The notes under the pieces were generated by a model, which saw only the letters and a program-made list of their open reading frames with translations, was not told the DNA's origin and made no database searches. DNA of 64,000 nt from Candidatus Latescibacterota bacterium (GTDB lineage Bacteria > JAAXHH01): the NCBI GenBank assembly GCA_022822725.1, contig JAJEAN010000007.1:2243045-2307044 (forward strand), read 5' to 3'. Below are positions 1 through 64,000 of this stretch, piece by piece. Position 1 is the first letter of the stretch. Every line of letters starts with the position of its first letter. The translations under genes and the position numbers were made by a program.

Positions 1-2
1 AT

Positions 3-836
3 GCTATCGCCAAAAACACTAGTCGATCATTCCTTCTCGCAGGTCCACCAGGAACAGGTAAGACGCGATATGCGCACGATATAGCCACCGTTCTGACCGA
101 CGGTGATGAAACACGTGTACTGTTTCTCCAGTTCCATCCTGGCATGGGTTATGACGACTTCGTAGAGGGTTTTCGACCAGCGGTAGCGACAGACGAACAA
201 GGAGAAAACACGTCAATAGGCGTAACTTACATACTTGATCGGCGACACCTTCTTAAGTTCGCAGACAAAGCCCAAAACGATCCCGATAAACTCTACATCT
301 TGGTAATTGACGAAATCAATCGAGGCGATGTGGTGCGTATATTCGGAGAGTTATTGACCTATGTTGAATTAGATTATCGTGACAAAGAGTTCACTCTTGC
401 TATTTCAGGCACAACTACCGCATTGCCTCGCAATCTAGTGATTTTGGCAACAGCCAATCCTTTCGACCGCTCTGTCACAGATCTTGACGATGCATTACTA
501 CGACGCTTCATCGTTATCATGATGGAGCCTGACCGAACGTTTTTGGAAGGCTACTTAAACGAGAAGGAAGTCGACACTAGAGTGTTATCCCGTACTTTGA
601 GGATGTTTGATATTTTGATGAACGCATTTCCAGCCGGATTCGGCCACACGAATTTCCTAAATGTGCGAACAATAGAGGACCTTGCCGAAGTTTGGACAGG
701 TCGGGTACAACTAGGGCTACAACGTACGCTTTTTCACAACCGACAGAGATTCGAGGATATAAGAAAGGAGATAGAACAACTCATAGAAATAGACGAAGAA
801 GCAGAAGCCGCAGGAGACGACGATAATGGGTTGTAA
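3..836 (+). CDS. mcrB: McrB-like AAA+ NTPase of a modification-dependent restriction system (5' end cut by window)
   Basis: The reading frame is already open at base 3, so the true start lies outside the window; 277 codons are seen. The visible part is the AAA+ motor: Walker A GPPGTGKT at bases 42-65, then FHPGMGYDDFVEGF, which is the McrB-type motif after Walker A, Walker B ILVIDEINRGDV, and ATANPFDRSV followed by LDDALLRRF (sensor/arginine-finger region). In characterised McrBC, McrB recognises modified DNA through its N-terminal domain and forms a hexameric NTPase that drives translocation; that specificity domain is not in view, so the target modification is unknown. mcrC follows 14 bp downstream in the same direction, as expected for a two-gene restriction operon. 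Base composition is more AT-rich than the housekeeping genes further along, suggesting horizontal acquisition. Confidence 0.9.
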   Translation, partial: AIAKNTSRSFLLAGPPGTGKTRYAHDIATVLTDGDETRVLFLQFHPGMGYDDFVEGFRPAVATDEQGENTSIGVTYILDRRHLLKFADKAQNDPDKLYILVIDEINRGDVVRIFGELLTYVELDYRDKEFTLAISGTTTALPRNLVILATANPFDRSVTDLDDALLRRFIVIMMEPDRTFLEGYLNEKEVDTRVLSRTLRMFDILMNAFPAGFGHTNFLNVRTIEDLAEVWTGRVQLGLQRTLFHNRQRFEDIRKEIEQLIEIDEEAEAAGDDDNGL

Positions 837-850
837 ACGGAGCACGGATA

Positions 851-2095
851 ATGTCTGTACCGATTCGTGTAATCGAAATCCAAGAACGCTCACATCGCTT
901 CTTTCCTCGTACTGACCTAGTTGATGCCACCGGCCAATCCCTAATCCTTTCGACGACCCGAGACTTGGGAGTCATAGATGTAAGGGACGTTGCGGATGGT
1001 GCCAATCTTATGGCCCTAGGTCTGATTGGATATTTGCCCCTTACAAGTACCATTTCACTCAACATTGTTCCTAGGTTTCCTATACGTAATTTCTGGACAA
1101 TGTTGGAGATTGGGGATGAGACATACCGAAACATTTTACCTGCTTTACGTCGCTATGAAGCAAGTTCAAATCCTTCACCTCTCCTGATGTTGGTCAAGAG
1201 CTTCTGCCATTACCTTCGTGACGTTCTCTCATCTGGAATCGAACGTACGACCTACTCTGAAACTCATACCGGATACTACAGACCACGCGTAGAATTCGGG
1301 CCTACCATCAATTCGTTTCTCTCTCGCGGAAATCCAATAGAAACATATTCCACTGTCTTAAAACTTGGCGTGGATAGCCCTGTAAACCAGATCGTAAAGG
1401 CTGCGTGCGTTAAATTTGTGAGTCTTGTTCCAGACTCAGTCGAGTGGGAAGAGGAACGTCGGCTATTCCAGGTAGCACTCGGTGTTTTACAACAAGTTTC
1501 TGATCGGGAGCCCAATACTTACGATTTTGATTTAGATCTGGCTGTCTCTCCGAGACTACGCCGACACTATTCGGGTATGTTGCGTGTATACCATTTGTTT
1601 CTTACGGGTGGAGGAATCGCATTCACACTTGATGCTGAAGGAAAGGAACTACCCTCATTCTTGTTCAGTCTAGAGAGGATTTTCGAACAATTTATACGAA
1701 ATTCCTTAATGCAAGGACTACGTGTATACGGTATACGCGTTCTCGATGGAAACAGAAACCAAGGCTCTCTGTTTGTAGACAATAGGAATTACCCTACGAA
1801 ATCTGATATTGTTATCTGTAGGTCGCGAAACAATGCAATTGCCGTGGGCGATGTGAAATACAAACCCAAATTAAAAGAAACTGACCGTTACCAGATAATC
1901 AGTCATGTAACATCAGCAACAGCTAGAATCGGTATTCTATTTACACCGGCCAATGTGGGTGAAAGCCAACGAATTGAACGAATTGGCATGCTTTCGACAG
2001 GTGCCCAGTTCTACCACTACAGGATCAACATACAGGATGACCTTGCGATAGCACAGTCACAGATGATTAGGGATGTACTGTCGATTGTCTTATAG
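851..2095 (+). CDS. mcrC: McrC-like nuclease subunit
   Basis: A 414-aa protein encoded immediately after the McrB-like ATPase. In the McrBC family McrC binds the McrB hexamer, stimulates its NTPase and cuts DNA. The C-terminal third shows a PD-(D/E)xK-type pattern: SDIVI, then a short strand and AVGDVKYKPK, giving Asp and Asp-x-Lys residues in the right order. The N-terminal half, including IRNFWTMLEIG, looks like the McrB-contacting part. The ATG is preceded by GGAG eight bases upstream and by a 14-bp spacer after the mcrB stop, so the pair is probably co-transcribed. Intact length and active-site residues suggest a functional enzyme. A LlaJI-type relative cannot be excluded. Confidence 0.88.
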   Translation: MSVPIRVIEIQERSHRFFPRTDLVDATGQSLILSTTRDLGVIDVRDVADGANLMALGLIGYLPLTSTISLNIVPRFPIRNFWTMLEIGDETYRNILPALRRYEASSNPSPLLMLVKSFCHYLRDVLSSGIERTTYSETHTGYYRPRVEFGPTINSFLSRGNPIETYSTVLKLGVDSPVNQIVKAACVKFVSLVPDSVEWEEERRLFQVALGVLQQVSDREPNTYDFDLDLAVSPRLRRHYSGMLRVYHLFLTGGGIAFTLDAEGKELPSFLFSLERIFEQFIRNSLMQGLRVYGIRVLDGNRNQGSLFVDNRNYPTKSDIVICRSRNNAIAVGDVKYKPKLKETDRYQIISHVTSATARIGILFTPANVGESQRIERIGMLSTGAQFYHYRINIQDDLAIAQSQMIRDVLSIVL

Positions 2096-2661
2096 AGATA
2101 GCAGTTCAAATCACATTAAGGCACCCATATCCGCATGAGAAAATAAGATCTGAATTAACACACAGGATCTTCTCGAAGTCTGATTCAAGTCCCTAGCGCC
2201 GTAGGGTTTTCTCCGTAAAATAGCTACGAAAGTTTGGTAGCAAAGCTGATCGTTCTACTCTTATATCATTGTTCGAAAGACATGTTCGTTAAAAACCAAA
2301 TTCAATCTCAGCAATTTGGTTGTTTCCGTTTACGTACTCGTTTGGATAACGAACCACTCGAGAAAGTGCGCATATGTGGAGTGAATACGAATCTGCGTGT
2401 CGACTCGACTCTTCTCTAACTCTGTGTTTTGCCTGAGGTGATTTTCGAAACTTCGAATCCTCGCTGCAACAGTGCTTCTTAAAAACCGTTTCTACGTAAC
2501 ACATCGTCAAGATGTCCACGACCTGCCGGGCGTCCTATTGTATACAACAGCCTTAACAGCGAGCCAACTCTTGAATGCTCGTGATACAAAAGATTGGGTT
2601 TCCACAATCAAATTGTGTGATGCAGTGAGGCGTCCCTGACAATTCAGACTAAAGGATAAAC
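2096..2661. other. AT-rich intergenic stretch, no convincing gene
   Basis: This segment of about 570 bp follows mcrC. Possible ORFs here (for example 2234-2419 on the plus strand) lack a ribosome-binding site and protein-like composition. A short palindrome, CACAAT-caa-ATTGTG, at about 2603-2617 sits 45 bp before the small membrane-protein gene and could be an operator or promoter-proximal element. No tRNA, transposase fragment or CRISPR repeat is seen. Confidence 0.5.
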
Positions 2662-2811
2662 ATGGGCGGTTGCCTCGGTGTTGTGATTTTCATTTTAATT
2701 TGGATCGTCTGTACTATATATGCAGGTTGGATAGGATTCATGTTGGGATGGCTGCCAGGGCTCGTGATTGGATTTGTATTAGGGTCAATCGCGAGTGCTA
2801 TATTTGATTAG
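2662..2811 (+). CDS. 49-aa double-spanning small membrane protein
   Basis: An ATG at 2662, preceded by an AAAGGA-type ribosome-binding site, opens 49 codons ending in TAG at 2809-2811. The product is almost entirely hydrophobic: a first helix around VVIFILIWIVCTIYAGW (residues 7-23) and a second around LPGLVIGFVLGSIASAIF (residues 31-48), joined by a short Gly/Trp-containing turn, and it ends in Asp. Small-xxx-small patterns suggest helix packing. I do not recognise a family. It lies downstream of mcrBC in the same AT-rich block and on the same strand, but 566 bp away, so it may be its own transcription unit. Membrane-active roles such as a phage-defence toxin or a small regulatory subunit are speculation. 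Length and codon pattern make it more likely coding than chance, but this is not certain. Confidence 0.55.
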   Translation: MGGCLGVVIFILIWIVCTIYAGWIGFMLGWLPGLVIGFVLGSIASAIFD

Positions 2812-2930
2812 TAGTTTCTGAACTCCTATTCCGACTATGGTTATCGAGGTGTAAAGGTCTAGGTCCCAACGATTCCTTGGGTACAATGTCGAGGTCGAGC
2901 CAAAAACCGACTGGTACTAGGGAGTACGGC

Positions 2931-3839
2931 ATGAATAAAGGCGGCCGGCATGGCTGGCACGGCATATTCACCATACCGCAGACGCCCTTTTCCGACGACG
3001 GCGCGCTGGACGAGGAGGGACTGCGGAGGCAGATCGATTTCTGCGTGGATACGGGCACCCGTGGCATCGTCTATCCCGTCATGGTGAGCGAGTTCTGGCT
3101 GCTCTCGGACGACGAGCGGAAACGGGTCGTTGACGTGGCCGTGGAACAGGTGGACGGGCGCATCCCAATGATCGCGGGCGTGGCCGGGGTGAGTACGGAG
3201 GTCGCCGTGATGTTCAGCCGCCACGCGCGCGAGGCCGGCGCCGACGGCGCCATCGCCCTGCCGCCCTACGTGCTCAAGCCCGGGCTGGACGGCCTGGTCG
3301 ACTACTACCGGCAGGTCGCGGAAGCCATGGGGAAGCCCGTTTTCATCCAGAACTTCGATCCGCCACTGGGCTCCAGCCTCTCGCCTGCGTTCATCCGGGA
3401 GCTGCTGCTGGACATTCCGCACGTGAAGTACATCAAGGAAGAGATGATGCCTCCCGGCCACTCGGTGACGGCGCTGCTGGAGACCTGCGGGGACGAGTTG
3501 CGCGGCGTCTTCACCGGCTTCGGCGGACGCTGGTTCATCGACGAACTGAACCGCGGCGCGAGCGGCACCATGCCGGCCTGCGAGTTCTCCGACGTGCTGG
3601 TAAGGCTCTATGAACAGTACCGGGCGGGCGACGTGGAAGGGGCGCGGGAGATCCACACCCGGCTGCTGCCCCTCATCAACATCGAAAGCCTGCAGGGCGT
3701 GGTTTTTTGCAAGGAGATCCTGAAACGGCGCGGCCTGATCGCGTCGACGTACACCCGGGCGCCGGGCGGGCTGGACCGGCACGACCTCGCCGAGATCGAC
3801 CGGCTTCTTCGGGACGTAGAGCCATTGTATATACAGTAG
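2931..3839 (+). CDS. DHDPS/N-acetylneuraminate lyase superfamily aldolase-like protein, non-canonical active site
   Basis: A 302-aa TIM-barrel protein of the DapA/NanA superfamily, whose members form a Schiff base between a barrel lysine and a 2-oxo acid. The lysine is present as K169 in VKYIKEEMMP. The DapA Thr-Thr-Gly segment is replaced by PVMVSEF (about residues 49-55), and the catalytic Tyr of the YNxP motif is replaced (FIQNFDPP, residues 138-145), so this is not lysine-biosynthetic DapA. Related paralogues in environmental bacteria are usually annotated only as dihydrodipicolinate synthase family and probably act on sugar-acid derivatives. I chose the ATG at 2931 because AGGGAG lies six bases upstream; a start at 2877 would add 18 residues without a Shine-Dalgarno. 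The gene faces the membrane protein at 3923-5929. Confidence 0.82.
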   Translation: MNKGGRHGWHGIFTIPQTPFSDDGALDEEGLRRQIDFCVDTGTRGIVYPVMVSEFWLLSDDERKRVVDVAVEQVDGRIPMIAGVAGVSTEVAVMFSRHAREAGADGAIALPPYVLKPGLDGLVDYYRQVAEAMGKPVFIQNFDPPLGSSLSPAFIRELLLDIPHVKYIKEEMMPPGHSVTALLETCGDELRGVFTGFGGRWFIDELNRGASGTMPACEFSDVLVRLYEQYRAGDVEGAREIHTRLLPLINIESLQGVVFCKEILKRRGLIASTYTRAPGGLDRHDLAEIDRLLRDVEPLYIQ

Positions 3840-3841
3840 AC

Positions 3842-3904
3842 GCACCCGTGCCCGGGGCCAGCGCACCCGCGCCCGGGACCAGCGCACCCGTGCCCGGGGC
3901 CAGC
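3842..3904. repeat. 21-bp tandem repeat, three units plus a partial fourth
   Basis: Three consecutive 21-bp units of the form GCACCCGTGCCCGGGGCCAGC (unit two differs at two bases), followed by a degenerate piece to about 3922. It fills the 83-bp gap between two convergent genes. Each unit has self-complementary CCCGGG-type cores, so the transcript could fold; the repeat may contribute to termination from either side. Confidence 0.85.
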
Positions 3905-3922
3905 GCGCCCGGAGCCCCGGCG

Positions 3923-5929
3923 CTACGTCCATTCATGCAGAGAGTGCCCCTGCCCCGGGAACCAGATCCAGTCCACGAGAAACCCCAGGAACACCCCCGC
4001 GCTGAATCCCACGAGCACGCCCCAGGCAAAGGGCTGGGCCTTGCGGTAGACGGTCACCCCGCCGATGCGCAGCACCAGCATCTTGATCAACCAGGCCGTG
4101 AAGAGCGTGAACATGAGAAGGCGGGTCACGTCCGCGAAAGCCACGGTGAATCCGACAGGAGCCAGGGGCCAGCCGGGGAAACGGTAGGTCAGGGCCGTCA
4201 TGACCAGCATGGCGACGCCGCCGAGGACCATGAACAGGAACTCGGGCGGTTGCAGCTGGTCGGCGTTGCGGATCCAGCGCACGATATCGTCGTAGTAGCT
4301 TTCGTTGATCCCTCCGAAGGCGTCGCGCGTGCCGAAATTGTACGCGCCGATGGTCGTATTCCCGATATAGATCGTATACAGGATGGACGTCAGCATGCTG
4401 AGCACGAAGGTGACGATCATGAGTGCGAGCATTCCCCGCTTGTCCTGACGCAGGTCGGACAGGACCTTGTCGGACTGGGCAATGGTGCCGATGCCGAGTC
4501 CCCGCCAGTTCCGGGCGTAGGCCGACCCCAGGCCGAGGGTGGTCAGGCTCTGGGGGTCGATATTCCCGGATCCCATGGTCAGTATGGTGAAATGGTGGGC
4601 GTTGACCGGCAGGTCGAGGAAGGCCAGGCCCGTCTGGGCGATGATCCGCGCCGTGCCCAGATACAGCACGAAGAGGAAGAACAGGAACACGGGCACCACC
4701 TGCCAGGACAGCCCCGAAACCACCAGCCAGGCCACCAGGTATATCACGCTGCCCGCCAGTCCGAACACGGCCAGCCGGTAGGACATCAACTCGGTCGGCG
4801 GCTGCCTGCCGCCGCGCAGTGCCTGCCGGAAAACGTCGGCGATCTGCTCGCGGGCCGTCCACAGGTGCCAGAAGACGAAGACGATGAACCCGCCGAAGAA
4901 CTGGGCCTTGACCACGGCGTTCGCCCCCACCGGACTGCCGGAATACTGCAGCCCGATGCTGTCGAGCAGGCCTCCTTCCAGCACGCCGAAGAGCGAGAAG
5001 AACCACAGGCTGAAGGTGATCTCGAGGGGCGCGAGGAAGGCGAAGCACAGGGCATAGATGTTGATGCTGACCCGGATGGCGTCGATGCCCTGCGCCAGCG
5101 TAAGCGAACTGGTGTAAAGCGAACCGATGGGTATGGGCGGCACCGCGTCCCAGAATGCGGAAATGTTCCAGATCATCAGCGCCAGGGTCGCGCCGAAGCC
5201 CACCTGGAACATGCGGTCATACGCGAAGCCGGGAAAGATCCTGTCCGTCCGCTCGTCGTGCCGGATCAGGTCGATGGCCATGCGGACGAGGGGGAAAGAC
5301 AGCCGCTCGTGGGCCACCCACGTCCTCCGCATGATGGTGGACATGCAGGCGCCCATGAAGAAGAGCACGACGAAGAGCGTCAGCCACCAGAAGAGCGGAG
5401 GCAGCCACGGCCCCCAGATGACGCTGCCCGTCCCCTCGGGAATCCCCTCGTAGAACCAGACCAGCGTGTTGCCCTGGCCGCTCACGAGCAGCCAGTCCGG
5501 CAGGTAATCGAAAAACGTGATGGCCCACTGGTTCTCCGGCCGGGCGAAATAGAACGGCGTGGCGATAACCCCCATGAGGTAGGCGACCAGGACCTTGCCC
5601 GGCACTAGAGAGGAGACGAACATCATCACGAAGACCAGGGCCAGTTCACTGCCGTTCAGCACCCACGCCGGCCGCCACGTGCGCAGGACCGGGTTGACGA
5701 TGAACAGGAGGAAGAAGAAGGGGATCAGAACCGCGATGGGCAGGTGGGACATCGTCATGCGGGAGGACTGCACGAGGAAGGATCCGAAGGGCACCCAGAT
5801 GTTGATCAGGACGGCGAGGGCCAGCCCCAGGACGACGGCGCGGCGGGAGATGCCGGCCGATCGCAGTATGCCGGGTCGTGGGATACCGGTTCGCGTAACG
5901 CTGGATTGCGGAGGGTCGGAATTTGGCAA
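3923..5929 (-). CDS. Large polytopic membrane protein, DUF6785/DUF6784-like
   Basis: A 668-aa integral membrane protein. After a basic N-terminal tail (about 25 residues) a first helix, VVLGLALAVLINIWVPFG, is followed by many hydrophobic segments, including AVLIPFFFLLFIVNPVL, LVFVMMFVSSLVPG and LFWWLTLFVVLFFMGA, with charged loops between; I estimate 12-14 spans. The segment SFPLVRMAIDLIRHDE and the overall layout match the DUF6785-type proteins that I recall from Latescibacterota, Planctomycetota and Armatimonadota genomes. Function is unknown; a transporter of carbohydrate-related solutes is a guess. The gene is convergent with the DHDPS-like gene and its promoter must lie in the AT-richer stretch 5930-6247. 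High GC matches the host, unlike the flanking defence genes. Confidence 0.75.
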   Translation of the reverse strand: MPNSDPPQSSVTRTGIPRPGILRSAGISRRAVVLGLALAVLINIWVPFGSFLVQSSRMTMSHLPIAVLIPFFFLLFIVNPVLRTWRPAWVLNGSELALVFVMMFVSSLVPGKVLVAYLMGVIATPFYFARPENQWAITFFDYLPDWLLVSGQGNTLVWFYEGIPEGTGSVIWGPWLPPLFWWLTLFVVLFFMGACMSTIMRRTWVAHERLSFPLVRMAIDLIRHDERTDRIFPGFAYDRMFQVGFGATLALMIWNISAFWDAVPPIPIGSLYTSSLTLAQGIDAIRVSINIYALCFAFLAPLEITFSLWFFSLFGVLEGGLLDSIGLQYSGSPVGANAVVKAQFFGGFIVFVFWHLWTAREQIADVFRQALRGGRQPPTELMSYRLAVFGLAGSVIYLVAWLVVSGLSWQVVPVFLFFLFVLYLGTARIIAQTGLAFLDLPVNAHHFTILTMGSGNIDPQSLTTLGLGSAYARNWRGLGIGTIAQSDKVLSDLRQDKRGMLALMIVTFVLSMLTSILYTIYIGNTTIGAYNFGTRDAFGGINESYYDDIVRWIRNADQLQPPEFLFMVLGGVAMLVMTALTYRFPGWPLAPVGFTVAFADVTRLLMFTLFTAWLIKMLVLRIGGVTVYRKAQPFAWGVLVGFSAGVFLGFLVDWIWFPGQGHSLHEWT

Positions 5930-6247
5930 AACAGACTGGTCCGGTGTTGAGTCCTACATTTCCTTTTCGTTAACTCTTCGATGAATCTAGGTGCGCGGTC
6001 GGGATGGTATCTAAATTCGGTGCCTGAATACTATCATCCAGTCTCTCCGCATATGGCCAACTTCGCTGTTGATCGCTGAAATCTATCACACATTATCAGG
6101 AGAATCGCATTCGATAGTGGCGAAATGTCGGCTAGCCAATCCCATCACGCGTCGAGTTATACGGAGACAAAGATCGTTGGCAAGCGGTCTGGAGTTACCG
6201 TCGACAAAGTAAGCGCTATGAACCGCACATTGTCTTCGAGGGTGGTT
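5930..6247. other. Junction between host-like DNA and the defence island
   Basis: This 318-bp stretch lies upstream of the DUF6785-like gene and downstream of sspA. GC falls sharply after about 5950. It should contain the promoter for the minus-strand membrane protein. One 43-codon reading frame (6125-6256) has no ribosome-binding site and runs into the 3' end of sspA, so I do not call it. No integrase, tRNA or obvious direct repeat marks the junction. Confidence 0.5.
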
Positions 6248-7459
6248 TTAAGTTAAAGGAGAAGCACTTTCCCAGGTAGATCCTGTCAACTCGGCCTTAG
6301 AGAGTTTTACCAGAACTTCCTCGACCAGTCCTACGGCCTGATCAATGTCTTCGTCAGTCGTGCCGAACCCGAGGCTAAACCGCACTGTTGCTTCCGCATC
6401 ATAACTACTTAGACCTATTGCACGCAGGACATGCGAAGGCTCCGGGATACCAGACGTACAGGCAGAGCCAGTCGAAGCTGCAAGACGGGGTTGTAGCGCA
6501 CCCAGTATTGTATGTGCGGAAAGACCGTGAAAACATATGCTCGCATTGCCAGGGTGCCGTGCGTCTTCTTCTGGGCCGATCAACGATATCTGCCAATTCA
6601 GTCTGCTCAAACGACGTACGAAGTCGTCGCGGAGGCGGCGCATATTAACGCGTTTCTTGTCGGTGTCTTCGGCCATCAACAATTCAGCGGCCGCGCCTAT
6701 ACCCACACAGAGCGGTACTGGTACAGTGCCCGAACGAAGCCCATTCTGCTGGCCTCCTCCGTATATCAAGGGTTCGATCCGTTCCTGCAATACACGTTCA
6801 ATAAATATGACCCCGATTCCTTTAGGACCGTACATCTTGTGGCCTGACAGGCTTAGAATGTCCGTATGCTTTGCAAGAGAGTCTATGGACATTGCGAGCG
6901 GTGCCTGCGCCGCGTCGCAATGAAAGACCGCACCGTAACGACGTATATTTTTGGCTACCTGTTCAATATTCTGAATTGTCCCTATCTCGTTGTTAACTGC
7001 CATGACGGATACGGCAAGAACATCTTCATCCAACATATCATCGAGTGCTGAAAGTACGATACAACCCTGTCGGTCCACAGGTATCTGCTCGATAGTGTAA
7101 CCGTACTGCTCTTTGAGTACGCGAACTGATTCAAGCACACACTTGTGTTCAATGGCGCTGATTAGGATACGGTGGCGGCAACCGTCAGCGACTTTGCGTC
7201 CGAGCCCCAATAACGCCATGTTATTTGATTCGGTCGCGCCGGAGGTAAAGATGATTTCTTCTGGATTTGAGCCGATCAATCTAGCGACTTGTGCAGTAGC
7301 CTTCTCAACGGCTAGCGCAGATTCCCACCCAAGGCTGTGGTCTGATGAATGGGGATTCCCGAACGAATCACCATAGTAGGGGGTCATTTCAGACAGCACA
7401 TGCCGGTCCAAAGGCGTTGTCGCTTGATGATCGAGATAGATCGTATTACCAGTTTTCAC
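6248..7459 (-). CDS. sspA: SspA-type cysteine desulfurase for DNA phosphorothioation
   Basis: A 403-aa class V PLP enzyme of the NifS/IscS family, which strips sulfur from L-cysteine as an enzyme-bound persulfide. YLDHQATTP (residues 8-16), SAIEH with His105, SGHK with PLP lysine K208, and the nucleophile loop GSACTSG with Cys334 are intact. The GTG start is forced: an in-frame TGA lies three codons upstream and the N-terminus already matches the family. The gene points away from sspB across a 330-bp gap. In Ssp and Dnd systems this enzyme delivers sulfur to the PAPS-reductase-like subunit (SspD/DndC); its position beside a DUF4007 gene, a big ATPase and a PP-loop enzyme makes that role far more likely than general Fe-S assembly. 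No iscU or other Fe-S genes are nearby. Confidence 0.88.
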   Translation of the reverse strand: MKTGNTIYLDHQATTPLDRHVLSEMTPYYGDSFGNPHSSDHSLGWESALAVEKATAQVARLIGSNPEEIIFTSGATESNNMALLGLGRKVADGCRHRILISAIEHKCVLESVRVLKEQYGYTIEQIPVDRQGCIVLSALDDMLDEDVLAVSVMAVNNEIGTIQNIEQVAKNIRRYGAVFHCDAAQAPLAMSIDSLAKHTDILSLSGHKMYGPKGIGVIFIERVLQERIEPLIYGGGQQNGLRSGTVPVPLCVGIGAAAELLMAEDTDKKRVNMRRLRDDFVRRLSRLNWQISLIGPEEDARHPGNASICFHGLSAHTILGALQPRLAASTGSACTSGIPEPSHVLRAIGLSSYDAEATVRFSLGFGTTDEDIDQAVGLVEEVLVKLSKAELTGSTWESASPLT

Positions 7460-7789
7460 TTTGACTCATTAATCACGTAATAGGATTCGCGTGACAGAAG
7501 GGAGAATGTTCTGGCTTAAGGCCTACTAGTTCGATAGATTGGCGCTTATCCAGACTATCTTGAATGAGAGAAAAAAGACCAAGGTTAGTGAGTCCAAGAA
7601 AGCGGATTTGCGGACGGGCGTCAACAGGATTGAGGAGATTGGGCTTGCTTCGTACCACTCAATCACTTAAGCCGTTTGGAACTCGTGAGAAGCATAGAAT
7701 GAATGCTTGGATATAGTAACAATTGTGGTGTAATTTAGAATGTCAGTATATGGTTAAACTGACGATACCAATTAGAAGCAGGAGGAAGT
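7460..7789. promoter_or_regulatory. Divergent sspA/sspBCD promoter region
   Basis: A 330-bp AT-rich gap between the GTG start of sspA (minus) and the GTG start of sspB (plus). It must hold both promoters. A weak candidate for sspB is TTGGAT around 7714 with TAATTT 18 bp further on, just before the inverted repeat at 7742-7763. GGAGG at 7781-7785 is the sspB ribosome-binding site. No complete gene is visible inside. Confidence 0.6.
7742..7763. promoter_or_regulatory. Inverted repeat before sspB, possible operator
   Basis: Perfect six-base arms GTCAGT (7742-7747) and ACTGAC (7758-7763) separated by ten bases (two turns of spacing between half-site centres is not met exactly; centre spacing is 16 bp). 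It sits 27 bp before the sspB start, overlapping the likely transcription start, where a repressor could act. Confidence 0.4.
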
Positions 7790-8749
7790 GTGGCGCGCGG
7801 GCTACGGTATTGTGAGGATTATAGCCCTCATTTTTCGGGACACCAAACCTTCCCGCTTCGCTACGGGTGGTTGAAAAAGGCGTTCGATCGAGTCGCAGAG
7901 ACCGAGGATCGTCCCGAAAATCAGGCCGACTGTTGGGGTGAAGAAGCCATTGCGCGATTCGGCGTCGGAAAGAATATGGTGGCGTCCATGCGCCATTGGG
8001 CAAAGGCCACCCGCGTTGTGAGGGAACCCACAGGTCGTTCGGTTCAGACGACGAAACTCGGTCAATTTTTGTTCGGGCCGAAAGGTTCCGACCCTTATAT
8101 GGAGCAACCTTCAACACTGTGGCTTATTCACTGGCAATTGGCAGCACATGAAAAAGGTAAGACTACGTGGTTTTGGGCGTTTAATCACTACCCCGCTTTG
8201 ACATTCGATCGGGATTTGTTGATTACTAGGCTAGAACGGTTTGCCAAAGACCGAAATTGGTCACGCGTCGCCAAATCGACGATCAAGAATGATGTCGCCT
8301 GTTTCATTCGCACCTATGTATCTCAACAACCGTCAGGGAACATTGAATTTGACGACGCGCTTGAGTCCCCGCTCATCGAGTTAGGTCTTATCCAACCCAT
8401 CGGTATGAATGATGGATTCCGTTTCGTCCGCGGACCAAAGACGACCTTGGGTGATGGTGTCTTTATTTATGCTCTGATGGACTTCTGGTCTCGTTATACT
8501 GAAGCTGCTACACTGTCCTTTGAAGCCATTACTCATGCACCTGGCGGACCGGGGCGTGTGTTTCAGTTCGACGAGAATGATGTTATCGACCGACTTGTCT
8601 CCCTCGATGCAGTGACTGAAGGAGCCTTACGGTGGACCGAAACTGCAGGATTAAAACATGTTAGTCGAAACCTCGATCTTGAAGAATCATTGGCCCTATC
8701 CTGGATTCAAAGCGATTATGAATCGCTAGCCGGGAAGGAGGCCACATAA
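7790..8749 (+). CDS. sspB: SspB-like DUF4007 protein (DNA nickase subunit of phosphorothioation)
   Basis: A 319-aa protein with the DUF4007 hallmark near its N-terminus: FSGHQTFPLRYGWLKKAFD (residues 15-33), followed by FGVGKNMVASMRHWAKAT (about residues 61-78). In characterised SspABCD systems the DUF4007 protein SspB nicks DNA and is required for single-strand phosphorothioate insertion. The N-terminal half has winged-helix-like character. GTG start with GGAGG four bases upstream. Its stop overlaps the sspC start (TAATG), so the two are translationally coupled. Membership in an sspBCD operon divergent from sspA is the strongest support; I cannot point with certainty to the nickase catalytic residues from memory. 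Confidence 0.85.
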   Translation: MARGLRYCEDYSPHFSGHQTFPLRYGWLKKAFDRVAETEDRPENQADCWGEEAIARFGVGKNMVASMRHWAKATRVVREPTGRSVQTTKLGQFLFGPKGSDPYMEQPSTLWLIHWQLAAHEKGKTTWFWAFNHYPALTFDRDLLITRLERFAKDRNWSRVAKSTIKNDVACFIRTYVSQQPSGNIEFDDALESPLIELGLIQPIGMNDGFRFVRGPKTTLGDGVFIYALMDFWSRYTEAATLSFEAITHAPGGPGRVFQFDENDVIDRLVSLDAVTEGALRWTETAGLKHVSRNLDLEESLALSWIQSDYESLAGKEAT

Positions 8750-11700
8750 TGCCTTTGAGTGATCGCGTTCGTGTAGCCCGCCGTTTCCTTAGATCTATCC
8801 GAATTGACTCCGACTTCGGCGACCCCGAAAGCCTAGAAGGATTCGTCTGTCCGCAATCCTCAGCTGACACTCTATTGGCGATGGCACGACACGTTACCGA
8901 AACGGGACAAGGCGCATACACCTGGACTGGTCCTTATGGCAGCGGTAAATCAAGTCTGGTTATGGCTCTGAGCGCTTTGCTGAATTGTAACACTGAATTG
9001 CAGAAAGAAGCGACCAAAGTTCTAGGCCAGAATCTGACGAAAACGATCCGAGAAGCACTACCCGCCGGCACAAAAGGTTGGCGTATCGTTCCCGTTGTCG
9101 CACGCCGTGACGATCCAGTCGCTGTTATTGGAGAATGTGTAAAACAGAGAGGCCTTGTATCCCGTCAACCGCGCGGCGGCTGGACCGAAGCCAAGTTAAT
9201 CAGTGCACTGACCGACGCAGCCGCTGAAAAGCCCAGAGCGCACGGCGGACTCGTCCTCGTTATCGACGAGATGGGCAAATTTCTCGAAGCTGCTGCCCAA
9301 GACGGTACCGATATCTACATCCTCCAGCAACTTGCCGAGGCGGCGTCCCGGAGTAATGGACGTTTTCTATTTGTTGGCGTGCTGCATCAGGCGTTTGAGG
9401 AGTATGCCCATCGCCTTTCATATGAAATGCGCGACGAATGGGCGAAGATCCAGGGGCGTTTCATCGATTTAACTGTCAACCCCTCTGGTGAAGAGCAGAT
9501 CGACCTTATCTCCCGCGCGATCGAAAGCGATCATCGTCCGAAGAAGCCCGGTGCGCTGGCCTCCGCCGTCGCCGGGGTAGCGCGTCGGGACCGCCCTCGT
9601 GAAACGGAAAGACTAGGTGAGATGTTAGAGGCATGCTGGCCTCTGCACCCTGTTGTGGCGTGCCTGTTGGGACCGATATCGCGGCGGCGTTTCGGGCAAA
9701 ACCAGCGGAGCATCTTTGGGTTCCTTAACTCATCCGAACCGCACGGTTTCAAGGATTTCCTGAATCATACCACCGCCGGTGAACTATACGACCCGGATCG
9801 CCTTTGGGACTACCTGCGCACCAACCTCGAGCCATCCATCCTCGCTTCTCCTGACGGCCACCGGTGGGCCTTGGCGACGGAAGCACTGGAACGATGCGAA
9901 GCCATTGGGGGCGATATCCTTCATATCCGGCTGCTCAAGACAATCGCGATCGTCGACCTGTTCAAGGAGCGCTCTGGTCTCCTTGCGAATTTCGAGTTGA
10001 TACACGCCTGTTTGCCCGAAACCTCGGACAAGGTTCTTGAGAAGGCACTGATGCAATTGGACACCTGGTCGTTCACGATTTTCAAGAAGTTCCTAGACGC
10101 CCGTGCCATATTCGCGGGTAGCGATTTCGACATTGACCAGGCCGTTGCCACCGCGCTCGATGAATTGGACGATGTAGACTTCAAGGAACTCAACTCACTA
10201 CCTGGGCTTCAGCCAATCCTCGCCAAACGCCACTACCACAACACCGGCGCACTCAGGTGGTTCGCTGTGAATATCGTACCCGTTAGGGAACTTATGGATT
10301 TCGTCTCCGGCCATAATCAAGAAAGCGGTGCGATCGGCCAGTTCATCCTTGCCATACCGACTGAGGACGAGAACGACAGCTACGCCGAAGACCAGTGTCT
10401 CAAGGCGGCAAGCTTCAGTGATTCATGGAACACGGTTATCGGAATCTCGAATCGATCCTCGAATATCGTGCGTCTTGCGCGCGAGCTGTATGCTCTTGAT
10501 AGAGTCAGTAACGATCATCCGGAACTCGCCGGCGATCCCGTCGCACGGCGTGAGGTGTCTGCACGACTTGCGACATTGCAGGATCTACTGGTAAAAGAAC
10601 TGGAGAAGGCGTTCGACGACGCCCTGTGGTACCAGAAGAACTGTCAGCCAAAGTACCTGCGGCGGGCGGACCTTAACAACATTGCCTCCGAGTTGGCGGA
10701 TCGGTGCTTCGAGAAATCGCCGCGATTGCATAACGAACTTATGAACCGCCAGAGACCATCCGGGAGCGCTATCGCTGCACAAAACAACCTGCTGCGGCGT
10801 ATGGTCTTGAATGACGGGGAACCACGTCTTGGAATCAAAGGTTTTCCGTCCGAGGGAGGCTTGTTTGCGTCCATTCTGGAAGCGACCGGACTATACGTAC
10901 AACGTGAAAATACCTGGCGATTCGTTTCACCGAGAACAGGCTGCGACGATCCTTGCAACTTAGCCCCGATATGGAAGAGGGCGTTTGATTACGTAAAGGA
11001 GCACGCCGATCGCACGGTTGCCGTTTCCGAACTGTTTCACGAATGGCAAAAGCCGCCTTTTGGCGTAAAGTATGGACTCATGCCGATCCTTGCTGTCGCG
11101 TTCATCCAGTCGGAACGCGATAAGCTCGTTGTCTATCGGGATGGCGTATTCCGCGCGAAATTTGACGATGTGGACACGGACAATCTCGCGAAAAACCCGG
11201 CCTTTATTCAGTTACGCTGGCTGGATCTCACGGACGTGTCGAGACGTTTATTGTCCGGCATGGCGGAAATTGTTCGCGACCTCTACAAGACTTACGAGCT
11301 TGTGCATTTACAACCTATCGACATAGCGCGCGGCCTTGTTGCAATCTACGATCAGCTCCCAAAATGGACGTCTCGGACAATGCGGCTGTCCTCGAACGCT
11401 GTGTATATCCGCGACCTATTCAAACGAGCGCACGATCCTAATCAATTCCTGTTTGACGACATACCTGGAACGCAAGGTGAAGATTTAGCGCTTGCTGACG
11501 AAGACGATGTACGTCGAGTCATTCGCAATGTCCGGGAAGGACTCGAGGAATTGGTGCAGGCGTACCCCTCGATGCTGCATCGGTTACGCGACATTATGCT
11601 CGAAGAGTTGCAAGTACCAAACAACACTCCACAGGCTCTCGCCGAACTGTGTATACGTGCTGAAAATGTCAGGCAACTCGCTGGCGACTTCCGCCTTGAT

Positions 11701-12141
11701 GCATTCGTTGGACGACTGTTCTTGTACGACGGCTCAGACGAAAGCTTCGAAAGTATTGCCAGTCTCGCCGCGAACAAACCTCCCAGCGATTGGGTCGACC
11801 CAGACCTTGACCATGCCGCAATTGAACTTGCCGATATGGCACAGAAGTTCCTTCGCGCCGAGACCTATGCGCGAGTTCAGGGCCGCCCCGACAAACGGGA
11901 AGCGATCGCTTTCGTAATCGGTATAGACGGTAGCCCCAAACCTCTATTGGAAGAGTTCGACATCGCAGACTCCGACCGTGGTGCGGTAAACGATCTCAAA
12001 GAGCGTATAGCTAACGCGCTGGAGGATGCCGAAACGAGCCGCCGCAACATCATTCTGGCGGCGCTAGCAGAATTCAGCGCTGATTATATACAAGAGACCC
12101 CGCCTTTGGCAAAGAATAGGAAAGGGAGGGTCGCTTCGTGA
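8749..12141 (+). CDS. sspC: SspC-like large P-loop ATPase
   Basis: A 1130-aa ATPase, the energy-using subunit of the sulfur-insertion complex. Walker A GPYGSGKSS is at residues 61-69 and Walker B GGLVLVIDEMGK at 166-177; the following stretch to about residue 400 looks like a helicase-loader-type AAA core (HQAFEEYAHR, QGRFIDL). The long C-terminal part is mostly helical, without motifs I recognise. SspC proteins of about this size sit between SspB and SspD and hydrolyse ATP during phosphorothioation. The ATG overlaps the sspB stop by one base, and the end overlaps the GTG of sspD by four bases. Similar large ATPases also occur in BREX-type systems, but no PglZ, BrxL or methylase is present here. 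Confidence 0.83.
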   Translation: MPLSDRVRVARRFLRSIRIDSDFGDPESLEGFVCPQSSADTLLAMARHVTETGQGAYTWTGPYGSGKSSLVMALSALLNCNTELQKEATKVLGQNLTKTIREALPAGTKGWRIVPVVARRDDPVAVIGECVKQRGLVSRQPRGGWTEAKLISALTDAAAEKPRAHGGLVLVIDEMGKFLEAAAQDGTDIYILQQLAEAASRSNGRFLFVGVLHQAFEEYAHRLSYEMRDEWAKIQGRFIDLTVNPSGEEQIDLISRAIESDHRPKKPGALASAVAGVARRDRPRETERLGEMLEACWPLHPVVACLLGPISRRRFGQNQRSIFGFLNSSEPHGFKDFLNHTTAGELYDPDRLWDYLRTNLEPSILASPDGHRWALATEALERCEAIGGDILHIRLLKTIAIVDLFKERSGLLANFELIHACLPETSDKVLEKALMQLDTWSFTIFKKFLDARAIFAGSDFDIDQAVATALDELDDVDFKELNSLPGLQPILAKRHYHNTGALRWFAVNIVPVRELMDFVSGHNQESGAIGQFILAIPTEDENDSYAEDQCLKAASFSDSWNTVIGISNRSSNIVRLARELYALDRVSNDHPELAGDPVARREVSARLATLQDLLVKELEKAFDDALWYQKNCQPKYLRRADLNNIASELADRCFEKSPRLHNELMNRQRPSGSAIAAQNNLLRRMVLNDGEPRLGIKGFPSEGGLFASILEATGLYVQRENTWRFVSPRTGCDDPCNLAPIWKRAFDYVKEHADRTVAVSELFHEWQKPPFGVKYGLMPILAVAFIQSERDKLVVYRDGVFRAKFDDVDTDNLAKNPAFIQLRWLDLTDVSRRLLSGMAEIVRDLYKTYELVHLQPIDIARGLVAIYDQLPKWTSRTMRLSSNAVYIRDLFKRAHDPNQFLFDDIPGTQGEDLALADEDDVRRVIRNVREGLEELVQAYPSMLHRLRDIMLEELQVPNNTPQALAELCIRAENVRQLAGDFRLDAFVGRLFLYDGSDESFESIASLAANKPPSDWVDPDLDHAAIELADMAQKFLRAETYARVQGRPDKREAIAFVIGIDGSPKPLLEEFDIADSDRGAVNDLKERIANALEDAETSRRNIILAALAEFSADYIQETPPLAKNRKGRVAS

Positions 12142-12977
12142 CAACCGATTGTGCTAAACACGTACTTGGCCTGTCCGGCGGCCGCGACAGTGCGGCGCTT
12201 GCCGTTTATATGCGGCAACATCACCCCGAGTTGGATATTGAGTACTTCTTCACGGACACGGGCAAAGAACTGCCTGAAGTTTACGAATATCTTGGAAGGC
12301 TAGAAGGGTTTCTCGGACAACCGATACGTAGGCTGAACCCCGACCGAGACTTCGACTTCTGGCTCAAGCAGTATAACGATTTTCTTCCATCTCCGCAGAC
12401 GCGCTGGTGTACGCGACAACTCAAACTCCGACCGTTCGAACATTGGGTTCGTCCCCTGCTGTCTGAAGGGATCACGATCTACAGCTATGTTGCAATACGC
12501 AGTGACGAGGAATTTCGGGAAGGCTACTCGTCTAAACATGAACGCCTTATCGTCAAGTTGCCTTTCAAGCAAGCAGGAATCGACAAAGCTGGTGTACTCG
12601 AGATTCTCAATGGAGCGGGACTCGGGTTACCGAAATACTATTCTTGGAGAACACGAAGCGGGTGCACCTTCTGCTTCTTCCAGCAGAAGATCGAATGGGT
12701 CCGTCTCAAGGAGCAGCATCCCGAAGCCTTCGAGGAAGCCAAGGCGTACGAGAAGAACGCTGTCGAGCACGGTTCACCGTTTACGTGGAGTCAGGGGGAA
12801 TCGCTAGACGAGTTGGAACAGCCGGAGCGTGTAGCTCAAATCAGGCAGGATCACGAACAGCGCTTAAAGCGGTTGAGATCGAAGGTTCAGCCAAATCCGC
12901 TTAGGCCGGACAGCGAGCCACTGGATATTGACGATCTGTATGGTAAGGCTAAGGTGTGTCTTGCATGTCATAAGTGA
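12138..12977 (+). CDS. sspD: SspD/DndC-type PAPS-reductase-family sulfur transfer enzyme
   Basis: A 279-aa ATP-pyrophosphatase (PP-loop) enzyme that activates the DNA backbone for sulfur insertion. The PP-loop SGGRDS lies at residues 13-18, followed by FFTDTGKELPEV. Cysteines occur where an Fe-S cluster or persulfide relay is expected in DndC/SspD relatives: W90-C91-T-R, C176-x2-C179 in SGCTFCFFQQK, and C274-x2-C277 three residues before the end. GTG start overlapping sspC by four bases. Sulfur would come from the SspA persulfide. A plain assimilatory CysH is unlikely because cysDN, cysI and cysJ are absent and the Cys pattern differs. The gene ends 45 bp before the converging HNH-STAND gene. 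Confidence 0.88.
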   Translation: MTTDCAKHVLGLSGGRDSAALAVYMRQHHPELDIEYFFTDTGKELPEVYEYLGRLEGFLGQPIRRLNPDRDFDFWLKQYNDFLPSPQTRWCTRQLKLRPFEHWVRPLLSEGITIYSYVAIRSDEEFREGYSSKHERLIVKLPFKQAGIDKAGVLEILNGAGLGLPKYYSWRTRSGCTFCFFQQKIEWVRLKEQHPEAFEEAKAYEKNAVEHGSPFTWSQGESLDELEQPERVAQIRQDHEQRLKRLRSKVQPNPLRPDSEPLDIDDLYGKAKVCLACHK

Positions 12978-13022
12978 ATGCGTAAGGAATCTCTCTGCCC
13001 GGTATGCATATGAAGTTGTGTT

Positions 13023-15956
13023 CTAACTTAATCTCACAAAATCTAGATTGTCTTCAATATCCTCACGGTAGTTCTTAGCGAACTCACCAATGCGAGCAGC
13101 ATCGATACCACTGAATTTCAATCTTCGAGTAAAATACACGGCGACCCAGTCAAATACCCGCATTTTGTGTTGAGCCCAGTCATGAGCTTCACAAACTATT
13201 CGTAAGATCTCCCTAAGTGTGTCATGTCCCACATCATTGTTTACTCTAAGATCGTTTTCACATTCAGCGATTAGGATTCCAAGTCGCAGTGCAATATCCA
13301 CAACTGATACGGGGAACAGTTCATCCCTGCTACGAGTGCCGGCATCAACTTGACTTGCAATGACTGTTATCGTTTCGTTGTGGCACTTCACAGAAAATGT
13401 CCCAAGCTTCGCGCCATATCCAGTAAGGCTTAGGAGGATCACGGTTCCGAACAGTTTTCGGATCATTTCGATGCAAAGTTCGTGATCGAGAGGTCGTGCT
13501 GGATCGAAGGTATGTGCCGCATTCTTGCTTAAATCAACCAGCACATTTTCTATTAAATCGTCATCTAAATGATCACGAACTCCGGGGAATTCTATGTCGA
13601 GTAGAGTGTACCCCAATTCGCCACAAGCGTTGCTCAAGTATTCTTGCATACCGACCAAGTGAAAAACTTTGGCAGCTTCGATGAAGAGCCTTGCAGCGGT
13701 CTCATGGTTGCCAAGGTGGCTTTCGCAAATACCAATTTGATGTAATGACTGTCCGCGATTCACCCCAACTGAAGCGCCACGCTCGTGCTGTATAGAATAA
13801 CGATACGCTTTCACTGCTTTCTGATATTTTTGCTGGGATAGGAGTGAAAACCCCAGTAGGCCTTGAGCGTTTGAAAGGTTATTGTGAAATTCATTTCGTT
13901 TGGATTCTAAACTACCATCCTCGTCTGCTTTATCCTTTAGTGACAATAAGCCTTCAGTCGCTTGTCGGGCGTATTGCTCCGCTTTTGGAAAATTTTTGGT
14001 CGCCAGCGCCACCATTGCTCGGCACAACGCCACATCTACAAGCACTTTCGGGTGCTCTGAATTCCTCGCAATCTTATTGACTATTGCGGTTCCTTTGGTG
14101 AACAGCGTCTTGTCTTGAGTACGTAGTGCTAAGCTAAGAAATTGCACCATCAGTACACTTGCAGTTTCAGGCCGTTGTGTATGTATTGCGAGATCGGTCG
14201 CGGCAAACATTACATGGGTACCTTGTTCTGGCAGATTTAGAACGAAGAAGTAGCGCATCAAGGACTGAACTATCGCTAACGCACTTGCCACAAGCTCATC
14301 ATCTTCGCGCCGTTCTTTAGCTAGTTCCAAGACATGCAACAAATTTGGAAGCTCGTCCCCAAACCGCTGAACCACATAAGATGTCTCCTCGGGCGTGTCG
14401 TGGTCTAGCTCTAAGACGGCTACCGTCATAGCGAAATTCCGAACTACCTGTCCGATGACTTGATCAAATGACTCTGGGTTTTCTTCTCTTCCATATTCGA
14501 TCACGAACCGTCGAATTGGTGTCAGCAACCGCGTACGAGTATCCTGATACTCGACAAAAACCAACTCAACGAGATGCCATTTGCGCAATGAGGCCTGAGC
14601 CTCAATAATGTCGTCTATGTCAAGCCATTCTTGATCGATCCAGTACGTCCAAATACCCGCTGGTGCTTGTGCCAATGCCCAAAGGAGCCGCCGACTGTTT
14701 TCTGCTTGAGCTTGGTAGGCTGTTTGAAGGCACAGTTCGAGGGAAGTTTGGCGGTAATTTTGTTTACGCCCTGGTAACTTGATGGATTTTGCGCCATGGC
14801 GAAGGATAGCATTTAACGCATTTTCAGTACCGCCATAATGTTCAGTCAAAGCTCCGGCAAGCTTGATCGTCAAAGCATGGCCATCACAAAATTCTAGCAA
14901 CTCATCGGTCTCGCCAGGTATAGTCTCCCGAACGCCAGGACAGGATTGCCTCAGAAGCGAACGACCGGCAGATACGGAAAGGCCTTCTAGCTTCAATGTT
15001 GTTTCAGCGGGTAACCGATGCAATAAGATCTGGCTTGTTGAGACGAACTGCGTGTCGGTTGTGGCGTGGAACAAATCATTGATTGTATCTTCGAACTCGT
15101 CTAGGCCATCGAGACTGGCCTGTTCGATTCCATCTAAAACCACACATGCGTGAACATCGTCTAGCCGCGCAGGTAGATCTTCAAGGCTACATGCCGTGCT
15201 ATTGATTACAATCGATGAACGTAATGCTGATACAACGTCCGCGACGGTGCTATACTGCTCAATGGCGCACCACAGTACAGGCCGTCCGGTTTCGCATCGG
15301 TTAATCGCCTGCAAAAGTAGTTCTGTTTTTCCAATACCGCCCACACCATAAACAACCGCAGAGCGTCCGGATCGTAACGCGTCTAAGAGTTTTTCAAGCT
15401 CATTCTCCCTACCAACGAAGTCTCGGGCAGCCCGTGGTGATTTTAGATGCTTATACGACTGCTGCATCCGATCCTTTAGATTTTCACGCGTCCGAGCAAT
15501 CAAACGATCTTTTATCGCCTGCAGTTCTTTGGTCGGAAGACTGTGTTGTACGTCATGCTCGCGATGGCACGCCGAGCAAATGCGAATGAGATTATTGGGG
15601 TGATGCGATCTGCTAATTACCCACGGACTGATGTGTGCCGTTTCCACACCAACGCCGCTTCCGCAACGTGCACATTCGTTTTGGCTTTCTGCCCGAAGAT
15701 GATCAAGTATCGCACTCGGGATTGAGGGGCGGTCTTCGGCGGAGTTGCTCCAAGGTTCTCCGAGCATGGTATCAAAGACATCTAACTCCGACCGGCTGAA
15801 ACGTGTCCGACCATCTTGCTCGACCGTTTCAAGTGGCCTTAGGTCTCTCGATTTGCCAAAACTTTGTTTTGTGAATTGGAATAAAAGCTCGGAAGTAATT
15901 CCGAGATGTTGGGCAGCCTCTAGCGGCGTTAGTAGAGTTTCATCCTCAGACTTCAT
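13023..15956 (-). CDS. HTH-HNH-STAND NTPase-TPR protein, probable abortive-infection effector
   Basis: A 977-aa multidomain protein, last gene of the seven-gene minus-strand operon. Residues 8-60 resemble an excisionase/MerR-type helix-turn-helix (LTPLEAAQHLGITSELLFQ). Residues 95-134 form an HNH nuclease with structural cysteines: C95-x2-C98, ETAHISPW with H108, N122, then C127-x2-C130-H131. Residues 180-450 are a STAND/NB-ARC-type NTPase: FVGRENELEKL, Walker A GVGGIGKT (204-211), Walker B VVLDGIE (272-278). The remainder is helical with TPR-like units (AARLFIEAAKVFH; QKYQKAVKAYRYSIQHE). In Avs-like defence proteins a sensor repeat domain triggers NTPase oligomerisation and activates the N-terminal nuclease; the same logic fits here by inference. 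It starts 45 bp after the receiver gene with only a weak AAGG ribosome-binding site. Confidence 0.8.
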   Translation of the reverse strand: MKSEDETLLTPLEAAQHLGITSELLFQFTKQSFGKSRDLRPLETVEQDGRTRFSRSELDVFDTMLGEPWSNSAEDRPSIPSAILDHLRAESQNECARCGSGVGVETAHISPWVISRSHHPNNLIRICSACHREHDVQHSLPTKELQAIKDRLIARTRENLKDRMQQSYKHLKSPRAARDFVGRENELEKLLDALRSGRSAVVYGVGGIGKTELLLQAINRCETGRPVLWCAIEQYSTVADVVSALRSSIVINSTACSLEDLPARLDDVHACVVLDGIEQASLDGLDEFEDTINDLFHATTDTQFVSTSQILLHRLPAETTLKLEGLSVSAGRSLLRQSCPGVRETIPGETDELLEFCDGHALTIKLAGALTEHYGGTENALNAILRHGAKSIKLPGRKQNYRQTSLELCLQTAYQAQAENSRRLLWALAQAPAGIWTYWIDQEWLDIDDIIEAQASLRKWHLVELVFVEYQDTRTRLLTPIRRFVIEYGREENPESFDQVIGQVVRNFAMTVAVLELDHDTPEETSYVVQRFGDELPNLLHVLELAKERREDDELVASALAIVQSLMRYFFVLNLPEQGTHVMFAATDLAIHTQRPETASVLMVQFLSLALRTQDKTLFTKGTAIVNKIARNSEHPKVLVDVALCRAMVALATKNFPKAEQYARQATEGLLSLKDKADEDGSLESKRNEFHNNLSNAQGLLGFSLLSQQKYQKAVKAYRYSIQHERGASVGVNRGQSLHQIGICESHLGNHETAARLFIEAAKVFHLVGMQEYLSNACGELGYTLLDIEFPGVRDHLDDDLIENVLVDLSKNAAHTFDPARPLDHELCIEMIRKLFGTVILLSLTGYGAKLGTFSVKCHNETITVIASQVDAGTRSRDELFPVSVVDIALRLGILIAECENDLRVNNDVGHDTLREILRIVCEAHDWAQHKMRVFDWVAVYFTRRLKFSGIDAARIGEFAKNYREDIEDNLDFVRLS

Positions 15957-16001
15957 TCTAATGCCTTAGTGTCAATCGTTTGGTTTTTTTGCCTCTTCGT
16001 T

Positions 16002-17903
16002 TCAATTATCCCCTGTGGAATGAATGTCCGAAACCCTCAATACGAAAGGTGCATTGCGTTTATTACCTCTAGGGGTATATCCTTCTTCGACACCCTCATT
16101 ACGTAAGATGTGAAAATAAACCTTGTTGTCTGCGCCTTTCTCTGGCTGCCAATTTCCATCTTTCAGTGGGACTTCGATAAGTCCTCTTTCAATGCGTTCG
16201 AAGAATTCGGAATCAGTCTTCATAGCTACTAGACTTGGCCTTGCAATTGTATGAACATCGTCCGGTGGATAATCTAGGATCATTCCCCTCAGTGCATCAC
16301 ATACCTCCTCTCTAAGCACCAAACGATCCACGCGATTTCCCTCAGTATCTCTGCCAACGAAACAAACAGCAACATCCGATTCGTCGCCCGCAATTGGAAG
16401 CTCAGTTGCGTTCGGTGCCATCACAAACAACGAAATTGAAACGGGGAATGTTGCAGGCGGGTTGGCGGGCTGCCCGATACGTCCCATGTCCGCGAGCAAT
16501 CTCTGCTGTATCTCGGTTGTGTAAATGTCACGGATTCTACCTAAGCGATCGAACTTCTTCCCTATTTGCAGTTCTTGACTCAAGCAGGCGAGTTTTATTG
16601 TTTGTCGACGTTTCAAATGCCACTTGATCCAGTACCTTGATCCGTCCTCGGATGCGATAATTGGCGTCTTGGTAATAGTTGAGTCATAGCACCAATCTGC
16701 AGCAGCTAGCGACATCAGAGTGCCGGGTAGTACCAGCACAAATTCCGTACCGCTACGGGCAAGGTCACAAGCTGGTGTCGCTACAAGAAGTACATCATTC
16801 GTCAAGGCACCTGAATTCTCATCCTTGTGTTGCAACACGTCACCGTACTTAAATGTGGGCGTCTCACTTTCGAAAGAGAGCTTCAAACGTTCTGCGTTTT
16901 GAAACACCATTCGGTGTACGAGATCTTGTAGATCGGGCGATCCAGCTAAATGAGGAGCAGGATACTTGGCAAGCTCGATTTTGTTGAGTTCTTGGGCCGC
17001 CTTGATTGTTCCAGCTTCGGCTTCAATTTCATGCTGCAATACACGATCTGCAACATCCAGAAGATACTCTCCGAGCTTCTGTCCTTCGAAATCTAGTAAA
17101 AGCGCTCGAACCTGCGCAAGGTCGGGTAAGTCGAGTCTACGTAGAATCCGGATGAAGTTCTTGTGCGCCTGATTAAGACCGACTTCCCAAGCATGGACGA
17201 AAGCAGCTACTCGCTTGGCATCTTCGTAATGGTTGGCTAACCTTGTCAGGATTGTCTCTAATCTCCCGGCATTGGTTAGTTCATCTTTGCTTGCAACTCT
17301 GAAAGTCGATCCGAGAAGTCCCGCCCTGTCACGAAACTCATTGCGTTTCTCTCTCAGCCGGGGACTTCGCGACATCAACACCACTAATGGTGGACTAGCT
17401 GCACGATCAGCAAGAAGTTCGGAAACTCGGAGAATAGCGCGCTCCATATCACCTTCGGATTGATGGAAACCGAGGAACAAATCGATTAAAACTAAGTCTG
17501 CATTTCTGGCATCTTCATGAATCTCCCTTCCCATCGTTGTGCACATTAGGCCTAAAGCTCTGAGAGCTGTCACAAGCGCATCGAGTCCAGTCCGTTCTGT
17601 CGCTTTGGTGTTTTCGTAGTTCCTGAAGAGGTAATCCCCAACCGAACCTGGAAGTTCTTCTCGGTTATCCCAAAGCACTCGGACAAACTGCGGCGACACC
17701 CTAAGATCATCAGGTTTTGTGTCTTCGTATGACGGGTACAATTTCGAAAGAAGTACGTTACCTGCCTCGTCGAGGTCGTCGAAGAAGTAGGTCCAGTCAC
17801 CTTCGTCGAGTTCATCCGGACGTGGTGCTTCGTCAAACACATCGTCAATGACAACGGCCTTTCGAATACCCTTGTTTTTCAAAAGCAACAGCAGTTCTGT
17901 CAT
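16002..17903 (-). CDS. Receiver-domain protein partnered with the GHKL ATPase
   Basis: A 633-aa protein. The N-terminal 215 residues carry all hallmarks of a divergent two-component receiver domain: acidic pair D20/D21 in AVVIDD, candidate phosphoacceptor D141 in LVLIDLFLG, S178 in LVVLMS, and K206 in RVASKDE, with an unusually long insert between the first strand and D141. The remaining 400 residues (for example FKYGDVLQHKD, LLVATPACDLARSG) match no family that I can name; they are the likely effector or target-binding part. The start codon overlaps the stop of the GHKL/kinase gene as ATGA, so the two products are made in step. Similar receiver/GHKL gene pairs are known from comparative-genomics surveys of prokaryotic immunity. 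Function inferred: phosphorylation- or contact-controlled response to infection. Confidence 0.75.
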   Translation of the reverse strand: MTELLLLLKNKGIRKAVVIDDVFDEAPRPDELDEGDWTYFFDDLDEAGNVLLSKLYPSYEDTKPDDLRVSPQFVRVLWDNREELPGSVGDYLFRNYENTKATERTGLDALVTALRALGLMCTTMGREIHEDARNADLVLIDLFLGFHQSEGDMERAILRVSELLADRAASPPLVVLMSRSPRLREKRNEFRDRAGLLGSTFRVASKDELTNAGRLETILTRLANHYEDAKRVAAFVHAWEVGLNQAHKNFIRILRRLDLPDLAQVRALLLDFEGQKLGEYLLDVADRVLQHEIEAEAGTIKAAQELNKIELAKYPAPHLAGSPDLQDLVHRMVFQNAERLKLSFESETPTFKYGDVLQHKDENSGALTNDVLLVATPACDLARSGTEFVLVLPGTLMSLAAADWCYDSTITKTPIIASEDGSRYWIKWHLKRRQTIKLACLSQELQIGKKFDRLGRIRDIYTTEIQQRLLADMGRIGQPANPPATFPVSISLFVMAPNATELPIAGDESDVAVCFVGRDTEGNRVDRLVLREEVCDALRGMILDYPPDDVHTIARPSLVAMKTDSEFFERIERGLIEVPLKDGNWQPEKGADNKVYFHILRNEGVEEGYTPRGNKRNAPFVLRVSDIHSTGDN

Positions 17904-20272
17904 GAGACTACAACCGTATCGGGAAGCGTCAAAACGAAACGATGGAGTCGTCCGGTATCAGGGTTGGCCTTCTCGTCTAGTGTCAGAGTGCCACCGTGGT
18001 ATTCAGCGCATTCCCGGGCGATATACAGCCCGAGCCCTCTTCGTTTTGACTTCTCTTTAAGTGAGAAAAATGCCCGGAAAACTTTTTCCCTGTTCTCCTT
18101 CGCGATTCCACGCCCGTTGTCCTCGTAAATGATAGTTAGGGGATCCTCTTCGATTTCTAAAGTGATGCGCGGCTGAAAGCTAAGATCGTGCTGGCTGCGC
18201 AACTCGAGCCAGTAAAGGGAGTTCGATATCATGTTCTCGAGTATCTGCACGATCATACCCTTGACCGCGCGAATACGAACAGCATTTTTGGACATTGATG
18301 TATTTAGCTTTACGTGGTGACGCTTAAATTGTAGTTCGTGGCCACTGAGGATATCATGGATCAAGGTACCCAGATTGAAGGTTTCTTTACGTTGACGGCC
18401 AGACACGCTGAGCGGATCGAGAACACGAAGCCGCTTGCTTACTGCTGTCATCTCGGACCGAAGTGAGCTTAGAAGTCCATTTATCTGGTCTGGAACTTTC
18501 TGGCCGCGTAGGGCTTCAAGAGCTGCTAGGGCGTTCTCCGTCGACCGCGCCAACTCATGCGCTACGACCTCGACAAGCAGTCCTACACCAGCCATCTGCA
18601 ACATCTGCCGATTCTCACTTTCAACCTCTGCGATTCGGCTTTGGGCACGATCAAAATAGGTTCTGATCTCAAAGAAAGTGTGTTGTAATTCCTCCACGAT
18701 TTCCACTGAGTCTGGGGCAATTCGCTTGATCTTCCGAAGTGCCGAATTTGCCCTCTTTTCGAGATCAGAGACGTTTGATTTGGCATCCGTCATGTCGAGA
18801 GGCTGGTCCCGGTGACGGCTCTGGACATCCTTCAAAAAATCTCGAAGGTGATACTGGATGACGAATTGAAGAATGTTTATGAATGCTTGCTGTTCGGGGC
18901 AAACTCGCAAACCTTCGCGATTCGTCTGATCAATAAGCAGGGGATTGCCGAGCCGTGATATAGTCACACGACCTACGAATTGTGCCTTGTTCAGTAGGTA
19001 TCCAGTACTTCCAAGCGCACGCCGATCCAGAGATAGCCAATCGTCGTCGTCCTCTCCATATGGCAGTACCCGGAAACCGTCTCGAAACAAAAGGATTCCT
19101 GACCAGCGCCTTTGTAGCTCACGTACCTGGTTCCGATTTCCAATACTGTCAATTGCTCCTAAGCGCTGCCTGTTAAACCAATAGGCTTCAAACTCAAACT
19201 CGCCTAGATCGTTTAGTGCGGAAATGGGTACTTCTCTCGACGTTCCCGTTATTGAACTTTCTAAATCGGGCAGTGCTAATACTCTTCTCTCAACTTCGTG
19301 AGGATGCTCGAATCCTAGGTTCAGAGCCTCGAGTCGACATTCCAGTGCCGGACCGGAATTTCTGTAAACAAAACTCCCCTTTACGGAAGCGTGCGCATGC
19401 TCCAATAGGTGGCCGTCCATATGGGCAACTGGAACGCGCGTATTATTCCAGAATACGGCTATACGAGGTCGATGTCTCGCATCTTCGAATGGATCGGTTA
19501 GCCGCGCAAAGTCATGTTCGCCGAGTTGTTTAACGCGATCATTAGTCCAGTCGGCACTCAAGGCGCGGATAATCAACCGAGTTCCGCTCCAATCTGATTC
19601 CTGCTTTATCTCTCCAAGTTTGGGTGTGACGTGTACATCATCAAGCATCGCATCAAGGTCGCCGAACTTCGACCAATCGATGTTGAGCAGGTTCAGTCGT
19701 TTGTCGTTTTCTCGTGCCGTTTCGACAGACAACCTGTCGCCTAACCGCATGGCCGAAAGCCGCCCGATGCCCTTCTCACCTAAATACGGTGCTCGGTGCT
19801 TACTTGCAGCAGAATTGATAAGAGCGGCATCGATTGCTCGTTTCCGGGAGGCCGTTCCAATCACCAAATAATTGTCGATCAAGTCCTGCTTTGACATCCC
19901 TGAGCCCGTATCGGACACTATGATCGTGTTTTCGGCAGCGTATGTTATATCAAGAGCCTCGACAAAGGACTCTAAATCTTCCACTTCGCTGATTGTCTCT
20001 TGAAAACGATTTATGGAGTCTATTGGTGCGGAAGGGTCTAGCGCATATACGAGATCCTTTTTTAGTCGATTGACTCCTGCCGTCCCATCGATAGCTCTGC
20101 GCCGAAACTTCAGGTAGTCATTGCGACGAAGCACGACTTCGAAACGTATCTCTGCGCCGTTTGGCGACTCAGCATCAAACGCATTCTTGATCAACTCATA
20201 AAACGCGATCACGTCAGAACTAATAAGCTCCGCACCTAGTTCCAGAACAGTCCGGGCAGTAATCTTGAACAA
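17900..20272 (-). CDS. Double GHKL ATPase: MORC/Hsp90-like N-terminus plus histidine-kinase-like C-terminus
   Basis: A 790-aa protein with two GHKL folds. The N-terminal one has ELIKNAFDAE (residues 26-35), DTGSGMSKQDL (121-131) and GEKGIGRLSAMRLG (165-178), typical of MORC/Hsp90/MutL-type ATPases. The C-terminal one follows a predicted helical dimerisation segment with H572 in VVAHELARS (H-box-like), an N-box ILENMISNSLYW near 680, DNGRGI near 718 and RRGLGLYIARE near 747, as in sensor kinases. TTG start with GGAGG eight bases upstream. It lacks transmembrane or PAS input domains, so the signal is probably cytoplasmic. The overlapping downstream receiver gene suggests a phosphorelay or an ATP-driven complex. 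Which of the two GHKL sites binds ATP is unknown. Confidence 0.8.
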   Translation of the reverse strand: MFKITARTVLELGAELISSDVIAFYELIKNAFDAESPNGAEIRFEVVLRRNDYLKFRRRAIDGTAGVNRLKKDLVYALDPSAPIDSINRFQETISEVEDLESFVEALDITYAAENTIIVSDTGSGMSKQDLIDNYLVIGTASRKRAIDAALINSAASKHRAPYLGEKGIGRLSAMRLGDRLSVETARENDKRLNLLNIDWSKFGDLDAMLDDVHVTPKLGEIKQESDWSGTRLIIRALSADWTNDRVKQLGEHDFARLTDPFEDARHRPRIAVFWNNTRVPVAHMDGHLLEHAHASVKGSFVYRNSGPALECRLEALNLGFEHPHEVERRVLALPDLESSITGTSREVPISALNDLGEFEFEAYWFNRQRLGAIDSIGNRNQVRELQRRWSGILLFRDGFRVLPYGEDDDDWLSLDRRALGSTGYLLNKAQFVGRVTISRLGNPLLIDQTNREGLRVCPEQQAFINILQFVIQYHLRDFLKDVQSRHRDQPLDMTDAKSNVSDLEKRANSALRKIKRIAPDSVEIVEELQHTFFEIRTYFDRAQSRIAEVESENRQMLQMAGVGLLVEVVAHELARSTENALAALEALRGQKVPDQINGLLSSLRSEMTAVSKRLRVLDPLSVSGRQRKETFNLGTLIHDILSGHELQFKRHHVKLNTSMSKNAVRIRAVKGMIVQILENMISNSLYWLELRSQHDLSFQPRITLEIEEDPLTIIYEDNGRGIAKENREKVFRAFFSLKEKSKRRGLGLYIARECAEYHGGTLTLDEKANPDTGRLHRFVLTLPDTVVVS

Positions 20273-20371
20273 ACCCGTTACCTCCGTATGCTGTTAGTCA
20301 TACAATCGAAGCACGAATCAGCGCCAGGTTTGAACTTGACCAATCTTGTAAAATTCCATTACAGGTCCCTG

Positions 20372-20833
20372 TTAAGCTACTACTCCTTTTCTGAGAAGGG
20401 AGTCTACCGCATCCGACAAATTCCAGATTGGCTCCGCATCGCCTTCCTTGAGCATTTCGATGACTTTTGGAAGGCCAGCCACGGCAAGGCCGTTAGCTAA
20501 TGTCATCATTTGGCGCGGCTCAGATACGACCTGTACATCGCCAGACTTGGCGATTGCAATTAACATGAGAGTGTGAACTCGCCAAGGGTCACTACCAAAT
20601 ATCGATCCGTCGATGATTTTTCTGGTGTCGTAATCCGTGATGTCGGCAGGTTCAAGTCCGAGTCGACTCGCGATGCAAACGGACAGAAACCAGAGATCGA
20701 CCATGCGCGGAAACGGACTTTGGTCAATCACCGCATCAGCGCTACGTTGGCAGTATCGTGTGAATGCTTCGTGGAATTCGACTGGTACGTTGATATCGAT
20801 TGCCTGGAAAGGATTGAAATACCGATCCGCCAT
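20372..20833 (-). CDS. Small helical protein resembling Dnd-associated proteins
   Basis: A 153-aa soluble protein. I chose the ATG at 20833 because AAGGAG sits five bases upstream and because it leaves a 22-bp spacer after the SMC ATPase stop; a start at 20965 would add a 44-residue hydrophobic/low-quality leader inside the neighbouring gene. It is mostly helical, with MVDLWFLSVCIASRLGLEP (44-62) and DPWRVHTLMLIAIAKSGD (82-99). This layout (two central helices, a lysine-rich turn, then a phage-sized C-terminal helix) resembles small proteins linked to dnd clusters (Dnd-associated protein 4 type), as I recall them; similarity is weak. Position between the DndD-like ATPase and the GHKL gene supports a role as an adaptor or DNA-binding partner of the ATPase. 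Confidence 0.65.
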   Translation of the reverse strand: MADRYFNPFQAIDINVPVEFHEAFTRYCQRSADAVIDQSPFPRMVDLWFLSVCIASRLGLEPADITDYDTRKIIDGSIFGSDPWRVHTLMLIAIAKSGDVQVVSEPRQMMTLANGLAVAGLPKVIEMLKEGDAEPIWNLSDAVDSLLRKGVVA

Positions 20834-20855
20834 TCTCGACTCCTTATGAAGCCAC

Positions 20856-22985
20856 TTAGAGTTCGAACTGAACATCTTCGTAGCGCAGACAGAGTTGGCA
20901 ATCACTACGGTGGTCACATTCACAACGTACCACCCTGCGCTCTGAAACACCAGGATCGTTAACAAGCATTTTGGGATAGTGAACAGGATTGGTCAACGTA
21001 AAAACTAAACCCGCGGACTCGTCTATGATTTCCTCGCAGCCAGCGATTTCGTCGTGTGTCAGAAATAGGATCAGTTGGGTGCTCTCGCGCACCGCTGTAC
21101 GTAGAATGGAGTGCTTGACGAAACCACTCGTCATACCGAGTGGAGTATCAATCACATTCGGCGCTTCGACTTCACTTACTTTTGTCAGTGCGAGTATGAA
21201 GGCGAGAGTCAAAGCGCGGCGCGAGGCACCGTTTAGGTCACGATCGGGGTTCAGCGTCCTGTCGTTTGGTCCATAAACGATGATATCGAACTCGTGGCTT
21301 ATTTCCGCGCGCTGTATCATTGATCCCTGTTCCGGATCCGCGCCGATCATCTCGAGAAAAACACTATTCATCAACTCACTGACTTTTCGCAACTCCTCAT
21401 TTGTGATCCGCTGATAGGCACTTTTTAGTATCTTCATTACGTCCTGAGTAACTTCAAGTTCGGCCAGAATACGCGCACCCCTTTTTTGTTCACGCAGAAG
21501 ACGGTCGCGCTCAACTTCCAGCACTTCACGCTCACGGCTCAGCCCCGTTAACTGTGTTCCGATCGAGGACTGTTTTGACAGATAGCGATCCCGCAGGTCC
21601 TTGTACCTGCGGCGGGTTTCTCGTAGACCCTGTATGTCCGTGTCAGGAAGTGAGTCGAGTTGCATTTCAAGCGCTCGGAGTTTCCGACCCGCTTCATCAC
21701 GTAGCGTTTGGATTCCGTCGCGTCGTTCGACCACTTTCTTGAACTCCTCTTGCCACGCACTCGTCTCCGCTCCTCGACCACCCTGTAACGACTTCGTACT
21801 GTAGTACAGGTCGGTAATGATTTCCTGGATTTCATCGGCGCGTTGATTATCGTCGATTAACTTCTGTATATGTGCGCGACGATTATCTCCGTCTGGATTG
21901 CCCGGTACCAGCGTTTCCCCACAAATGCAGACTTTTGCTTCTAGACGATCATACAACACGGGTATCGTTGTATTCGGAATCTTGCCCTGATTGTGTAGCT
22001 CTTCAAGTGTATTAAACGCCCCCACAAGCACGGGTGTGAGCAGGCCCGTTGCGATGGACCGGCCGCGAAAAAGCGCCGAGTGTTCCTTGTTCGCCGCTGC
22101 AAGTTGGCTGTCGAGTTGTGAGATTTCCGCCCGTGCGTTTTCGAGGTCTTTGCGCAACTTAACTTTGTCGCCCTTTTGTAGTGCCGCTGCGATCTCTCGG
22201 TCGACTTCGTCAACTTTCTCGTCGAACGCGCTGAATTGTTGTTTCGCGTCCTCAAGATCAGTTTCTAGTTTCTCACGGTTGTTTTCCATCGCTTCGAGGC
22301 GCGTAGCGATCGAGTTTAGTTGGTCGCTTCCGCCGACTTGCTTCGCCTTTTTGTTAACTTCAGCCGCCGACTTGCGTACATGTTTGATCGCACCGTCGAC
22401 CACACCGAGTCCAAGAAGAGATCTTATAGCCCGTTGCACACGCTCGCGTTTGGTGGACAATGCAACATCGGCCTCGATAAAGCTTAGCGCGCGGTCGCCG
22501 TCGGTGAAGAATACCTCCCGCAGTTCCGGCGGCAGTTCATCGTTAATGAGGGCTTCCGGCGCATCTATTGGACTTGCACCGGTTTCATTCAGTGCAAAGA
22601 GCTTTACGGTAGAGTCAAAGCGCCGAGTCCCGCCGTCTACTTCCTCAAATGCAGAACGTACGAGACGATACCGCCTGCGTGTTTCGCGCACTTCGCCCGA
22701 CGTACGGCGATACGTCGTTAACTCGAACTCCACCGTTGCGATGATTGGAACGCGATTGCCTTCCCTCTCATCCCAGTCGATTGGATGCAACCGAAACCCC
22801 TCTCCCTTATCTGGCAATGCCGCGTCGCCATAGAGTGCCCATTGCAGACCGTGGAGTATAGTCGTCTTGCCCGATTCATTCGCCGCTCGGATTACTGTAA
22901 GATTCGTGTTTGGATCGATAGAGAACTCAAGCTGAAGATCTCGGAGCATGCGGAAGTTTTGAAATTCAGCACGAAGTAGTTTCAT
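20856..22985 (-). CDS. DndD-like SMC/Rad50-type ATPase
   Basis: A 709-aa SMC-like protein. Walker A AANESGKTT is at residues 34-42, followed by a DndD-like VFFTDGDRALSFIEAD region near 150. Long coiled-coil arms flank a possible hook at about 353-355 (KVCICGETL, Cys-x-Cys rather than the Rad50 CxxC). The signature-like NGASRRALTLAF lies near 585 and Walker B NVIDTPLG near 611. The tail has four clustered cysteines (RCECDHRSDCQLC), a likely zinc site. The ATG at 22985 overlaps the upstream small gene as ATGA, which fixes the start better than an upstream TTG/ATG. DndD in Dnd systems is an ATPase of the modification complex; here, because sspC already serves modification, I infer it works with the PLD-helicase in restriction or DNA sensing. 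Confidence 0.8.
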   Translation of the reverse strand: MKLLRAEFQNFRMLRDLQLEFSIDPNTNLTVIRAANESGKTTILHGLQWALYGDAALPDKGEGFRLHPIDWDEREGNRVPIIATVEFELTTYRRTSGEVRETRRRYRLVRSAFEEVDGGTRRFDSTVKLFALNETGASPIDAPEALINDELPPELREVFFTDGDRALSFIEADVALSTKRERVQRAIRSLLGLGVVDGAIKHVRKSAAEVNKKAKQVGGSDQLNSIATRLEAMENNREKLETDLEDAKQQFSAFDEKVDEVDREIAAALQKGDKVKLRKDLENARAEISQLDSQLAAANKEHSALFRGRSIATGLLTPVLVGAFNTLEELHNQGKIPNTTIPVLYDRLEAKVCICGETLVPGNPDGDNRRAHIQKLIDDNQRADEIQEIITDLYYSTKSLQGGRGAETSAWQEEFKKVVERRDGIQTLRDEAGRKLRALEMQLDSLPDTDIQGLRETRRRYKDLRDRYLSKQSSIGTQLTGLSREREVLEVERDRLLREQKRGARILAELEVTQDVMKILKSAYQRITNEELRKVSELMNSVFLEMIGADPEQGSMIQRAEISHEFDIIVYGPNDRTLNPDRDLNGASRRALTLAFILALTKVSEVEAPNVIDTPLGMTSGFVKHSILRTAVRESTQLILFLTHDEIAGCEEIIDESAGLVFTLTNPVHYPKMLVNDPGVSERRVVRCECDHRSDCQLCLRYEDVQFEL

Positions 22986-23227
22986 GAGTTCATTTCCTCC
23001 GTGCCAGTGCTTTGGCTGCGCCGCGTCGCGAGGAACCTTGCCGCAGCATTGCACTTTTCATTGATCTTCTTCTGGATGTTTGTCGCAGAAACCCGATGGC
23101 CTCGCTCGAATTCCAGAATATCCGAAACTACTTCGATAATCTCTTCTTTGTAGCCATCGCATCGTTCCTCTATCCCGTCACATTGTTCAAGGATGATCGT
23201 AACAATCTTTCTATCGTTCAGTGGCAA
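22982..23227 (-). CDS. 81-aa helical protein between helicase and SMC ATPase
   Basis: An 81-aa charged, helical protein with no family that I recognise. TTG start with a strong GGAGG six bases upstream, placed in the 15-bp spacer after the helicase stop; the end overlaps the SMC ATPase start by four bases. Such tight packing on both sides argues strongly that it is translated. Residues such as KEEIIEVVSDILEFERGHRVSATNIQKKINEKC suggest two amphipathic helices, compatible with a small subunit bridging the helicase and the ATPase. No signal peptide or membrane segment. Confidence 0.65.
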   Translation of the reverse strand: MPLNDRKIVTIILEQCDGIEERCDGYKEEIIEVVSDILEFERGHRVSATNIQKKINEKCNAAARFLATRRSQSTGTEEMNS

Positions 23228-23242
23228 GTTGTTCCTCCTGTT

Positions 23243-25417
23243 TTACAGAAACGCGGCTTTAACCATTTTGTCGATTGTCGCTAAAGGTCCGTCCGGTCGG
23301 CCTGCGTTTCTAGCCAGTCTCGCAAACTCCTGAGCACGGTGCAATTCTGACCGCACAAGGGCGCGCGCGTCGGGGTCGAGTCCTTCTTCCATGCCCGGTG
23401 GTAAGGCTAATAGATCGTGGATAACGCTGTGCGTTTTACCAATGGCACTACAGGTACGCAGAAGACGTCCGCGTCGTTGCACCCATTGCCTTTCAACCGT
23501 CGTGCTCGCTAGAATGAACGCTTTGCGAATCTGGGGAATGTTCACCCCTTCATCGAGCACGCGTTTTGCGGTCAGCATCTGGATTTCACCCTCCTGAAAG
23601 GACTTGATGATCCTATTCGTCTGATCCCGGTTAGCGGTTTCCTCAGCTGTGAGTTGGTGGAACAGTATATTCCTACTACTCAGCAACCGATTCACTCTGT
23701 CGAGTTGGTCCGGTCCCTTGTCCGAAGTGTAAACCAGCGTATGTTGCAGGCCGTTGGTGTCCTCTTTCTCCAGGAGATCACCCAGAATGGCAACCTTGCA
23801 CATAGCCATTTCCAGCAAAGCGCGCCGGTCACGCAGCAATTTCGCAAGATACTCGTCAGGCTTCCCGTCTTCACTGCCGCGCCAGGCGTTCTGTTTGATT
23901 TTGCCAGTGAGGTTGAACCACTCGTCCATTTCGTTAGTCGTGAGGTACACGGTGTGCACGTAGTAATCGTATTCGACAAGGCAACGGCCGATGGCTTCTT
24001 CTAGTGTGTAACGAAACACGACGGGGCCGAAGAATCCGAAAAGGGCATCTGTTCCTTCTTCATCATATTGGCGTATTGGTGTCGCCGACAAACCGAGACG
24101 AAATTCGATGAATTCGGGCGGATTTTTGATGAATGATGACCGCCCGAGGTTGTGCGCCTCGTCCGCAATCAACATTCTCGCGCAGTCGAACGCCTCGACG
24201 GCAGCAAGGAAATCCGGGGTACAAAGCGTGTCCTGGCTGACAACAACCACTTCGACATCTGACAGGCCGGTACGCAACCGACGTCTTAGTTTTTGCAGTT
24301 CGCTCGCGCGTTTCGGGGCGTTTCCAGCCTTCGTGAGATTGATAGGAATTAGCCCGAACGGTGCGATTTCGTCGCACCACTGGTTTATCAGCGGCACATA
24401 GGGAGCAGCAACGACGATCAGCAGTGGCTTGTTTTTTTCGTAAAGACGGTACGCGCTGATCATCGCTGTGATCGTCTTGCCTGAGCCAGTCGCCATTTCC
24501 AGAACGCCGCGATACCCAGCATCACACCATGCCTCTACGGCTTGGGCTTGATGCTCAAACGGTCCTTTCTCGAATTCGAGCCAGTCGGGTATCTCGAAGC
24601 GGGCGGGTTGAATTTGCACTGGCTCGAATGGCTCCGGGTTGTCTGCAATACCGGTCACTCGCCCGTACAGAGATCGCAATTCGTCTTCGGTCGGCGGTGT
24701 ATCTTTGGAGTATGCGCGTAGTAGGCGTTGGCGGATCGCTTCGGGCAACCCGATGACGACACAGCTGTCATCTTTGTTGGTCCAGAGGCGGGCGAACTCG
24801 TAATGCAACTTGTGAGCGATGTAGTGCTGATTGTAATCTTGCCATGATCTCGATATCGCGATTTGTTCGATATTCTTGTAGGTTCCTGCATAGGTCATGT
24901 TGCTCGATCCGTGTACGGCCATGAGATCACCGTCATTTTCAAACAACCAGACTTTCGGATGGAAAAGCGCGTCCTTCATTAACGCGATCCTGATTTCTAC
25001 GCGCCCCACACGCAACAACCAGGACAGACATTTAAGCGTGTGACGCTGAAGCACATCTTCCGTAATCGTCAGGTTCTTGAAAATCTGATCCGCAACTTCT
25101 TCTACCGGCCTTAACCCGTCCTCAATAGCGGTTTTGTCCTCTGCACGCAACAGAGGGCTAATTATGAGCCTGAGTTTATTTCCGGAATCGGTAATGTAGG
25201 TCGCGAGGCCTGGGGCAAGCGAGGCCAGCACCTCACTTGAGAAAAACCCCACCATACAATCTACTTTGTCTGCTGCTTGAAACCCAGGAATCAGGACTTC
25301 TTCGGCGAGAGGATCGCTCGGCAGCATATAGAGTGGCCGAACTCCCGTTAGTGACAGTAGTTTCTGTCCCGCTTTTACGGTTGCGGGCGTCTCCAGTTTA
25401 ACTGAATCTTGCACCAT
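23243..25417 (-). CDS. PLD-nuclease/SF2-helicase fusion, phosphorothioation-linked restriction candidate
   Basis: A 724-aa protein, first gene of the seven-gene operon. Residues 25-200 form a phospholipase-D-like nuclease half: H153-P-K155 followed by an acidic stretch and GSSNMT (170-175). Residues 285-690 form a superfamily 2 helicase: Walker A MATGSGKT (308-315), DEAH (419-422), SATP (444-447), DEGVNIP (622-628) and QRRGRLLR (647-654). PLD-helicase fusions of this type are annotated in databases as DNA phosphorothioation system restriction enzymes, and they also occur in type III-like restriction and other defence loci. GGAG nine bases before the ATG. With a single HKD-like motif the nuclease probably works as a dimer. 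Its neighbours suggest cleavage of unmodified DNA. Confidence 0.82.
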   Translation of the reverse strand: MVQDSVKLETPATVKAGQKLLSLTGVRPLYMLPSDPLAEEVLIPGFQAADKVDCMVGFFSSEVLASLAPGLATYITDSGNKLRLIISPLLRAEDKTAIEDGLRPVEEVADQIFKNLTITEDVLQRHTLKCLSWLLRVGRVEIRIALMKDALFHPKVWLFENDGDLMAVHGSSNMTYAGTYKNIEQIAISRSWQDYNQHYIAHKLHYEFARLWTNKDDSCVVIGLPEAIRQRLLRAYSKDTPPTEDELRSLYGRVTGIADNPEPFEPVQIQPARFEIPDWLEFEKGPFEHQAQAVEAWCDAGYRGVLEMATGSGKTITAMISAYRLYEKNKPLLIVVAAPYVPLINQWCDEIAPFGLIPINLTKAGNAPKRASELQKLRRRLRTGLSDVEVVVVSQDTLCTPDFLAAVEAFDCARMLIADEAHNLGRSSFIKNPPEFIEFRLGLSATPIRQYDEEGTDALFGFFGPVVFRYTLEEAIGRCLVEYDYYVHTVYLTTNEMDEWFNLTGKIKQNAWRGSEDGKPDEYLAKLLRDRRALLEMAMCKVAILGDLLEKEDTNGLQHTLVYTSDKGPDQLDRVNRLLSSRNILFHQLTAEETANRDQTNRIIKSFQEGEIQMLTAKRVLDEGVNIPQIRKAFILASTTVERQWVQRRGRLLRTCSAIGKTHSVIHDLLALPPGMEEGLDPDARALVRSELHRAQEFARLARNAGRPDGPLATIDKMVKAAFL

Positions 25418-25439
25418 ACGATCTTCTCCAACTCTCTTT

Positions 25440-25461
25440 CCTCCATACCGTTTTATGGAGG
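25440..25461. promoter_or_regulatory. Hairpin in the leader of the helicase operon
   Basis: Perfect eight-base arms CCTCCATA (25440-25447) and TATGGAGG (25454-25461) around CCGTTT. On the coding (minus) strand this puts GGAGG-type sequences inside a stem 23 bp before the helicase start. It may be an operator or a leader hairpin that competes with ribosome binding; it does not have a terminator T-run. Confidence 0.5.
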
Positions 25462-26052
25462 ATAAAGAAGGCTAGAGGCTTTATCGCCGATAAGTATCTA
25501 ACCCGATTCCTTCAGCCAAGATCCACGCGTTAAAGTGTATGGCAATACATTGCAAACCACACACGCTTAACCCACGGATCTGCAAACGTGAAAGAGAAAT
25601 TGTTTTAATATCTGAAAATCTACTAGATTGGAAATAATCTTCGAACGGTAGCAAATATACCCGCCGATTGCCACGTGGTCAAGACACCTAGGAGGAGATA
25701 ATTTAGTGTCCTGTTTATTGATATTCGCTACAGTATTTTAATTTGGACTCTCCGGACTACCGCGATCTGACTCTTGGTTTTTGCTTGAACCGGCGATTCA
25801 ACCTTTTTATATTGTTTAATTCAAGTATGCTGCAACACACTACGCTCGGGATGAATGCGACAGGATGGGCCTCGCGGCAGTTCCGGGCACGCTTATGTTC
25901 CCCGGCAATGACTGACGAGGAGGCGGCTATCGTGCGGCCTCCAGCGTACGAAACCACCGGTTCCGCATTCGGACTGCGGCAGCGGCGGCGGACTGCGCGG
26001 CTTCGAAGGCGCAAAACCGCCGGTTGCCGGATACCTACAGGGGTAGCAAGGC
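25462..26052. other. Divergent intergenic region at the right edge of the island
   Basis: About 590 bp between the minus-strand defence operon and the plus-strand M28/FtsX gene. The left part (to about 25,830) is AT-rich and should hold the operon promoter; from about 25,850 the sequence becomes high-GC, marking the compositional edge of the island. A plus-strand frame at 25743-26069 runs into the next gene and is not protein-like. No tRNA or integrase remnant is seen. Confidence 0.5.
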
Positions 26053-29000
26053 ATGTGGTCGAAGATTAAAACGGGTATAGGCATCACCATCGCGGTGCTG
26101 ATGCTGTCCTCGGTCACCATCTTCCATCCCGAGGATATTACCGAAAACATCCTGATGAAGCTGATCTCCCTGCCGGAACCGCAGGAAGTTCAGCCCTTCC
26201 TGGGCCATGACCGTTCGCTGGCGGAGGCCCTGGAGTCGGTCAGCGCGGAGTCGATCGAGAACACGGTGCGCACTCTCTCCTCCTATCCTTCCCGGGTGGT
26301 GGGCTATGCCGGCGCCGATTCGGCCTACGCGTACATCCACGATCAGTTCGAAGAAATCGGCCTGCAGGACATCCGGACCGAGACCTTCCCGGTCACGGTG
26401 CCCATCGACAAGGGTTCGAAGCTGACCGTGGTGGAGACGGGCGAAGAGATCCCCCTGCATGCCCTCTGGCCCAATCACGTGCGGACGCCGACTACGCCCG
26501 GTGAAGGGCTCACCGGTCCGATCGTATACGGCGGCAAGGGCGAATTCGGAGACTTCAACGGGTACGAGATGCAGGGCAGCGTCGTACTGATGGATTTCGA
26601 TTCGCAGGACCGCTTCATCAACGCCCGGATGCTCGGTGCCAGCGCGGTCGTCTTCTTCGACAACGGACGGGTGACGCGGAGCGAGGCGGAGCTAAAGTTC
26701 ATGGGGCTTCCGCTCAACGTGCCCCGCTACTGGGTCGAAAAGGACCACGTACCCGGCCTGCTGGCCCTGGCCGAGCCGGGAACGAACCAGGTGAACGTCC
26801 AGTCCCGCATGGACTGGGAGGTGGTGGAAGGAAAGAACGTCTTCGGGTGGATCCCCGGTCTCGACGAGGAAATGCCGAACGCCAGGGACGAGACGCGCAC
26901 GAAGTGGAAGGACTACACGATCGTCATCTCGTCCTTCTACGACGCCATGTCGGTGGTCCCGGGCGTCGCGCCCGGCGCCGAAAGCGCCACCGGTGTCGCC
27001 TCGCTGCTGGAAGTCGCCCGGGCGGTCAAACGCTACAATCCGAAGTACACCGTGGTCATCCTCGCCACCTCCGCCCACTTCATGGGACTGGAAGGCGCGC
27101 ACAACTGGCTGTACCGTCACGGCAGGGCGAGCAGCCACTTCATGTCGAAGATACCCGAAGAAGAACAGATCAATTTCGACATGTTCTTCGGCATCGACCT
27201 TTCCAGCCACGATTCCCGCGTTGGCGCTTTCGCCTTCGGCACCTTCGACAACGCCGCCTGGGCGACCAACCACTACATCAAGAACATCTTCGCCCCTTAT
27301 TCGCGGAAATTCGCGGGGTACATCCAGGAAGCCTTCGGCGCCGGCGCCGACTCGGCCCGGTACGTCAACGCCATCGTGCCGCCGCAGCGGACCTGGAAGG
27401 ACTTCATGCCCGTCAAGATCGGCCTGGACAGCGAAGCCGTCACCTACATGGGCAAGAAAGGCATGTCCTTCGTCACGCCGAACGGGACGCGTGGTCTGGT
27501 GGACACGCCCCGCGACCGCTTCGAATCGGTCAACGTGGCCAACGTCACCGAGCAGGCGCGGTCGCTCGCGGTCATGCTCGCCCGGGCCACCACCGACGGT
27601 GAACTCTTCGAGGAAACCAAGCTCAAGATACAGGATACGGCCCACGACATGGCGGGCACGGTCTACGAGTTCGACCGGGACGTCAACTTCTTCGTGCCCA
27701 AGAAGCCCATCCCCGGCGCGCTGGTCACCTACTACAAGGGCCTGACCAACACCGGCGTCCGGGGCATCCTCATAACCAAGGCCGATTCCCTGGGACAGTT
27801 CGCCTTCCGTCCGCTGAAGCAGCAGAAGGGGCCGATCAGGCTGCGGTCCTACGCCCTGGACGAAAACGGGGAGATCATCTACGCGCCGGACCTTGGGCAG
27901 GAAGGAGACAAGACCTTCCCCCTGAACGCCGCCAGCGGCGCGAACGAAAACACCACCCTTCAGATCGTGTTCCGGGCCCAGGCCCTGGACGTGTACGAGA
28001 TCATCGACTCCCGGTACCTCACCGCGCTGGACCAGTTGACCGTCCTCGCGCAGAACGACGCCGAGCCCCAGTGGTACGGCCACAGCTACATTGAAAAGCA
28101 AAGCGGCTCGGAGGGTCGCACCATACCCGCGGCGGTCGTCTTCGCCAAGCCGGGCCAGCGCGTCAAGATGCTCATGAGCACCAGCCTCTTCGGCGTCAAG
28201 TACCTGCTGACCAACGCGCCGGACGCCTTTCTGAAGGATCCCGTCGAACCGCAGGAGGTGACCCTGGCGCTCCTGGAGGAGGCCCAGGGCCAGGGGTACC
28301 TGGTCGACCAGGGGCTGGTCGTCAATCCGTCCTACCAGGGCACGCGGGACATGTGGGTCGTGGATGACGTAAGGCTCAAGCAACTCGCGCGCTTCGGCGT
28401 GGAGAACCAGCGCATCGAGCAGCTCCACGAGCAGGCGCGCGTCACGCTCCTCGAGGCGGAGGAGCACCTGGCGAACCGGGAATACGACGCCTTCATTTCC
28501 AAGTCGCGGGAAGCCTGGGGGCTCGAAGCCCGGGCCTATCCCGAAGTCAAGTCCACGGCGGACGATACGGTCAAAGGCGTGATCTTCTACTTCATCCTGC
28601 TGCTGCCCTTCTCCTTCTTCATGGAGCGCCTGGTCTTCGGGTTTTCGACGATCAACAAGCGGATCTTCGGGTTCGCCGTCTTCTTCATCGCGGTCTTCCT
28701 CGTGCTGCAGCAGGTGCATCCCGCCTTCAAGCTCAGCACGTCGCCCTACGTCATCTTCCTGGCCTTCGTCATCTTCGCGCTGGGGACGACCGTGCTCATC
28801 ATCGTCCTGTCCAAGTTCAACCAGGAAGTCCAGAAGATCAAGCGGGCCCAGACCGGCATGCACGAGGCCGACATCGGCCGGTTGAGCGCCACGGCCGTCG
28901 CCCTGTCGCTGGGGGTTTCCAACCTGCGCAAGCGGAAGGTCCGCACGGCCCTCACGGCGGCCACCATCACGCTGCTCACCTTTACCGTGCTGTCCTTCAC

Positions 29001-30681
29001 GTCCATCACCACGTCCCTCAGGTACTACAAGCTGGAGCGGTACAACGAACCCACCTACGAGGGGACGCTGGTCCGGGACCGGAACTGGAAGGGACTGCAG
29101 CCCTCCGTCTACGACTATCTCAAGAGCACCTTCGAGGACAAGGCCACGCTGATCCCGCGGGCCTGGTACATGTCCCAGGTCAAGGGCGAAAAGGGTTTCT
29201 TCTCCTTCTCGTCGCCCCGGTCGTCCCATGAAAGCTACGTGAACAGCATTCTGGGCCTGACCCCGGACGAGCCCAGGGCGACCCGCCTCGACGAATACCT
29301 CCTGGGCGGCCGGTGGTTCGAGCCCGGGGAACGGGACGCGGTCATCCTGCCCGACGACGTGGCCGCGGTGGTAGGTATCGGGCCGGAAGACGCCGGTTCC
29401 GCCTACATCGACATGTTCGGCATGCAACTGCAGGTCGTCGGCGTGATCGATTCCCGGCGGTTCAACCAGCTCAAGGATCTGGACGACGAGAAGCTCACGC
29501 CCGTCGACCTGGTCCAGGAAAAAGGCAAGATCGCGCAGCGCATCGGCGAGGACCCCCGGCTGCAGGCCGAGTCGCCGCCGGAGGCCTTCATCCATCTCGA
29601 ATCCAACAACGTCATGATCCTGCCGTACGAGACGGTCATGGATCTCGACGGGAAGATGTACTCGGTCGCCATCACGGACTTCCTGGACGAGAGCGGACAG
29701 CCGAACCCCGACTTCGACCGCGATATCGAAAACTTCCTGTCCCGGGTCGCCATGACCATGTTCGTGGGGAAGGAAGGCACCGTAAACGTCTACAGTTCCA
29801 TCGGTTCCACCTCCATCGGCGGCATCGGCAACTTCCTCATCCCCATTCTCGTCGCCGCCATGATCGTCCTGAACACGATGATGGGCGCGGTCCACGAGCG
29901 CTTCCGGGAAATCGGCGTCTACAGTTCCGTTGGCCTTGCACCGAGCCACATCGCGGCACTGTTCCTGGCCGAGTCCTCCGTCTTCGCCACGGTGGGCGCC
30001 GTGCTGGGCTACCTGGGGGGGCAGACCATCACCCTGGTGCTGTCCAATTACGACATCCTCGCCGGACTGTCCCTGAACTATTCCTCCCTGTCGGCCGTCT
30101 GGTCGGTGGTCGTGGTCATGGCCACGGTGTTCCTGTCGACGGCCTATCCGGCCAAGAAGGCGGCGGACATGGCCGTGCCCGACGTGGGGCGGGAGTGGAA
30201 GTTCCCCGAGCCCGACGGGGACGACTGGAGCTTCGACTTCCCCTTCACCATCGGCAGCGTCGAGGTGCTGGGCATGTACGCCTATCTCACGCGGGTCTTC
30301 GAATCCTACGAGGAGGGTTCCCTGGGCGCTTTCGTCACGGAGAACGTCCAGCTGACGGCCGTGGAAGGCGCTACGGACCAGCCCATGTACCACATCTCGA
30401 TGATGACCTGGCTTGCGCCGTACGACCTGGGCATCAGCCAGCGCGTCTCGCTCAGCGCGGCGCCGGCGGAGAATGAGAGAGACCTCTACGCCGTATGGGT
30501 GGACATCCACCGCGAGAGCGGCGACGTGGCGTCCTGGCAGCGCATCAACCGGCGCTTCCTGAGCGTGCTGCGCAAACGCTTCCTGGTCTGGCGCACCCTC
30601 CCGCAGGATCTCAAGAACGAATACGCCGCGACCGGCCGGGAAATGACGGAAAGGATGGAAGAGGCGGGACAGCCCGTATGA
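26053..30681 (+). CDS. Degenerate M28-peptidase-like domain fused to an FtsX/MacB-type permease
   Basis: A 1542-aa membrane protein. After an N-terminal anchor (GITIAVLMLSSVTIF) the first 500 residues resemble a PA-domain M28 aminopeptidase, but the zinc-site positions are altered: SSFYDAM instead of HxD, PGAESATGVA instead of GAxDN, and ATSAHFMGLEGA instead of the EE dyad. Residues 560-800 are largely beta. A transmembrane cluster follows near 841, 869 and 898, then a permease core with a helix at 961, a long extracytoplasmic domain, and three helices near 1260, 1299 and 1345 with the FtsX-like VHERFREIGVYSSVGLAP loop. An ATPase partner is not encoded nearby. It may sense or bind peptides and drive a mechanotransmission-type transporter. 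The end overlaps the next gene as ATGA. Confidence 0.75.
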   Translation: MWSKIKTGIGITIAVLMLSSVTIFHPEDITENILMKLISLPEPQEVQPFLGHDRSLAEALESVSAESIENTVRTLSSYPSRVVGYAGADSAYAYIHDQFEEIGLQDIRTETFPVTVPIDKGSKLTVVETGEEIPLHALWPNHVRTPTTPGEGLTGPIVYGGKGEFGDFNGYEMQGSVVLMDFDSQDRFINARMLGASAVVFFDNGRVTRSEAELKFMGLPLNVPRYWVEKDHVPGLLALAEPGTNQVNVQSRMDWEVVEGKNVFGWIPGLDEEMPNARDETRTKWKDYTIVISSFYDAMSVVPGVAPGAESATGVASLLEVARAVKRYNPKYTVVILATSAHFMGLEGAHNWLYRHGRASSHFMSKIPEEEQINFDMFFGIDLSSHDSRVGAFAFGTFDNAAWATNHYIKNIFAPYSRKFAGYIQEAFGAGADSARYVNAIVPPQRTWKDFMPVKIGLDSEAVTYMGKKGMSFVTPNGTRGLVDTPRDRFESVNVANVTEQARSLAVMLARATTDGELFEETKLKIQDTAHDMAGTVYEFDRDVNFFVPKKPIPGALVTYYKGLTNTGVRGILITKADSLGQFAFRPLKQQKGPIRLRSYALDENGEIIYAPDLGQEGDKTFPLNAASGANENTTLQIVFRAQALDVYEIIDSRYLTALDQLTVLAQNDAEPQWYGHSYIEKQSGSEGRTIPAAVVFAKPGQRVKMLMSTSLFGVKYLLTNAPDAFLKDPVEPQEVTLALLEEAQGQGYLVDQGLVVNPSYQGTRDMWVVDDVRLKQLARFGVENQRIEQLHEQARVTLLEAEEHLANREYDAFISKSREAWGLEARAYPEVKSTADDTVKGVIFYFILLLPFSFFMERLVFGFSTINKRIFGFAVFFIAVFLVLQQVHPAFKLSTSPYVIFLAFVIFALGTTVLIIVLSKFNQEVQKIKRAQTGMHEADIGRLSATAVALSLGVSNLRKRKVRTALTAATITLLTFTVLSFTSITTSLRYYKLERYNEPTYEGTLVRDRNWKGLQPSVYDYLKSTFEDKATLIPRAWYMSQVKGEKGFFSFSSPRSSHESYVNSILGLTPDEPRATRLDEYLLGGRWFEPGERDAVILPDDVAAVVGIGPEDAGSAYIDMFGMQLQVVGVIDSRRFNQLKDLDDEKLTPVDLVQEKGKIAQRIGEDPRLQAESPPEAFIHLESNNVMILPYETVMDLDGKMYSVAITDFLDESGQPNPDFDRDIENFLSRVAMTMFVGKEGTVNVYSSIGSTSIGGIGNFLIPILVAAMIVLNTMMGAVHERFREIGVYSSVGLAPSHIAALFLAESSVFATVGAVLGYLGGQTITLVLSNYDILAGLSLNYSSLSAVWSVVVVMATVFLSTAYPAKKAADMAVPDVGREWKFPEPDGDDWSFDFPFTIGSVEVLGMYAYLTRVFESYEEGSLGAFVTENVQLTAVEGATDQPMYHISMMTWLAPYDLGISQRVSLSAAPAENERDLYAVWVDIHRESGDVASWQRINRRFLSVLRKRFLVWRTLPQDLKNEYAATGREMTERMEEAGQPV

Positions 30682-31577
30682 AGTTCGCCTTCTGCAACGA
30701 GATGTTCCGGGACGTGCCCCTCCGGCGGATCTTCCGCACCGCTGCGGAAATCGGATATGACGGCGTGGAGATCGCGCCCTTCTCGGTGGCGCGTTCGGTG
30801 AACGAAGTCGGTCCGGACGCCCGGAAGGCGATACGCGACGACGCGGCGGAATTCGGCCTCGAAATCACCGGGCTGCACTGGCTCCTGCTCAGTCCGGAAG
30901 GCCTCTACCTGAACCACCCCGACGACGGCATCCGGTACTGCACCCGGTTGTACCTCTGCGACCTGATCCGGTTCTGCGGCGACATCGGCGGCCGCGTCAT
31001 GGTGGCCGGTTCGCCGAAGCAACGCGACGTGCTTCCGGACCAGACCTTCGAGGCGACCTGGGACCGGACCCGCCAGGCGTACCTGGAGTGCCTGCCCACG
31101 GCGGAGGAAAACGGGGTCACCATCTGCCTCGAGCCCCTGGACAGCGCCCAGACCAATTTCATCAACACCCCGGCCGAAGCGGCGCGGATGGTCCGTGAGA
31201 TCGATCATCCCAATTTCCGGCTGATCATCGACGTCCGGGCGACCCTGTGCCAGGGGTTGGACGTCGCGGCGGCCATCCACAAACACCGGGACATCACGGC
31301 CTACATCCACTTCAACGACGCCAGCGGCAACGGACCGGGGTTTGGAGACACCGATTTCGTCCCCATACTGCGGGCCCTCCGGGAAACCGGCTACGACGGA
31401 TACGGCTCGGTGGAGGTGTTCGACTATTCGCACGGCGCGGAGCATATCGCCCGAAAAAGCCTGGAGACACTGAAGGCGGCCTGGTCGGCGGCGGGTGAGG
31501 GTGTGGCGGCGCACGCGGAGGACACACACTCGGGCGCACCGCCACGGGACACGGCGGAAGAGGGGGCGGCCGGATGA
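30678..31577 (+). CDS. Sugar phosphate isomerase/epimerase (xylose-isomerase-like TIM barrel)
   Basis: A 299-aa TIM-barrel enzyme of the AP-endonuclease 2/xylose isomerase-like family. Features include GYDGVEIAPF near the N-terminus, ITGLHWLL, a catalytic-type Glu in VTICLEPLD, LIIDVRA, YIHFNDASGN and GYDGYGSVEVF, the metal-binding Glu/Asp/His/Glu series of the family. The ATG at 30678 overlaps the previous stop by four bases; longer upstream frames are shadows of the permease gene. The last 30 residues are Ala/Gly/acid-rich and beyond the normal fold. The substrate cannot be told; ketose 3-epimerases, inosose dehydratase-like enzymes and hydroxypyruvate isomerases all fit. Confidence 0.82.
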   Translation: MKFAFCNEMFRDVPLRRIFRTAAEIGYDGVEIAPFSVARSVNEVGPDARKAIRDDAAEFGLEITGLHWLLLSPEGLYLNHPDDGIRYCTRLYLCDLIRFCGDIGGRVMVAGSPKQRDVLPDQTFEATWDRTRQAYLECLPTAEENGVTICLEPLDSAQTNFINTPAEAARMVREIDHPNFRLIIDVRATLCQGLDVAAAIHKHRDITAYIHFNDASGNGPGFGDTDFVPILRALRETGYDGYGSVEVFDYSHGAEHIARKSLETLKAAWSAAGEGVAAHAEDTHSGAPPRDTAEEGAAG

Positions 31578-32107
31578 GAGAGCAGGTCCTCGACAGGGAA
31601 GGCATCGCACGGGCGCTGTCCCGCATCGCCCGCCAGATACTGGAACGCAACCAGGGCGCGTCCGGCATCGCCATCGTGGGTATCCAGCGGCGCGGCGACT
31701 GGCTGGCGCGGCGGCTGGCCGAGACCATCCGGGAGGCGGAAGACACGGCCGTACCCGTGGGCGTGCTGGACATCAACCTGTACCGCGACGACCTCCAGGT
31801 CCGCGCGGACTACCCCATCGTCCGCACGACCGACATCCCTTTCGATATCGAGGGGCGCACCGTCATCCTGGTGGACGACGTCCTGTACACGGGCCGTACG
31901 ATTCGCGCGGCGCTGGACGAACTTAAGGATTTCGGCCGGGCAAGGCGGATCGAACTCGCCGTCCTGATAGAGCGGGAGGGCAGGGAACTGCCCATCCAGG
32001 CTGATTACATCGGGGAGACGGTCGAAGTGGGCCCGGGCCGGACCATCGTCGTCCACGTCCGCGAGCTGGACCGGGACGACAACGTCGCGGTGGAGGAGGT
32101 GGCCTGA
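31574..32107 (+). CDS. pyrR: Bifunctional pyrimidine operon regulator / uracil phosphoribosyltransferase PyrR
   Basis: A 177-aa PRTase-fold protein. The PRPP-binding loop [13 protein letters not shown] is at residues 97-109, and [15 protein letters not shown] and [10 protein letters not shown] match PyrR rather than Upp. PyrR binds UMP-loaded pyr mRNA leaders to cause attenuation and can make UMP from uracil and PRPP. It sits directly before pyrB and pyrC, with a four-base overlap with the isomerase gene, so there is no room for an attenuator immediately upstream; regulation would have to act further 5' or at translation. Confidence 0.93.
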
Positions 32108-33063
32108 TGGCGAAGGACCGGGTTCGCGCGCTGCGCCACCGCCACCTGATCGGCCTCGAGGACTACTCCCGAGAGGAGATCGGCCTGATCCTGGATACGG
32201 CGGACTCCTTCAAGGAAGTGATCCGGCGGCCCATCCGCAAGGTCCCGGCCCTCCGCGGTAAGAACGTCGTGAACCTGTTCTTCGAATCGAGCACCCGCAC
32301 GCGGCTTTCCTTCGAACTCGCCGAAAAGCAGCTCTCCGCCGACACCCTGAACTTCGCGTCCACCGGCAGCAGCGTGTCCAAGGGAGAATCCCTGGGCGAC
32401 ACGGCGCGGAATATCGAAGCCATGCAGGTGGACTGCGTGGTGGTGCGCCATGCCGCCGCCGGCGTTCCCCTCTTTCTCTCGCGGTGCCTGTCGAGCGCGG
32501 TCGTCATCAACGCGGGCGACGGCGCCCACGAACATCCCACGCAGGGGCTGCTGGACCTCCTGACCATGCGGGACGCCCTGGGCCGGCTGGAGGGTCTGAA
32601 GGTGGCGCTCATCGGCGACATCGCCCACAGCCGGGTGGCGCGCTCCAATATCTGGGGACTCCGGAAAATGGGCGCCGACGTGGTCGTTTGCGGTCCGCCC
32701 ACGCTGATTCCCGTCGACATCGAAGAGATGGGCGTGGAGGTCTGCTACCGTATCGGGGACGCCCTGCGCGGCGCCGACGTGGTCTACGCCCTGCGGATAC
32801 AACTCGAACGGCAACAGGAAGCCTTCTTCCCGTCCCAGCGCGAATACACGCGGCTGTTCGGCATCGACCCCGAACGGCTGGAACTCGCCCGGCCCGGCGC
32901 CATCGTCATGCATCCCGGTCCCATCAACCGCGGCGTGGAACTCGACAGCCGCGTGGCGGACAGCGGGAGATCGGTCATATTGGACCAGGTGACCAACGGC
33001 GTCGCGGTGCGCATGGCGGTCCTCTATCTCCTCAACGGCGGAGTCGAGCGCGATGCGGCCTGA
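32107..33063 (+). CDS. pyrB: Aspartate carbamoyltransferase catalytic subunit
   Basis: A 318-aa enzyme of de novo pyrimidine synthesis that joins carbamoyl phosphate and aspartate. [10 protein letters not shown] (61-70) binds carbamoyl phosphate, [16 protein letters not shown] gives the loop with the catalytic Lys, HPTQGLLD (143-150) and the later [12 protein letters not shown] complete the family pattern. The start overlaps the pyrR stop by one base (TGATG) and the end overlaps pyrC by 11 bases. No pyrI regulatory subunit follows, so it may be unregulated or associate with the PyrC-like partner. Confidence 0.95.
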
Positions 33064-34390
33064 CGGACCGGATACATCGGCCAGCGCAACCGAGCGCACG
33101 GGGCTTGCAGTGGTCCGCAACGGGCGCATCGTCGATCCCGCTTCCGGCCGCGACGAGCCGGGCGACCTCTGGATGCGCGGCGGCAAGATCGTCGACCGTC
33201 CGGCGGACGACGAGACGAAAGCCGCCACGGTCATCGATGCGGCCGGCCTGCTCGTCCTTCCGGGCCTGGTCGATCTGCACGCCCATCTCGGCGAACCCGG
33301 GTTCGAATACAGAGAGACGCTGGAAAGCGGCGCGCTCGCCGCCGCCGCGGGCGGTGTCACCACCGTGGCCTGCATGCCGGACACCGACCCGGCCATCGAC
33401 GACGGGCCCACCCTGGAATACGTAAGGGAAAGGGCGGCCGGCGCCGCGGCGAGGATCCATCCCATCGCAGCAGTCACCGCGGAACGCCGGGGCGAACGCC
33501 TGACCGAGGCCGGCGAACTGGCCGAGGCCGGCGCCGTGGCGCTTTCCGATGCCGGCCGGCCCATCCGGAACCCGGCCATCCTGCGCCGGGCCCTCGAATA
33601 CAGCCGGATGTTCGACCTGCCCATCCTCGTGCACTGCGAAGACCCGTCGCTCTCTGCCGGCGGACACATGCACGAGGGAAGCCACGCCACCCGGCTGGGC
33701 CTGAAGGGCATACCCTCCATAGCGGAAGAAACCGCCGTCGCCCGGGACCTCATGCTGGCCGAGTGGACGGGCGGACGGATCCACGTCACGCACGCCAGCA
33801 CGGCCGTGACGGTGGATCTCATCCGGTCGGCGAAGCAGCGGGGCGTGCGGGTGACCGCCGATGCCAGTCCCCACCACCTGGTGTTGACCGACGAATCCCT
33901 CTCAGCCTACGATACCCATCTGAAGGTCAACCCTCCCCTGCGGAGCAAAGCTGACGTGGAGGCGCTTCGCGCGGGTCTGGCGGACGGTACGATCGACGCC
34001 GTCGCATCGGATCACACGCCGCGGTCCGTGGACGAGAAGTACACGGAGTTCCAGGAAGCGCTGCCCGGTGCCACGGGTCTCGAGACCATGCTGGCCGTCG
34101 TGTTTACCGAGCTGGTCAGGCCCGGCCTGCTGACCCTGGGCGAAGGGATCAGGGCCCTGTCCACGGCTCCCGCGGGCATACTCGGGGTAGAAGGAGGCAA
34201 CCTGGCGCCCGGCGGTCCCGCCGACCTCCTGCTCTTCGATCCCGATGGAACCTGGACCGTGGACCGCGCGTCCTTCAGGTCAAGATCCGTCAACTCGCCT
34301 TTCACCGGCCGCACGCTGGAAGGGTGCGTAACCCTGACCATCGTCGGCGGCCGGGTCAGCTACCGGCGCGCAGAGCCCGATTCACCTTGA
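33053..34390 (+). CDS. pyrC: Dihydroorotase, class I-like, with substituted substrate-binding Arg
   Basis: A 445-aa amidohydrolase in the position of dihydroorotase, which closes carbamoyl-aspartate to dihydroorotate. Metal motifs are visible: H76-x-H78 in [22 protein letters not shown] and ASDHTP with the catalytic Asp. The residue after H78-Leu is Gly80 instead of the Arg that holds the substrate carboxylate in HxHxR. This single change (GGC where CGC would encode Arg) may lower activity or mark a non-catalytic partner of PyrB, as in bacteria with a pseudo-DHO. Other motifs look intact, so a sequencing error is also possible. An 11-base overlap with pyrB implies coupling. Confidence 0.88.
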
Positions 34391-34521
34391 CGGACCGGTG
34401 TCTATCACTTTATTTTCAGAGACTGTCTACATCGGTTCAACATGAACGCGATCGTGAAGATGCAAACCCATGGCAGGCCGCAGAGAAGATCGATCGACGT
34501 CCCTGTCGAAAGGAGTCTGTA

Positions 34522-35721
34522 ATGATGTTCAGAAAGGTTTCCATCTGCGTATTGTTCGCCCTCGGCTTCGCCCTGTTGATTCCGGTCGCCGCCGACGCGC
34601 AGAAAATCGAGCTTCGTTCCGCGAAGATCTACATCCGTGAAATCCCGCCTCAGACGGAAAAGGCGCTGGCGCTGCTCGAGACCGCCCTGGAGAAGGACCC
34701 GGGCAACAACGAAGCCCACTATCTCCTCGGGCTCATTCATTACCGCAAGGGCAACTTCGACCTGATGTTCCAGAACTGGGAAGCGGTTACCTTCAATGAC
34801 CTGGACAGGAAGGACAGGGAACAGTTCCGAAACACCCTTGGGTCCATGATCCGCACGAACTACCAGGTGGGCCAGCAAAGCTATGAGAAACAGGAGTACG
34901 CGGACGCCGCCAAATTCTACGGCCGTTCCGTCAACGCGACCTCGTTGCTCCAGGACATCTTGCGCTCCGTCGGGAAGGATGACGAGGCCGAGGAGGCGGA
35001 CGGATTGGAAGCCGCCAAGCAGCAGGGGTACCTGTACTGGGGCTACGCCGCCCTGAACGCAGGAGATTATGAAGGTTCAAGAACGGCCCTCGAGCAGCTT
35101 GCCGAAGCGGATCCGGACAGATTCGAAGCCTGGGACGGCCTGGTCAACGTGTACTACAACACCCAGGCCTGGGACAAGGTGCTCATAGCCAGCAACAGGG
35201 TCATCGAATTGTCGGAAGAGGTCGATCTCAACACCTACCTCATCATGCGCAACGCCTACTTCGAAGTCGCCGACACGGCCGGAGTGATTTCCACGTACGA
35301 ACGGGCGATCGAAGCGTACCCGGAAGAAAAGACGATGTACCGGGACCTCAGTTCCATCCAGACGAACAGGGGTAACCTGGCCGACGCGATCGTAGTGTTG
35401 GAAAAGGGAACCGCCGCCCTTCCGGAGGACCAGGACCTGCTGCGGTACCTGGGAACCAACTACTACAACAAGGGATTGTCCGACCGGGATGCCGGAGACG
35501 TGGAAGCCGCCTCAGCGGCGTTTAGCGGCGCCGTCGAGAGCATGAACAAGCTGCTGGAGCTGGAACCGAAAAGTATCGAAGCCCACGACATACTCGGCGA
35601 TACCTACGTCGGACTGGCCAGCATCGAAACGGACGAGGCCAGGAAGATGGAGTTGTTTAACACGGGAGATGGACACCAGAAGAAGAAGATGGAACTGATC
35701 ACCTCGGGAGAAGGCAAGTAG
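34522..35721 (+). CDS. Secreted/periplasmic TPR-repeat protein
   Basis: A 399-aa protein with a signal peptide (MFRKVSICVLFALGFALLIPVAADA) and then TPR-like repeats, for example ALALLETALEKDPGNNEAHYLLG, PDRFEAWDGLVNVYYN and DAIVVLEKGTAALPEDQ. The start at 34522 has AAGGAG seven bases upstream; the frame continues to 34324 without support. TPR proteins of this kind scaffold envelope complexes; the partner is unknown. It is followed by a terminator at 35776-35810. Confidence 0.8.
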   Translation: MMFRKVSICVLFALGFALLIPVAADAQKIELRSAKIYIREIPPQTEKALALLETALEKDPGNNEAHYLLGLIHYRKGNFDLMFQNWEAVTFNDLDRKDREQFRNTLGSMIRTNYQVGQQSYEKQEYADAAKFYGRSVNATSLLQDILRSVGKDDEAEEADGLEAAKQQGYLYWGYAALNAGDYEGSRTALEQLAEADPDRFEAWDGLVNVYYNTQAWDKVLIASNRVIELSEEVDLNTYLIMRNAYFEVADTAGVISTYERAIEAYPEEKTMYRDLSSIQTNRGNLADAIVVLEKGTAALPEDQDLLRYLGTNYYNKGLSDRDAGDVEAASAAFSGAVESMNKLLELEPKSIEAHDILGDTYVGLASIETDEARKMELFNTGDGHQKKKMELITSGEGK

Positions 35722-35775
35722 GTTCCGGGGAAGGTTCCCGGCGCTGGTCGGACGAAAAAAAAGCGATTGGTTTTG

Positions 35776-35810
35776 AAGAGGATTCCGGAATCCCCGGAAT
35801 CCTCTTTTGT
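35776..35810 (+). terminator. Rho-independent terminator after the TPR gene
   Basis: A perfect 11-bp stem AAGAGGATTCC (35776-35786) / GGAATCCTCTT (35796-35806) with a nine-base loop, leading into TTTTGT. It sits 55 bp after the stop codon of the TPR gene, and an A-run precedes it. Confidence 0.8.
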
Positions 35811-35869
35811 TGTGGCCAATTTGATTGACACCCCAATGGCTTGCTCCTATACTACCGTTGCCCTGACCC

Positions 35870-36409
35870 ATGCCTTCCCGCCACGCCCCGCTGCCGATAC
35901 GGGTGCCGATCATGCGATATGGTTTTTCGTTGAGCATACCGATCCGGGTTACGACGATAGTGCTGTGTCTCCTGTTCGGCATGTATGCGACAGGCTGTGC
36001 GTGGCTGCTCGGGAAACGGGCACCCGCCGCGGCGCCTCCGGCGCCTCAACCCAAAGCACAGGAGCGCGAAGACGACATCTCACGGTCCGGTGAAGCGTTG
36101 GCGGGTGATCCGGCCGAACCGGCTTCCGAACCATCCGCCCCGGTCCCTGTGGCGGAACCCACCTGGGGATACAGAGTCCAGCTTTACTCGTTTACAGGCA
36201 GCGAAAGGGCCGAAGCCGCGCTGCAGCAGGTGAAGCGAACGCTGGCGGAATGGTCGTACGGCGTCTACCTGGTGGAAGAATCCAACAGCTTCAAGGTGCG
36301 TGTGGGCAACTTCATGGAAAAGGCCGATGCCGACATCTTGCGCGACTGGTTGAGAAAGAGAGGTTTTGTCGATGCCTGGACGGCAAGGACCCTGATTCAG
36401 ACACGCTGA
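35870..36409 (+). CDS. SPOR-domain lipoprotein
   Basis: A protein of up to 179 aa. A hydrophobic stretch TTIVLCLLFGMYATGC ends in a lipobox-like Cys, then a Pro/Ala-rich linker, then a SPOR-type domain (WGYRVQLYSFTGSERAEAAL to FKVRVGNFMEKADADILRDWL). SPOR domains bind denuded septal peptidoglycan. Neither candidate start (35870, or the ATG at 35912 that gives a more typical signal peptide) has a clear Shine-Dalgarno; I list the longer one. Not overlapping the aminotransferase gene that follows. Confidence 0.75.
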   Translation: MPSRHAPLPIRVPIMRYGFSLSIPIRVTTIVLCLLFGMYATGCAWLLGKRAPAAAPPAPQPKAQEREDDISRSGEALAGDPAEPASEPSAPVPVAEPTWGYRVQLYSFTGSERAEAALQQVKRTLAEWSYGVYLVEESNSFKVRVGNFMEKADADILRDWLRKRGFVDAWTARTLIQTR

Positions 36410-36474
36410 CCGATAGGTCCCGGCCAGCCGGCGCTCCGGAAGGCAAATCTCCATCCCGAAGGGAACAACACCGC

Positions 36475-37665
36475 ATGCCCCCGCAACATGATACATTCGC
36501 CCCCCTGGACCCCGGCCGGCGCGTCCTCATGGGGCCCGGACCGAGCGACATGCATCCCAGGGTCTACCAGGCCATGGGGGCTCCGCTGACCGGACACCTG
36601 GACCCTTATTTCATCGGGGTCATGGACGATACCAAGGCGCTGCTGCGGTACGTTTTCCAGACCGAAAACGACATGACGCTGGCCGTCTCCGCCACGGGTT
36701 CCGCCGGCATGGAGACCTGCATCTGCAATCTCGTGGAGCCGGGTGACGAGGTACTCATCTTCGTGGGCGGTGTCTTCGGAGACCGCATGGCCCAGATGGC
36801 CGAGCGCCACGGCGGCAGGCTGGTTCGTCTCGAAGGCGAACCGGGGCGGCCGTTCACACCGGAGCAGGTCCGGCAGGCGCTGGATGGATGCCGTCCCAAG
36901 GTCGTGGGCCTCGTGCACGCGGAAACGTCGACAGGCGTGCTGCAACCCCTCGAGGAGATCATCCCCGTCATCCACGAGCACGGCGCCCTCGTCCTGGTCG
37001 ACACCGTGGCCTCCCTGGGCGGAACGCCGGTCGAGGTCGACGCTTGGGGCATCGACGTCTGCTACACCGGCAGCCAGAAATGCCTGAGCGCCCCGCCGGG
37101 CCTGGCGCCCCTCACGGTCAATGACCGCGCGCTCGAGGTCATTGCCGCACGAAAGACACCGGTTGACAACTGGTACATGGACCTCTCCCTGATCAACGCG
37201 TACTGGGACGGCGAGCGGACCTATCACCATACCGCGCCGGTGAGCCTGTTCTACGCCTTGCGGGAAGCCCTCCTGCTCATCCACGAGGAGGGGCTGGAGA
37301 ACGGCCACCGGCGGCATGCGCTGAACTACGAGGCGTTCAGGGCCGGGATCGACGCCATGGAACTCGCGTTCTTCGTCGACCCCCGGCACCGCGCCCCGAC
37401 CATCAACCCCGTCCTGGCCCCGGAAGGGATCGACGAGGCCGGTGTGCGGAGCCGCCTGCTGAAAGACTTCGGACTCGAACTCGGTGGCGGCCTCGGTGCG
37501 TTGAAGGGAAAGGCCTGGCGCGTGGGGCTCATGGGCCAGTCTTCGCAACACGATCACGTCATCCTGTGCCTGGGCGCCCTCGAACAGGCCCTGCGCGCGG
37601 AAGGCCACGAACTCGCCGGAAGCGGTGTGGCGGCGGCCAGTGCCGTATATGCCGAGGAGGAATAA
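36475..37665 (+). CDS. Class V aminotransferase, alanine-glyoxylate/serine-pyruvate type
   Basis: A 396-aa PLP enzyme. GPGPSDMHPRV (20-30), the ATGSAGMET phosphate-binding loop (73-81), D176 in LVDTVAS and K202 in TGSQKCLSAPPG identify the alanine:glyoxylate aminotransferase branch of class V enzymes. It would move amino groups from Ala or Ser to glyoxylate. The ATG at 36475 has GAAGGGA ten bases upstream; the ORF extends further 5' without a start signal. Followed by a cupin gene with GAGGAGG as its ribosome-binding site, so a two-gene operon. Confidence 0.88.
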   Translation: MPPQHDTFAPLDPGRRVLMGPGPSDMHPRVYQAMGAPLTGHLDPYFIGVMDDTKALLRYVFQTENDMTLAVSATGSAGMETCICNLVEPGDEVLIFVGGVFGDRMAQMAERHGGRLVRLEGEPGRPFTPEQVRQALDGCRPKVVGLVHAETSTGVLQPLEEIIPVIHEHGALVLVDTVASLGGTPVEVDAWGIDVCYTGSQKCLSAPPGLAPLTVNDRALEVIAARKTPVDNWYMDLSLINAYWDGERTYHHTAPVSLFYALREALLLIHEEGLENGHRRHALNYEAFRAGIDAMELAFFVDPRHRAPTINPVLAPEGIDEAGVRSRLLKDFGLELGGGLGALKGKAWRVGLMGQSSQHDHVILCLGALEQALRAEGHELAGSGVAAASAVYAEEE

Positions 37666-37989
37666 ATGTATTTTGTCGAAGAGGAAAGCATGTCCAGAAA
37701 GTCCATCGCCCCGGGCGTCAGCATCGCCGTGGCCGGAGGCGACAAGGCCCAGATGTCCTTCGTGACGCTCACGCCGGGGTCCCAGGTACCCATGCACGAC
37801 CATCCCCACGAACAGCTGGGCATCGTGCTGGAAGGTGAATTCGTCATGGTCATCGGCGGGGAAAGCCGGACCATCCGGACGGGCGACAAGTACGTGATTC
37901 CCGGCGGGGTCCAGCACGGCGTGACCGAAGTCATGACCCGATCCGTCGCCCTGGACATCTTCAGCCCGCCCCGGGAGGATTACGCCTAA
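37666..37989 (+). CDS. Small cupin-domain protein
   Basis: A 107-aa single-domain cupin. VPMHDHPHEQLGIVLEGEF gives the first cupin motif with metal-binding His residues, and the second is GDKYVIPGGVQHGV. Starts directly after the aminotransferase stop. Small cupins may be enzymes or binding modules; no substrate can be assigned. Confidence 0.8.
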   Translation: MYFVEEESMSRKSIAPGVSIAVAGGDKAQMSFVTLTPGSQVPMHDHPHEQLGIVLEGEFVMVIGGESRTIRTGDKYVIPGGVQHGVTEVMTRSVALDIFSPPREDYA

Positions 37990-38065
37990 ACGAGAGAGAC
38001 CGCGTCCGCGCCGATTAACCGGCGAGACCCGCCGCGGCCAGTATCCAACCAGTCAGGAGTCTTCC

Positions 38066-38815
38066 ATGTCCGACGCTTTACCCCAAGACCGGCCCGTACA
38101 ACTCTGGAAAATGACCCGCAGGCAGTTCCGAGAGGGGATCTACGACGGCAACCTCAAGGGAGCGATCATTCCCACGGGCAGTACCGAACAGCACAACGAG
38201 CACCTGGAGATGTCCCACGACACCGCCAGTGCCGTCCACGTGTCCGAACGCGCCGCGCAGGCACTCTATCCCGAGGTCGTGGTCACCACGCCGCTGGCCA
38301 TCGGCGTGTCGGAGCACTGGATGGACCACAAGGGAACGCTGACGACCCGGCCCGAGATCTTCACGGAACTCCTCTACGACGTGGCCGACAGTATGAAGAG
38401 GGGCGGGATCAACCATATCCTGGCCGTCAACGGCCATGCCGGGAACGCCGGCCCCGTCAACGCCGTGCTGGAAGACATCCAGTCCCGGCTGGGCGTGAAT
38501 TTCGCCTTCTGCAGCTACTGGGAATCCTATACCCCGGAAATCGTCCGGAAGTACATGGCATCGAACAACTGTCCCGGCCACGCCAGCGAGTTCGAGACCT
38601 CATTCGCCTACGCGGCCTTTCCAGGACATATCCACTGGGAAGGCGTCGACTACGACTCGGCCAGGCTGACCATCTCCGAGGCCGACCGGGCAGCCCAGGA
38701 CCGGGACTTCCACCACGAGGCCAAACTCGCCGACGCCGTGAAGGGACAGGGTATGATCGACGTGGCGGTCGAGTGGGTCGCGGCCAGGATGAAGGCGATG
38801 ATCGAGGGCGCCTGA
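38066..38815 (+). CDS. Creatininase-family amidohydrolase
   Basis: A 249-aa enzyme. IIPTGSTEQHNEHLEMSHDT (residues 34-53) carries the metal-binding Glu/His/Asp set of creatininase-family proteins, and INHILAVNGHAGNAG is the second conserved block. Members hydrolyse cyclic amides such as creatinine or related N-formyl-type substrates; the specific substrate here is unknown. AGGAG is seven bases before the ATG. Followed directly by an amino-acid ABC transporter operon, so it may supply or process an imported nitrogen compound. Confidence 0.85.
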   Translation: MSDALPQDRPVQLWKMTRRQFREGIYDGNLKGAIIPTGSTEQHNEHLEMSHDTASAVHVSERAAQALYPEVVVTTPLAIGVSEHWMDHKGTLTTRPEIFTELLYDVADSMKRGGINHILAVNGHAGNAGPVNAVLEDIQSRLGVNFAFCSYWESYTPEIVRKYMASNNCPGHASEFETSFAYAAFPGHIHWEGVDYDSARLTISEADRAAQDRDFHHEAKLADAVKGQGMIDVAVEWVAARMKAMIEGA

Positions 38816-38878
38816 TCCGTGTCTGACGATACCCAATCCGTGCCTGACGATACCCAAACCGTGCCTGGCGATGCCCCA
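38816..38878. repeat. 21-bp tandem repeat at the start of the ABC ATPase gene
   Basis: Three 21-bp units, TCCGTGTCTGACGATACCCAA and two variants, begin at the base after the creatininase stop. Each contains an in-frame GTG, so any of the three could serve as a start, giving a variable N-terminus (SDDTQSVPDDTQTVPGD). Confidence 0.85.
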
Positions 38879-39622
38879 TCCATTATCGCGTTCGATGGCG
38901 TAAGCAAGTGGTTCGGGACGTTCCAGGTGCTCCGGGACGTGGATCTGAGCATCGGCGCAGGCGAGTGCGTCGTCATCTGCGGTCCGTCCGGATCGGGCAA
39001 GTCCACGCTGATCCGCTGCATCAACCGGCTGGAGTCGCACGACCGGGGCGCCGTCCGGGTCCACGGCGTCCCGCTGGGACCGGGCGAGCAGCTACCCCGC
39101 GAACTGCGCGGGAAGATCGGCATGGTGTTCCAGAGCTTCAACCTGTTCCCCCACATGACCGTCCTCCGGAACCTCGCCCTCGCCCCCATGCGCAATCTCG
39201 GGATGGATAAGGAAAAGGCGGAAGAAACCGCCCTGTCCTATCTCGAGCGCGTGCATATCGGGGACCAGGCCGAAAAATACCCCGACCAGCTCTCCGGCGG
39301 GCAGCAGCAACGCGTGGCGATCGCCCGTGCGCTGTGCATGCAGCCCGATATCCTGCTCTTCGACGAACCCACGTCGTCGCTCGATCCGGAGATGATCCGG
39401 GAGGTCCTCGACGTGATCTTCGAACTCACGGACAGCGGCATCACCATGGTCTGCGTGACCCACGAAATGGGCTTCGCCCGAAAGGTGTCCGACCGGGTCG
39501 TCTTCATGGACCACGGCGAGATCGTCGAAAGCGCCGCGCCGGACACGTTCTTCGATGCGCCCAGGGAAGAGCGGACCCGGGCCTTCCTCAACCAGATCCT
39601 CCATTACGAGGCTTCGGCGTGA
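38819..39622 (+). CDS. Polar amino-acid ABC transporter ATPase (GlnQ/HisP family)
   Basis: A 267-aa ATPase. Walker A GPSGSGKST (55-63), Q-loop FQSFNLFPHMTVLRNL, signature LSGGQQQRVAIARAL (158-172), Walker B ILLFDEPTSSLDP (178-190) and the H-loop THEMGFAR are all intact. It powers import together with the two permeases that follow by overlap. The first 18 residues are a repeat-derived, acidic extension not seen in typical GlnQ. The start GTG at 38819 lies in the first repeat unit; later GTGs at 38840 or 38861 are equally possible. Confidence 0.92.
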   Translation: MSDDTQSVPDDTQTVPGDAPSIIAFDGVSKWFGTFQVLRDVDLSIGAGECVVICGPSGSGKSTLIRCINRLESHDRGAVRVHGVPLGPGEQLPRELRGKIGMVFQSFNLFPHMTVLRNLALAPMRNLGMDKEKAEETALSYLERVHIGDQAEKYPDQLSGGQQQRVAIARALCMQPDILLFDEPTSSLDPEMIREVLDVIFELTDSGITMVCVTHEMGFARKVSDRVVFMDHGEIVESAAPDTFFDAPREERTRAFLNQILHYEASA

Positions 39623-40416
39623 TCGGGCTATTCCGCAGGCCGTGGGTCAGGAGTGCGTTGACGAACTGGGTACAGCCGGCGGCCATCGCCGGCATCCTGG
39701 TCTTCGCGGTCGTACGCGGCGCCGAGAACATCAATTACCGGTGGCAGTGGTACCGGGTCGACGAATTCCTGTTCACGACCGAAAACGGCACCTGGGCCGC
39801 CGGCCCGCTGGTCCAGGGCCTGTTCGTCACCCTCGAAATATCCGTCCTCAGCCTCATCCTGACCCTCGTCATCGGGCTCGCGACCGCGCTCCTGCGGCTG
39901 TCTTCCTCCGTTGTCGGGCGCGGACTCGCCCGCGGGTACCTGGAGCTGATCCGCAATACCCCCCTGTTGATCCAGCTCTACGTGATGTACTTCGTGCTCG
40001 GTCCGATCCTCGGCTGGGGACAGACCACGACGGCCATCGCGTGTCTCGCCGCGTTCCAGGGCGCTTACACGTCCGAGATCTTCCGCGCCGGCCTGCGCGC
40101 CATCCCCCGGGGTCAGGTCGAGGCGGGGGAGAGCCTGGGACTGAAGCGACTCGACAACTACCGGTACGTCATCCTGCCGCAGGTGCTCCGGAACATGCTG
40201 CCGCCGCTCACCAACGAGGCGGTATCGCTCGTGAAGAACTCCTCCATCGTCAGCGTCATCGCCATCTTCGACCTGACGACGCAGGGCCGGAACCTCATCG
40301 CGGATACCTTTCTGACTTTCGAGATCTGGCTGACCGTGGCCGCGATCTACCTGGCCGTGACCCTGGCGCTGTCCACCGCTGCGGCCATGGCCGAACGACG
40401 CAGGGCGGGGGCGTGA
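39619..40416 (+). CDS. Amino-acid ABC transporter permease (HisM/GlnP type), first subunit
   Basis: A 265-aa permease. GTG start overlapping the ATPase stop as GTGA. Segments such as ISVLSLILTLVIGLATALLRL and an EAA-type loop EAGESLGLKRLDNYRYVILPQ identify the polar-amino-acid permease family. It pairs with the next gene as a heterodimer. A frame extending back to 39334 is a shadow of the ATPase. Confidence 0.9.
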   Translation: MIGLFRRPWVRSALTNWVQPAAIAGILVFAVVRGAENINYRWQWYRVDEFLFTTENGTWAAGPLVQGLFVTLEISVLSLILTLVIGLATALLRLSSSVVGRGLARGYLELIRNTPLLIQLYVMYFVLGPILGWGQTTTAIACLAAFQGAYTSEIFRAGLRAIPRGQVEAGESLGLKRLDNYRYVILPQVLRNMLPPLTNEAVSLVKNSSIVSVIAIFDLTTQGRNLIADTFLTFEIWLTVAAIYLAVTLALSTAAAMAERRRAGA

Positions 40417-41450
40417 TGTCGACGACCGGACGCGACGGCAGGCGTGAAATCAAGGGCGACGGCACGCGCGACAACGGGCGCGGCGGCACACGCGACAACG
40501 GGCGCGGCGGCACACGCGACAACGGACGCGGCGGCACACGCGACAACGGGCGCGGCGGCACACGCGAATCGAGGTGGCGATTCCGGCTCACCCGGCTGGA
40601 CGGGATACTGCTGGTCGGTTTGGTCGCGGCGGCTTGCTGGATATGGTACCGTTCGGCCATCGGCGTGGCATACCGCTGGGACTGGCCCCAGGCGCTTTCG
40701 ACCGTCTTTGCCACGGGCGACGCCGGCGAAACGCCCTTCTTCCAGACGGGGATCTACGCGACCCTGCGGCTCAGCCTCTGGGGAGCGGTACTGGCCAGCA
40801 TACTGGGCGTTCTGATCGGTGTGGGTAGATACGCCGGCGTGCGCGCGCTGCGCATGTTCTGCGGGACCTACATCCAGATCCTGCGCAACATCCCGCCCCT
40901 GGTGTTCATCTTCATCTTCTACTTCTTCATCAGCAGCCAGCTGATGCCCCTGCTGGGCCTGGACGCCCTGTTCAACCGGCCCGCGGAGGAAGCGACCGGA
41001 TGGCAGCGCTTCCTCTTCGGCCCCCCGGCGCTCTGGGAGAACCTGATCTCCGGCGTGCTGTGCATATCCTTCATCAGCGCCGCGTACATCGCCGAAGTCG
41101 TCCGCGCCGGCCTGGCCGCCATTCCCCGCGGCCAGTGGGAGGCCGGGGAAAGCCTGGGCATACCGGTCCTGGACCGCTACCGGTTCGTCATCTTTCCCCA
41201 GGCGCTGGCCCGCATCGCGCCGCCGCTGACGGGGCAGTACATCTCCCTGGTGAAGGATTCGTCCATCGTCTCGCTCATCTCCGTCCAGGAACTGACTTTC
41301 GTTGGCTCGGAAATCGCCAATTCGAGCGGGCTGCTCTTCGAGGTGTGGCTGCTGGTGGCCTTCGTCTACTTCCTGCTGTGCCTGTCCCTGTCCATCCTGC
41401 TCAGACAGGTGGAACGGCGCATGACCCGGCACTTTCACCAGTTCGCGTAG
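40416..41450 (+). CDS. Amino-acid ABC transporter permease, second subunit, with repeat-bearing N-terminus
   Basis: A 344-aa permease starting at ATG 40416, overlapping the previous stop by one base. Residues 16-50 are an octapeptide repeat, TRDNGRGG in four copies plus a partial, before the first helix (GILLVGLVAAACWIW). The core has EAGESLGIPVLDRYRFVIFPQ, the EAA loop, and a typical permease topology with an extra periplasmic segment (about residues 175-200). No periplasmic binding protein gene is found in the window. The hydrophilic basic extension is cytoplasmic by the positive-inside rule. Confidence 0.88.
   Translation: MSTTGRDGRREIKGDGTRDNGRGGTRDNGRGGTRDNGRGGTRDNGRGGTRESRWRFRLTRLDGILLVGLVAAACWIWYRSAIGVAYRWDWPQALSTVFATGDAGETPFFQTGIYATLRLSLWGAVLASILGVLIGVGRYAGVRALRMFCGTYIQILRNIPPLVFIFIFYFFISSQLMPLLGLDALFNRPAEEATGWQRFLFGPPALWENLISGVLCISFISAAYIAEVVRAGLAAIPRGQWEAGESLGIPVLDRYRFVIFPQALARIAPPLTGQYISLVKDSSIVSLISVQELTFVGSEIANSSGLLFEVWLLVAFVYFLLCLSLSILLRQVERRMTRHFHQFA
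40461..40571. repeat. 24-bp in-frame tandem repeat within the permease gene
   Basis: Four near-identical 24-bp units (GGCACACGCGACAACGGGCG plus CGGC) and a partial fifth encode TRDNGRGG repeats. Differences between units are two single bases, so the expansion is recent. Confidence 0.9.
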
Positions 41451-41456
41451 GCAAGT

Positions 41457-42809
41457 CTACCGGCGCCGGTTTTCCGCGTCGATCCCTCCGCGCAACGGAT
41501 CGAAAACCTTCTTAACCGTTTCGAACTGGACCTCGACGGTCGAGGGCCGGCCGAGTAACCGGTCGCTCAGCATGCGCGCCGCCACCGTGGCGTAGGCATT
41601 GCCCCGGCCCGTGAATCCGGCGACGATGTGGACGCCCGGCGTTTCCGTCTCGCCGACGAAGGGGCTGCTGTCGTAGGAGAAGCCCATGACACCGCCCCAG
41701 CGGTGGGAGCGGTCGAGATTGGCCAGGTGGGGGAAGGCGCCGTTGAACGCCCGGTCGTTCGTCCGCTGCACCGCCCGCGTGGGACGCTCCTTGTACCCCC
41801 GGTACGTCCGGACCGGCTGACCCGACCGGCTTCGGCGGCGCAGGAAGTGGAATCCCCGCTCGGCGCGGATGTGGTGGTTCCGGCCCCCGCCGAATAGCAG
41901 TCGTCCGCCCTCCCCGGGCCCGTCGTGCAACTGACGCCAGAATTCCCAGCCATCGTTGGCATAGAAGACGCCGTTGAACAGCCGTTCGGAAACGGGTTCC
42001 GTCGTGAAGACCTGCCCCCGGTGGGGGATGATGCGCCGCTCGTACCGAGCATCGAGTTGCGGCGTATAGGCGTTCATCCCGAGGAGCACGTGCTGTGTCC
42101 GGATCCTTCCATTCGGTGTATGCACGAGTAGGCCGCGGTCTCTCCGCTCGACCCCGGTGACCGCCGTGTTTTCGAAGAACTGGACGCCCAGCCCCCGCGC
42201 GGCAGACGCGAGACCGCGCACGTACTTGACCGGGTGGAGTTCGCCGTCGAACCTGTTCCACAGCGCGCCGGCGAACAACGGGCTGCGCTTGAGCCCGTAA
42301 AGCTCCTCCTCGTCCAGATACCCGACGTCGAATCCGTCCTCCTGGAGCAAGTGGTACGATTGGACGATCCGTTCCAGCGGCTCCTTGTGAGAACCGCGGT
42401 CCGGCCGCTTCATCGCCACCACGTAGCTGCCTTGCCGGTAGTAGTCGCATTGTATGGCGTACTTCCTCATAAGACCGGCCATGAGACCGTGGTTCTCCAG
42501 GGCGATCATCCACGCCTCCCGGGCCAGCTTCCTGCCGTCCGCACCGTACAGGTCCGTCAATTCCTCCACGGCCTCGACGTAGTACTCGTGCGTCCCGGCC
42601 AGCATGAACCCGCCGTTGCGGCCCGTCGCGCCCGAGGCGATCTCGCGCCGCTCGAGTACCGCCACGCTTGCGCCGCCTTCGGCCAGGAACAGGGCGCCGG
42701 TCACGCCCGTTACGCCGCCGCCGATCACGACGACGTCCACGTCCAGGTCCCCGGCCAGGGGATCGGAGGGTGTGTAGGGCCTGTCCAGCCAGTAGGAGTC
42801 ACGGATCAT
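41457..42809 (-). CDS. FAD-dependent amine/amino-acid oxidoreductase (DAO family)
   Basis: A 450-aa flavoprotein. DVVVIGGGVTGVTGALFLAE (residues 24-43) is the FAD-binding Rossmann motif, RREIASGATGRNGGFM follows, and the C-terminal GVHIVAGFTGRGNAYATVAA closes the FAD site. It resembles gamma-glutamylputrescine oxidase and related enzymes that oxidise secondary amines, releasing aldehyde, amine and peroxide. It converges on the ABC operon with only six bases between; transported amino compounds may be its substrates. No covalent-FAD signature is obvious. Confidence 0.85.
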   Translation of the reverse strand: MIRDSYWLDRPYTPSDPLAGDLDVDVVVIGGGVTGVTGALFLAEGGASVAVLERREIASGATGRNGGFMLAGTHEYYVEAVEELTDLYGADGRKLAREAWMIALENHGLMAGLMRKYAIQCDYYRQGSYVVAMKRPDRGSHKEPLERIVQSYHLLQEDGFDVGYLDEEELYGLKRSPLFAGALWNRFDGELHPVKYVRGLASAARGLGVQFFENTAVTGVERRDRGLLVHTPNGRIRTQHVLLGMNAYTPQLDARYERRIIPHRGQVFTTEPVSERLFNGVFYANDGWEFWRQLHDGPGEGGRLLFGGGRNHHIRAERGFHFLRRRSRSGQPVRTYRGYKERPTRAVQRTNDRAFNGAFPHLANLDRSHRWGGVMGFSYDSSPFVGETETPGVHIVAGFTGRGNAYATVAARMLSDRLLGRPSTVEVQFETVKKVFDPLRGGIDAENRRR

Positions 42810-42948
42810 GGGGAGGTTTCCCGGGTCACGAATGTCGCTTTGGCGAATGATCGATACAGGTTAAAAAGAACGATCATCGACGAGGTTTTAGGAGCGAACT
42901 CCGACTGTTACAGAATAAGGCGTAGATAACTACTGCGTCAAGGTACTC

Positions 42949-43260
42949 ATGCCGTGTATGAACCGCTTGCCTCTTGACCGAAATGGAGCGTACAAGTTGC
43001 CCATAAAACCATGGATGGACGTGACAATCAGGGCCGCGATGATCGGTGCCGGCGTAATGGTATACCTGGACCTGAAGGCCGAAGTCAGGTCCGTACGGGT
43101 TGACCTGAATGACCGGATCGAAAGGGTGAATGACCGGATCGAAAGGGTGGAAGCCAAGTTGGACAGGGTGGAAACCAAGGTCGACGAAGTACGGGGATAT
43201 CTCAAATTTGACCTGGCCACGCCGAACGATAATTCTGCTCCCGGAGACAGGTCACAATAG
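42949..43260 (+). CDS. Small membrane-anchored coiled-coil protein with heptad duplications
   Basis: A 103-aa protein. A weak hydrophobic segment at residues 24-42 (VTIRAAMIGAGVMVYLDL) is followed by a coiled coil made of seven-residue units: NDRIERV twice exactly, then EAKLDRV and ETKVDEV. AAGG six bases before the ATG at 42949. Similar in plan to the small protein at 58718-58924. Function unknown. Confidence 0.6.
   Translation: MPCMNRLPLDRNGAYKLPIKPWMDVTIRAAMIGAGVMVYLDLKAEVRSVRVDLNDRIERVNDRIERVEAKLDRVETKVDEVRGYLKFDLATPNDNSAPGDRSQ
43108..43191. repeat. 21-bp heptad-encoding tandem repeat
   Basis: Two exact 21-bp copies (43108-43128, 43129-43149) and two diverged ones encode coiled-coil heptads. 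The unit length equals one heptad, so copy changes lengthen the coil without breaking its register. Confidence 0.88.
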
Positions 43261-43313
43261 CGTCCCCATGTGTTAGATTCCCGGTATCGCGTAAGTTCTG
43301 CGACAACCCCGTC

Positions 43314-44213
43314 CTAGACCTCCAGCACTGCCGCCAGCGTCTCCCCTTCGTGCACGCGGTTGAAGGTGCGCAGGACCAGCACGTGACCGGACTGCGTGGA
43401 CACGATCTCCTCCCTCCGTTCACCCAGCAGGTCGGTGACCACGCCAAAAACGTCTCCCGGTTCCACGTGATCCATCAGCTCTACCCAGGGCTCGAAGAAT
43501 CCTGAAAAGGGCGACGGGTAGTTCAGTTGGATGTGGCCCGCCCCTTCCCGGTCGTCCTCCACCGTGTGCCGGATTATCGACGGCGGCTGGACGCGCTCGA
43601 TCATGCCCAGCACGCCCATGACGTTCAGGCAACCCTCGTAGTATGCGTCGACACCCTCCGGATCGCAGTCTCCGGCCCCCATCCATTCCGAGTAGATGGC
43701 GGGTATGCGGGCATCGCGGGCGATGGACAGCGTGCGTCCGTCGTGACCCGCGTACGTACCCCAGACGATCGGCATGTTGAACGCCCGGGCCATTTCCCGC
43801 TGTCGTTCCAGGACGTCCGGGTCGGAATGCAGCATGAATCCCACCGTCGGGTAGAACCTGGATATCAGGCCGCCGCTGTGCAGGTCGATCAGGTAGTCGG
43901 CTTCGCGGATCAGCGCGCTCACCGCGAACGCGACGCGCTCCGTGATGGTGCCGTCTTCCCGGCCGGGACAGGTGCGGGCCAGGTCCAGGCCGTCCTCCGC
44001 GGTCCGCTCGCCGCGCCAGAAAGCCGCCTCGTTGACGACGGGGACCAGGGTCACTGTTCCGCGCAGTTCGTCCGGGTCCAGGGCCTCTTTCAAACGCCGT
44101 ATGGCCCACATGGATTCGAACTCGTCACCGTGAATACCTCCGAGAATGAGCAGTTTCGGGCCGGGTGCCTTACCGGATATGAGGATGGACTTCATCTTGA
44201 CGGGGCCTGACAT
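43314..44213 (-). CDS. Succinylglutamate desuccinylase/aspartoacylase family metallohydrolase
   Basis: A 299-aa zinc hydrolase of the M14-like AstE/ASPA family. LLILGGIHGDEFESMWA (residues 21-37) supplies the zinc His and Glu, and YLIDLHSGG the third ligand; RGTVTLVPVVNEAAF is the usual intermediate block. The C-terminal part forms a beta domain (DHVEPGDVFGVVTDLLG). Members deacylate N-acyl amino acids or related amides. It stands alone on the minus strand, divergent from the PcRGLX-like gene. Confidence 0.87.
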   Translation of the reverse strand: MSGPVKMKSILISGKAPGPKLLILGGIHGDEFESMWAIRRLKEALDPDELRGTVTLVPVVNEAAFWRGERTAEDGLDLARTCPGREDGTITERVAFAVSALIREADYLIDLHSGGLISRFYPTVGFMLHSDPDVLERQREMARAFNMPIVWGTYAGHDGRTLSIARDARIPAIYSEWMGAGDCDPEGVDAYYEGCLNVMGVLGMIERVQPPSIIRHTVEDDREGAGHIQLNYPSPFSGFFEPWVELMDHVEPGDVFGVVTDLLGERREEIVSTQSGHVLVLRTFNRVHEGETLAAVLEV

Positions 44214-44306
44214 GGCCTGCTCCTTGGTTTATATTCCTGATAGAATATATGGTTGCGCCTGATCCGGAGCAAGCGACCCGGACTGGCCAATCAAACCGGA
44301 GAAGTC

Positions 44307-46949
44307 ATGATCTCGATCCCCGTCGTGTTTACCCATGACACCGCGCGGAAGCCCATAGGCTGGCCCGTTACACGGGGCGTGCCCTTGCCTGCAGGTGCGG
44401 TGCGCGGGACAGAAGGCCTGGTCGTGCTGGATCCCGATGGCGTCGGCATTCCCGCCCAGTTCAGGGTGCTCAGCCGATGGCCGGACGAATCGGTGAAGTG
44501 GGTGCTTTTGGACTTCCAGGCAGATGGCGCATCATCGGGGAAAGCGGTCTATACGCTGACGGATGAAGGGACCGGGGCAGCGCGTGTGCGGGAGTCTCCG
44601 GCTGCTACCGTTCGAATCGAGGAAACAGAAACCGATCTTCACGTGGATACCGGCGCCTTGCGGCTTCGGGTTGGCCGTCATCAGTACGGCCTCTTTCATT
44701 CCGTGTCCCACTCGAGCGCAAGAAGTAGTGACGACGGGCAAAGCCCCCGCGCTTCGGACAACGGTACCGGCGGCGATGCCTGGGCACGCATCAGTGAAGG
44801 CGCCTCCGATGGAGCATTGAAACGCCGGCTCTACGGTCCGGCCGGTCTCTGCCGGGCCTCCCTGGCCGGTGATTCCTGTGTGGCGAGCGTCGAGGAGCAG
44901 GGACCTCTGCGCACCGTCATCCGGCTGGAAAGCGCACTCGAGGCCGACATCCCCATGCACCATTACGGCGGGTACAGGCCCCTGCGTTGTATTGCCCGGA
45001 TCCACGTTTACGCCGGCCACGCATTTGTCCGGGTGCTGCATACCTACGTGTTCACCTGCAATCCCCGGGAGGTCGAAATCCAGGACCTCGCCGTGGACAT
45101 CCCCATCCCTTTCTCCGGTTCCCTCACGAACTACAGCTACGGCCTGGGTGGCGTCCAGGCCGATGGATCAGGTGGCGTCCAGGCCGGCGGATTGTGCAAT
45201 GTCGATACCGGAACGCTCGAATTCGGCGAACGACTTCGCATCGCGCAGCAGAAAGACAACAAGGTGCGGGTACTCCGCGGCCGACCTGGAACTGAAAAGG
45301 TCATTGAGGAAGACGAAGCCTGCGAGGGTTGGGTGACGTTCGGCGACGGCACGTCGGGCGTAGGCGTTGCATGCCGGAACATGGCCGAAGAACACCCGAC
45401 AGCACTCGAAATCACCGGTGCCGGAGGGATGACCGTGTACGCGCGGCACGACCCGGACGGCGGCCGCCTCTCCCTTTCGAGATACACCGAAGACGTCGCC
45501 TGGCACGAGGGCGAAGGGATGTACGCCGACGGAACCGGCATAGCGAAGACCACAGAGTTCTACGTACACTACTTCATGGAAGATAAGCGAGCCGAGGCGA
45601 TTGAAACACTGCGATGCGCCCAGTCCCGGCCCCACGCATCGGTTTCCCCGGATTGGACCGCTCGATGCGAGGTCGCGGTTGGTCCGGGCGGTCAGACGCG
45701 TTCCGCGGAGAGGACCGGTACCGGTAGCGGGGTGGACCAACAGGACATGATCCGTGCCGCGGAGCGCATGCTGACGGGTTTTGCGGACTGGCTCGCGCGG
45801 AACATCCGGCTCGGCCGCTGGTACGGATACCTGGACTACGGCGATGTGCGGGCCACGTGGGACGTAGCGGAGGACGACTGGAAGTCCCAGGGCCGCTGGG
45901 GATGGTGCAACAGCGAGTGGGACCCGCGCCACGCGATCTGGATCCAGTACCGGCGCACGGGTGATCCACGCTATTTCGAGCTGGGGGAAGCCATGACCCG
46001 CCACTCGGTGGACGTGGATACGTGCCACTGGCATCCCTTCCGGCCCTACATGGTCGGGGGCTGTTACCGTCACGGGGTCGACCATTTCAGCGACGAGCCC
46101 TGTGCATCGCATACCTTCATAGATAACTGGGTCGACCACTACTATCTGACCGGCGACGGCAGGACCCTCGAAGTCCTGCGCGAAGCCGGCGCGTTCTTCC
46201 TTCGTTACCGGTGGACCGAGGATCCTGCCTTCAGTTTCAGCCTGCGGTCCATCGCCAATACCCTGCGCGGACTCCTCTACGTTTACGAAGTCACGGGTGA
46301 GGCACGCTACCTGCATCGAGCCGAGGAAGTGTATACCGTTGTCGCCCGCGGACAGAACGACGATGGGAGCTGGCACAAGCGCTTTCACGTCGCCACCCCC
46401 GACAGGCTGCCGAAACAGCTTCCCTACGGCATGGCGACGGAAGGCACCACCCTTGCCGTCGAAATGGGAACGGCCGCGCCGTTCACGGACAATGAATTCA
46501 TGTCGCTCGGCGGCACGTTCTCCCAACTGATCCGCGACCTGCCCTACGAGGAGCAGAAGGGCTACCAGACCCATTACCTCATGATCGGACTGGAGCTGAT
46601 GCACCGGATAACCGGACGAAAGGACGTAGCCGGGACCTACCTGCGCGGCGTGGACTGGTTCTGCGGCTATCCTGACATTTTCGCGTCCGATCGCCCGTTA
46701 CAGGAGCACTACGGCGGCATCCTGTGCCGGCACCTGGGCTACGCCTGCCGCCTGACCGGTGACAACCGTTACCTCGAAACCGGCATGAAGGTCCTGAAGC
46801 AACTCATCGAAGCCCAGAATTGGAGCGACGACCCGCGCAAGCGTGGATCCATCGACATGAATCCCACCTGCCTGAGCCTGTTGTTTTTTGGCGTGCCGGA
46901 TTTTCTTGCGGCACTGAAGGATCCGGTAGAGGCCCGGTGGACAGGATAA
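44307..46949 (+). CDS. PcRGLX/YetA-like exo-rhamnogalacturonan lyase family protein
   Basis: An 880-aa protein. The N-terminal RIFT-barrel-like domain is recognisable by GWPVTRGVPLPAGAV and the following FRVLSRWPDESVKWVLLDF; an (alpha/alpha)-barrel catalytic region follows, with conserved aromatic and acid residues (WGWCNSEWDPRHAIWIQY, ASHTFIDNWVDHYYLTGD). The family includes fungal exo-lyases that release disaccharides from rhamnogalacturonan I. GGAG six bases before ATG 44307; a TTG at 44253 is less likely. No secretion signal is visible, so the enzyme may act in the cytoplasm on imported oligosaccharides. Linker repeats GGVQADGS/GGVQAGG occur near residues 295-310. Confidence 0.78.
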   Translation: MISIPVVFTHDTARKPIGWPVTRGVPLPAGAVRGTEGLVVLDPDGVGIPAQFRVLSRWPDESVKWVLLDFQADGASSGKAVYTLTDEGTGAARVRESPAATVRIEETETDLHVDTGALRLRVGRHQYGLFHSVSHSSARSSDDGQSPRASDNGTGGDAWARISEGASDGALKRRLYGPAGLCRASLAGDSCVASVEEQGPLRTVIRLESALEADIPMHHYGGYRPLRCIARIHVYAGHAFVRVLHTYVFTCNPREVEIQDLAVDIPIPFSGSLTNYSYGLGGVQADGSGGVQAGGLCNVDTGTLEFGERLRIAQQKDNKVRVLRGRPGTEKVIEEDEACEGWVTFGDGTSGVGVACRNMAEEHPTALEITGAGGMTVYARHDPDGGRLSLSRYTEDVAWHEGEGMYADGTGIAKTTEFYVHYFMEDKRAEAIETLRCAQSRPHASVSPDWTARCEVAVGPGGQTRSAERTGTGSGVDQQDMIRAAERMLTGFADWLARNIRLGRWYGYLDYGDVRATWDVAEDDWKSQGRWGWCNSEWDPRHAIWIQYRRTGDPRYFELGEAMTRHSVDVDTCHWHPFRPYMVGGCYRHGVDHFSDEPCASHTFIDNWVDHYYLTGDGRTLEVLREAGAFFLRYRWTEDPAFSFSLRSIANTLRGLLYVYEVTGEARYLHRAEEVYTVVARGQNDDGSWHKRFHVATPDRLPKQLPYGMATEGTTLAVEMGTAAPFTDNEFMSLGGTFSQLIRDLPYEEQKGYQTHYLMIGLELMHRITGRKDVAGTYLRGVDWFCGYPDIFASDRPLQEHYGGILCRHLGYACRLTGDNRYLETGMKVLKQLIEAQNWSDDPRKRGSIDMNPTCLSLLFFGVPDFLAALKDPVEARWTG

Positions 46950-47056
46950 AGGATAGGGCTGACCGGGAGTTTGGGTTATCTTGATAGAAGAACTACCAGA
47001 GACACGACGACGGTGGGATAGTTCCACCCTCAGTAACGACTAAGGCGGGTAATGAC

Positions 47057-49471
47057 ATGCGCATTGTCCTGCTCCTGGCGGTCGCTGTAACTGCGCTCCC
47101 GCTGTACGGTCAGTCCAAGCTCCGGTCCGTCCCGCCGGATTCGTCGATTGGATCAGACGGTCCGTCATCCCTGCAAACCCCCCTGGAAACCGGCAAGTCC
47201 CTTTACCAACAGAATCGATTCGACGAAGCCCTGCCATTTCTCCGTCAGGCGGTGCGCGACGAGGGCAGGTCGGCGCAGGCCCGTTACTGGCTCGGCATGG
47301 CCTGGCTGGCCCTTGGAAACGACGACGAAGCGTTGAAGGCGTTCAGGCGGGCCACACAGCTGGACAGGCACTGGGCGCCCGGCCACGTCGGCATGGCCAT
47401 GGTATACATGCGCTTCCCCAACCGGAGGCTCGACGCCCGCAAGGCACTGCGGAATGCGATCAAGGCGGATCCCGATGACGCGGATATACATTACTTCCTG
47501 GGCATGACCTACATGGACCAGGTCAGGACGGGCAGGTTGATCGGCAGCGAAAGGGACGGGAGAAGGCACTTCCAGAAAACCGTGGAACTGAACCCCTCTC
47601 ATCCTGACGCCTACTTCCAGCTCGGCCGTTGCTACGACAGTCCACCTGAGCCGGAACACGAAAAAGCGATCGCGGCGTATATGTATCAGTACCGCGTCAA
47701 TCCGGATCACGACGAATCGTTGCTACGTTTCGCCGACGTGAATCATCGTTCCGAACGTTACGATTTCGGGGTCAAGCAACTCAGAGGGCTGATATGGCAA
47801 CTGGGTGAGGACGTGCCGGCCAGGGTCCGCACCATGCTGGCGCAATTCGAGGTGCTGTCCCTTGGAGCCGAACAGCAGTACGGGCAACTGCACGAAGCCC
47901 TGGAGGACTATGTCGCCCTGCTGGACGCCGATGAACGGGCGGTATACAGGGATCTGCGCCATGTCGCGCCGAAAGCGGAACTGCAGGCCTGGGAAGCGGC
48001 GACCGGGTCGGCACGCGAATCCCTGTGGCGCGCCTTCTGGAACGAGCGGGACTCGAATCCGGCTACGGTAGAAAACGAACGGCTGGTCGAGCACTACCGC
48101 CGTGTCATGTACGCCAGGGTTCATTTCTCCGGGGGGCAGCAACCCTACGACCGCCGCGGCGAGATTTACGTCCGATACGGGGCGCCTGACGACCGGCGCC
48201 GATTCGTGTTTCGCCAACATGAAGACCCGGACATCCCCCACATGCTTACCGGAAACCCGGCCGTGGACGCGATTCGCGAATGGAACCTGCTAACAGGCTA
48301 CAGGTTGCAGCTTCATGGCGGCGAGTCGCCATTCCCCCTGATGGAAGCCTTTCCGGTGGTAACCGCGGTGGAAGGCGCCTGGATCAACGCGCGGAGCGAG
48401 ATGGAGACCCAGCCCGGATACGTGGTGGAAAGCTGGGTATACGTCCCACACGACCTGGAACTGTTCTTCGTGGACACGTTGAAAAATGGGAAATTCGACT
48501 ATCCGCTGAAGACCGTCAACAACAACATCCGGGATATGGTCCGCCAGGACCGGTTCCACCCCCGTCAACGGGCAACCGAACTGATCGCCCGCAGTCCCGA
48601 GGTCTACACCCATGACTTCGGCGGTGAGCTCCTGGAGTTTGCCTTCGACGCGGTGTCCTTCAGGGGCGAAGGCGGATCTACCGAAGTGGATCTAACCTAC
48701 AGCATACCGACCTGGCAGTTCGGCGACATCACCGACGAAAAGGGGGACCGGACCTGGCTGAACAACCTGGTCGCCCTGCGCGATTCGGTGCAGACGCCGG
48801 CCCTTTCCCGCGCGTATAGATTCGGACCGATAGACCGGCCCGAACGGCAAGCGGGCAACCGGGAGCTTCAGGGAGCGGCCTTTACGCTGGCCGCTAATTT
48901 GGCTGCGCCACCGGGCGCGTTCACGATTGCCGTGGAAATGCGGGACGAAGCCACGAAGCGTATCGGGGTATACAAGAAACCGGTATCCTTCTCCGACTAC
49001 AGCGGCAGAGGCCTGCTCATCAGCGACCTCAAGCTGTCCACAGCCATAACGCCCGCCGCGAATCCCGGTCCCTTCGTGCGCGGGGGACTGAACGTCGTGC
49101 CCAATCCGGGGCGGCTATACCCGCGTGGACACCTGGTATACGTGTATTACGAGGTGTACAACCTGAAGATGGGCGAAGCTGGGGGCGAAGCCGGGGACGA
49201 AGCCGGCCGGACCTCTTACGAGACCCTCTACGAGATCACGCCGAAGGGCATGCCCGCCTTTCGAAACAGGAGGGCGAGAAGTCCCGGAGGCATGCAGACG
49301 GTCATGTCGTTCTTTGAAGGAGCAGGGCACGCGGATGAAGAGGCGGAATACACGGCCCTGGATACCACGGATCTCGAAGCCGGGGAGTACGTGCTCACCG
49401 TGACGCTGACCGACCGGCATGCGGACCGGCGCGTGTCCAAGTCCGTCAACTTCATGGTGGTGGAGCCGTAG
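47057..49471 (+). CDS. TPR and GWxTD-domain exported protein
   Basis: An 804-aa protein with a signal peptide (MRIVLLLAVAVTALPLYGQS). TPR-like repeats span residues 45-230 (SLYQQNRFDEALPFLRQA, LGNDDEALKAFRRATQLD, KAIAAYMYQYRVNPDHDE). The GWxTD domain, of unknown function, is recognisable near 325-385 (WRAFWNERDSNP followed by ARVHFSGGQQPYDRRGEIYVRYGAPD). The C-terminal part is beta-rich, with an acidic/Gly repeat GEAGGEAGDEAG near residue 700. GWxTD proteins occur mainly in Acidobacteriota, Bacteroidota and related diderms, which supports the lineage guess. Confidence 0.8.
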   Translation: MRIVLLLAVAVTALPLYGQSKLRSVPPDSSIGSDGPSSLQTPLETGKSLYQQNRFDEALPFLRQAVRDEGRSAQARYWLGMAWLALGNDDEALKAFRRATQLDRHWAPGHVGMAMVYMRFPNRRLDARKALRNAIKADPDDADIHYFLGMTYMDQVRTGRLIGSERDGRRHFQKTVELNPSHPDAYFQLGRCYDSPPEPEHEKAIAAYMYQYRVNPDHDESLLRFADVNHRSERYDFGVKQLRGLIWQLGEDVPARVRTMLAQFEVLSLGAEQQYGQLHEALEDYVALLDADERAVYRDLRHVAPKAELQAWEAATGSARESLWRAFWNERDSNPATVENERLVEHYRRVMYARVHFSGGQQPYDRRGEIYVRYGAPDDRRRFVFRQHEDPDIPHMLTGNPAVDAIREWNLLTGYRLQLHGGESPFPLMEAFPVVTAVEGAWINARSEMETQPGYVVESWVYVPHDLELFFVDTLKNGKFDYPLKTVNNNIRDMVRQDRFHPRQRATELIARSPEVYTHDFGGELLEFAFDAVSFRGEGGSTEVDLTYSIPTWQFGDITDEKGDRTWLNNLVALRDSVQTPALSRAYRFGPIDRPERQAGNRELQGAAFTLAANLAAPPGAFTIAVEMRDEATKRIGVYKKPVSFSDYSGRGLLISDLKLSTAITPAANPGPFVRGGLNVVPNPGRLYPRGHLVYVYYEVYNLKMGEAGGEAGDEAGRTSYETLYEITPKGMPAFRNRRARSPGGMQTVMSFFEGAGHADEEAEYTALDTTDLEAGEYVLTVTLTDRHADRRVSKSVNFMVVEP

Positions 49472-49565
49472 GCCGGTCTCGCTGCGATCCAGCTGAAACA
49501 GTGTCGAAGGAAGGACGGCGGCCCCAGGCGGCCCCAGGCCGCTCGGAAGCGTGACGGTCCGGCCC

Positions 49566-52250
49566 CTAACCCTGGATCAGGACGGTCTTCTCTTCACCCG
49601 CGGCCAGTTCAAGCATCGAATCGAACTCCGCCTCGCCCGAATCCCCCAGGCGCAGCCGCGACAGCCTGAGCGCTCCGTGAAGGACACTCAACTCGGCCTT
49701 CAGTCCTTCGCCGTTGCGCGACACCACGCATGTCCCCCACGCGTACCCGGTCGACCAGAAATACCGGCCCGGCCGGTCGGTCAGGGCCATGGTCTTCGTG
49801 ACCGCCGAGTAGTGAAAGCCGGTCAGGGCGAGGTGGGCGGCCCAGGCGGCCATGGCCCGGGCGTAGTGATGTCCGCACTCGGCCTCGTCGAAGGGATTGC
49901 GCCGCCGCCCGTCGTACCGGTTGCGGATGTCCCGGATGCAGGCCAGGCCTTCATCGACCATGCCTTCGTAGATCATGCCGATGGCCGCGGTGTACTCGAA
50001 ACCGGTCATGACCTCGGTGAAGTAGGAGAAGGGGTTGCCGGGGCGGTCCTTCGGATAGGAAGCCATGAGCAGCGCCGACTCGTCGCCGAGGACGTAGGAC
50101 CGCATGACGTTGGTGTGGCGCTGGAAGCCCTCCAGCCGGTTGTACGCCAGGATGCTCTCGTGCGACCTGCGGATGCTGCCGGCGTCCGCCAGGTATCCCA
50201 GGCCGCAGACATGGGCCATGTACTGGCCGACGAGCTGGTCCACCAGGCAGCCCGATCCGAGCTGATAGTCCGGGTTCGACAGGTCCTTAGGACCCATGCC
50301 GACGGTCAGTCCTTCCGCGATATCTTCCTCGCTTTGCGGCGGCCGGATCTCGTGTTCGTAGTAGTCCCCGTTAAACAGGTTCGCGTCGGTCCATGTGCTG
50401 CCGCGCTCGTACAGGTTCCTGCATTCCCCGGCGAAGGCGTCGTCCCCGAGGTAACGGGCCATCTCTTCCGCGGCGCGCAGCGCGCCCAGGTACCAGAACT
50501 CCATCTGGGGATTGGGTCCGAAGTACTCCACGTCCATGGTATTGTGCTGGCAGCCTTCCATGACGCCGTCGCGGTCGCCGTCCCACCCGCCGGGAATCCA
50601 GCAGAAGGCCAGGGACTTCTTCACATCGGGCCATAACGCCCGTAGCCGCTCGTCGTCCCCCGACAACTGCCAGTCGCGGTACATCTTCATGACGCAACCC
50701 ATCTGGCCGTCGGCCGCGGCGCGACTGAAGTTGCGGGCCCGCGCCAGGGGCAGCCAGACGCGAAAGCTCATCAGCCCGTTTTCGTCGGTGGCGTGGGCGA
50801 ATTCCACTTCGCGCATGGTCTGCGCCAGGCCGCCGAAGAGGAATGCCGTGGACTGCTCGTAATTCCAGACGTGGGTGCAGGAACCCAGGCAGCATCCCGC
50901 CGCGTCGTGGCATCCCTCCCAGCCGTAGAAGCGGCCGTCGGGCGTCTGGAAGCAGGTCTGGCTTCTGAGCGTGCTCAGGTTGAAAAGCGCCGCCTCCTTG
51001 ACCACCTCCGGCAGGTCCGAACCACAGAACGCCTCGACGAACCGGAGCGTGTCCTCTTCCAGGTTACCCAGGTCGGGCACGCACTGCTCCACCACGTCCC
51101 AGGCGTCTTCAAACCGCGTCGTATAGTAGTTTCCAATCCGGTCGCCCGTGTCGCGGCAGACATCTCCCCCATTGCAGCAGTCGCTTCCGTTATCGCAGCA
51201 GTCGCTTCCGTCGTCGCAGCAGTCGCCGCTGCCGGTGCCGTCGTCGCCACTGCCGGTGCCGCTGTCCTCGCAACATCCCTCACCTTCGTCGCAGCAGGCA
51301 TCTTCGTCGGCGGTCTCCGTATCGCCGCCCACCGTCAGGTCCTCCTTCGTCGCGGGCGTCCAGGTATAGCGGTTGGGGAAGTGCCAGGCCAGCACGAAGG
51401 TCACGCCGGACGTCTCCCCCGGCGCCAGGTCGATGCGTGCGGAAAGGGAGGCCATGGGCCGGTCGTTGTTGCCGGTTTCCCGGTCCGTAAGCACACCGCC
51501 GGCGCTGAACTCATCCCAGAAGTCGAGGAGCGGAGTGCCCCAGCCGGCCTCACGCCAGGCGGTGCGGTAGCTGACCGTCTCCGCCGTGGTCACCAGCGCC
51601 ATCGTGCCCCACTGCGCGGCCTCCCGGTCCACGCCCTTCGAGGCCATGAACAGCCCGCGATACCCGTCGCCGGCGCGGTAGCGGTTCCGGTTTTCGCTGC
51701 AGGCCCCGTCCGAGCCGTCCATGCCGATGAAATTGGGGATCGATCCGCATACGGCAGCCGAAACGGCATGGGCGGTCCGGTTGGTCAGCACGTACCGGAG
51801 GACTGCCACGGGCAGTCCGCTGCGGTCGGCGTCGCAGGGGATGAGGGGATTGAACGCCTCCAGCCGCACGTCGACCGGCACGCCATCATCGGACAGATGG
51901 ACCCGGCCGAAGGGGTAGGCCGCGTCGAAGGCGCACCGGGCGAAGCGGGGCAGGCCGTGATTGGCCGCGGGGCTTCCGCTCGCGCCTTCGTATTCGAAGT
52001 ACTCGAGGGGGCCTTCGAGCAGGCGTGTCACGGCCTCGCCGCCCTCGGGCCGGGCGTACAGTACGAACGAAGGGGGACACCGGTTGTCCCGGCCGGGTAT
52101 GAAGCCCTTGGCCGGGCGATTCATCAGCTCCCAGTCCCGAAGGTCGCCCCTCCCGCCCAGGGAAACCGTACCTGTGCCGATGCCGCCCAGGGGAAGGGCG
52201 ATGCGCGCGAGATGGTCCTGGTCGTAATGTTGCAGTACGGGCCACGTCAT
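49566..52250 (-). CDS. GH116-family glycoside hydrolase with Cys/Asp-rich insertion
   Basis: An 894-aa enzyme of the GBA2-type family GH116 (beta-glucosidase/xylosidase and related). LGGIGTGTVSLGGRGDLRDW (N-terminal domain), GCCLGSCTHVWNYEQS with candidate nucleophile E465, and QHNTMDVEYFGPN with candidate acid/base D573, identify the family. Start at 52250: AAGGGA is nine bases upstream; the open frame reaches back to 53426, but there it is antisense to the symporter gene. A 50-residue insert at about 315-365 consists of Cys, Asp, Gly, Ser (CCDEGEGCCEDSG and so on) and is not part of any GH116 that I know. No signal peptide. Confidence 0.83.
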   Translation of the reverse strand: MTWPVLQHYDQDHLARIALPLGGIGTGTVSLGGRGDLRDWELMNRPAKGFIPGRDNRCPPSFVLYARPEGGEAVTRLLEGPLEYFEYEGASGSPAANHGLPRFARCAFDAAYPFGRVHLSDDGVPVDVRLEAFNPLIPCDADRSGLPVAVLRYVLTNRTAHAVSAAVCGSIPNFIGMDGSDGACSENRNRYRAGDGYRGLFMASKGVDREAAQWGTMALVTTAETVSYRTAWREAGWGTPLLDFWDEFSAGGVLTDRETGNNDRPMASLSARIDLAPGETSGVTFVLAWHFPNRYTWTPATKEDLTVGGDTETADEDACCDEGEGCCEDSGTGSGDDGTGSGDCCDDGSDCCDNGSDCCNGGDVCRDTGDRIGNYYTTRFEDAWDVVEQCVPDLGNLEEDTLRFVEAFCGSDLPEVVKEAALFNLSTLRSQTCFQTPDGRFYGWEGCHDAAGCCLGSCTHVWNYEQSTAFLFGGLAQTMREVEFAHATDENGLMSFRVWLPLARARNFSRAAADGQMGCVMKMYRDWQLSGDDERLRALWPDVKKSLAFCWIPGGWDGDRDGVMEGCQHNTMDVEYFGPNPQMEFWYLGALRAAEEMARYLGDDAFAGECRNLYERGSTWTDANLFNGDYYEHEIRPPQSEEDIAEGLTVGMGPKDLSNPDYQLGSGCLVDQLVGQYMAHVCGLGYLADAGSIRRSHESILAYNRLEGFQRHTNVMRSYVLGDESALLMASYPKDRPGNPFSYFTEVMTGFEYTAAIGMIYEGMVDEGLACIRDIRNRYDGRRRNPFDEAECGHHYARAMAAWAAHLALTGFHYSAVTKTMALTDRPGRYFWSTGYAWGTCVVSRNGEGLKAELSVLHGALRLSRLRLGDSGEAEFDSMLELAAGEEKTVLIQG

Positions 52251-52354
52251 GGGTATTCGTCCCTTCTGATCGTGTGGTCTGAACTTACTTTCTGAACGCG
52301 TCCGTGGAGCCGGAGCGTGAGTCCGGAAGTCGTATCGTCTTAATGGCTGCCCGG

Positions 52355-53722
52355 CTACCCCGATCCCAGTTGAAAGCGTTTCCGGTAGTCCCGCATCGCC
52401 GCCATCACCCTGGGCGACAGCAGCAGGGCCGAGAGCATGGTGGGGATGGCCATCAGGGCGAACGCGCCGTCGATCATGCTGATGGCGGCATCCAGCGAAG
52501 CGACCGAGGCGGCGATGACGCAGCCTACGTAGAAGTAGTTGTACAGAAACTGCCACCGGGCCCCGACCAGGAAGCCAAGACACTTCGTTCCGTAATAGGA
52601 ATAGGTGAATATCGTGCTGGTGCTGAAGAAGAGCACGCATACGATCAGCATGTAGGAACCGAAGCCCGGCATGGCGGATTCGAAGGCGTTCGCCGTCAGC
52701 GTCACGCCGTTGTCGGAGGTCGTCTGCCATACCCCGGTCATCATGATCACCAGGGCCGTGCAGGTACACACGATCATCGTGTCGATGACGGGCTCCAACA
52801 TGGCCACCAGGCCCTCGCGCGTCGGTTCCCGTGTCTTCGTCGCACCGTGGACGAGGGATTCGGTGCCGATGCCCGCTTCGTTCGAGAAGGCGGCGCGGCG
52901 CACGCCGGTTATGATGACGGCACCCACGGCGCCGCCTGCCGCGGCTTCTCCGGAGAAGGCGTCGGTGACGATCAGCAAGAGGTACCGCGGCACGTCCCCG
53001 AAGTTCGCCGCGATGATCCACAGGGCGCAGAACATGTACAGGATCACCATGGCCGGGACGACGCGGGAGGCGACGTCGGCGATCCGGGTGATGCCGCCGA
53101 ATATGACGGTGCCGACGAGCAGCACCAGCACGACGCCGGCCGTGAGATCGAACCAGAAATGATCTTCGCCGACCACGCCCATGGGCACGAAGATCACGTC
53201 GCGCATGATCTGCACGAGCTGGTTGACCTGGAAAAGCGGCAGGCATCCGATCACCGCGACGACGGCGAAGAAAACGGCCAGGGGTTTCCACTTGCGGCCG
53301 AGACCCTCCAGCACGACGTACATCGGTCCGCCCTGCGTCTTGCCGGCGCTGTCCTGGCCCCGGTACATGATGGCCAGGGAGCAGGTGAAGAACTTGGTCG
53401 CGATGCCGACGAGGGCGCTGACCCACATCCAGAACATGGCGCCGGGCCCGCCGACCGCGATGGCGACAGCCACGCCGGAGATGTTGCCCATCCCGATGGT
53501 GGCCGCGAGGGCGCTGACCAGCGCCTGGAAATGCGTGATGTCGCCGGGTTCATTAGGGTCGTCATACTTCCCGCGGATGATTTCGACGGAATGCCTGAAA
53601 TGCCTGAGCGGCATGAATCGGGAATAAAGCAGAAGAAACAGGCCGCCGCCGATCAGCAGGTACAGCAGGTACGACCAGGCGGTATCGGCGAAGAAGACGA
53701 TACCGCGTTCCACCAGTTCCAT
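52355..53722 (-). CDS. Alanine/glycine:cation symporter (AGCS family)
   Basis: A 455-aa transporter. The AGCS signature is present in ALAATIGMGNISGVAVAI and the following GGPGAMFWMWVSALVG; GVRRAAFSNEAGIGTES is the second conserved block. About 11 transmembrane helices. Imports Ala or Gly with Na+ or H+. AGGAG seven bases before the ATG. Lies just upstream of the GH116 gene on the same strand, with 104 bp between. Confidence 0.9.
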   Translation of the reverse strand: MELVERGIVFFADTAWSYLLYLLIGGGLFLLLYSRFMPLRHFRHSVEIIRGKYDDPNEPGDITHFQALVSALAATIGMGNISGVAVAIAVGGPGAMFWMWVSALVGIATKFFTCSLAIMYRGQDSAGKTQGGPMYVVLEGLGRKWKPLAVFFAVVAVIGCLPLFQVNQLVQIMRDVIFVPMGVVGEDHFWFDLTAGVVLVLLVGTVIFGGITRIADVASRVVPAMVILYMFCALWIIAANFGDVPRYLLLIVTDAFSGEAAAGGAVGAVIITGVRRAAFSNEAGIGTESLVHGATKTREPTREGLVAMLEPVIDTMIVCTCTALVIMMTGVWQTTSDNGVTLTANAFESAMPGFGSYMLIVCVLFFSTSTIFTYSYYGTKCLGFLVGARWQFLYNYFYVGCVIAASVASLDAAISMIDGAFALMAIPTMLSALLLSPRVMAAMRDYRKRFQLGSG

Positions 53723-53761
53723 GGTAAGACTCCTGCGTGAAGATGCGGCTGTAATACCCGG

Positions 53762-55036
53762 TTATTTTTTCGTGAACACCAGCGTGCCGCTTTTCAGTCG
53801 GGAGACATCGGGCACGTTGGCGGCGGCCAGCACCTCGTTGGGGGGCACGAGGAAAACGGTATTGTCCTGACTGACGGCCTGGCGGGCGGCTTTATTCAAC
53901 GCGACCGGCGCGTTGTAACGGACGAGTACCCGCGTGTCAGCCGGAATACGGGACCATTGGCGGACCTGCCTGCCGTGCTTTATTGTGCCCGTTGGAAAGA
54001 TATAGTAGGTGTCGGACCGCTTGTAGGAAGGGCCGGCGATATCGAAGGCCGTAGTGCCCCGTGTGATGACGGGCACGGCGGCCGTGACCGCCTGGACGTC
54101 TTCCGCGCGGTCCCGGTGAAGATAGACCTTCGTGCCGACCGGGATCCGGTCCCAGTTCCTGATCTGGTTCCCTCGCATGATCGTACCTTTTGGAAAGTGG
54201 TACACCGTGGTGGACCAGTTATACTCCTCCCGGGCGATGCGCCAGGCCGTATTGCGCCGGGTAATGACGTTCTCGGAGAGCTGGGCGACTTCCTCGTCGT
54301 ACCTCCCGCGGTCGACGAGCCGGACCCTGGCGATGTCGATATCAGGATCCCGAATTAGCCGACCTGCCTGCACGTCCGGGTCATACAGCACGCTGTTTCG
54401 CGGGTCCTTCGAGGTCAACCCGGCCCTGGCCCGGCTGAAGTTGAACACACCAGGGTCCTTCTTGCGTCCTCGGTGAAGCTTTTTTACCCACCTGTTCGGT
54501 CGGCCGTAGGCGACACGGTAGTGCTCCAGCACGTGGTAATCGGGTATATCATACACCCTCTGCAACACCTCGATCAGCCACTTGAGGGAACGGTATTGCG
54601 CATCGGTAAAGGGGTCGTTGTGGTATCCCACCAGCTCGATGCCGATGGAATGGCTGCTGATGTTCGTCTGTCCGTTCCACATGCTGAGGCCCGCGTGGTG
54701 CGAACGGTACTTCTTGTCGAGGATCCGGTAAATGGTCCCGTTACGGGCGACGAGGTAGTTGGAGTGTCCCCTTCGGGAAAGGGTATTCAATGCGCTTCTC
54801 AAGCCAGATTCCGTGCTGTGCAGCACGATGTACCGGTTGGTATCGCGGAGGCGTTTCCTGAAGGACCGGGGCAGGTGGTGCTGGTAATCGACGATCCTGG
54901 GGGCCGTGCGGGACCCCTGGTCCGCCTCGAGGACGCCAGGCTCGAGGGAGACGGGCCAGAGCAGGACCAGGCAGATGAGCCAGACCGGCAAATGGACCAG
55001 CGCAAGGAGACTGAAATGCTTGGGTTTCGAAACCAT
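53762..55036 (-). CDS. N-acetylmuramoyl-L-alanine amidase-like (Amidase_2) protein with C-terminal LysM-like repeats
   Basis: A 424-aa protein. An N-terminal hydrophobic signal/anchor (LLALVHLPVWLICLVLLWPV) is followed by an amidase_2/PGRP-type domain: YIVLHSTESG with zinc-binding His73, SSHSIGIELVGY and YHVLEHYRVAYGR. The C-terminal half has three related beta modules (VITRRNTAWRIAREEY/VITRGTTAFDIAG/AVSQDNTVF), LysM-like in length and pattern. Would cleave peptidoglycan stem peptides in the periplasm. No Shine-Dalgarno near the ATG. Confidence 0.8.
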   Translation of the reverse strand: MVSKPKHFSLLALVHLPVWLICLVLLWPVSLEPGVLEADQGSRTAPRIVDYQHHLPRSFRKRLRDTNRYIVLHSTESGLRSALNTLSRRGHSNYLVARNGTIYRILDKKYRSHHAGLSMWNGQTNISSHSIGIELVGYHNDPFTDAQYRSLKWLIEVLQRVYDIPDYHVLEHYRVAYGRPNRWVKKLHRGRKKDPGVFNFSRARAGLTSKDPRNSVLYDPDVQAGRLIRDPDIDIARVRLVDRGRYDEEVAQLSENVITRRNTAWRIAREEYNWSTTVYHFPKGTIMRGNQIRNWDRIPVGTKVYLHRDRAEDVQAVTAAVPVITRGTTAFDIAGPSYKRSDTYYIFPTGTIKHGRQVRQWSRIPADTRVLVRYNAPVALNKAARQAVSQDNTVFLVPPNEVLAAANVPDVSRLKSGTLVFTKK

Positions 55037-55151
55037 TGTGCACGTATGTTAACGAACACACGTGATTAGTACCATTGTTTTTTATATACTTTTTCAAACA
55101 CATCATGTGGGCGGACCGGTTGCCCACGCTGAAAACCGGAGGGAAAACGCG

Positions 55152-56285
55152 TTACCAGTTCGTGAAAGATCCGTCCTCGCGCCGCAGCATGGGACCCTGA
55201 GCCGGACGGTAAGGAAAACGCTTCGCCGCCTCTTCGTCGAATTCCACCCCCAGGCCCGGACGGCGAGGCGGCAGCAGGTAGCCTTCTTCCCATTCGACCT
55301 GGACGGGGAAAACCTCCGGGAGCATGCCCGGCAGTACGGGGAGTTCCTGCACGGCGAAGTTCGGCGACGCCAGGCTCAGGTGCAGGCAGGCGGCCGTAGA
55401 CACGGGACCGAGTGGATTGTGCGGCGCCAGGTCGATGTAGTGGGTCTCGCACCAGCCCGCGACTTTGCGCGCCTCGGTCAGCCCGCCCACGAGGCACAAG
55501 TCGACGCGGGCGTAGTTGATCAAATCTTCCTCGATGAGTTCTCTGAATTCCCATTTGCTGGTGAAGTGTTCACCGACGCCTAAGGGCACGGCCACGTGCT
55601 GCCGGAGCATGCGGTAGGACGACTTGTTCTCGGACCGCATGGGATCTTCGATGAAAAAGGGACGGTAGGGTTCGGCGGCGCGGCAGAAGGCGATGGCCTC
55701 GGGCGGATCGAGCCGCGTATGCACGTCGCAAATCAATTCGACGTCGTCGCCAAGGGCTTCCCTGAGGGCCTGGAACTGCGCGATGCCCGTTCGCACCGCC
55801 CGGGTGGGTTCCAGCAAATTGCCTTCGTGCGGCAGTCCCCAACGGATGAACTTCCAGCCGTCTTCGATCCTGCTCCGCGCCTGGTCGACCAGCGCTCCGG
55901 ACGGACCGTCGCCGCCACAATGGGTATAGCAGACCGCCCTGTCCCGGCACAGGCCGCCGAGCAGCTCGTAGACGGGCACGCCGAGGGCTTTGCCGTGTAT
56001 ATCCCAGAGAGCGATGTCGATGGCGCTGACCGCGGCGGAAAGGGCGTGGGCGCCGGGAAAGAAATTGCCGCGGAACATCACCTGCCAGAGGTGTTCTTTG
56101 CGCGCCGGATCCTGACCGACGAGCCGGTCGCAGAGGGCGAGGACGATCTCACTTACGGCCGGTTCGCACCAGGTCAGGCCGCTTTCACCGATCCCGTAGA
56201 TGCCCTCGTCCGTCTCCACCTTGACCACGAGATAGTTTCGGCTTCCGCTCCAGACCGGGAAGACTTTGACGTCGGAAATGCGCAT
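55152..56285 (-). CDS. Mandelate racemase/enolase superfamily sugar-acid dehydratase (galactonate dehydratase-like)
   Basis: A 377-aa enzyme. Metal ligands D187, E213 and E239 lie in ELICDVHTR, FFIEDPM and LGVGEHFTS; H189 in DVHTR and H289 in APHNPLGP match the GalD-type acid/base set. It would dehydrate an aldonic acid to a 2-keto-3-deoxy acid. Its ribosome-binding site (GGAG) lies inside the end of msrB, and only 13 bp separate the two, so they are co-transcribed. The partner aldolase could be the DHDPS-like gene at 2931 (inference). Confidence 0.87.
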   Translation of the reverse strand: MRISDVKVFPVWSGSRNYLVVKVETDEGIYGIGESGLTWCEPAVSEIVLALCDRLVGQDPARKEHLWQVMFRGNFFPGAHALSAAVSAIDIALWDIHGKALGVPVYELLGGLCRDRAVCYTHCGGDGPSGALVDQARSRIEDGWKFIRWGLPHEGNLLEPTRAVRTGIAQFQALREALGDDVELICDVHTRLDPPEAIAFCRAAEPYRPFFIEDPMRSENKSSYRMLRQHVAVPLGVGEHFTSKWEFRELIEEDLINYARVDLCLVGGLTEARKVAGWCETHYIDLAPHNPLGPVSTAACLHLSLASPNFAVQELPVLPGMLPEVFPVQVEWEEGYLLPPRRPGLGVEFDEEAAKRFPYRPAQGPMLRREDGSFTNW

Positions 56286-56298
56286 GGGGTTCGCGGAC

Positions 56299-56895
56299 CT
56301 ACTCCTCGGGCTCGAAATCCAGGGACGCGGAGTTCATGCAGTACCGGAGACCCGTGGGCCTCGGCCCGTCGGTGAACACGTGGCCCAGGTGGGAATCGCA
56401 TCGCTTGCACAACACCTCGGTACGGATCATGCCGTAGCTCAGGTCCATTTTCTCATCGATGTTCTCTGCGGCCACCGGCTCGTAGAAACTGGGCCAGCCC
56501 GTGCCCGAATCGAACTTGGTTTTGGACGAGAAGAGCGCCGTTCCGCAACCGATGCACGTGTATACCCCGTCTTCGTAGTGCTTGTCGTACTTGCCCGTGA
56601 AGGCCCGTTCCGTGCCCTTCTTCCGGGCGACGTAGTACTGCTCGTCGTTGAGACGCTCTTTCCATTCCTCTTCGGTCCTGACCACTTTATCCACCGTAAC
56701 GGCTCCTTTCTTCGTTCCGTCGGAAGCGACCTCGACGATGGTCACTTTCTCGGGCGCGCCGGACCTTTCCTGGGCCGCCGCTTCGTCCTGCTTCTCCATG
56801 CCCGGATTGCACGCGGCTGCGATGGGAAATACGGCTGCGATGACCAACGCGGCTACGAAGGCAAACACGGTCGTGGTTAAGTTCATTCTGTACAT
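56299..56895 (-). CDS. msrB: Peptide-methionine (R)-S-oxide reductase MsrB, lipoprotein form
   Basis: A 198-aa protein. Residues 1-29 are a lipoprotein-type signal ending in IAAAC29. The MsrB fold shows [13 protein letters not shown], zinc cysteines in CIGCG and CKRCD, and the nucleophile C186 in [11 protein letters not shown]. It repairs oxidised methionine in envelope proteins. GGGAGG is seven bases before the ATG. Sits between glyA and the dehydratase in one minus-strand run. Confidence 0.93.
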
Positions 56896-56964
56896 GACAC
56901 CACCTCCCGGTCAACGAAGGCGCTTCTTTGAGGAGTGGCCCGGTCCAGTTGTCGCCGAAGCGCG

Positions 56965-58254
56965 CTAGCCCGTGCCCATCTCCTGCATGAGTGCCGCTTC
57001 GGCCGAGGAAATCCCGGGGACGGGGAAACCGGCGCAGAATTCCCTGACCTCGTCATGGATCGACGAGAGTTTCTCGTCGTTCCCGTGGTTTTCGATCGCC
57101 GTGTTGATCCAACCGGCGATCCGCTTCATCTCCGGCTCCTTCATCCCCCGCGTCGTGGCCGCCGGCGTGCCGATGCGGATCCCGCTGGGGCTGAAGGGCG
57201 AACGCGTGTCGAAGGGCACCGTGTTCTTGTTCACGGTCAGCCCGGCCTTGTCGAGTGCGGTTTCGGCGTCTTTGCCGATGATGCCCTTTCCGGTCAGATC
57301 CACCAGCACGAGATGATTGTCGGTCCCACCGGATACGAGATCGAAGCCGTGCTCGAGCAGCGCCTCCGCCAGGGCCTTCGCATTGGCCACGATCTGGCGG
57401 GCGTAGTCCTTGAACTCGGGTTGCATGGCTTCCTTGAAGGTCAGGGCCTTGGCCGCCGTGATGTGATCATGGGGACCGCCCTGCAGGCCGGGGAACACGG
57501 CCCGGTCGATATCCTTCGCGTATTTCTTGTGACACATGATGATCGCGCTGCGCGGACCCCGGAGCGTCTTGTGGGTGGTCGTCGTGACGACGTCGGTGAA
57601 GGGCAGCGGGCTCGGATGGACGCCGCCCACGATGAGTCCGGCGATATGGGAGATGTCCGCCATGGGCACGGCCCCGACCTCGTCGGCAATGGATTTGAAC
57701 GCCTCGAAGTCGAACTGCCTCGGATAGGCCGTGGCGCCGGATATGATCAGCTTCGGCCGGTGTTCGAGGGCCACGCCGCGGACCTCGTCCATGTCGATGC
57801 GGCCCGATTCCCGCCGAACGCCATATGAAACCACGTTATAGGACTTGCCCGAGTAGTTGACGTGCAGCCCGTGGGTCAGGTGGCCGCCCTGGTCGAGCTT
57901 CATGCCCATGATCGTGTCGCCGTAGTCCAGCAGGCCGAACATGACCGCGGTATTGGCCGGGCTGCCCGAATAGCACTGCACGTTGACGTGCTCGGCGCCG
58001 AAAAGGGTCTTCGCCCGCCGTTTGGCGAGGTTTTCGATCTTGTCGATGTATTCCTGTCCGCCGTAGTACCGCTTGCCCGGATATCCTTCCGAGTACTTGT
58101 TGGTCAGCACGGAACCCATGGCTTCCAGGATGGCCGGCGAGACGTAGTTTTCCGACGGGATGAGTTCTATGCCGTCCCGCTGCCGTTCCCTTTCGGCCAC
58201 AAGCAGGTCGTACAACGCTTCGTCCTGTTGCCGTACGGCGGTAAAATCCTGCAT
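56965..58254 (-). CDS. glyA: Serine hydroxymethyltransferase
   Basis: A 429-aa PLP enzyme that interconverts serine and glycine with tetrahydrofolate. [12 protein letters not shown] (31-42), [14 protein letters not shown] (53-66), and [12 protein letters not shown] with PLP lysine K229 are diagnostic. I chose the ATG at 58254 because GGAG lies eight bases upstream and the N-terminus then matches the family; the frame opens at 58302. First gene of the glyA-msrB-dehydratase run. Confidence 0.95.
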
Positions 58255-58717
58255 AATCGGCTCCATATACTGATTCTGTGTGAACGGCTCCCAAAACCCC
58301 ATGGGTTACGGATTTATGGTAAGGAAACCGAATGGGACTTGCAAGTAAAAAGGGTCGTGAATGGCCTGATCTGGCGCGGGATCCGGCACGTTTGGAAAGA
58401 TGCGGTGGCGGAGCATGTCCACGTGCATCTGAACACATAAACATATCATCATTCAACGATAGGATCAGAATGGTTTATCTCGAGATGGTTTATTTCGCGA
58501 GAAAGCGCGTCGGGGGATCGAGTTTTGGCTATACAGTTCGAGATATGCGCGAGTGGTTCATACTAAATCCCTATAGATCGAGTTCATCAGAGATCAAGTC
58601 CATCAGTGATCTCGTGATGTTAATCCTGGTGGGCGATGGCCGACTCTTGCCGGTCGAAAGTTGTCATTTGCGATTCGTATCATGGTGATGCCATCAAACC
58701 GCCTCGAAGGAGCCGAA
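58255..58717. other. Intergenic region between glyA and a small coiled-coil gene
   Basis: About 460 bp holding the glyA promoter (minus) and probably that of the small plus-strand gene. AT content rises around 58440-58690. Short GATC-rich direct repeats (GAGTTCATCAGAGATCAAG and CATCAGTGATCTCGTGATG) are visible but no gene-like frame; the 118-codon frame at 58332-58688 lacks a start signal and plausible composition. Confidence 0.5.
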
Positions 58718-58924
58718 ATGTCAGGACAGGATCAACTGGACGTACCATCGACGCGGTGGGACTTCCTCGTTGAACGACTGAACAAGATCGACAGCCGCCT
58801 CTCCGCTCTCGAAGATGCGCAGAAACACGTGGCGACGAAGATGTGGGTCGTCGGGACCGGGTTGACGACCATTGTCGTGCTCACCGGACTGATCATCAAC
58901 CTGCTAAACTACCTCAAGCCCTGA
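58718..58924 (+). CDS. 68-aa coiled-coil/single-span membrane protein
   Basis: A 68-aa protein, start chosen at ATG 58718 with AAGGAG six bases upstream. A short coiled coil (VERLNKIDSRLSALEDAQKHV) precedes one membrane helix (VVGTGLTTIVVLTGLIINLL). It mirrors the plan of the 42949-43260 protein with the order of helix and coil swapped. Function unknown. Convergent with the Nramp-like gene, 16 bp apart. Confidence 0.7.
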   Translation: MSGQDQLDVPSTRWDFLVERLNKIDSRLSALEDAQKHVATKMWVVGTGLTTIVVLTGLIINLLNYLKP

Positions 58925-58940
58925 TTCGAGCTTCCGGCCG

Positions 58941-60425
58941 CTACTTCTGCAGCATGCCGGCGGCGCTGATGACGAAGGCCGAGAGGAGCACCACGGTGGA
59001 GAGCACACCGAGCACGAGCATGGCGGGCCGGGTGCGATAGGCGGGAGGCAGTTTGAAATTGAGGTAGACGGCCGCGAAGCAGACCAGCCCCACGCCCATG
59101 TTGGTCGCCAGGAGGGCCACGATCTGGGTGATCAGGTCGAAGGTGATGTCGCTCCAGATCGCCACGGAGGAAGAGATGAAGAACCAGATCACGATCCAGG
59201 TCTGCAGCCTGCGGTAGGAATAGGAAGCGAAACGCGGCCAGACGGCCGTCAGGAACTCGTGGGTGAAGCGGGTCAGGGCCTCAGGTATCGTGGCGAGCGT
59301 CCCCCAGAGGGCCGCGAGAATGGCCACGTAGTACACCGGGATGAGGGCGGCGTGGATCTGCGCCCAGATGGAGGACTGCCGCGTGAGCAGGTCCCACGCG
59401 TTGCCGGGCAGGACCGTCTGCCGCGGGTAGAGCACGACCGCGCCGGCGATCATGAAGGCCGCGGTGACGATGAAGAGCACGAGCGCCCCCATGGACACGT
59501 CCCACTTCAGGGGAGACAGCAGCACGCGCATGCGCTTCACCTGGGAAGCATCCTCCTTGAGGTACCTGATCCTCATCGTTCCGTCGATCCGGCCGCCAAG
59601 CCGCCCCACCTCGGGATTTCCCGTCAACCCCCAGCCCCGAAGTGCCACCCAGCCGGAATAGGCCAGGTAGGTACTCAGCGTACCCCCCACGTATCCGAAT
59701 ACGGTGACCAGGTTCAGGAAGTAATCCTCCCGCGCGGCCGAAGGCGCCCAGTCGGGGGCGGCGGGCAGGTTCCCGATGGACAGCGTGCCGAAGAGGATGC
59801 CGCTGATACTCGGCCAGACGATGATCGTGGCCAGGATGGTGCCGGTGACCAGGATGCCGCAGATGATGATCTGCTGCTTTTCGAGGATGTCGTAGGACGT
59901 GAGCAGGCTCAGCCCGATGGCCAGTCCGAGGAACACCGTGGTGACCAGGTTCTCCCAGAAGGTATCCGTCGGACCCACGGGCAGCGAGTCCGTGAAGATA
60001 TGGACGACGAGGTTTCCGCAGGGCTTGGCGACCGCCGTCAGGGCGATGCTGAGGGCGAGCAGTTCGATGACGAGCAGCGTCAGGATGAACCAGCCCCGGG
60101 GACCGGGCAGTTTTGCCAGCATGCGGCCGAAGGGCTGGCCGCTCACCGCGGTGAAACGGCCAAGCAGGTACGTCACCGCAACGCCCTTGACCAGCACGCT
60201 CAGCAGGATGAGCCAGAGCAGCCCGTATTCCGCCCAGGCGCCCACGCCGGTGACCAGAATGGTCTCGCCGGCGCCAACGGCCATGGACGCCACCAGCGCC
60301 GCGGGTCCGAAGAACCCGAGCATGTGCCTGAACTTCTTCCACGACCACGGCTCCGCGTAGACGCCGGCAGGTTCGGGAATGGACAGGTATTCGGAGGAGG
60401 CGGCAGGATCTTCGTCTTTGTTCAT
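58941..60425 (-). CDS. Nramp-related divalent metal (or Mg/Al-type) transporter lacking the DPGN motif
   Basis: A 494-aa polytopic protein of the Nramp/LeuT-fold family. FFGPAALVASMAVGAGETILVTG lies where the metal-binding DPGN of Nramp is expected (helix 1), with GAGE instead; GAWAEYGLLWLILLSVLVKG follows as in Nramp helix 2. About 11-12 helices. Substitutions at the metal site suggest a changed substrate, as in non-canonical Nramp relatives. No ribosome-binding site is obvious at the ATG. Confidence 0.78.
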   Translation of the reverse strand: MNKDEDPAASSEYLSIPEPAGVYAEPWSWKKFRHMLGFFGPAALVASMAVGAGETILVTGVGAWAEYGLLWLILLSVLVKGVAVTYLLGRFTAVSGQPFGRMLAKLPGPRGWFILTLLVIELLALSIALTAVAKPCGNLVVHIFTDSLPVGPTDTFWENLVTTVFLGLAIGLSLLTSYDILEKQQIIICGILVTGTILATIIVWPSISGILFGTLSIGNLPAAPDWAPSAAREDYFLNLVTVFGYVGGTLSTYLAYSGWVALRGWGLTGNPEVGRLGGRIDGTMRIRYLKEDASQVKRMRVLLSPLKWDVSMGALVLFIVTAAFMIAGAVVLYPRQTVLPGNAWDLLTRQSSIWAQIHAALIPVYYVAILAALWGTLATIPEALTRFTHEFLTAVWPRFASYSYRRLQTWIVIWFFISSSVAIWSDITFDLITQIVALLATNMGVGLVCFAAVYLNFKLPPAYRTRPAMLVLGVLSTVVLLSAFVISAAGMLQK

Positions 60426-60611
60426 GGAATTGAAATGATAAGATCACGAACTCGTTACATCAAGCATTTATAATGTCCACAAAACCCTGTTTCAACAGGT
60501 GTCGACTTTGTATAATCAGCCCATACGCCTCTTTCGTATCGAAGTGGTTGGCTCACCGGCCATCCGCACGTTTTCCGGATCCTGATCCGGCTGTTGAAAG
60601 GAAGCCATTTG

Positions 60612-62192
60612 ATGGACCCCAGCCTTAAAGCGATATTGGATGAAGCAGACGGGGAAGCAAACCGTTCCAAAGACCGCGAAGCCCTGAGCCGGAGGACCTT
60701 TCTGAAGCAGGCGGCCTTCGTGGCCGCGGCGATGGCGGCTCCCTTTCCCGTGCTGGCGGACCCCTTCGCGCCGCAGGCCGGGAGCAACGCGGCCGCCGGC
60801 GTGGGCCCGGCCCGCCCGGTCCGCCCGGTCCGTGTGTCCGGACGAGTCACAGCCGGCCGCACGAGTCTGGCCGGCGTGGCGGTCACAGACGGGCTGACCG
60901 TCACCGCCACGGACGCGGAAGGTCGTTTCGAAATCGTGTCCAACACCCTTCAGTCCTTCGTTTCGATCTCCACGCCCGATGGATACGCCATAGCGCAAAA
61001 TCCGAGCGGGACGGCCTCCTTCTACCGTCCGATCATGGCGGACGACTCCGGCGAGATGGCCGCGCGCTTCGATCTCGCGGCCCTTGACGGATCGGATGAA
61101 CGCCACGGATTCCTGGTCCTCTCCGACCCCCAGACCCAGGATGCCTATGAAATGGGCCTGTTTCACGCGGAGACCGTTCCCGACGTACAGGAGACCGCCG
61201 CCGCGCTCTCCGGCCGCCGATTGTTTGGCGTGGGCTGCGGGGATATCATGTTCGACGACCTGTCCCTGTACCCGGAGTACGAACGGGGCGTGCGTCAAAT
61301 GGGCATGCCCTTCTTCCAGGTCGTCGGCAACCACGACCTGGACTTCGGACCGACCGATGACGGATCCGTACGTACGTTCTGCCGCCACTTCGGTCCCAAC
61401 TTCTATTCCTTCGACCGGGGGGAAATCCACTACATCGTGCTGGATAACGTGTTCTGGCACGGTGAAGGCTACATCGGCTACGTGACCGACGACCAGCTCA
61501 ACTGGCTCGCCCAGGACCTCGGCCTGGTGGAAACGGGCAGGACCGTGGCGTTGTTCAACCATATCCCCCAGTACACCACGCGCCATATCCGGACCGGGGA
61601 CGGCAGTCCCTCCATTTCGTCCACCACCGTGAACCGCGAGCGCATGTACCAGCTGCTCGAACCCTACCGGGCCCACGTGTTCTCCGGTCACGTGCACGAA
61701 CACGAACACATCTTCGAAAGCGGGGTGCACGAGATCGTCCAGGGCACGGTCTGCGGCGCCTGGTGGAGCGGCCCCATTTGCTGGGACGGGACGCCCAGCG
61801 GGTACGGTGTCTACGAGGTCGACGGTTCGGATATACGATGGCGCTACAAGTCCACGGGTCTGGACGAGAACCACCAGATGCGGGTCTATCTCCGTGGCGC
61901 CGATCCGGGGGCACCGGACGAGATCGTCGCGAACATCTGGGACTGGGAACCCGGCTGGCAGGTCGTCTGGTACGAAGACGGCATGCGGAAGGGGGCGATG
62001 GCCAGGCGTCCCGGCACCGACCCCCTGTCGGAGAAGTTACACCGGGGTTCCGACCTGCCCGAACGCCGTCCCTGGGTGGACCCGGTCCCCACGAATCACC
62101 TGTTCTATGCGCCGGTATCACCCGACGCGGGGAAGGTGGTGGTCGAGGCAACGGACCGCTTCGGCAGGACGTACACGACTGAATTGGGGTGA
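60612..62192 (+). CDS. Tat-exported calcineurin-like metallophosphoesterase
   Basis: A 526-aa protein. A 25-residue leader precedes a twin-arginine signal (SRRTFLKQAAFVAAAMAAPF, residues 26-45), then a beta-sandwich domain (VRVSGRVTAGRTSLAGVAV), then the phosphoesterase core: LVLSDPQTQD, GCGDIMFDD, VVGNHDLDF, LFNHIPQY and FSGHVHEHEH. The first motif has Gln in place of the usual His. C-terminal domain (from about residue 400) is beta-rich. Exported after cofactor loading. AAGGAAG nine bases upstream of ATG; a TTG at 60594 is possible. Confidence 0.85.
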   Translation: MDPSLKAILDEADGEANRSKDREALSRRTFLKQAAFVAAAMAAPFPVLADPFAPQAGSNAAAGVGPARPVRPVRVSGRVTAGRTSLAGVAVTDGLTVTATDAEGRFEIVSNTLQSFVSISTPDGYAIAQNPSGTASFYRPIMADDSGEMAARFDLAALDGSDERHGFLVLSDPQTQDAYEMGLFHAETVPDVQETAAALSGRRLFGVGCGDIMFDDLSLYPEYERGVRQMGMPFFQVVGNHDLDFGPTDDGSVRTFCRHFGPNFYSFDRGEIHYIVLDNVFWHGEGYIGYVTDDQLNWLAQDLGLVETGRTVALFNHIPQYTTRHIRTGDGSPSISSTTVNRERMYQLLEPYRAHVFSGHVHEHEHIFESGVHEIVQGTVCGAWWSGPICWDGTPSGYGVYEVDGSDIRWRYKSTGLDENHQMRVYLRGADPGAPDEIVANIWDWEPGWQVVWYEDGMRKGAMARRPGTDPLSEKLHRGSDLPERRPWVDPVPTNHLFYAPVSPDAGKVVVEATDRFGRTYTTELG

Positions 62193-62264
62193 GACCGGGC
62201 CGGCGCGCGTTTCCATTCACTGCGACAAACGACACCATATCACCGCCAGACCAGGGAGAGCACC

Positions 62265-63224
62265 ATGGCGAGCGACGGGCTGATCAGCCCCTTCGACATC
62301 GATGACGACGGATACTTCTGGCTTAAGGGCAACCTGCATTCCCACACGACCAATTCCGACGGAAAGCCGTCCCCCCAGGAACGGCTGGACGGCTACGTCA
62401 ACCAGGGATACGATTTCCTGTGCATTTCCGATCACTACAAGATCACCCGTATCGATACGGTCAGCGCGCCGGACGATTTCGTGCTGGTGCAGGGCGCGGA
62501 AATCCATCCCGAAAACCCCTTCGGCGGCCAGACCCACCATTTCCTGGCGTACAACATCGACGAGGACATGGACTCGAAACGCATGCCGCCGCAGCACGTG
62601 ATCGACGAAGTCAATCGCCAGGGCGGCTCGATCTGGCTCGCCCATCCCCACTGGAGTTCGGTCAACATCCTCCGGGATACCCTGCCCCTGCACGGCCTGG
62701 CCGGCGTCGAAGTCTTCAACACCACCTGCCGCTGCGCCGGACGGGGCGAGTCCTCCGTGCACTGGGACGACTGGATGGATCTGCTGGGCCGCACGATCCC
62801 GGCCCTGTCCAACGACGATTCCCACGCCCTCGAGTCGGAAAACAAGGACACCTACGGCGGCTGGAACATGGTGAAGGTCAAAGAACGTTCGGCGAAGGCG
62901 ATCATCGACGCCCTGGAGCAGGGCTGCGCCTACGTGAGCTCCGGCCCCGAGATCCGGGACATCCAGCTTCGCCGCATCGACGACGGGGGCGACGGGAAAC
63001 GGGTCGTGGAGGCGAGCATCCGGTGTTCGGAGGCCCAGAGCATCCTGGCCGTGTTTGATTCCCACGGAACGGAGTACCGGGACCGGTCCGGCAAGGGCGG
63101 CACCTTCGAAGAGGCCACGTTCACGCTGCGGCCCAATGTGCGGTGGGTCAGGTTCGAGATCATCGCGCCGGACGGCACGAAAGCGTGGTCGAACCCCATG
63201 GACCTGGCGAATGTCGGCCGGTGA
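62265..63224 (+). CDS. PHP-domain metallohydrolase (CehA/McbA-like)
   Basis: A 319-aa enzyme. NLHSHTTNSDGKPSP (with H25, H27 and D32), CISDHYK (SDH at 55-57), VLVQGAEIHPE, IWLAHPHW and LSNDDSHAL supply the PHP metal set. A beta-sandwich domain follows from about residue 240. Probably a phosphoesterase or carboxylic-ester hydrolase; substrate unknown. GGAG six bases before ATG; 72 bp after the phosphoesterase gene on the same strand. Confidence 0.85.
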   Translation: MASDGLISPFDIDDDGYFWLKGNLHSHTTNSDGKPSPQERLDGYVNQGYDFLCISDHYKITRIDTVSAPDDFVLVQGAEIHPENPFGGQTHHFLAYNIDEDMDSKRMPPQHVIDEVNRQGGSIWLAHPHWSSVNILRDTLPLHGLAGVEVFNTTCRCAGRGESSVHWDDWMDLLGRTIPALSNDDSHALESENKDTYGGWNMVKVKERSAKAIIDALEQGCAYVSSGPEIRDIQLRRIDDGGDGKRVVEASIRCSEAQSILAVFDSHGTEYRDRSGKGGTFEEATFTLRPNVRWVRFEIIAPDGTKAWSNPMDLANVGR

Positions 63225-63337
63225 CGGCGTTTGCGCTATTCACCGAAGTGTTGCCGGGGCTTCATGTAAACGTCACAGTCATCATCTATCTTAGGCACGA
63301 ATCCGGTATTTGACGCGTTCCCGGACCATCGGCGCCT

Positions 63338-64000
63338 ATGAACAGTGTGTCCATTATCGGAAACCGGCCCGACAGCCTCGAAGCAGCACCCGAGGTTCCC
63401 ATCCTGGATGCCTGCCTGGCCAGGCTGGCCGCCGATCCCAGTCGTATCGAAACCCTCCCCTTTTCCGCCGGTGACGCAACAGCCGGAACGGAAACGGAAC
63501 TGCAGACCGCCGTTATCGGGAACCAGGACACGGTCGACCTGCCGGTCATCCTCAAGAACTCCTCTTACGTATCGGATCTCCTCCGGAGAATCACGGCCGG
63601 TGATGTGGCCGCGCACACGCTGAAGGACGTCAGGCGGTACCTGGCCCACAACCCCGACAACGTGTGGGAACACAGCTGGGTACGCATTCCCGCCCGGACG
63701 CTGCATCCCGATACACGGCGCGTAATCGACGACGATTTACGGCATAAGAAGGGAGATACCCGGGTAACGCCGGTAGATGCCGGCAACGGTGCCGGAACTA
63801 TTGGTGCTGCCGGTGAGTGTACTGGCAAAGCGGTCCGCCAGGGAATAGTACCCGGCTATCGGGGCGACGCGTACCGCTTTTTCGGAATCGAGGCGGGCGA
63901 GGAATACGTGCGCGTACCCGTAAGTTATATCATGAAGCTGGCCCTGGCCGACTCCTTCGCGGTTTTCGGCGGTGGCGAACCCATTCTGTTCCGGACGACA
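63338..64000 (+). CDS. Unknown protein, truncated by the window end
   Basis: From ATG 63338 the frame stays open for 221 codons to the last base. An in-frame TGA at 63311 and no other start codon after it fix the start, though no Shine-Dalgarno is seen. The product begins MNSVSIIGNRPDSL; it has no signal peptide, a Gly/Ala-rich low-complexity stretch around residues 140-165, and RGDAYRFFGIEAGEEYVRVPVSYIMKLALADSF at the end (shown here as separate pieces: RGDAYRFFGIEAG and VPVSYIMKLALADSF). No family recognised. Confidence 0.7.
   Translation, partial: MNSVSIIGNRPDSLEAAPEVPILDACLARLAADPSRIETLPFSAGDATAGTETELQTAVIGNQDTVDLPVILKNSSYVSDLLRRITAGDVAAHTLKDVRRYLAHNPDNVWEHSWVRIPARTLHPDTRRVIDDDLRHKKGDTRVTPVDAGNGAGTIGAAGECTGKAVRQGIVPGYRGDAYRFFGIEAGEEYVRVPVSYIMKLALADSFAVFGGGEPILFRTT

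Follow-up and report, generated by a model that had tools for sequence, protein, structure and literature searches.

A PbeABCD antiviral cassette beside SspABCD phosphorothioation genes in a Candidatus Latescibacterota bacterium

The closest described counterpart of the locus discussed here is the PbeABCD system of Haloterrigena jeotgali, which consists of a PLD-helicase, a 66-aa protein, an SMC-like protein, and a 152-aa protein (Xiong et al. 2019; PMC6459918). In that organism, each of pbeB, pbeC, and pbeD is essential, pbeA is required in part, antiviral activity needs DNA phosphorothioation (PT), and virus that is itself PT-marked escapes. Replication is blocked, and Southern blots showed no cleavage of viral DNA. 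Deletion of pbeB abolished protection, while pbeABCD without PT was harmless, which favors mark-dependent activation over a simple toxin (PMC6459918). Rakesh et al. (2024; PMC10853773) described PbeC as an ABC ATPase with a CxC hook, PbeD as a cognate of DndE, and PbeB as a small protein that evolves quickly. Linkage to Dnd PT genes is seen for 42% of published PbeAC and hence is not strictly defining. In the literature found, Pbe is paired with Dnd, and Ssp, the single-strand PT system, with SspE or SspFGH (PMC6459918, PMC10853773, PMC8092258, PMC11662687, PMC12839542, PMC12707154, PMC7464106).

How does the present locus compare? The window, by which we mean the whole 64,000-nucleotide stretch of contig JAJEAN010000007.1 that was analyzed, carries four consecutive genes on its minus strand. 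pbeA (positions 23243 to 25417) encodes a 724-aa protein with an N-terminal PLD (HKD) nuclease domain and an SF2 helicase; pbeB (22982 to 23227), recognized from its position and sequence conservation, a predicted small helical protein of 81 aa; pbeC (20856 to 22985) a 709-aa ABC ATPase of the Rad50/DndD type; and pbeD (20372 to 20833), recognized from a profile match and its position 3' of pbeC, a putatively DndE-like protein of 153 aa. The helicase matches the PADLOC PbeA model (E=5.8e-195) and the ATPase the PbeC model (E=5.1e-52); TIGR04095 (dnd_restrict_1) also matches PbeA at 373 bits, under its 600-bit cutoff. The assignment of these genes to the published, PT-dependent antiviral cassette PbeABCD is firm. 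Both DndCDEA-PbeABCD of H. jeotgali (PMC6459918) and the CxC ABC-ATPase/DndE-anchored systems (PMC10853773) share with the window the four genes, their order, and the nearness of PT genes, and the small proteins are alike in size (PbeB 66 versus 81 aa in the window, PbeD 152 versus 153). The modification partner differs, being Dnd (double-strand PT) there and SspABCD (single-strand PT) here, and the window PbeC adds a C-terminal four-cysteine motif and has NGASRR in place of SxGE.

A preliminary description of this DNA had pointed to a helicase stop codon, a TTG-started gene of 81 codons behind a strong ribosome-binding site, and an ATGA overlap, and all are present on the minus strand. The pbeA stop codon, TAA at 23245 to 23243, is separated by 15 nt from the pbeB open reading frame (ORF), whose TTG start at 23227 follows the ribosome-binding site AGGAGG (23239 to 23234) after a 6-nt spacer. 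The TGA of pbeB overlaps the ATG of pbeC as ATGA (22985 to 22982). Homologs of PbeC align from this ATG at 22985, and a longer call from a GTG (23054) is not conserved. The 153 codons of pbeD lie 22 nt past the pbeC stop, and their ATG is preceded by the ribosome-binding site AAGGAG (20840 to 20845, minus strand); an ORF call of 197 aa uses a TTG inside pbeC, but homologs align from the ATG. Of 38 related loci examined, nearly all have a small ORF (about 53 to 100 aa) directly 5' of the ATPase gene, most commonly with the same 4-nt overlap. Such ATGA overlaps are common in bacterial operons and signal coupling, not subunit ratio. The coordinated translation proposed earlier is upheld by an overlap kept across relatives, but "stoichiometric" was an inference, as the overlap gives no ratio. 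The three-gene core proposed at the same time is indeed a tight operon, though its fourth gene, pbeD, had been missed. Promoter and terminator scans of the pbe operon gave results at chance level only.

PbeA contains PLD and helicase domains only (Pfam PLDc_2, ResIII, DEAD, and Helicase_C), and the best solved relative of its N-terminal domain is 7clg (E=5.7e-6). Residues H153, K155, G170, S171, N173, and E184, with their spacing, are the same in 24 of 24 homologs, as are the helicase motifs, at identities down to 25%. The spacing of the H, K, N, and E residues is presumably the same in the PLD enzyme BfiI. Such strict conservation of the PLD residues argues, at the level of sequence, for nuclease catalysis by PbeA. 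The PLD motif of the window protein has the form HxK(x)4E, which was reported for SauUSI, a PLD-helicase that translocates along and cuts DNA (PMC7913695). Like PbeA, SauUSI fuses a PLD nuclease to an SF2 motor; unlike PbeA, it is a single protein with a built-in target-recognition domain, and the DNA that it attacks is modified. The C-terminal DUF3427 or target-recognition domain of SauUSI type IV enzymes is absent from PbeA by Pfam, and PbeA has three partners.

The ATPase had been called SMC type, and the locus had been likened to Wadjet or SbcCD. Could the cassette be a loop extruder, as Wadjet is, or an SbcCD-like nuclease that senses DNA topology or ends and is blind to modification? PbeC is a coiled-coil ABC ATPase and distant kin of SMC and Rad50, and the window shares with Wadjet and SbcCD the use of an ATPase of this superfamily in a DNA-directed system. 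However, its CxC at residues 353 and 355, invariant in 23 of 23 homologs, is a hook and not an SMC hinge, and among solved structures Rad50 (3e-26) matches ahead of SMC (4e-15). The nuclease is of another kind, no SbcD-type metallophosphoesterase domain or other matching partner domain was found by Pfam among the cassette proteins, and the closest systems are PT dependent. We therefore rejected SMC/Wadjet on the hook, the structural matches, and the domain content, and SbcCD on the missing SbcD domain; a modification-blind extruder or end sensor is very improbable, and the system is the known PbeABCD. The broader idea behind the comparison, that a nuclease-helicase and an ABC ATPase form a defense core tied to DNA phosphorothioation, was right.

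Neither PbeB nor the window PbeD matched any model in NCBIfam, Pfam, or PADLOC, which is why both were identified by position and profile comparison. PbeB is 63 to 79% identical in the nearest relatives, where it has the same position, and the family has the common core hhxxhLxhER. Comparison of the window-clade PbeB profile with other PbeB gave P=2.6e-4, against P=0.35 for a control. A chance ORF is ruled out by this conservation of place and sequence. The predicted structure is helical and found no match with Foldseek; the alignments behind the PbeB and PbeD models were shallow (12 and 11 rows), being made of window and related-locus sequences only. That PbeB is a bridging subunit, as first suggested, is plausible. 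A very different role follows from the proposal of Rakesh et al. (2024; PMC10853773), in which PbeB holds the PbeA nuclease off until a phage product removes it, whereupon PbeA cuts host DNA and kills the cell ahead of phage maturation. A small, fast-varying protein that is translationally coupled to its neighbors would suit such a role, as would the intact HKD nuclease of PbeA. PbeB is not featureless, however, given its family-wide core and helical model, and the loss of protection on pbeB deletion, together with the harmlessness of pbeABCD without PT (PMC6459918), is a poor fit to a released poison, so that we regard suicide as unlikely here.

The window PbeD was matched to known PbeD by profile (probability 97%, E=1.3e-10), and a homolog is kept 3' of pbeC in related loci. 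By sequence, PbeD found only chance matches in the PDB. Its model (mean pLDDT 74) shows two strand-helix-helix units, and Foldseek aligned it to DndE (7x4e) with a TM score of 0.41 to 0.51 and E=3.6, most other listed matches being near 0.18. In profile comparisons with DndE, other PbeD gave P=0.003 and the window-clade PbeD no match. Since the Foldseek E value is weak and the profile matches are weak or absent, the link to the DndE fold is suggestive only.

Do the Pbe genes travel together? The preliminary description had named their independent occurrence in other genomes as evidence against a joint function. Within 385 alphaproteobacterial genomes, they do not occur apart: PbeA was found in 8 and PbeD in 6, and all 6 PbeD genes lie beside PbeA (hypergeometric 6e-12), although 5 of the 6 matches were members of the search profile, so that the result is less a measure of linkage than a sign that no stray PbeD exists within reach of a search this sensitive. 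The two genomes with PbeA but no PbeD are G511, where the contig is cut within PbeC, and G763, with a broken copy. Among gammaproteobacteria, PbeA is present in 4 of 369 genomes, the seed being one of the 4.

What sets this locus apart is its partner; the Pbe trio itself was already known. A complete SspABCD set, by its genes a single-strand PT system, lies 7 kb from the pbe cassette. sspA (6248 to 7459, minus strand) encodes a cysteine desulfurase (Aminotran_5, E=1.1e-82) and is divergent from the plus-strand genes sspB (7790 to 8749; DUF4007, E=4.9e-88), sspC (8749 to 12141; an ATPase, PADLOC SspC, E=0, 1317 bits), and sspD (12138 to 12977; a sulfur-transfer protein of the PAPS-reductase family, PADLOC SspD, E=2.3e-137). 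No match to dndC was found in the window genome, nor in the genomes of the related loci L009 to L012. With SspABCD nearby and no dndC in the genome, the partner here is Ssp and not the usual Dnd. The modification half is the same as in SspABCD-SspE and SspABCD-SspFGH, but the restriction half in the window is PbeABCD, and no helicase or PLD protein is reported for SspFGH as described (PMC8092258).

Ssp and Pbe genes adjoin in ten distinct loci: the window, L009, L011, L012, L020, L025, L031, L032, L048, and L049. Dnd genes adjoin pbe in L023, L024, L029, L030, L033, L034, L036, L037, L039, L042, L045, and L046, and methylase genes do so in L026, L028, L035, L041, L043, L044, and L053 to L055; because the related loci were gathered by similarity to the window, these partner counts are not frequencies. 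One might suppose that pbe and ssp simply share a defense island and do no joint work, the self mark of Pbe being some other modification or none. The two operons in the window converge and lie three genes apart, so they are not one operon, related cassettes lie beside DNA methylase genes or lack any modification gene, and no SspD was found in the draft genome of L010, whose cassette belongs with the Ssp-linked ones. Against this stand the adjacency in ten loci, three of which (L020, L048, and L049) have SspB-SspC-SspD-PbeA-(PbeB)-PbeC-PbeD as a single co-directional block on one strand, the clustering of Ssp-linked PbeA described below, and an excess of coincidence in an unbiased genome sample. 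In the 385 alphaproteobacterial genomes, Pbe adjoins 3 of 9 Ssp loci; with the seed genome left out, there are 2 coincidences where about 0.15 would be expected (P=0.008). Mere cohabitation has, in our judgment, quite a small chance of being the whole explanation.

In the PbeA tree, nine Ssp-linked proteins and that of L010 form one clade (support 97/90), and the Ssp-linked L025 is nested with Dnd-linked rows in a group with support 100/100. This pattern points to an old Ssp-Pbe partnership plus one later re-pairing; the position of L049 is less sure because of its long branch. As for PbeC, the four-cysteine motif (residues 688 to 699 in the window) and the signature NGAS(R/K)R (NGASRR in the window, where SxGE is usual) are found in the complete proteins of the Ssp-linked clade, the basal L049 excepted. 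The PbeC of L025 has neither, so these features mark the clade and not Ssp use as such. A second genome of the window's genus, G002, holds a quite different PbeA cassette (L037) linked to Dnd genes, so Dnd and Ssp PT systems alternate within one genus. The recurrent pairing of Ssp with Pbe appears to be undescribed: no account of it was found in the literature covered, which took in a minority of subscription papers and main texts rather than supplementary tables.

Several neighboring genes deserve mention. Past pbeD, on the minus strand, a 790-aa protein (17900 to 20272) has an N-terminal GHKL ATPase and a C-terminal histidine-kinase ATPase domain (Pfam HATPase_c_3, HATPase_c), and is followed by a 633-aa protein (16002 to 17903) that has no Pfam match and whose N terminus looks receiver-like by eye. 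Both occupy the same place in L011 and L012, at 69% and 52 to 56% identity, respectively. They are possible accessory genes, and the pair may be a phosphorelay that controls the cassette. In L010, a GmrSD_N (DUF262) protein lies beside pbeD (15028 to 16329). Between sspD and the pbe operon in the window lies a gene for an HNH nuclease-STAND ATPase-TPR protein (13023 to 15956), which has no homolog in the relatives' loci examined and is perhaps a separate defense gene. At the window edge, two ORFs (144 to 2095) look McrB- and McrC-like by eye.

Other Ssp loci carry other neighbors. In four alphaproteobacterial loci with Ssp and without Pbe (L071:2797-7204, L072:14378-18840, L075:12653-17008, and L076:359-4836), Ssp adjoins a trio of SF2 helicase, GHKL ATPase (PADLOC MzaB-like), and PLD nuclease, and 12 of 12 high-coverage plasmid matches to the trio GHKL protein were in records that also hold SspD. 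This trio is possibly an undescribed Ssp effector, set apart from SspFGH by the latter's description. In L074, a SauUSI-like PLD-helicase-DUF3427 protein of 1122 aa (740 to 4108) adjoins SspA. Taking Pbe, trio, and SauUSI-like loci together, a PLD nuclease and an SF2 helicase are present in 8 of 8 readable alphaproteobacterial Ssp loci. Directly 3' of SspD, a protein with a DndB/DGQHR domain is encoded in L009 (16731 to 18508), L031 (4797 to 5408), and L072 (12510 to 14293), of which the first two have Pbe and the last lacks it. A partner gene of 173 aa accompanies it in L009 and L072; the protein is perhaps a DndB-like regulator on the Ssp side.

How might the two halves work together? Quite probably, the PbeABCD antiviral cassette of this locus acts with the adjoining SspABCD modification genes: Ssp would mark host DNA, PbeC and PbeD would read the mark, and PbeA, with PbeB, would act on unmarked DNA. 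In such a scheme, SspABCD would place sulfur marks on one strand of host DNA, and a complex of the hook-type ATPase PbeC and the small, presumably DNA-binding and DndE-like PbeD would scan DNA and look for the mark at target sites. On unmarked incoming DNA, the complex would hand over to PbeA, which PbeB would either recruit or keep inactive. The SF2 motor of PbeA would then translocate and its PLD site nick or cut, stopping replication. As the published PT dependence concerns double-strand (Dnd) marks, the reading of single-strand Ssp marks by PbeABCD is proposed by analogy.

Overall, it seems somewhat likely that SspABCD-PbeABCD is a distinct and long-lived PT defense system, in which one PbeABCD lineage, with PbeC features of its own (the four-cysteine tail and NGAS signature), is dedicated to single-strand Ssp marks, and that alphaproteobacterial SspABCD is served by interchangeable effectors that combine a PLD nuclease and an SF2 helicase in three architectures. 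In the literature found, PbeABCD activity has been shown only in haloarchaea; the present loci add bacterial counterparts, some of them arranged as a single compact block, and their invariant PLD residues sharpen the dispute on whether PbeABCD cuts DNA. If Ssp marks do drive PbeABCD, then one effector family would read both double-strand and single-strand sulfur marks, and what PbeABCD recognizes could be tested by swapping the modification genes.
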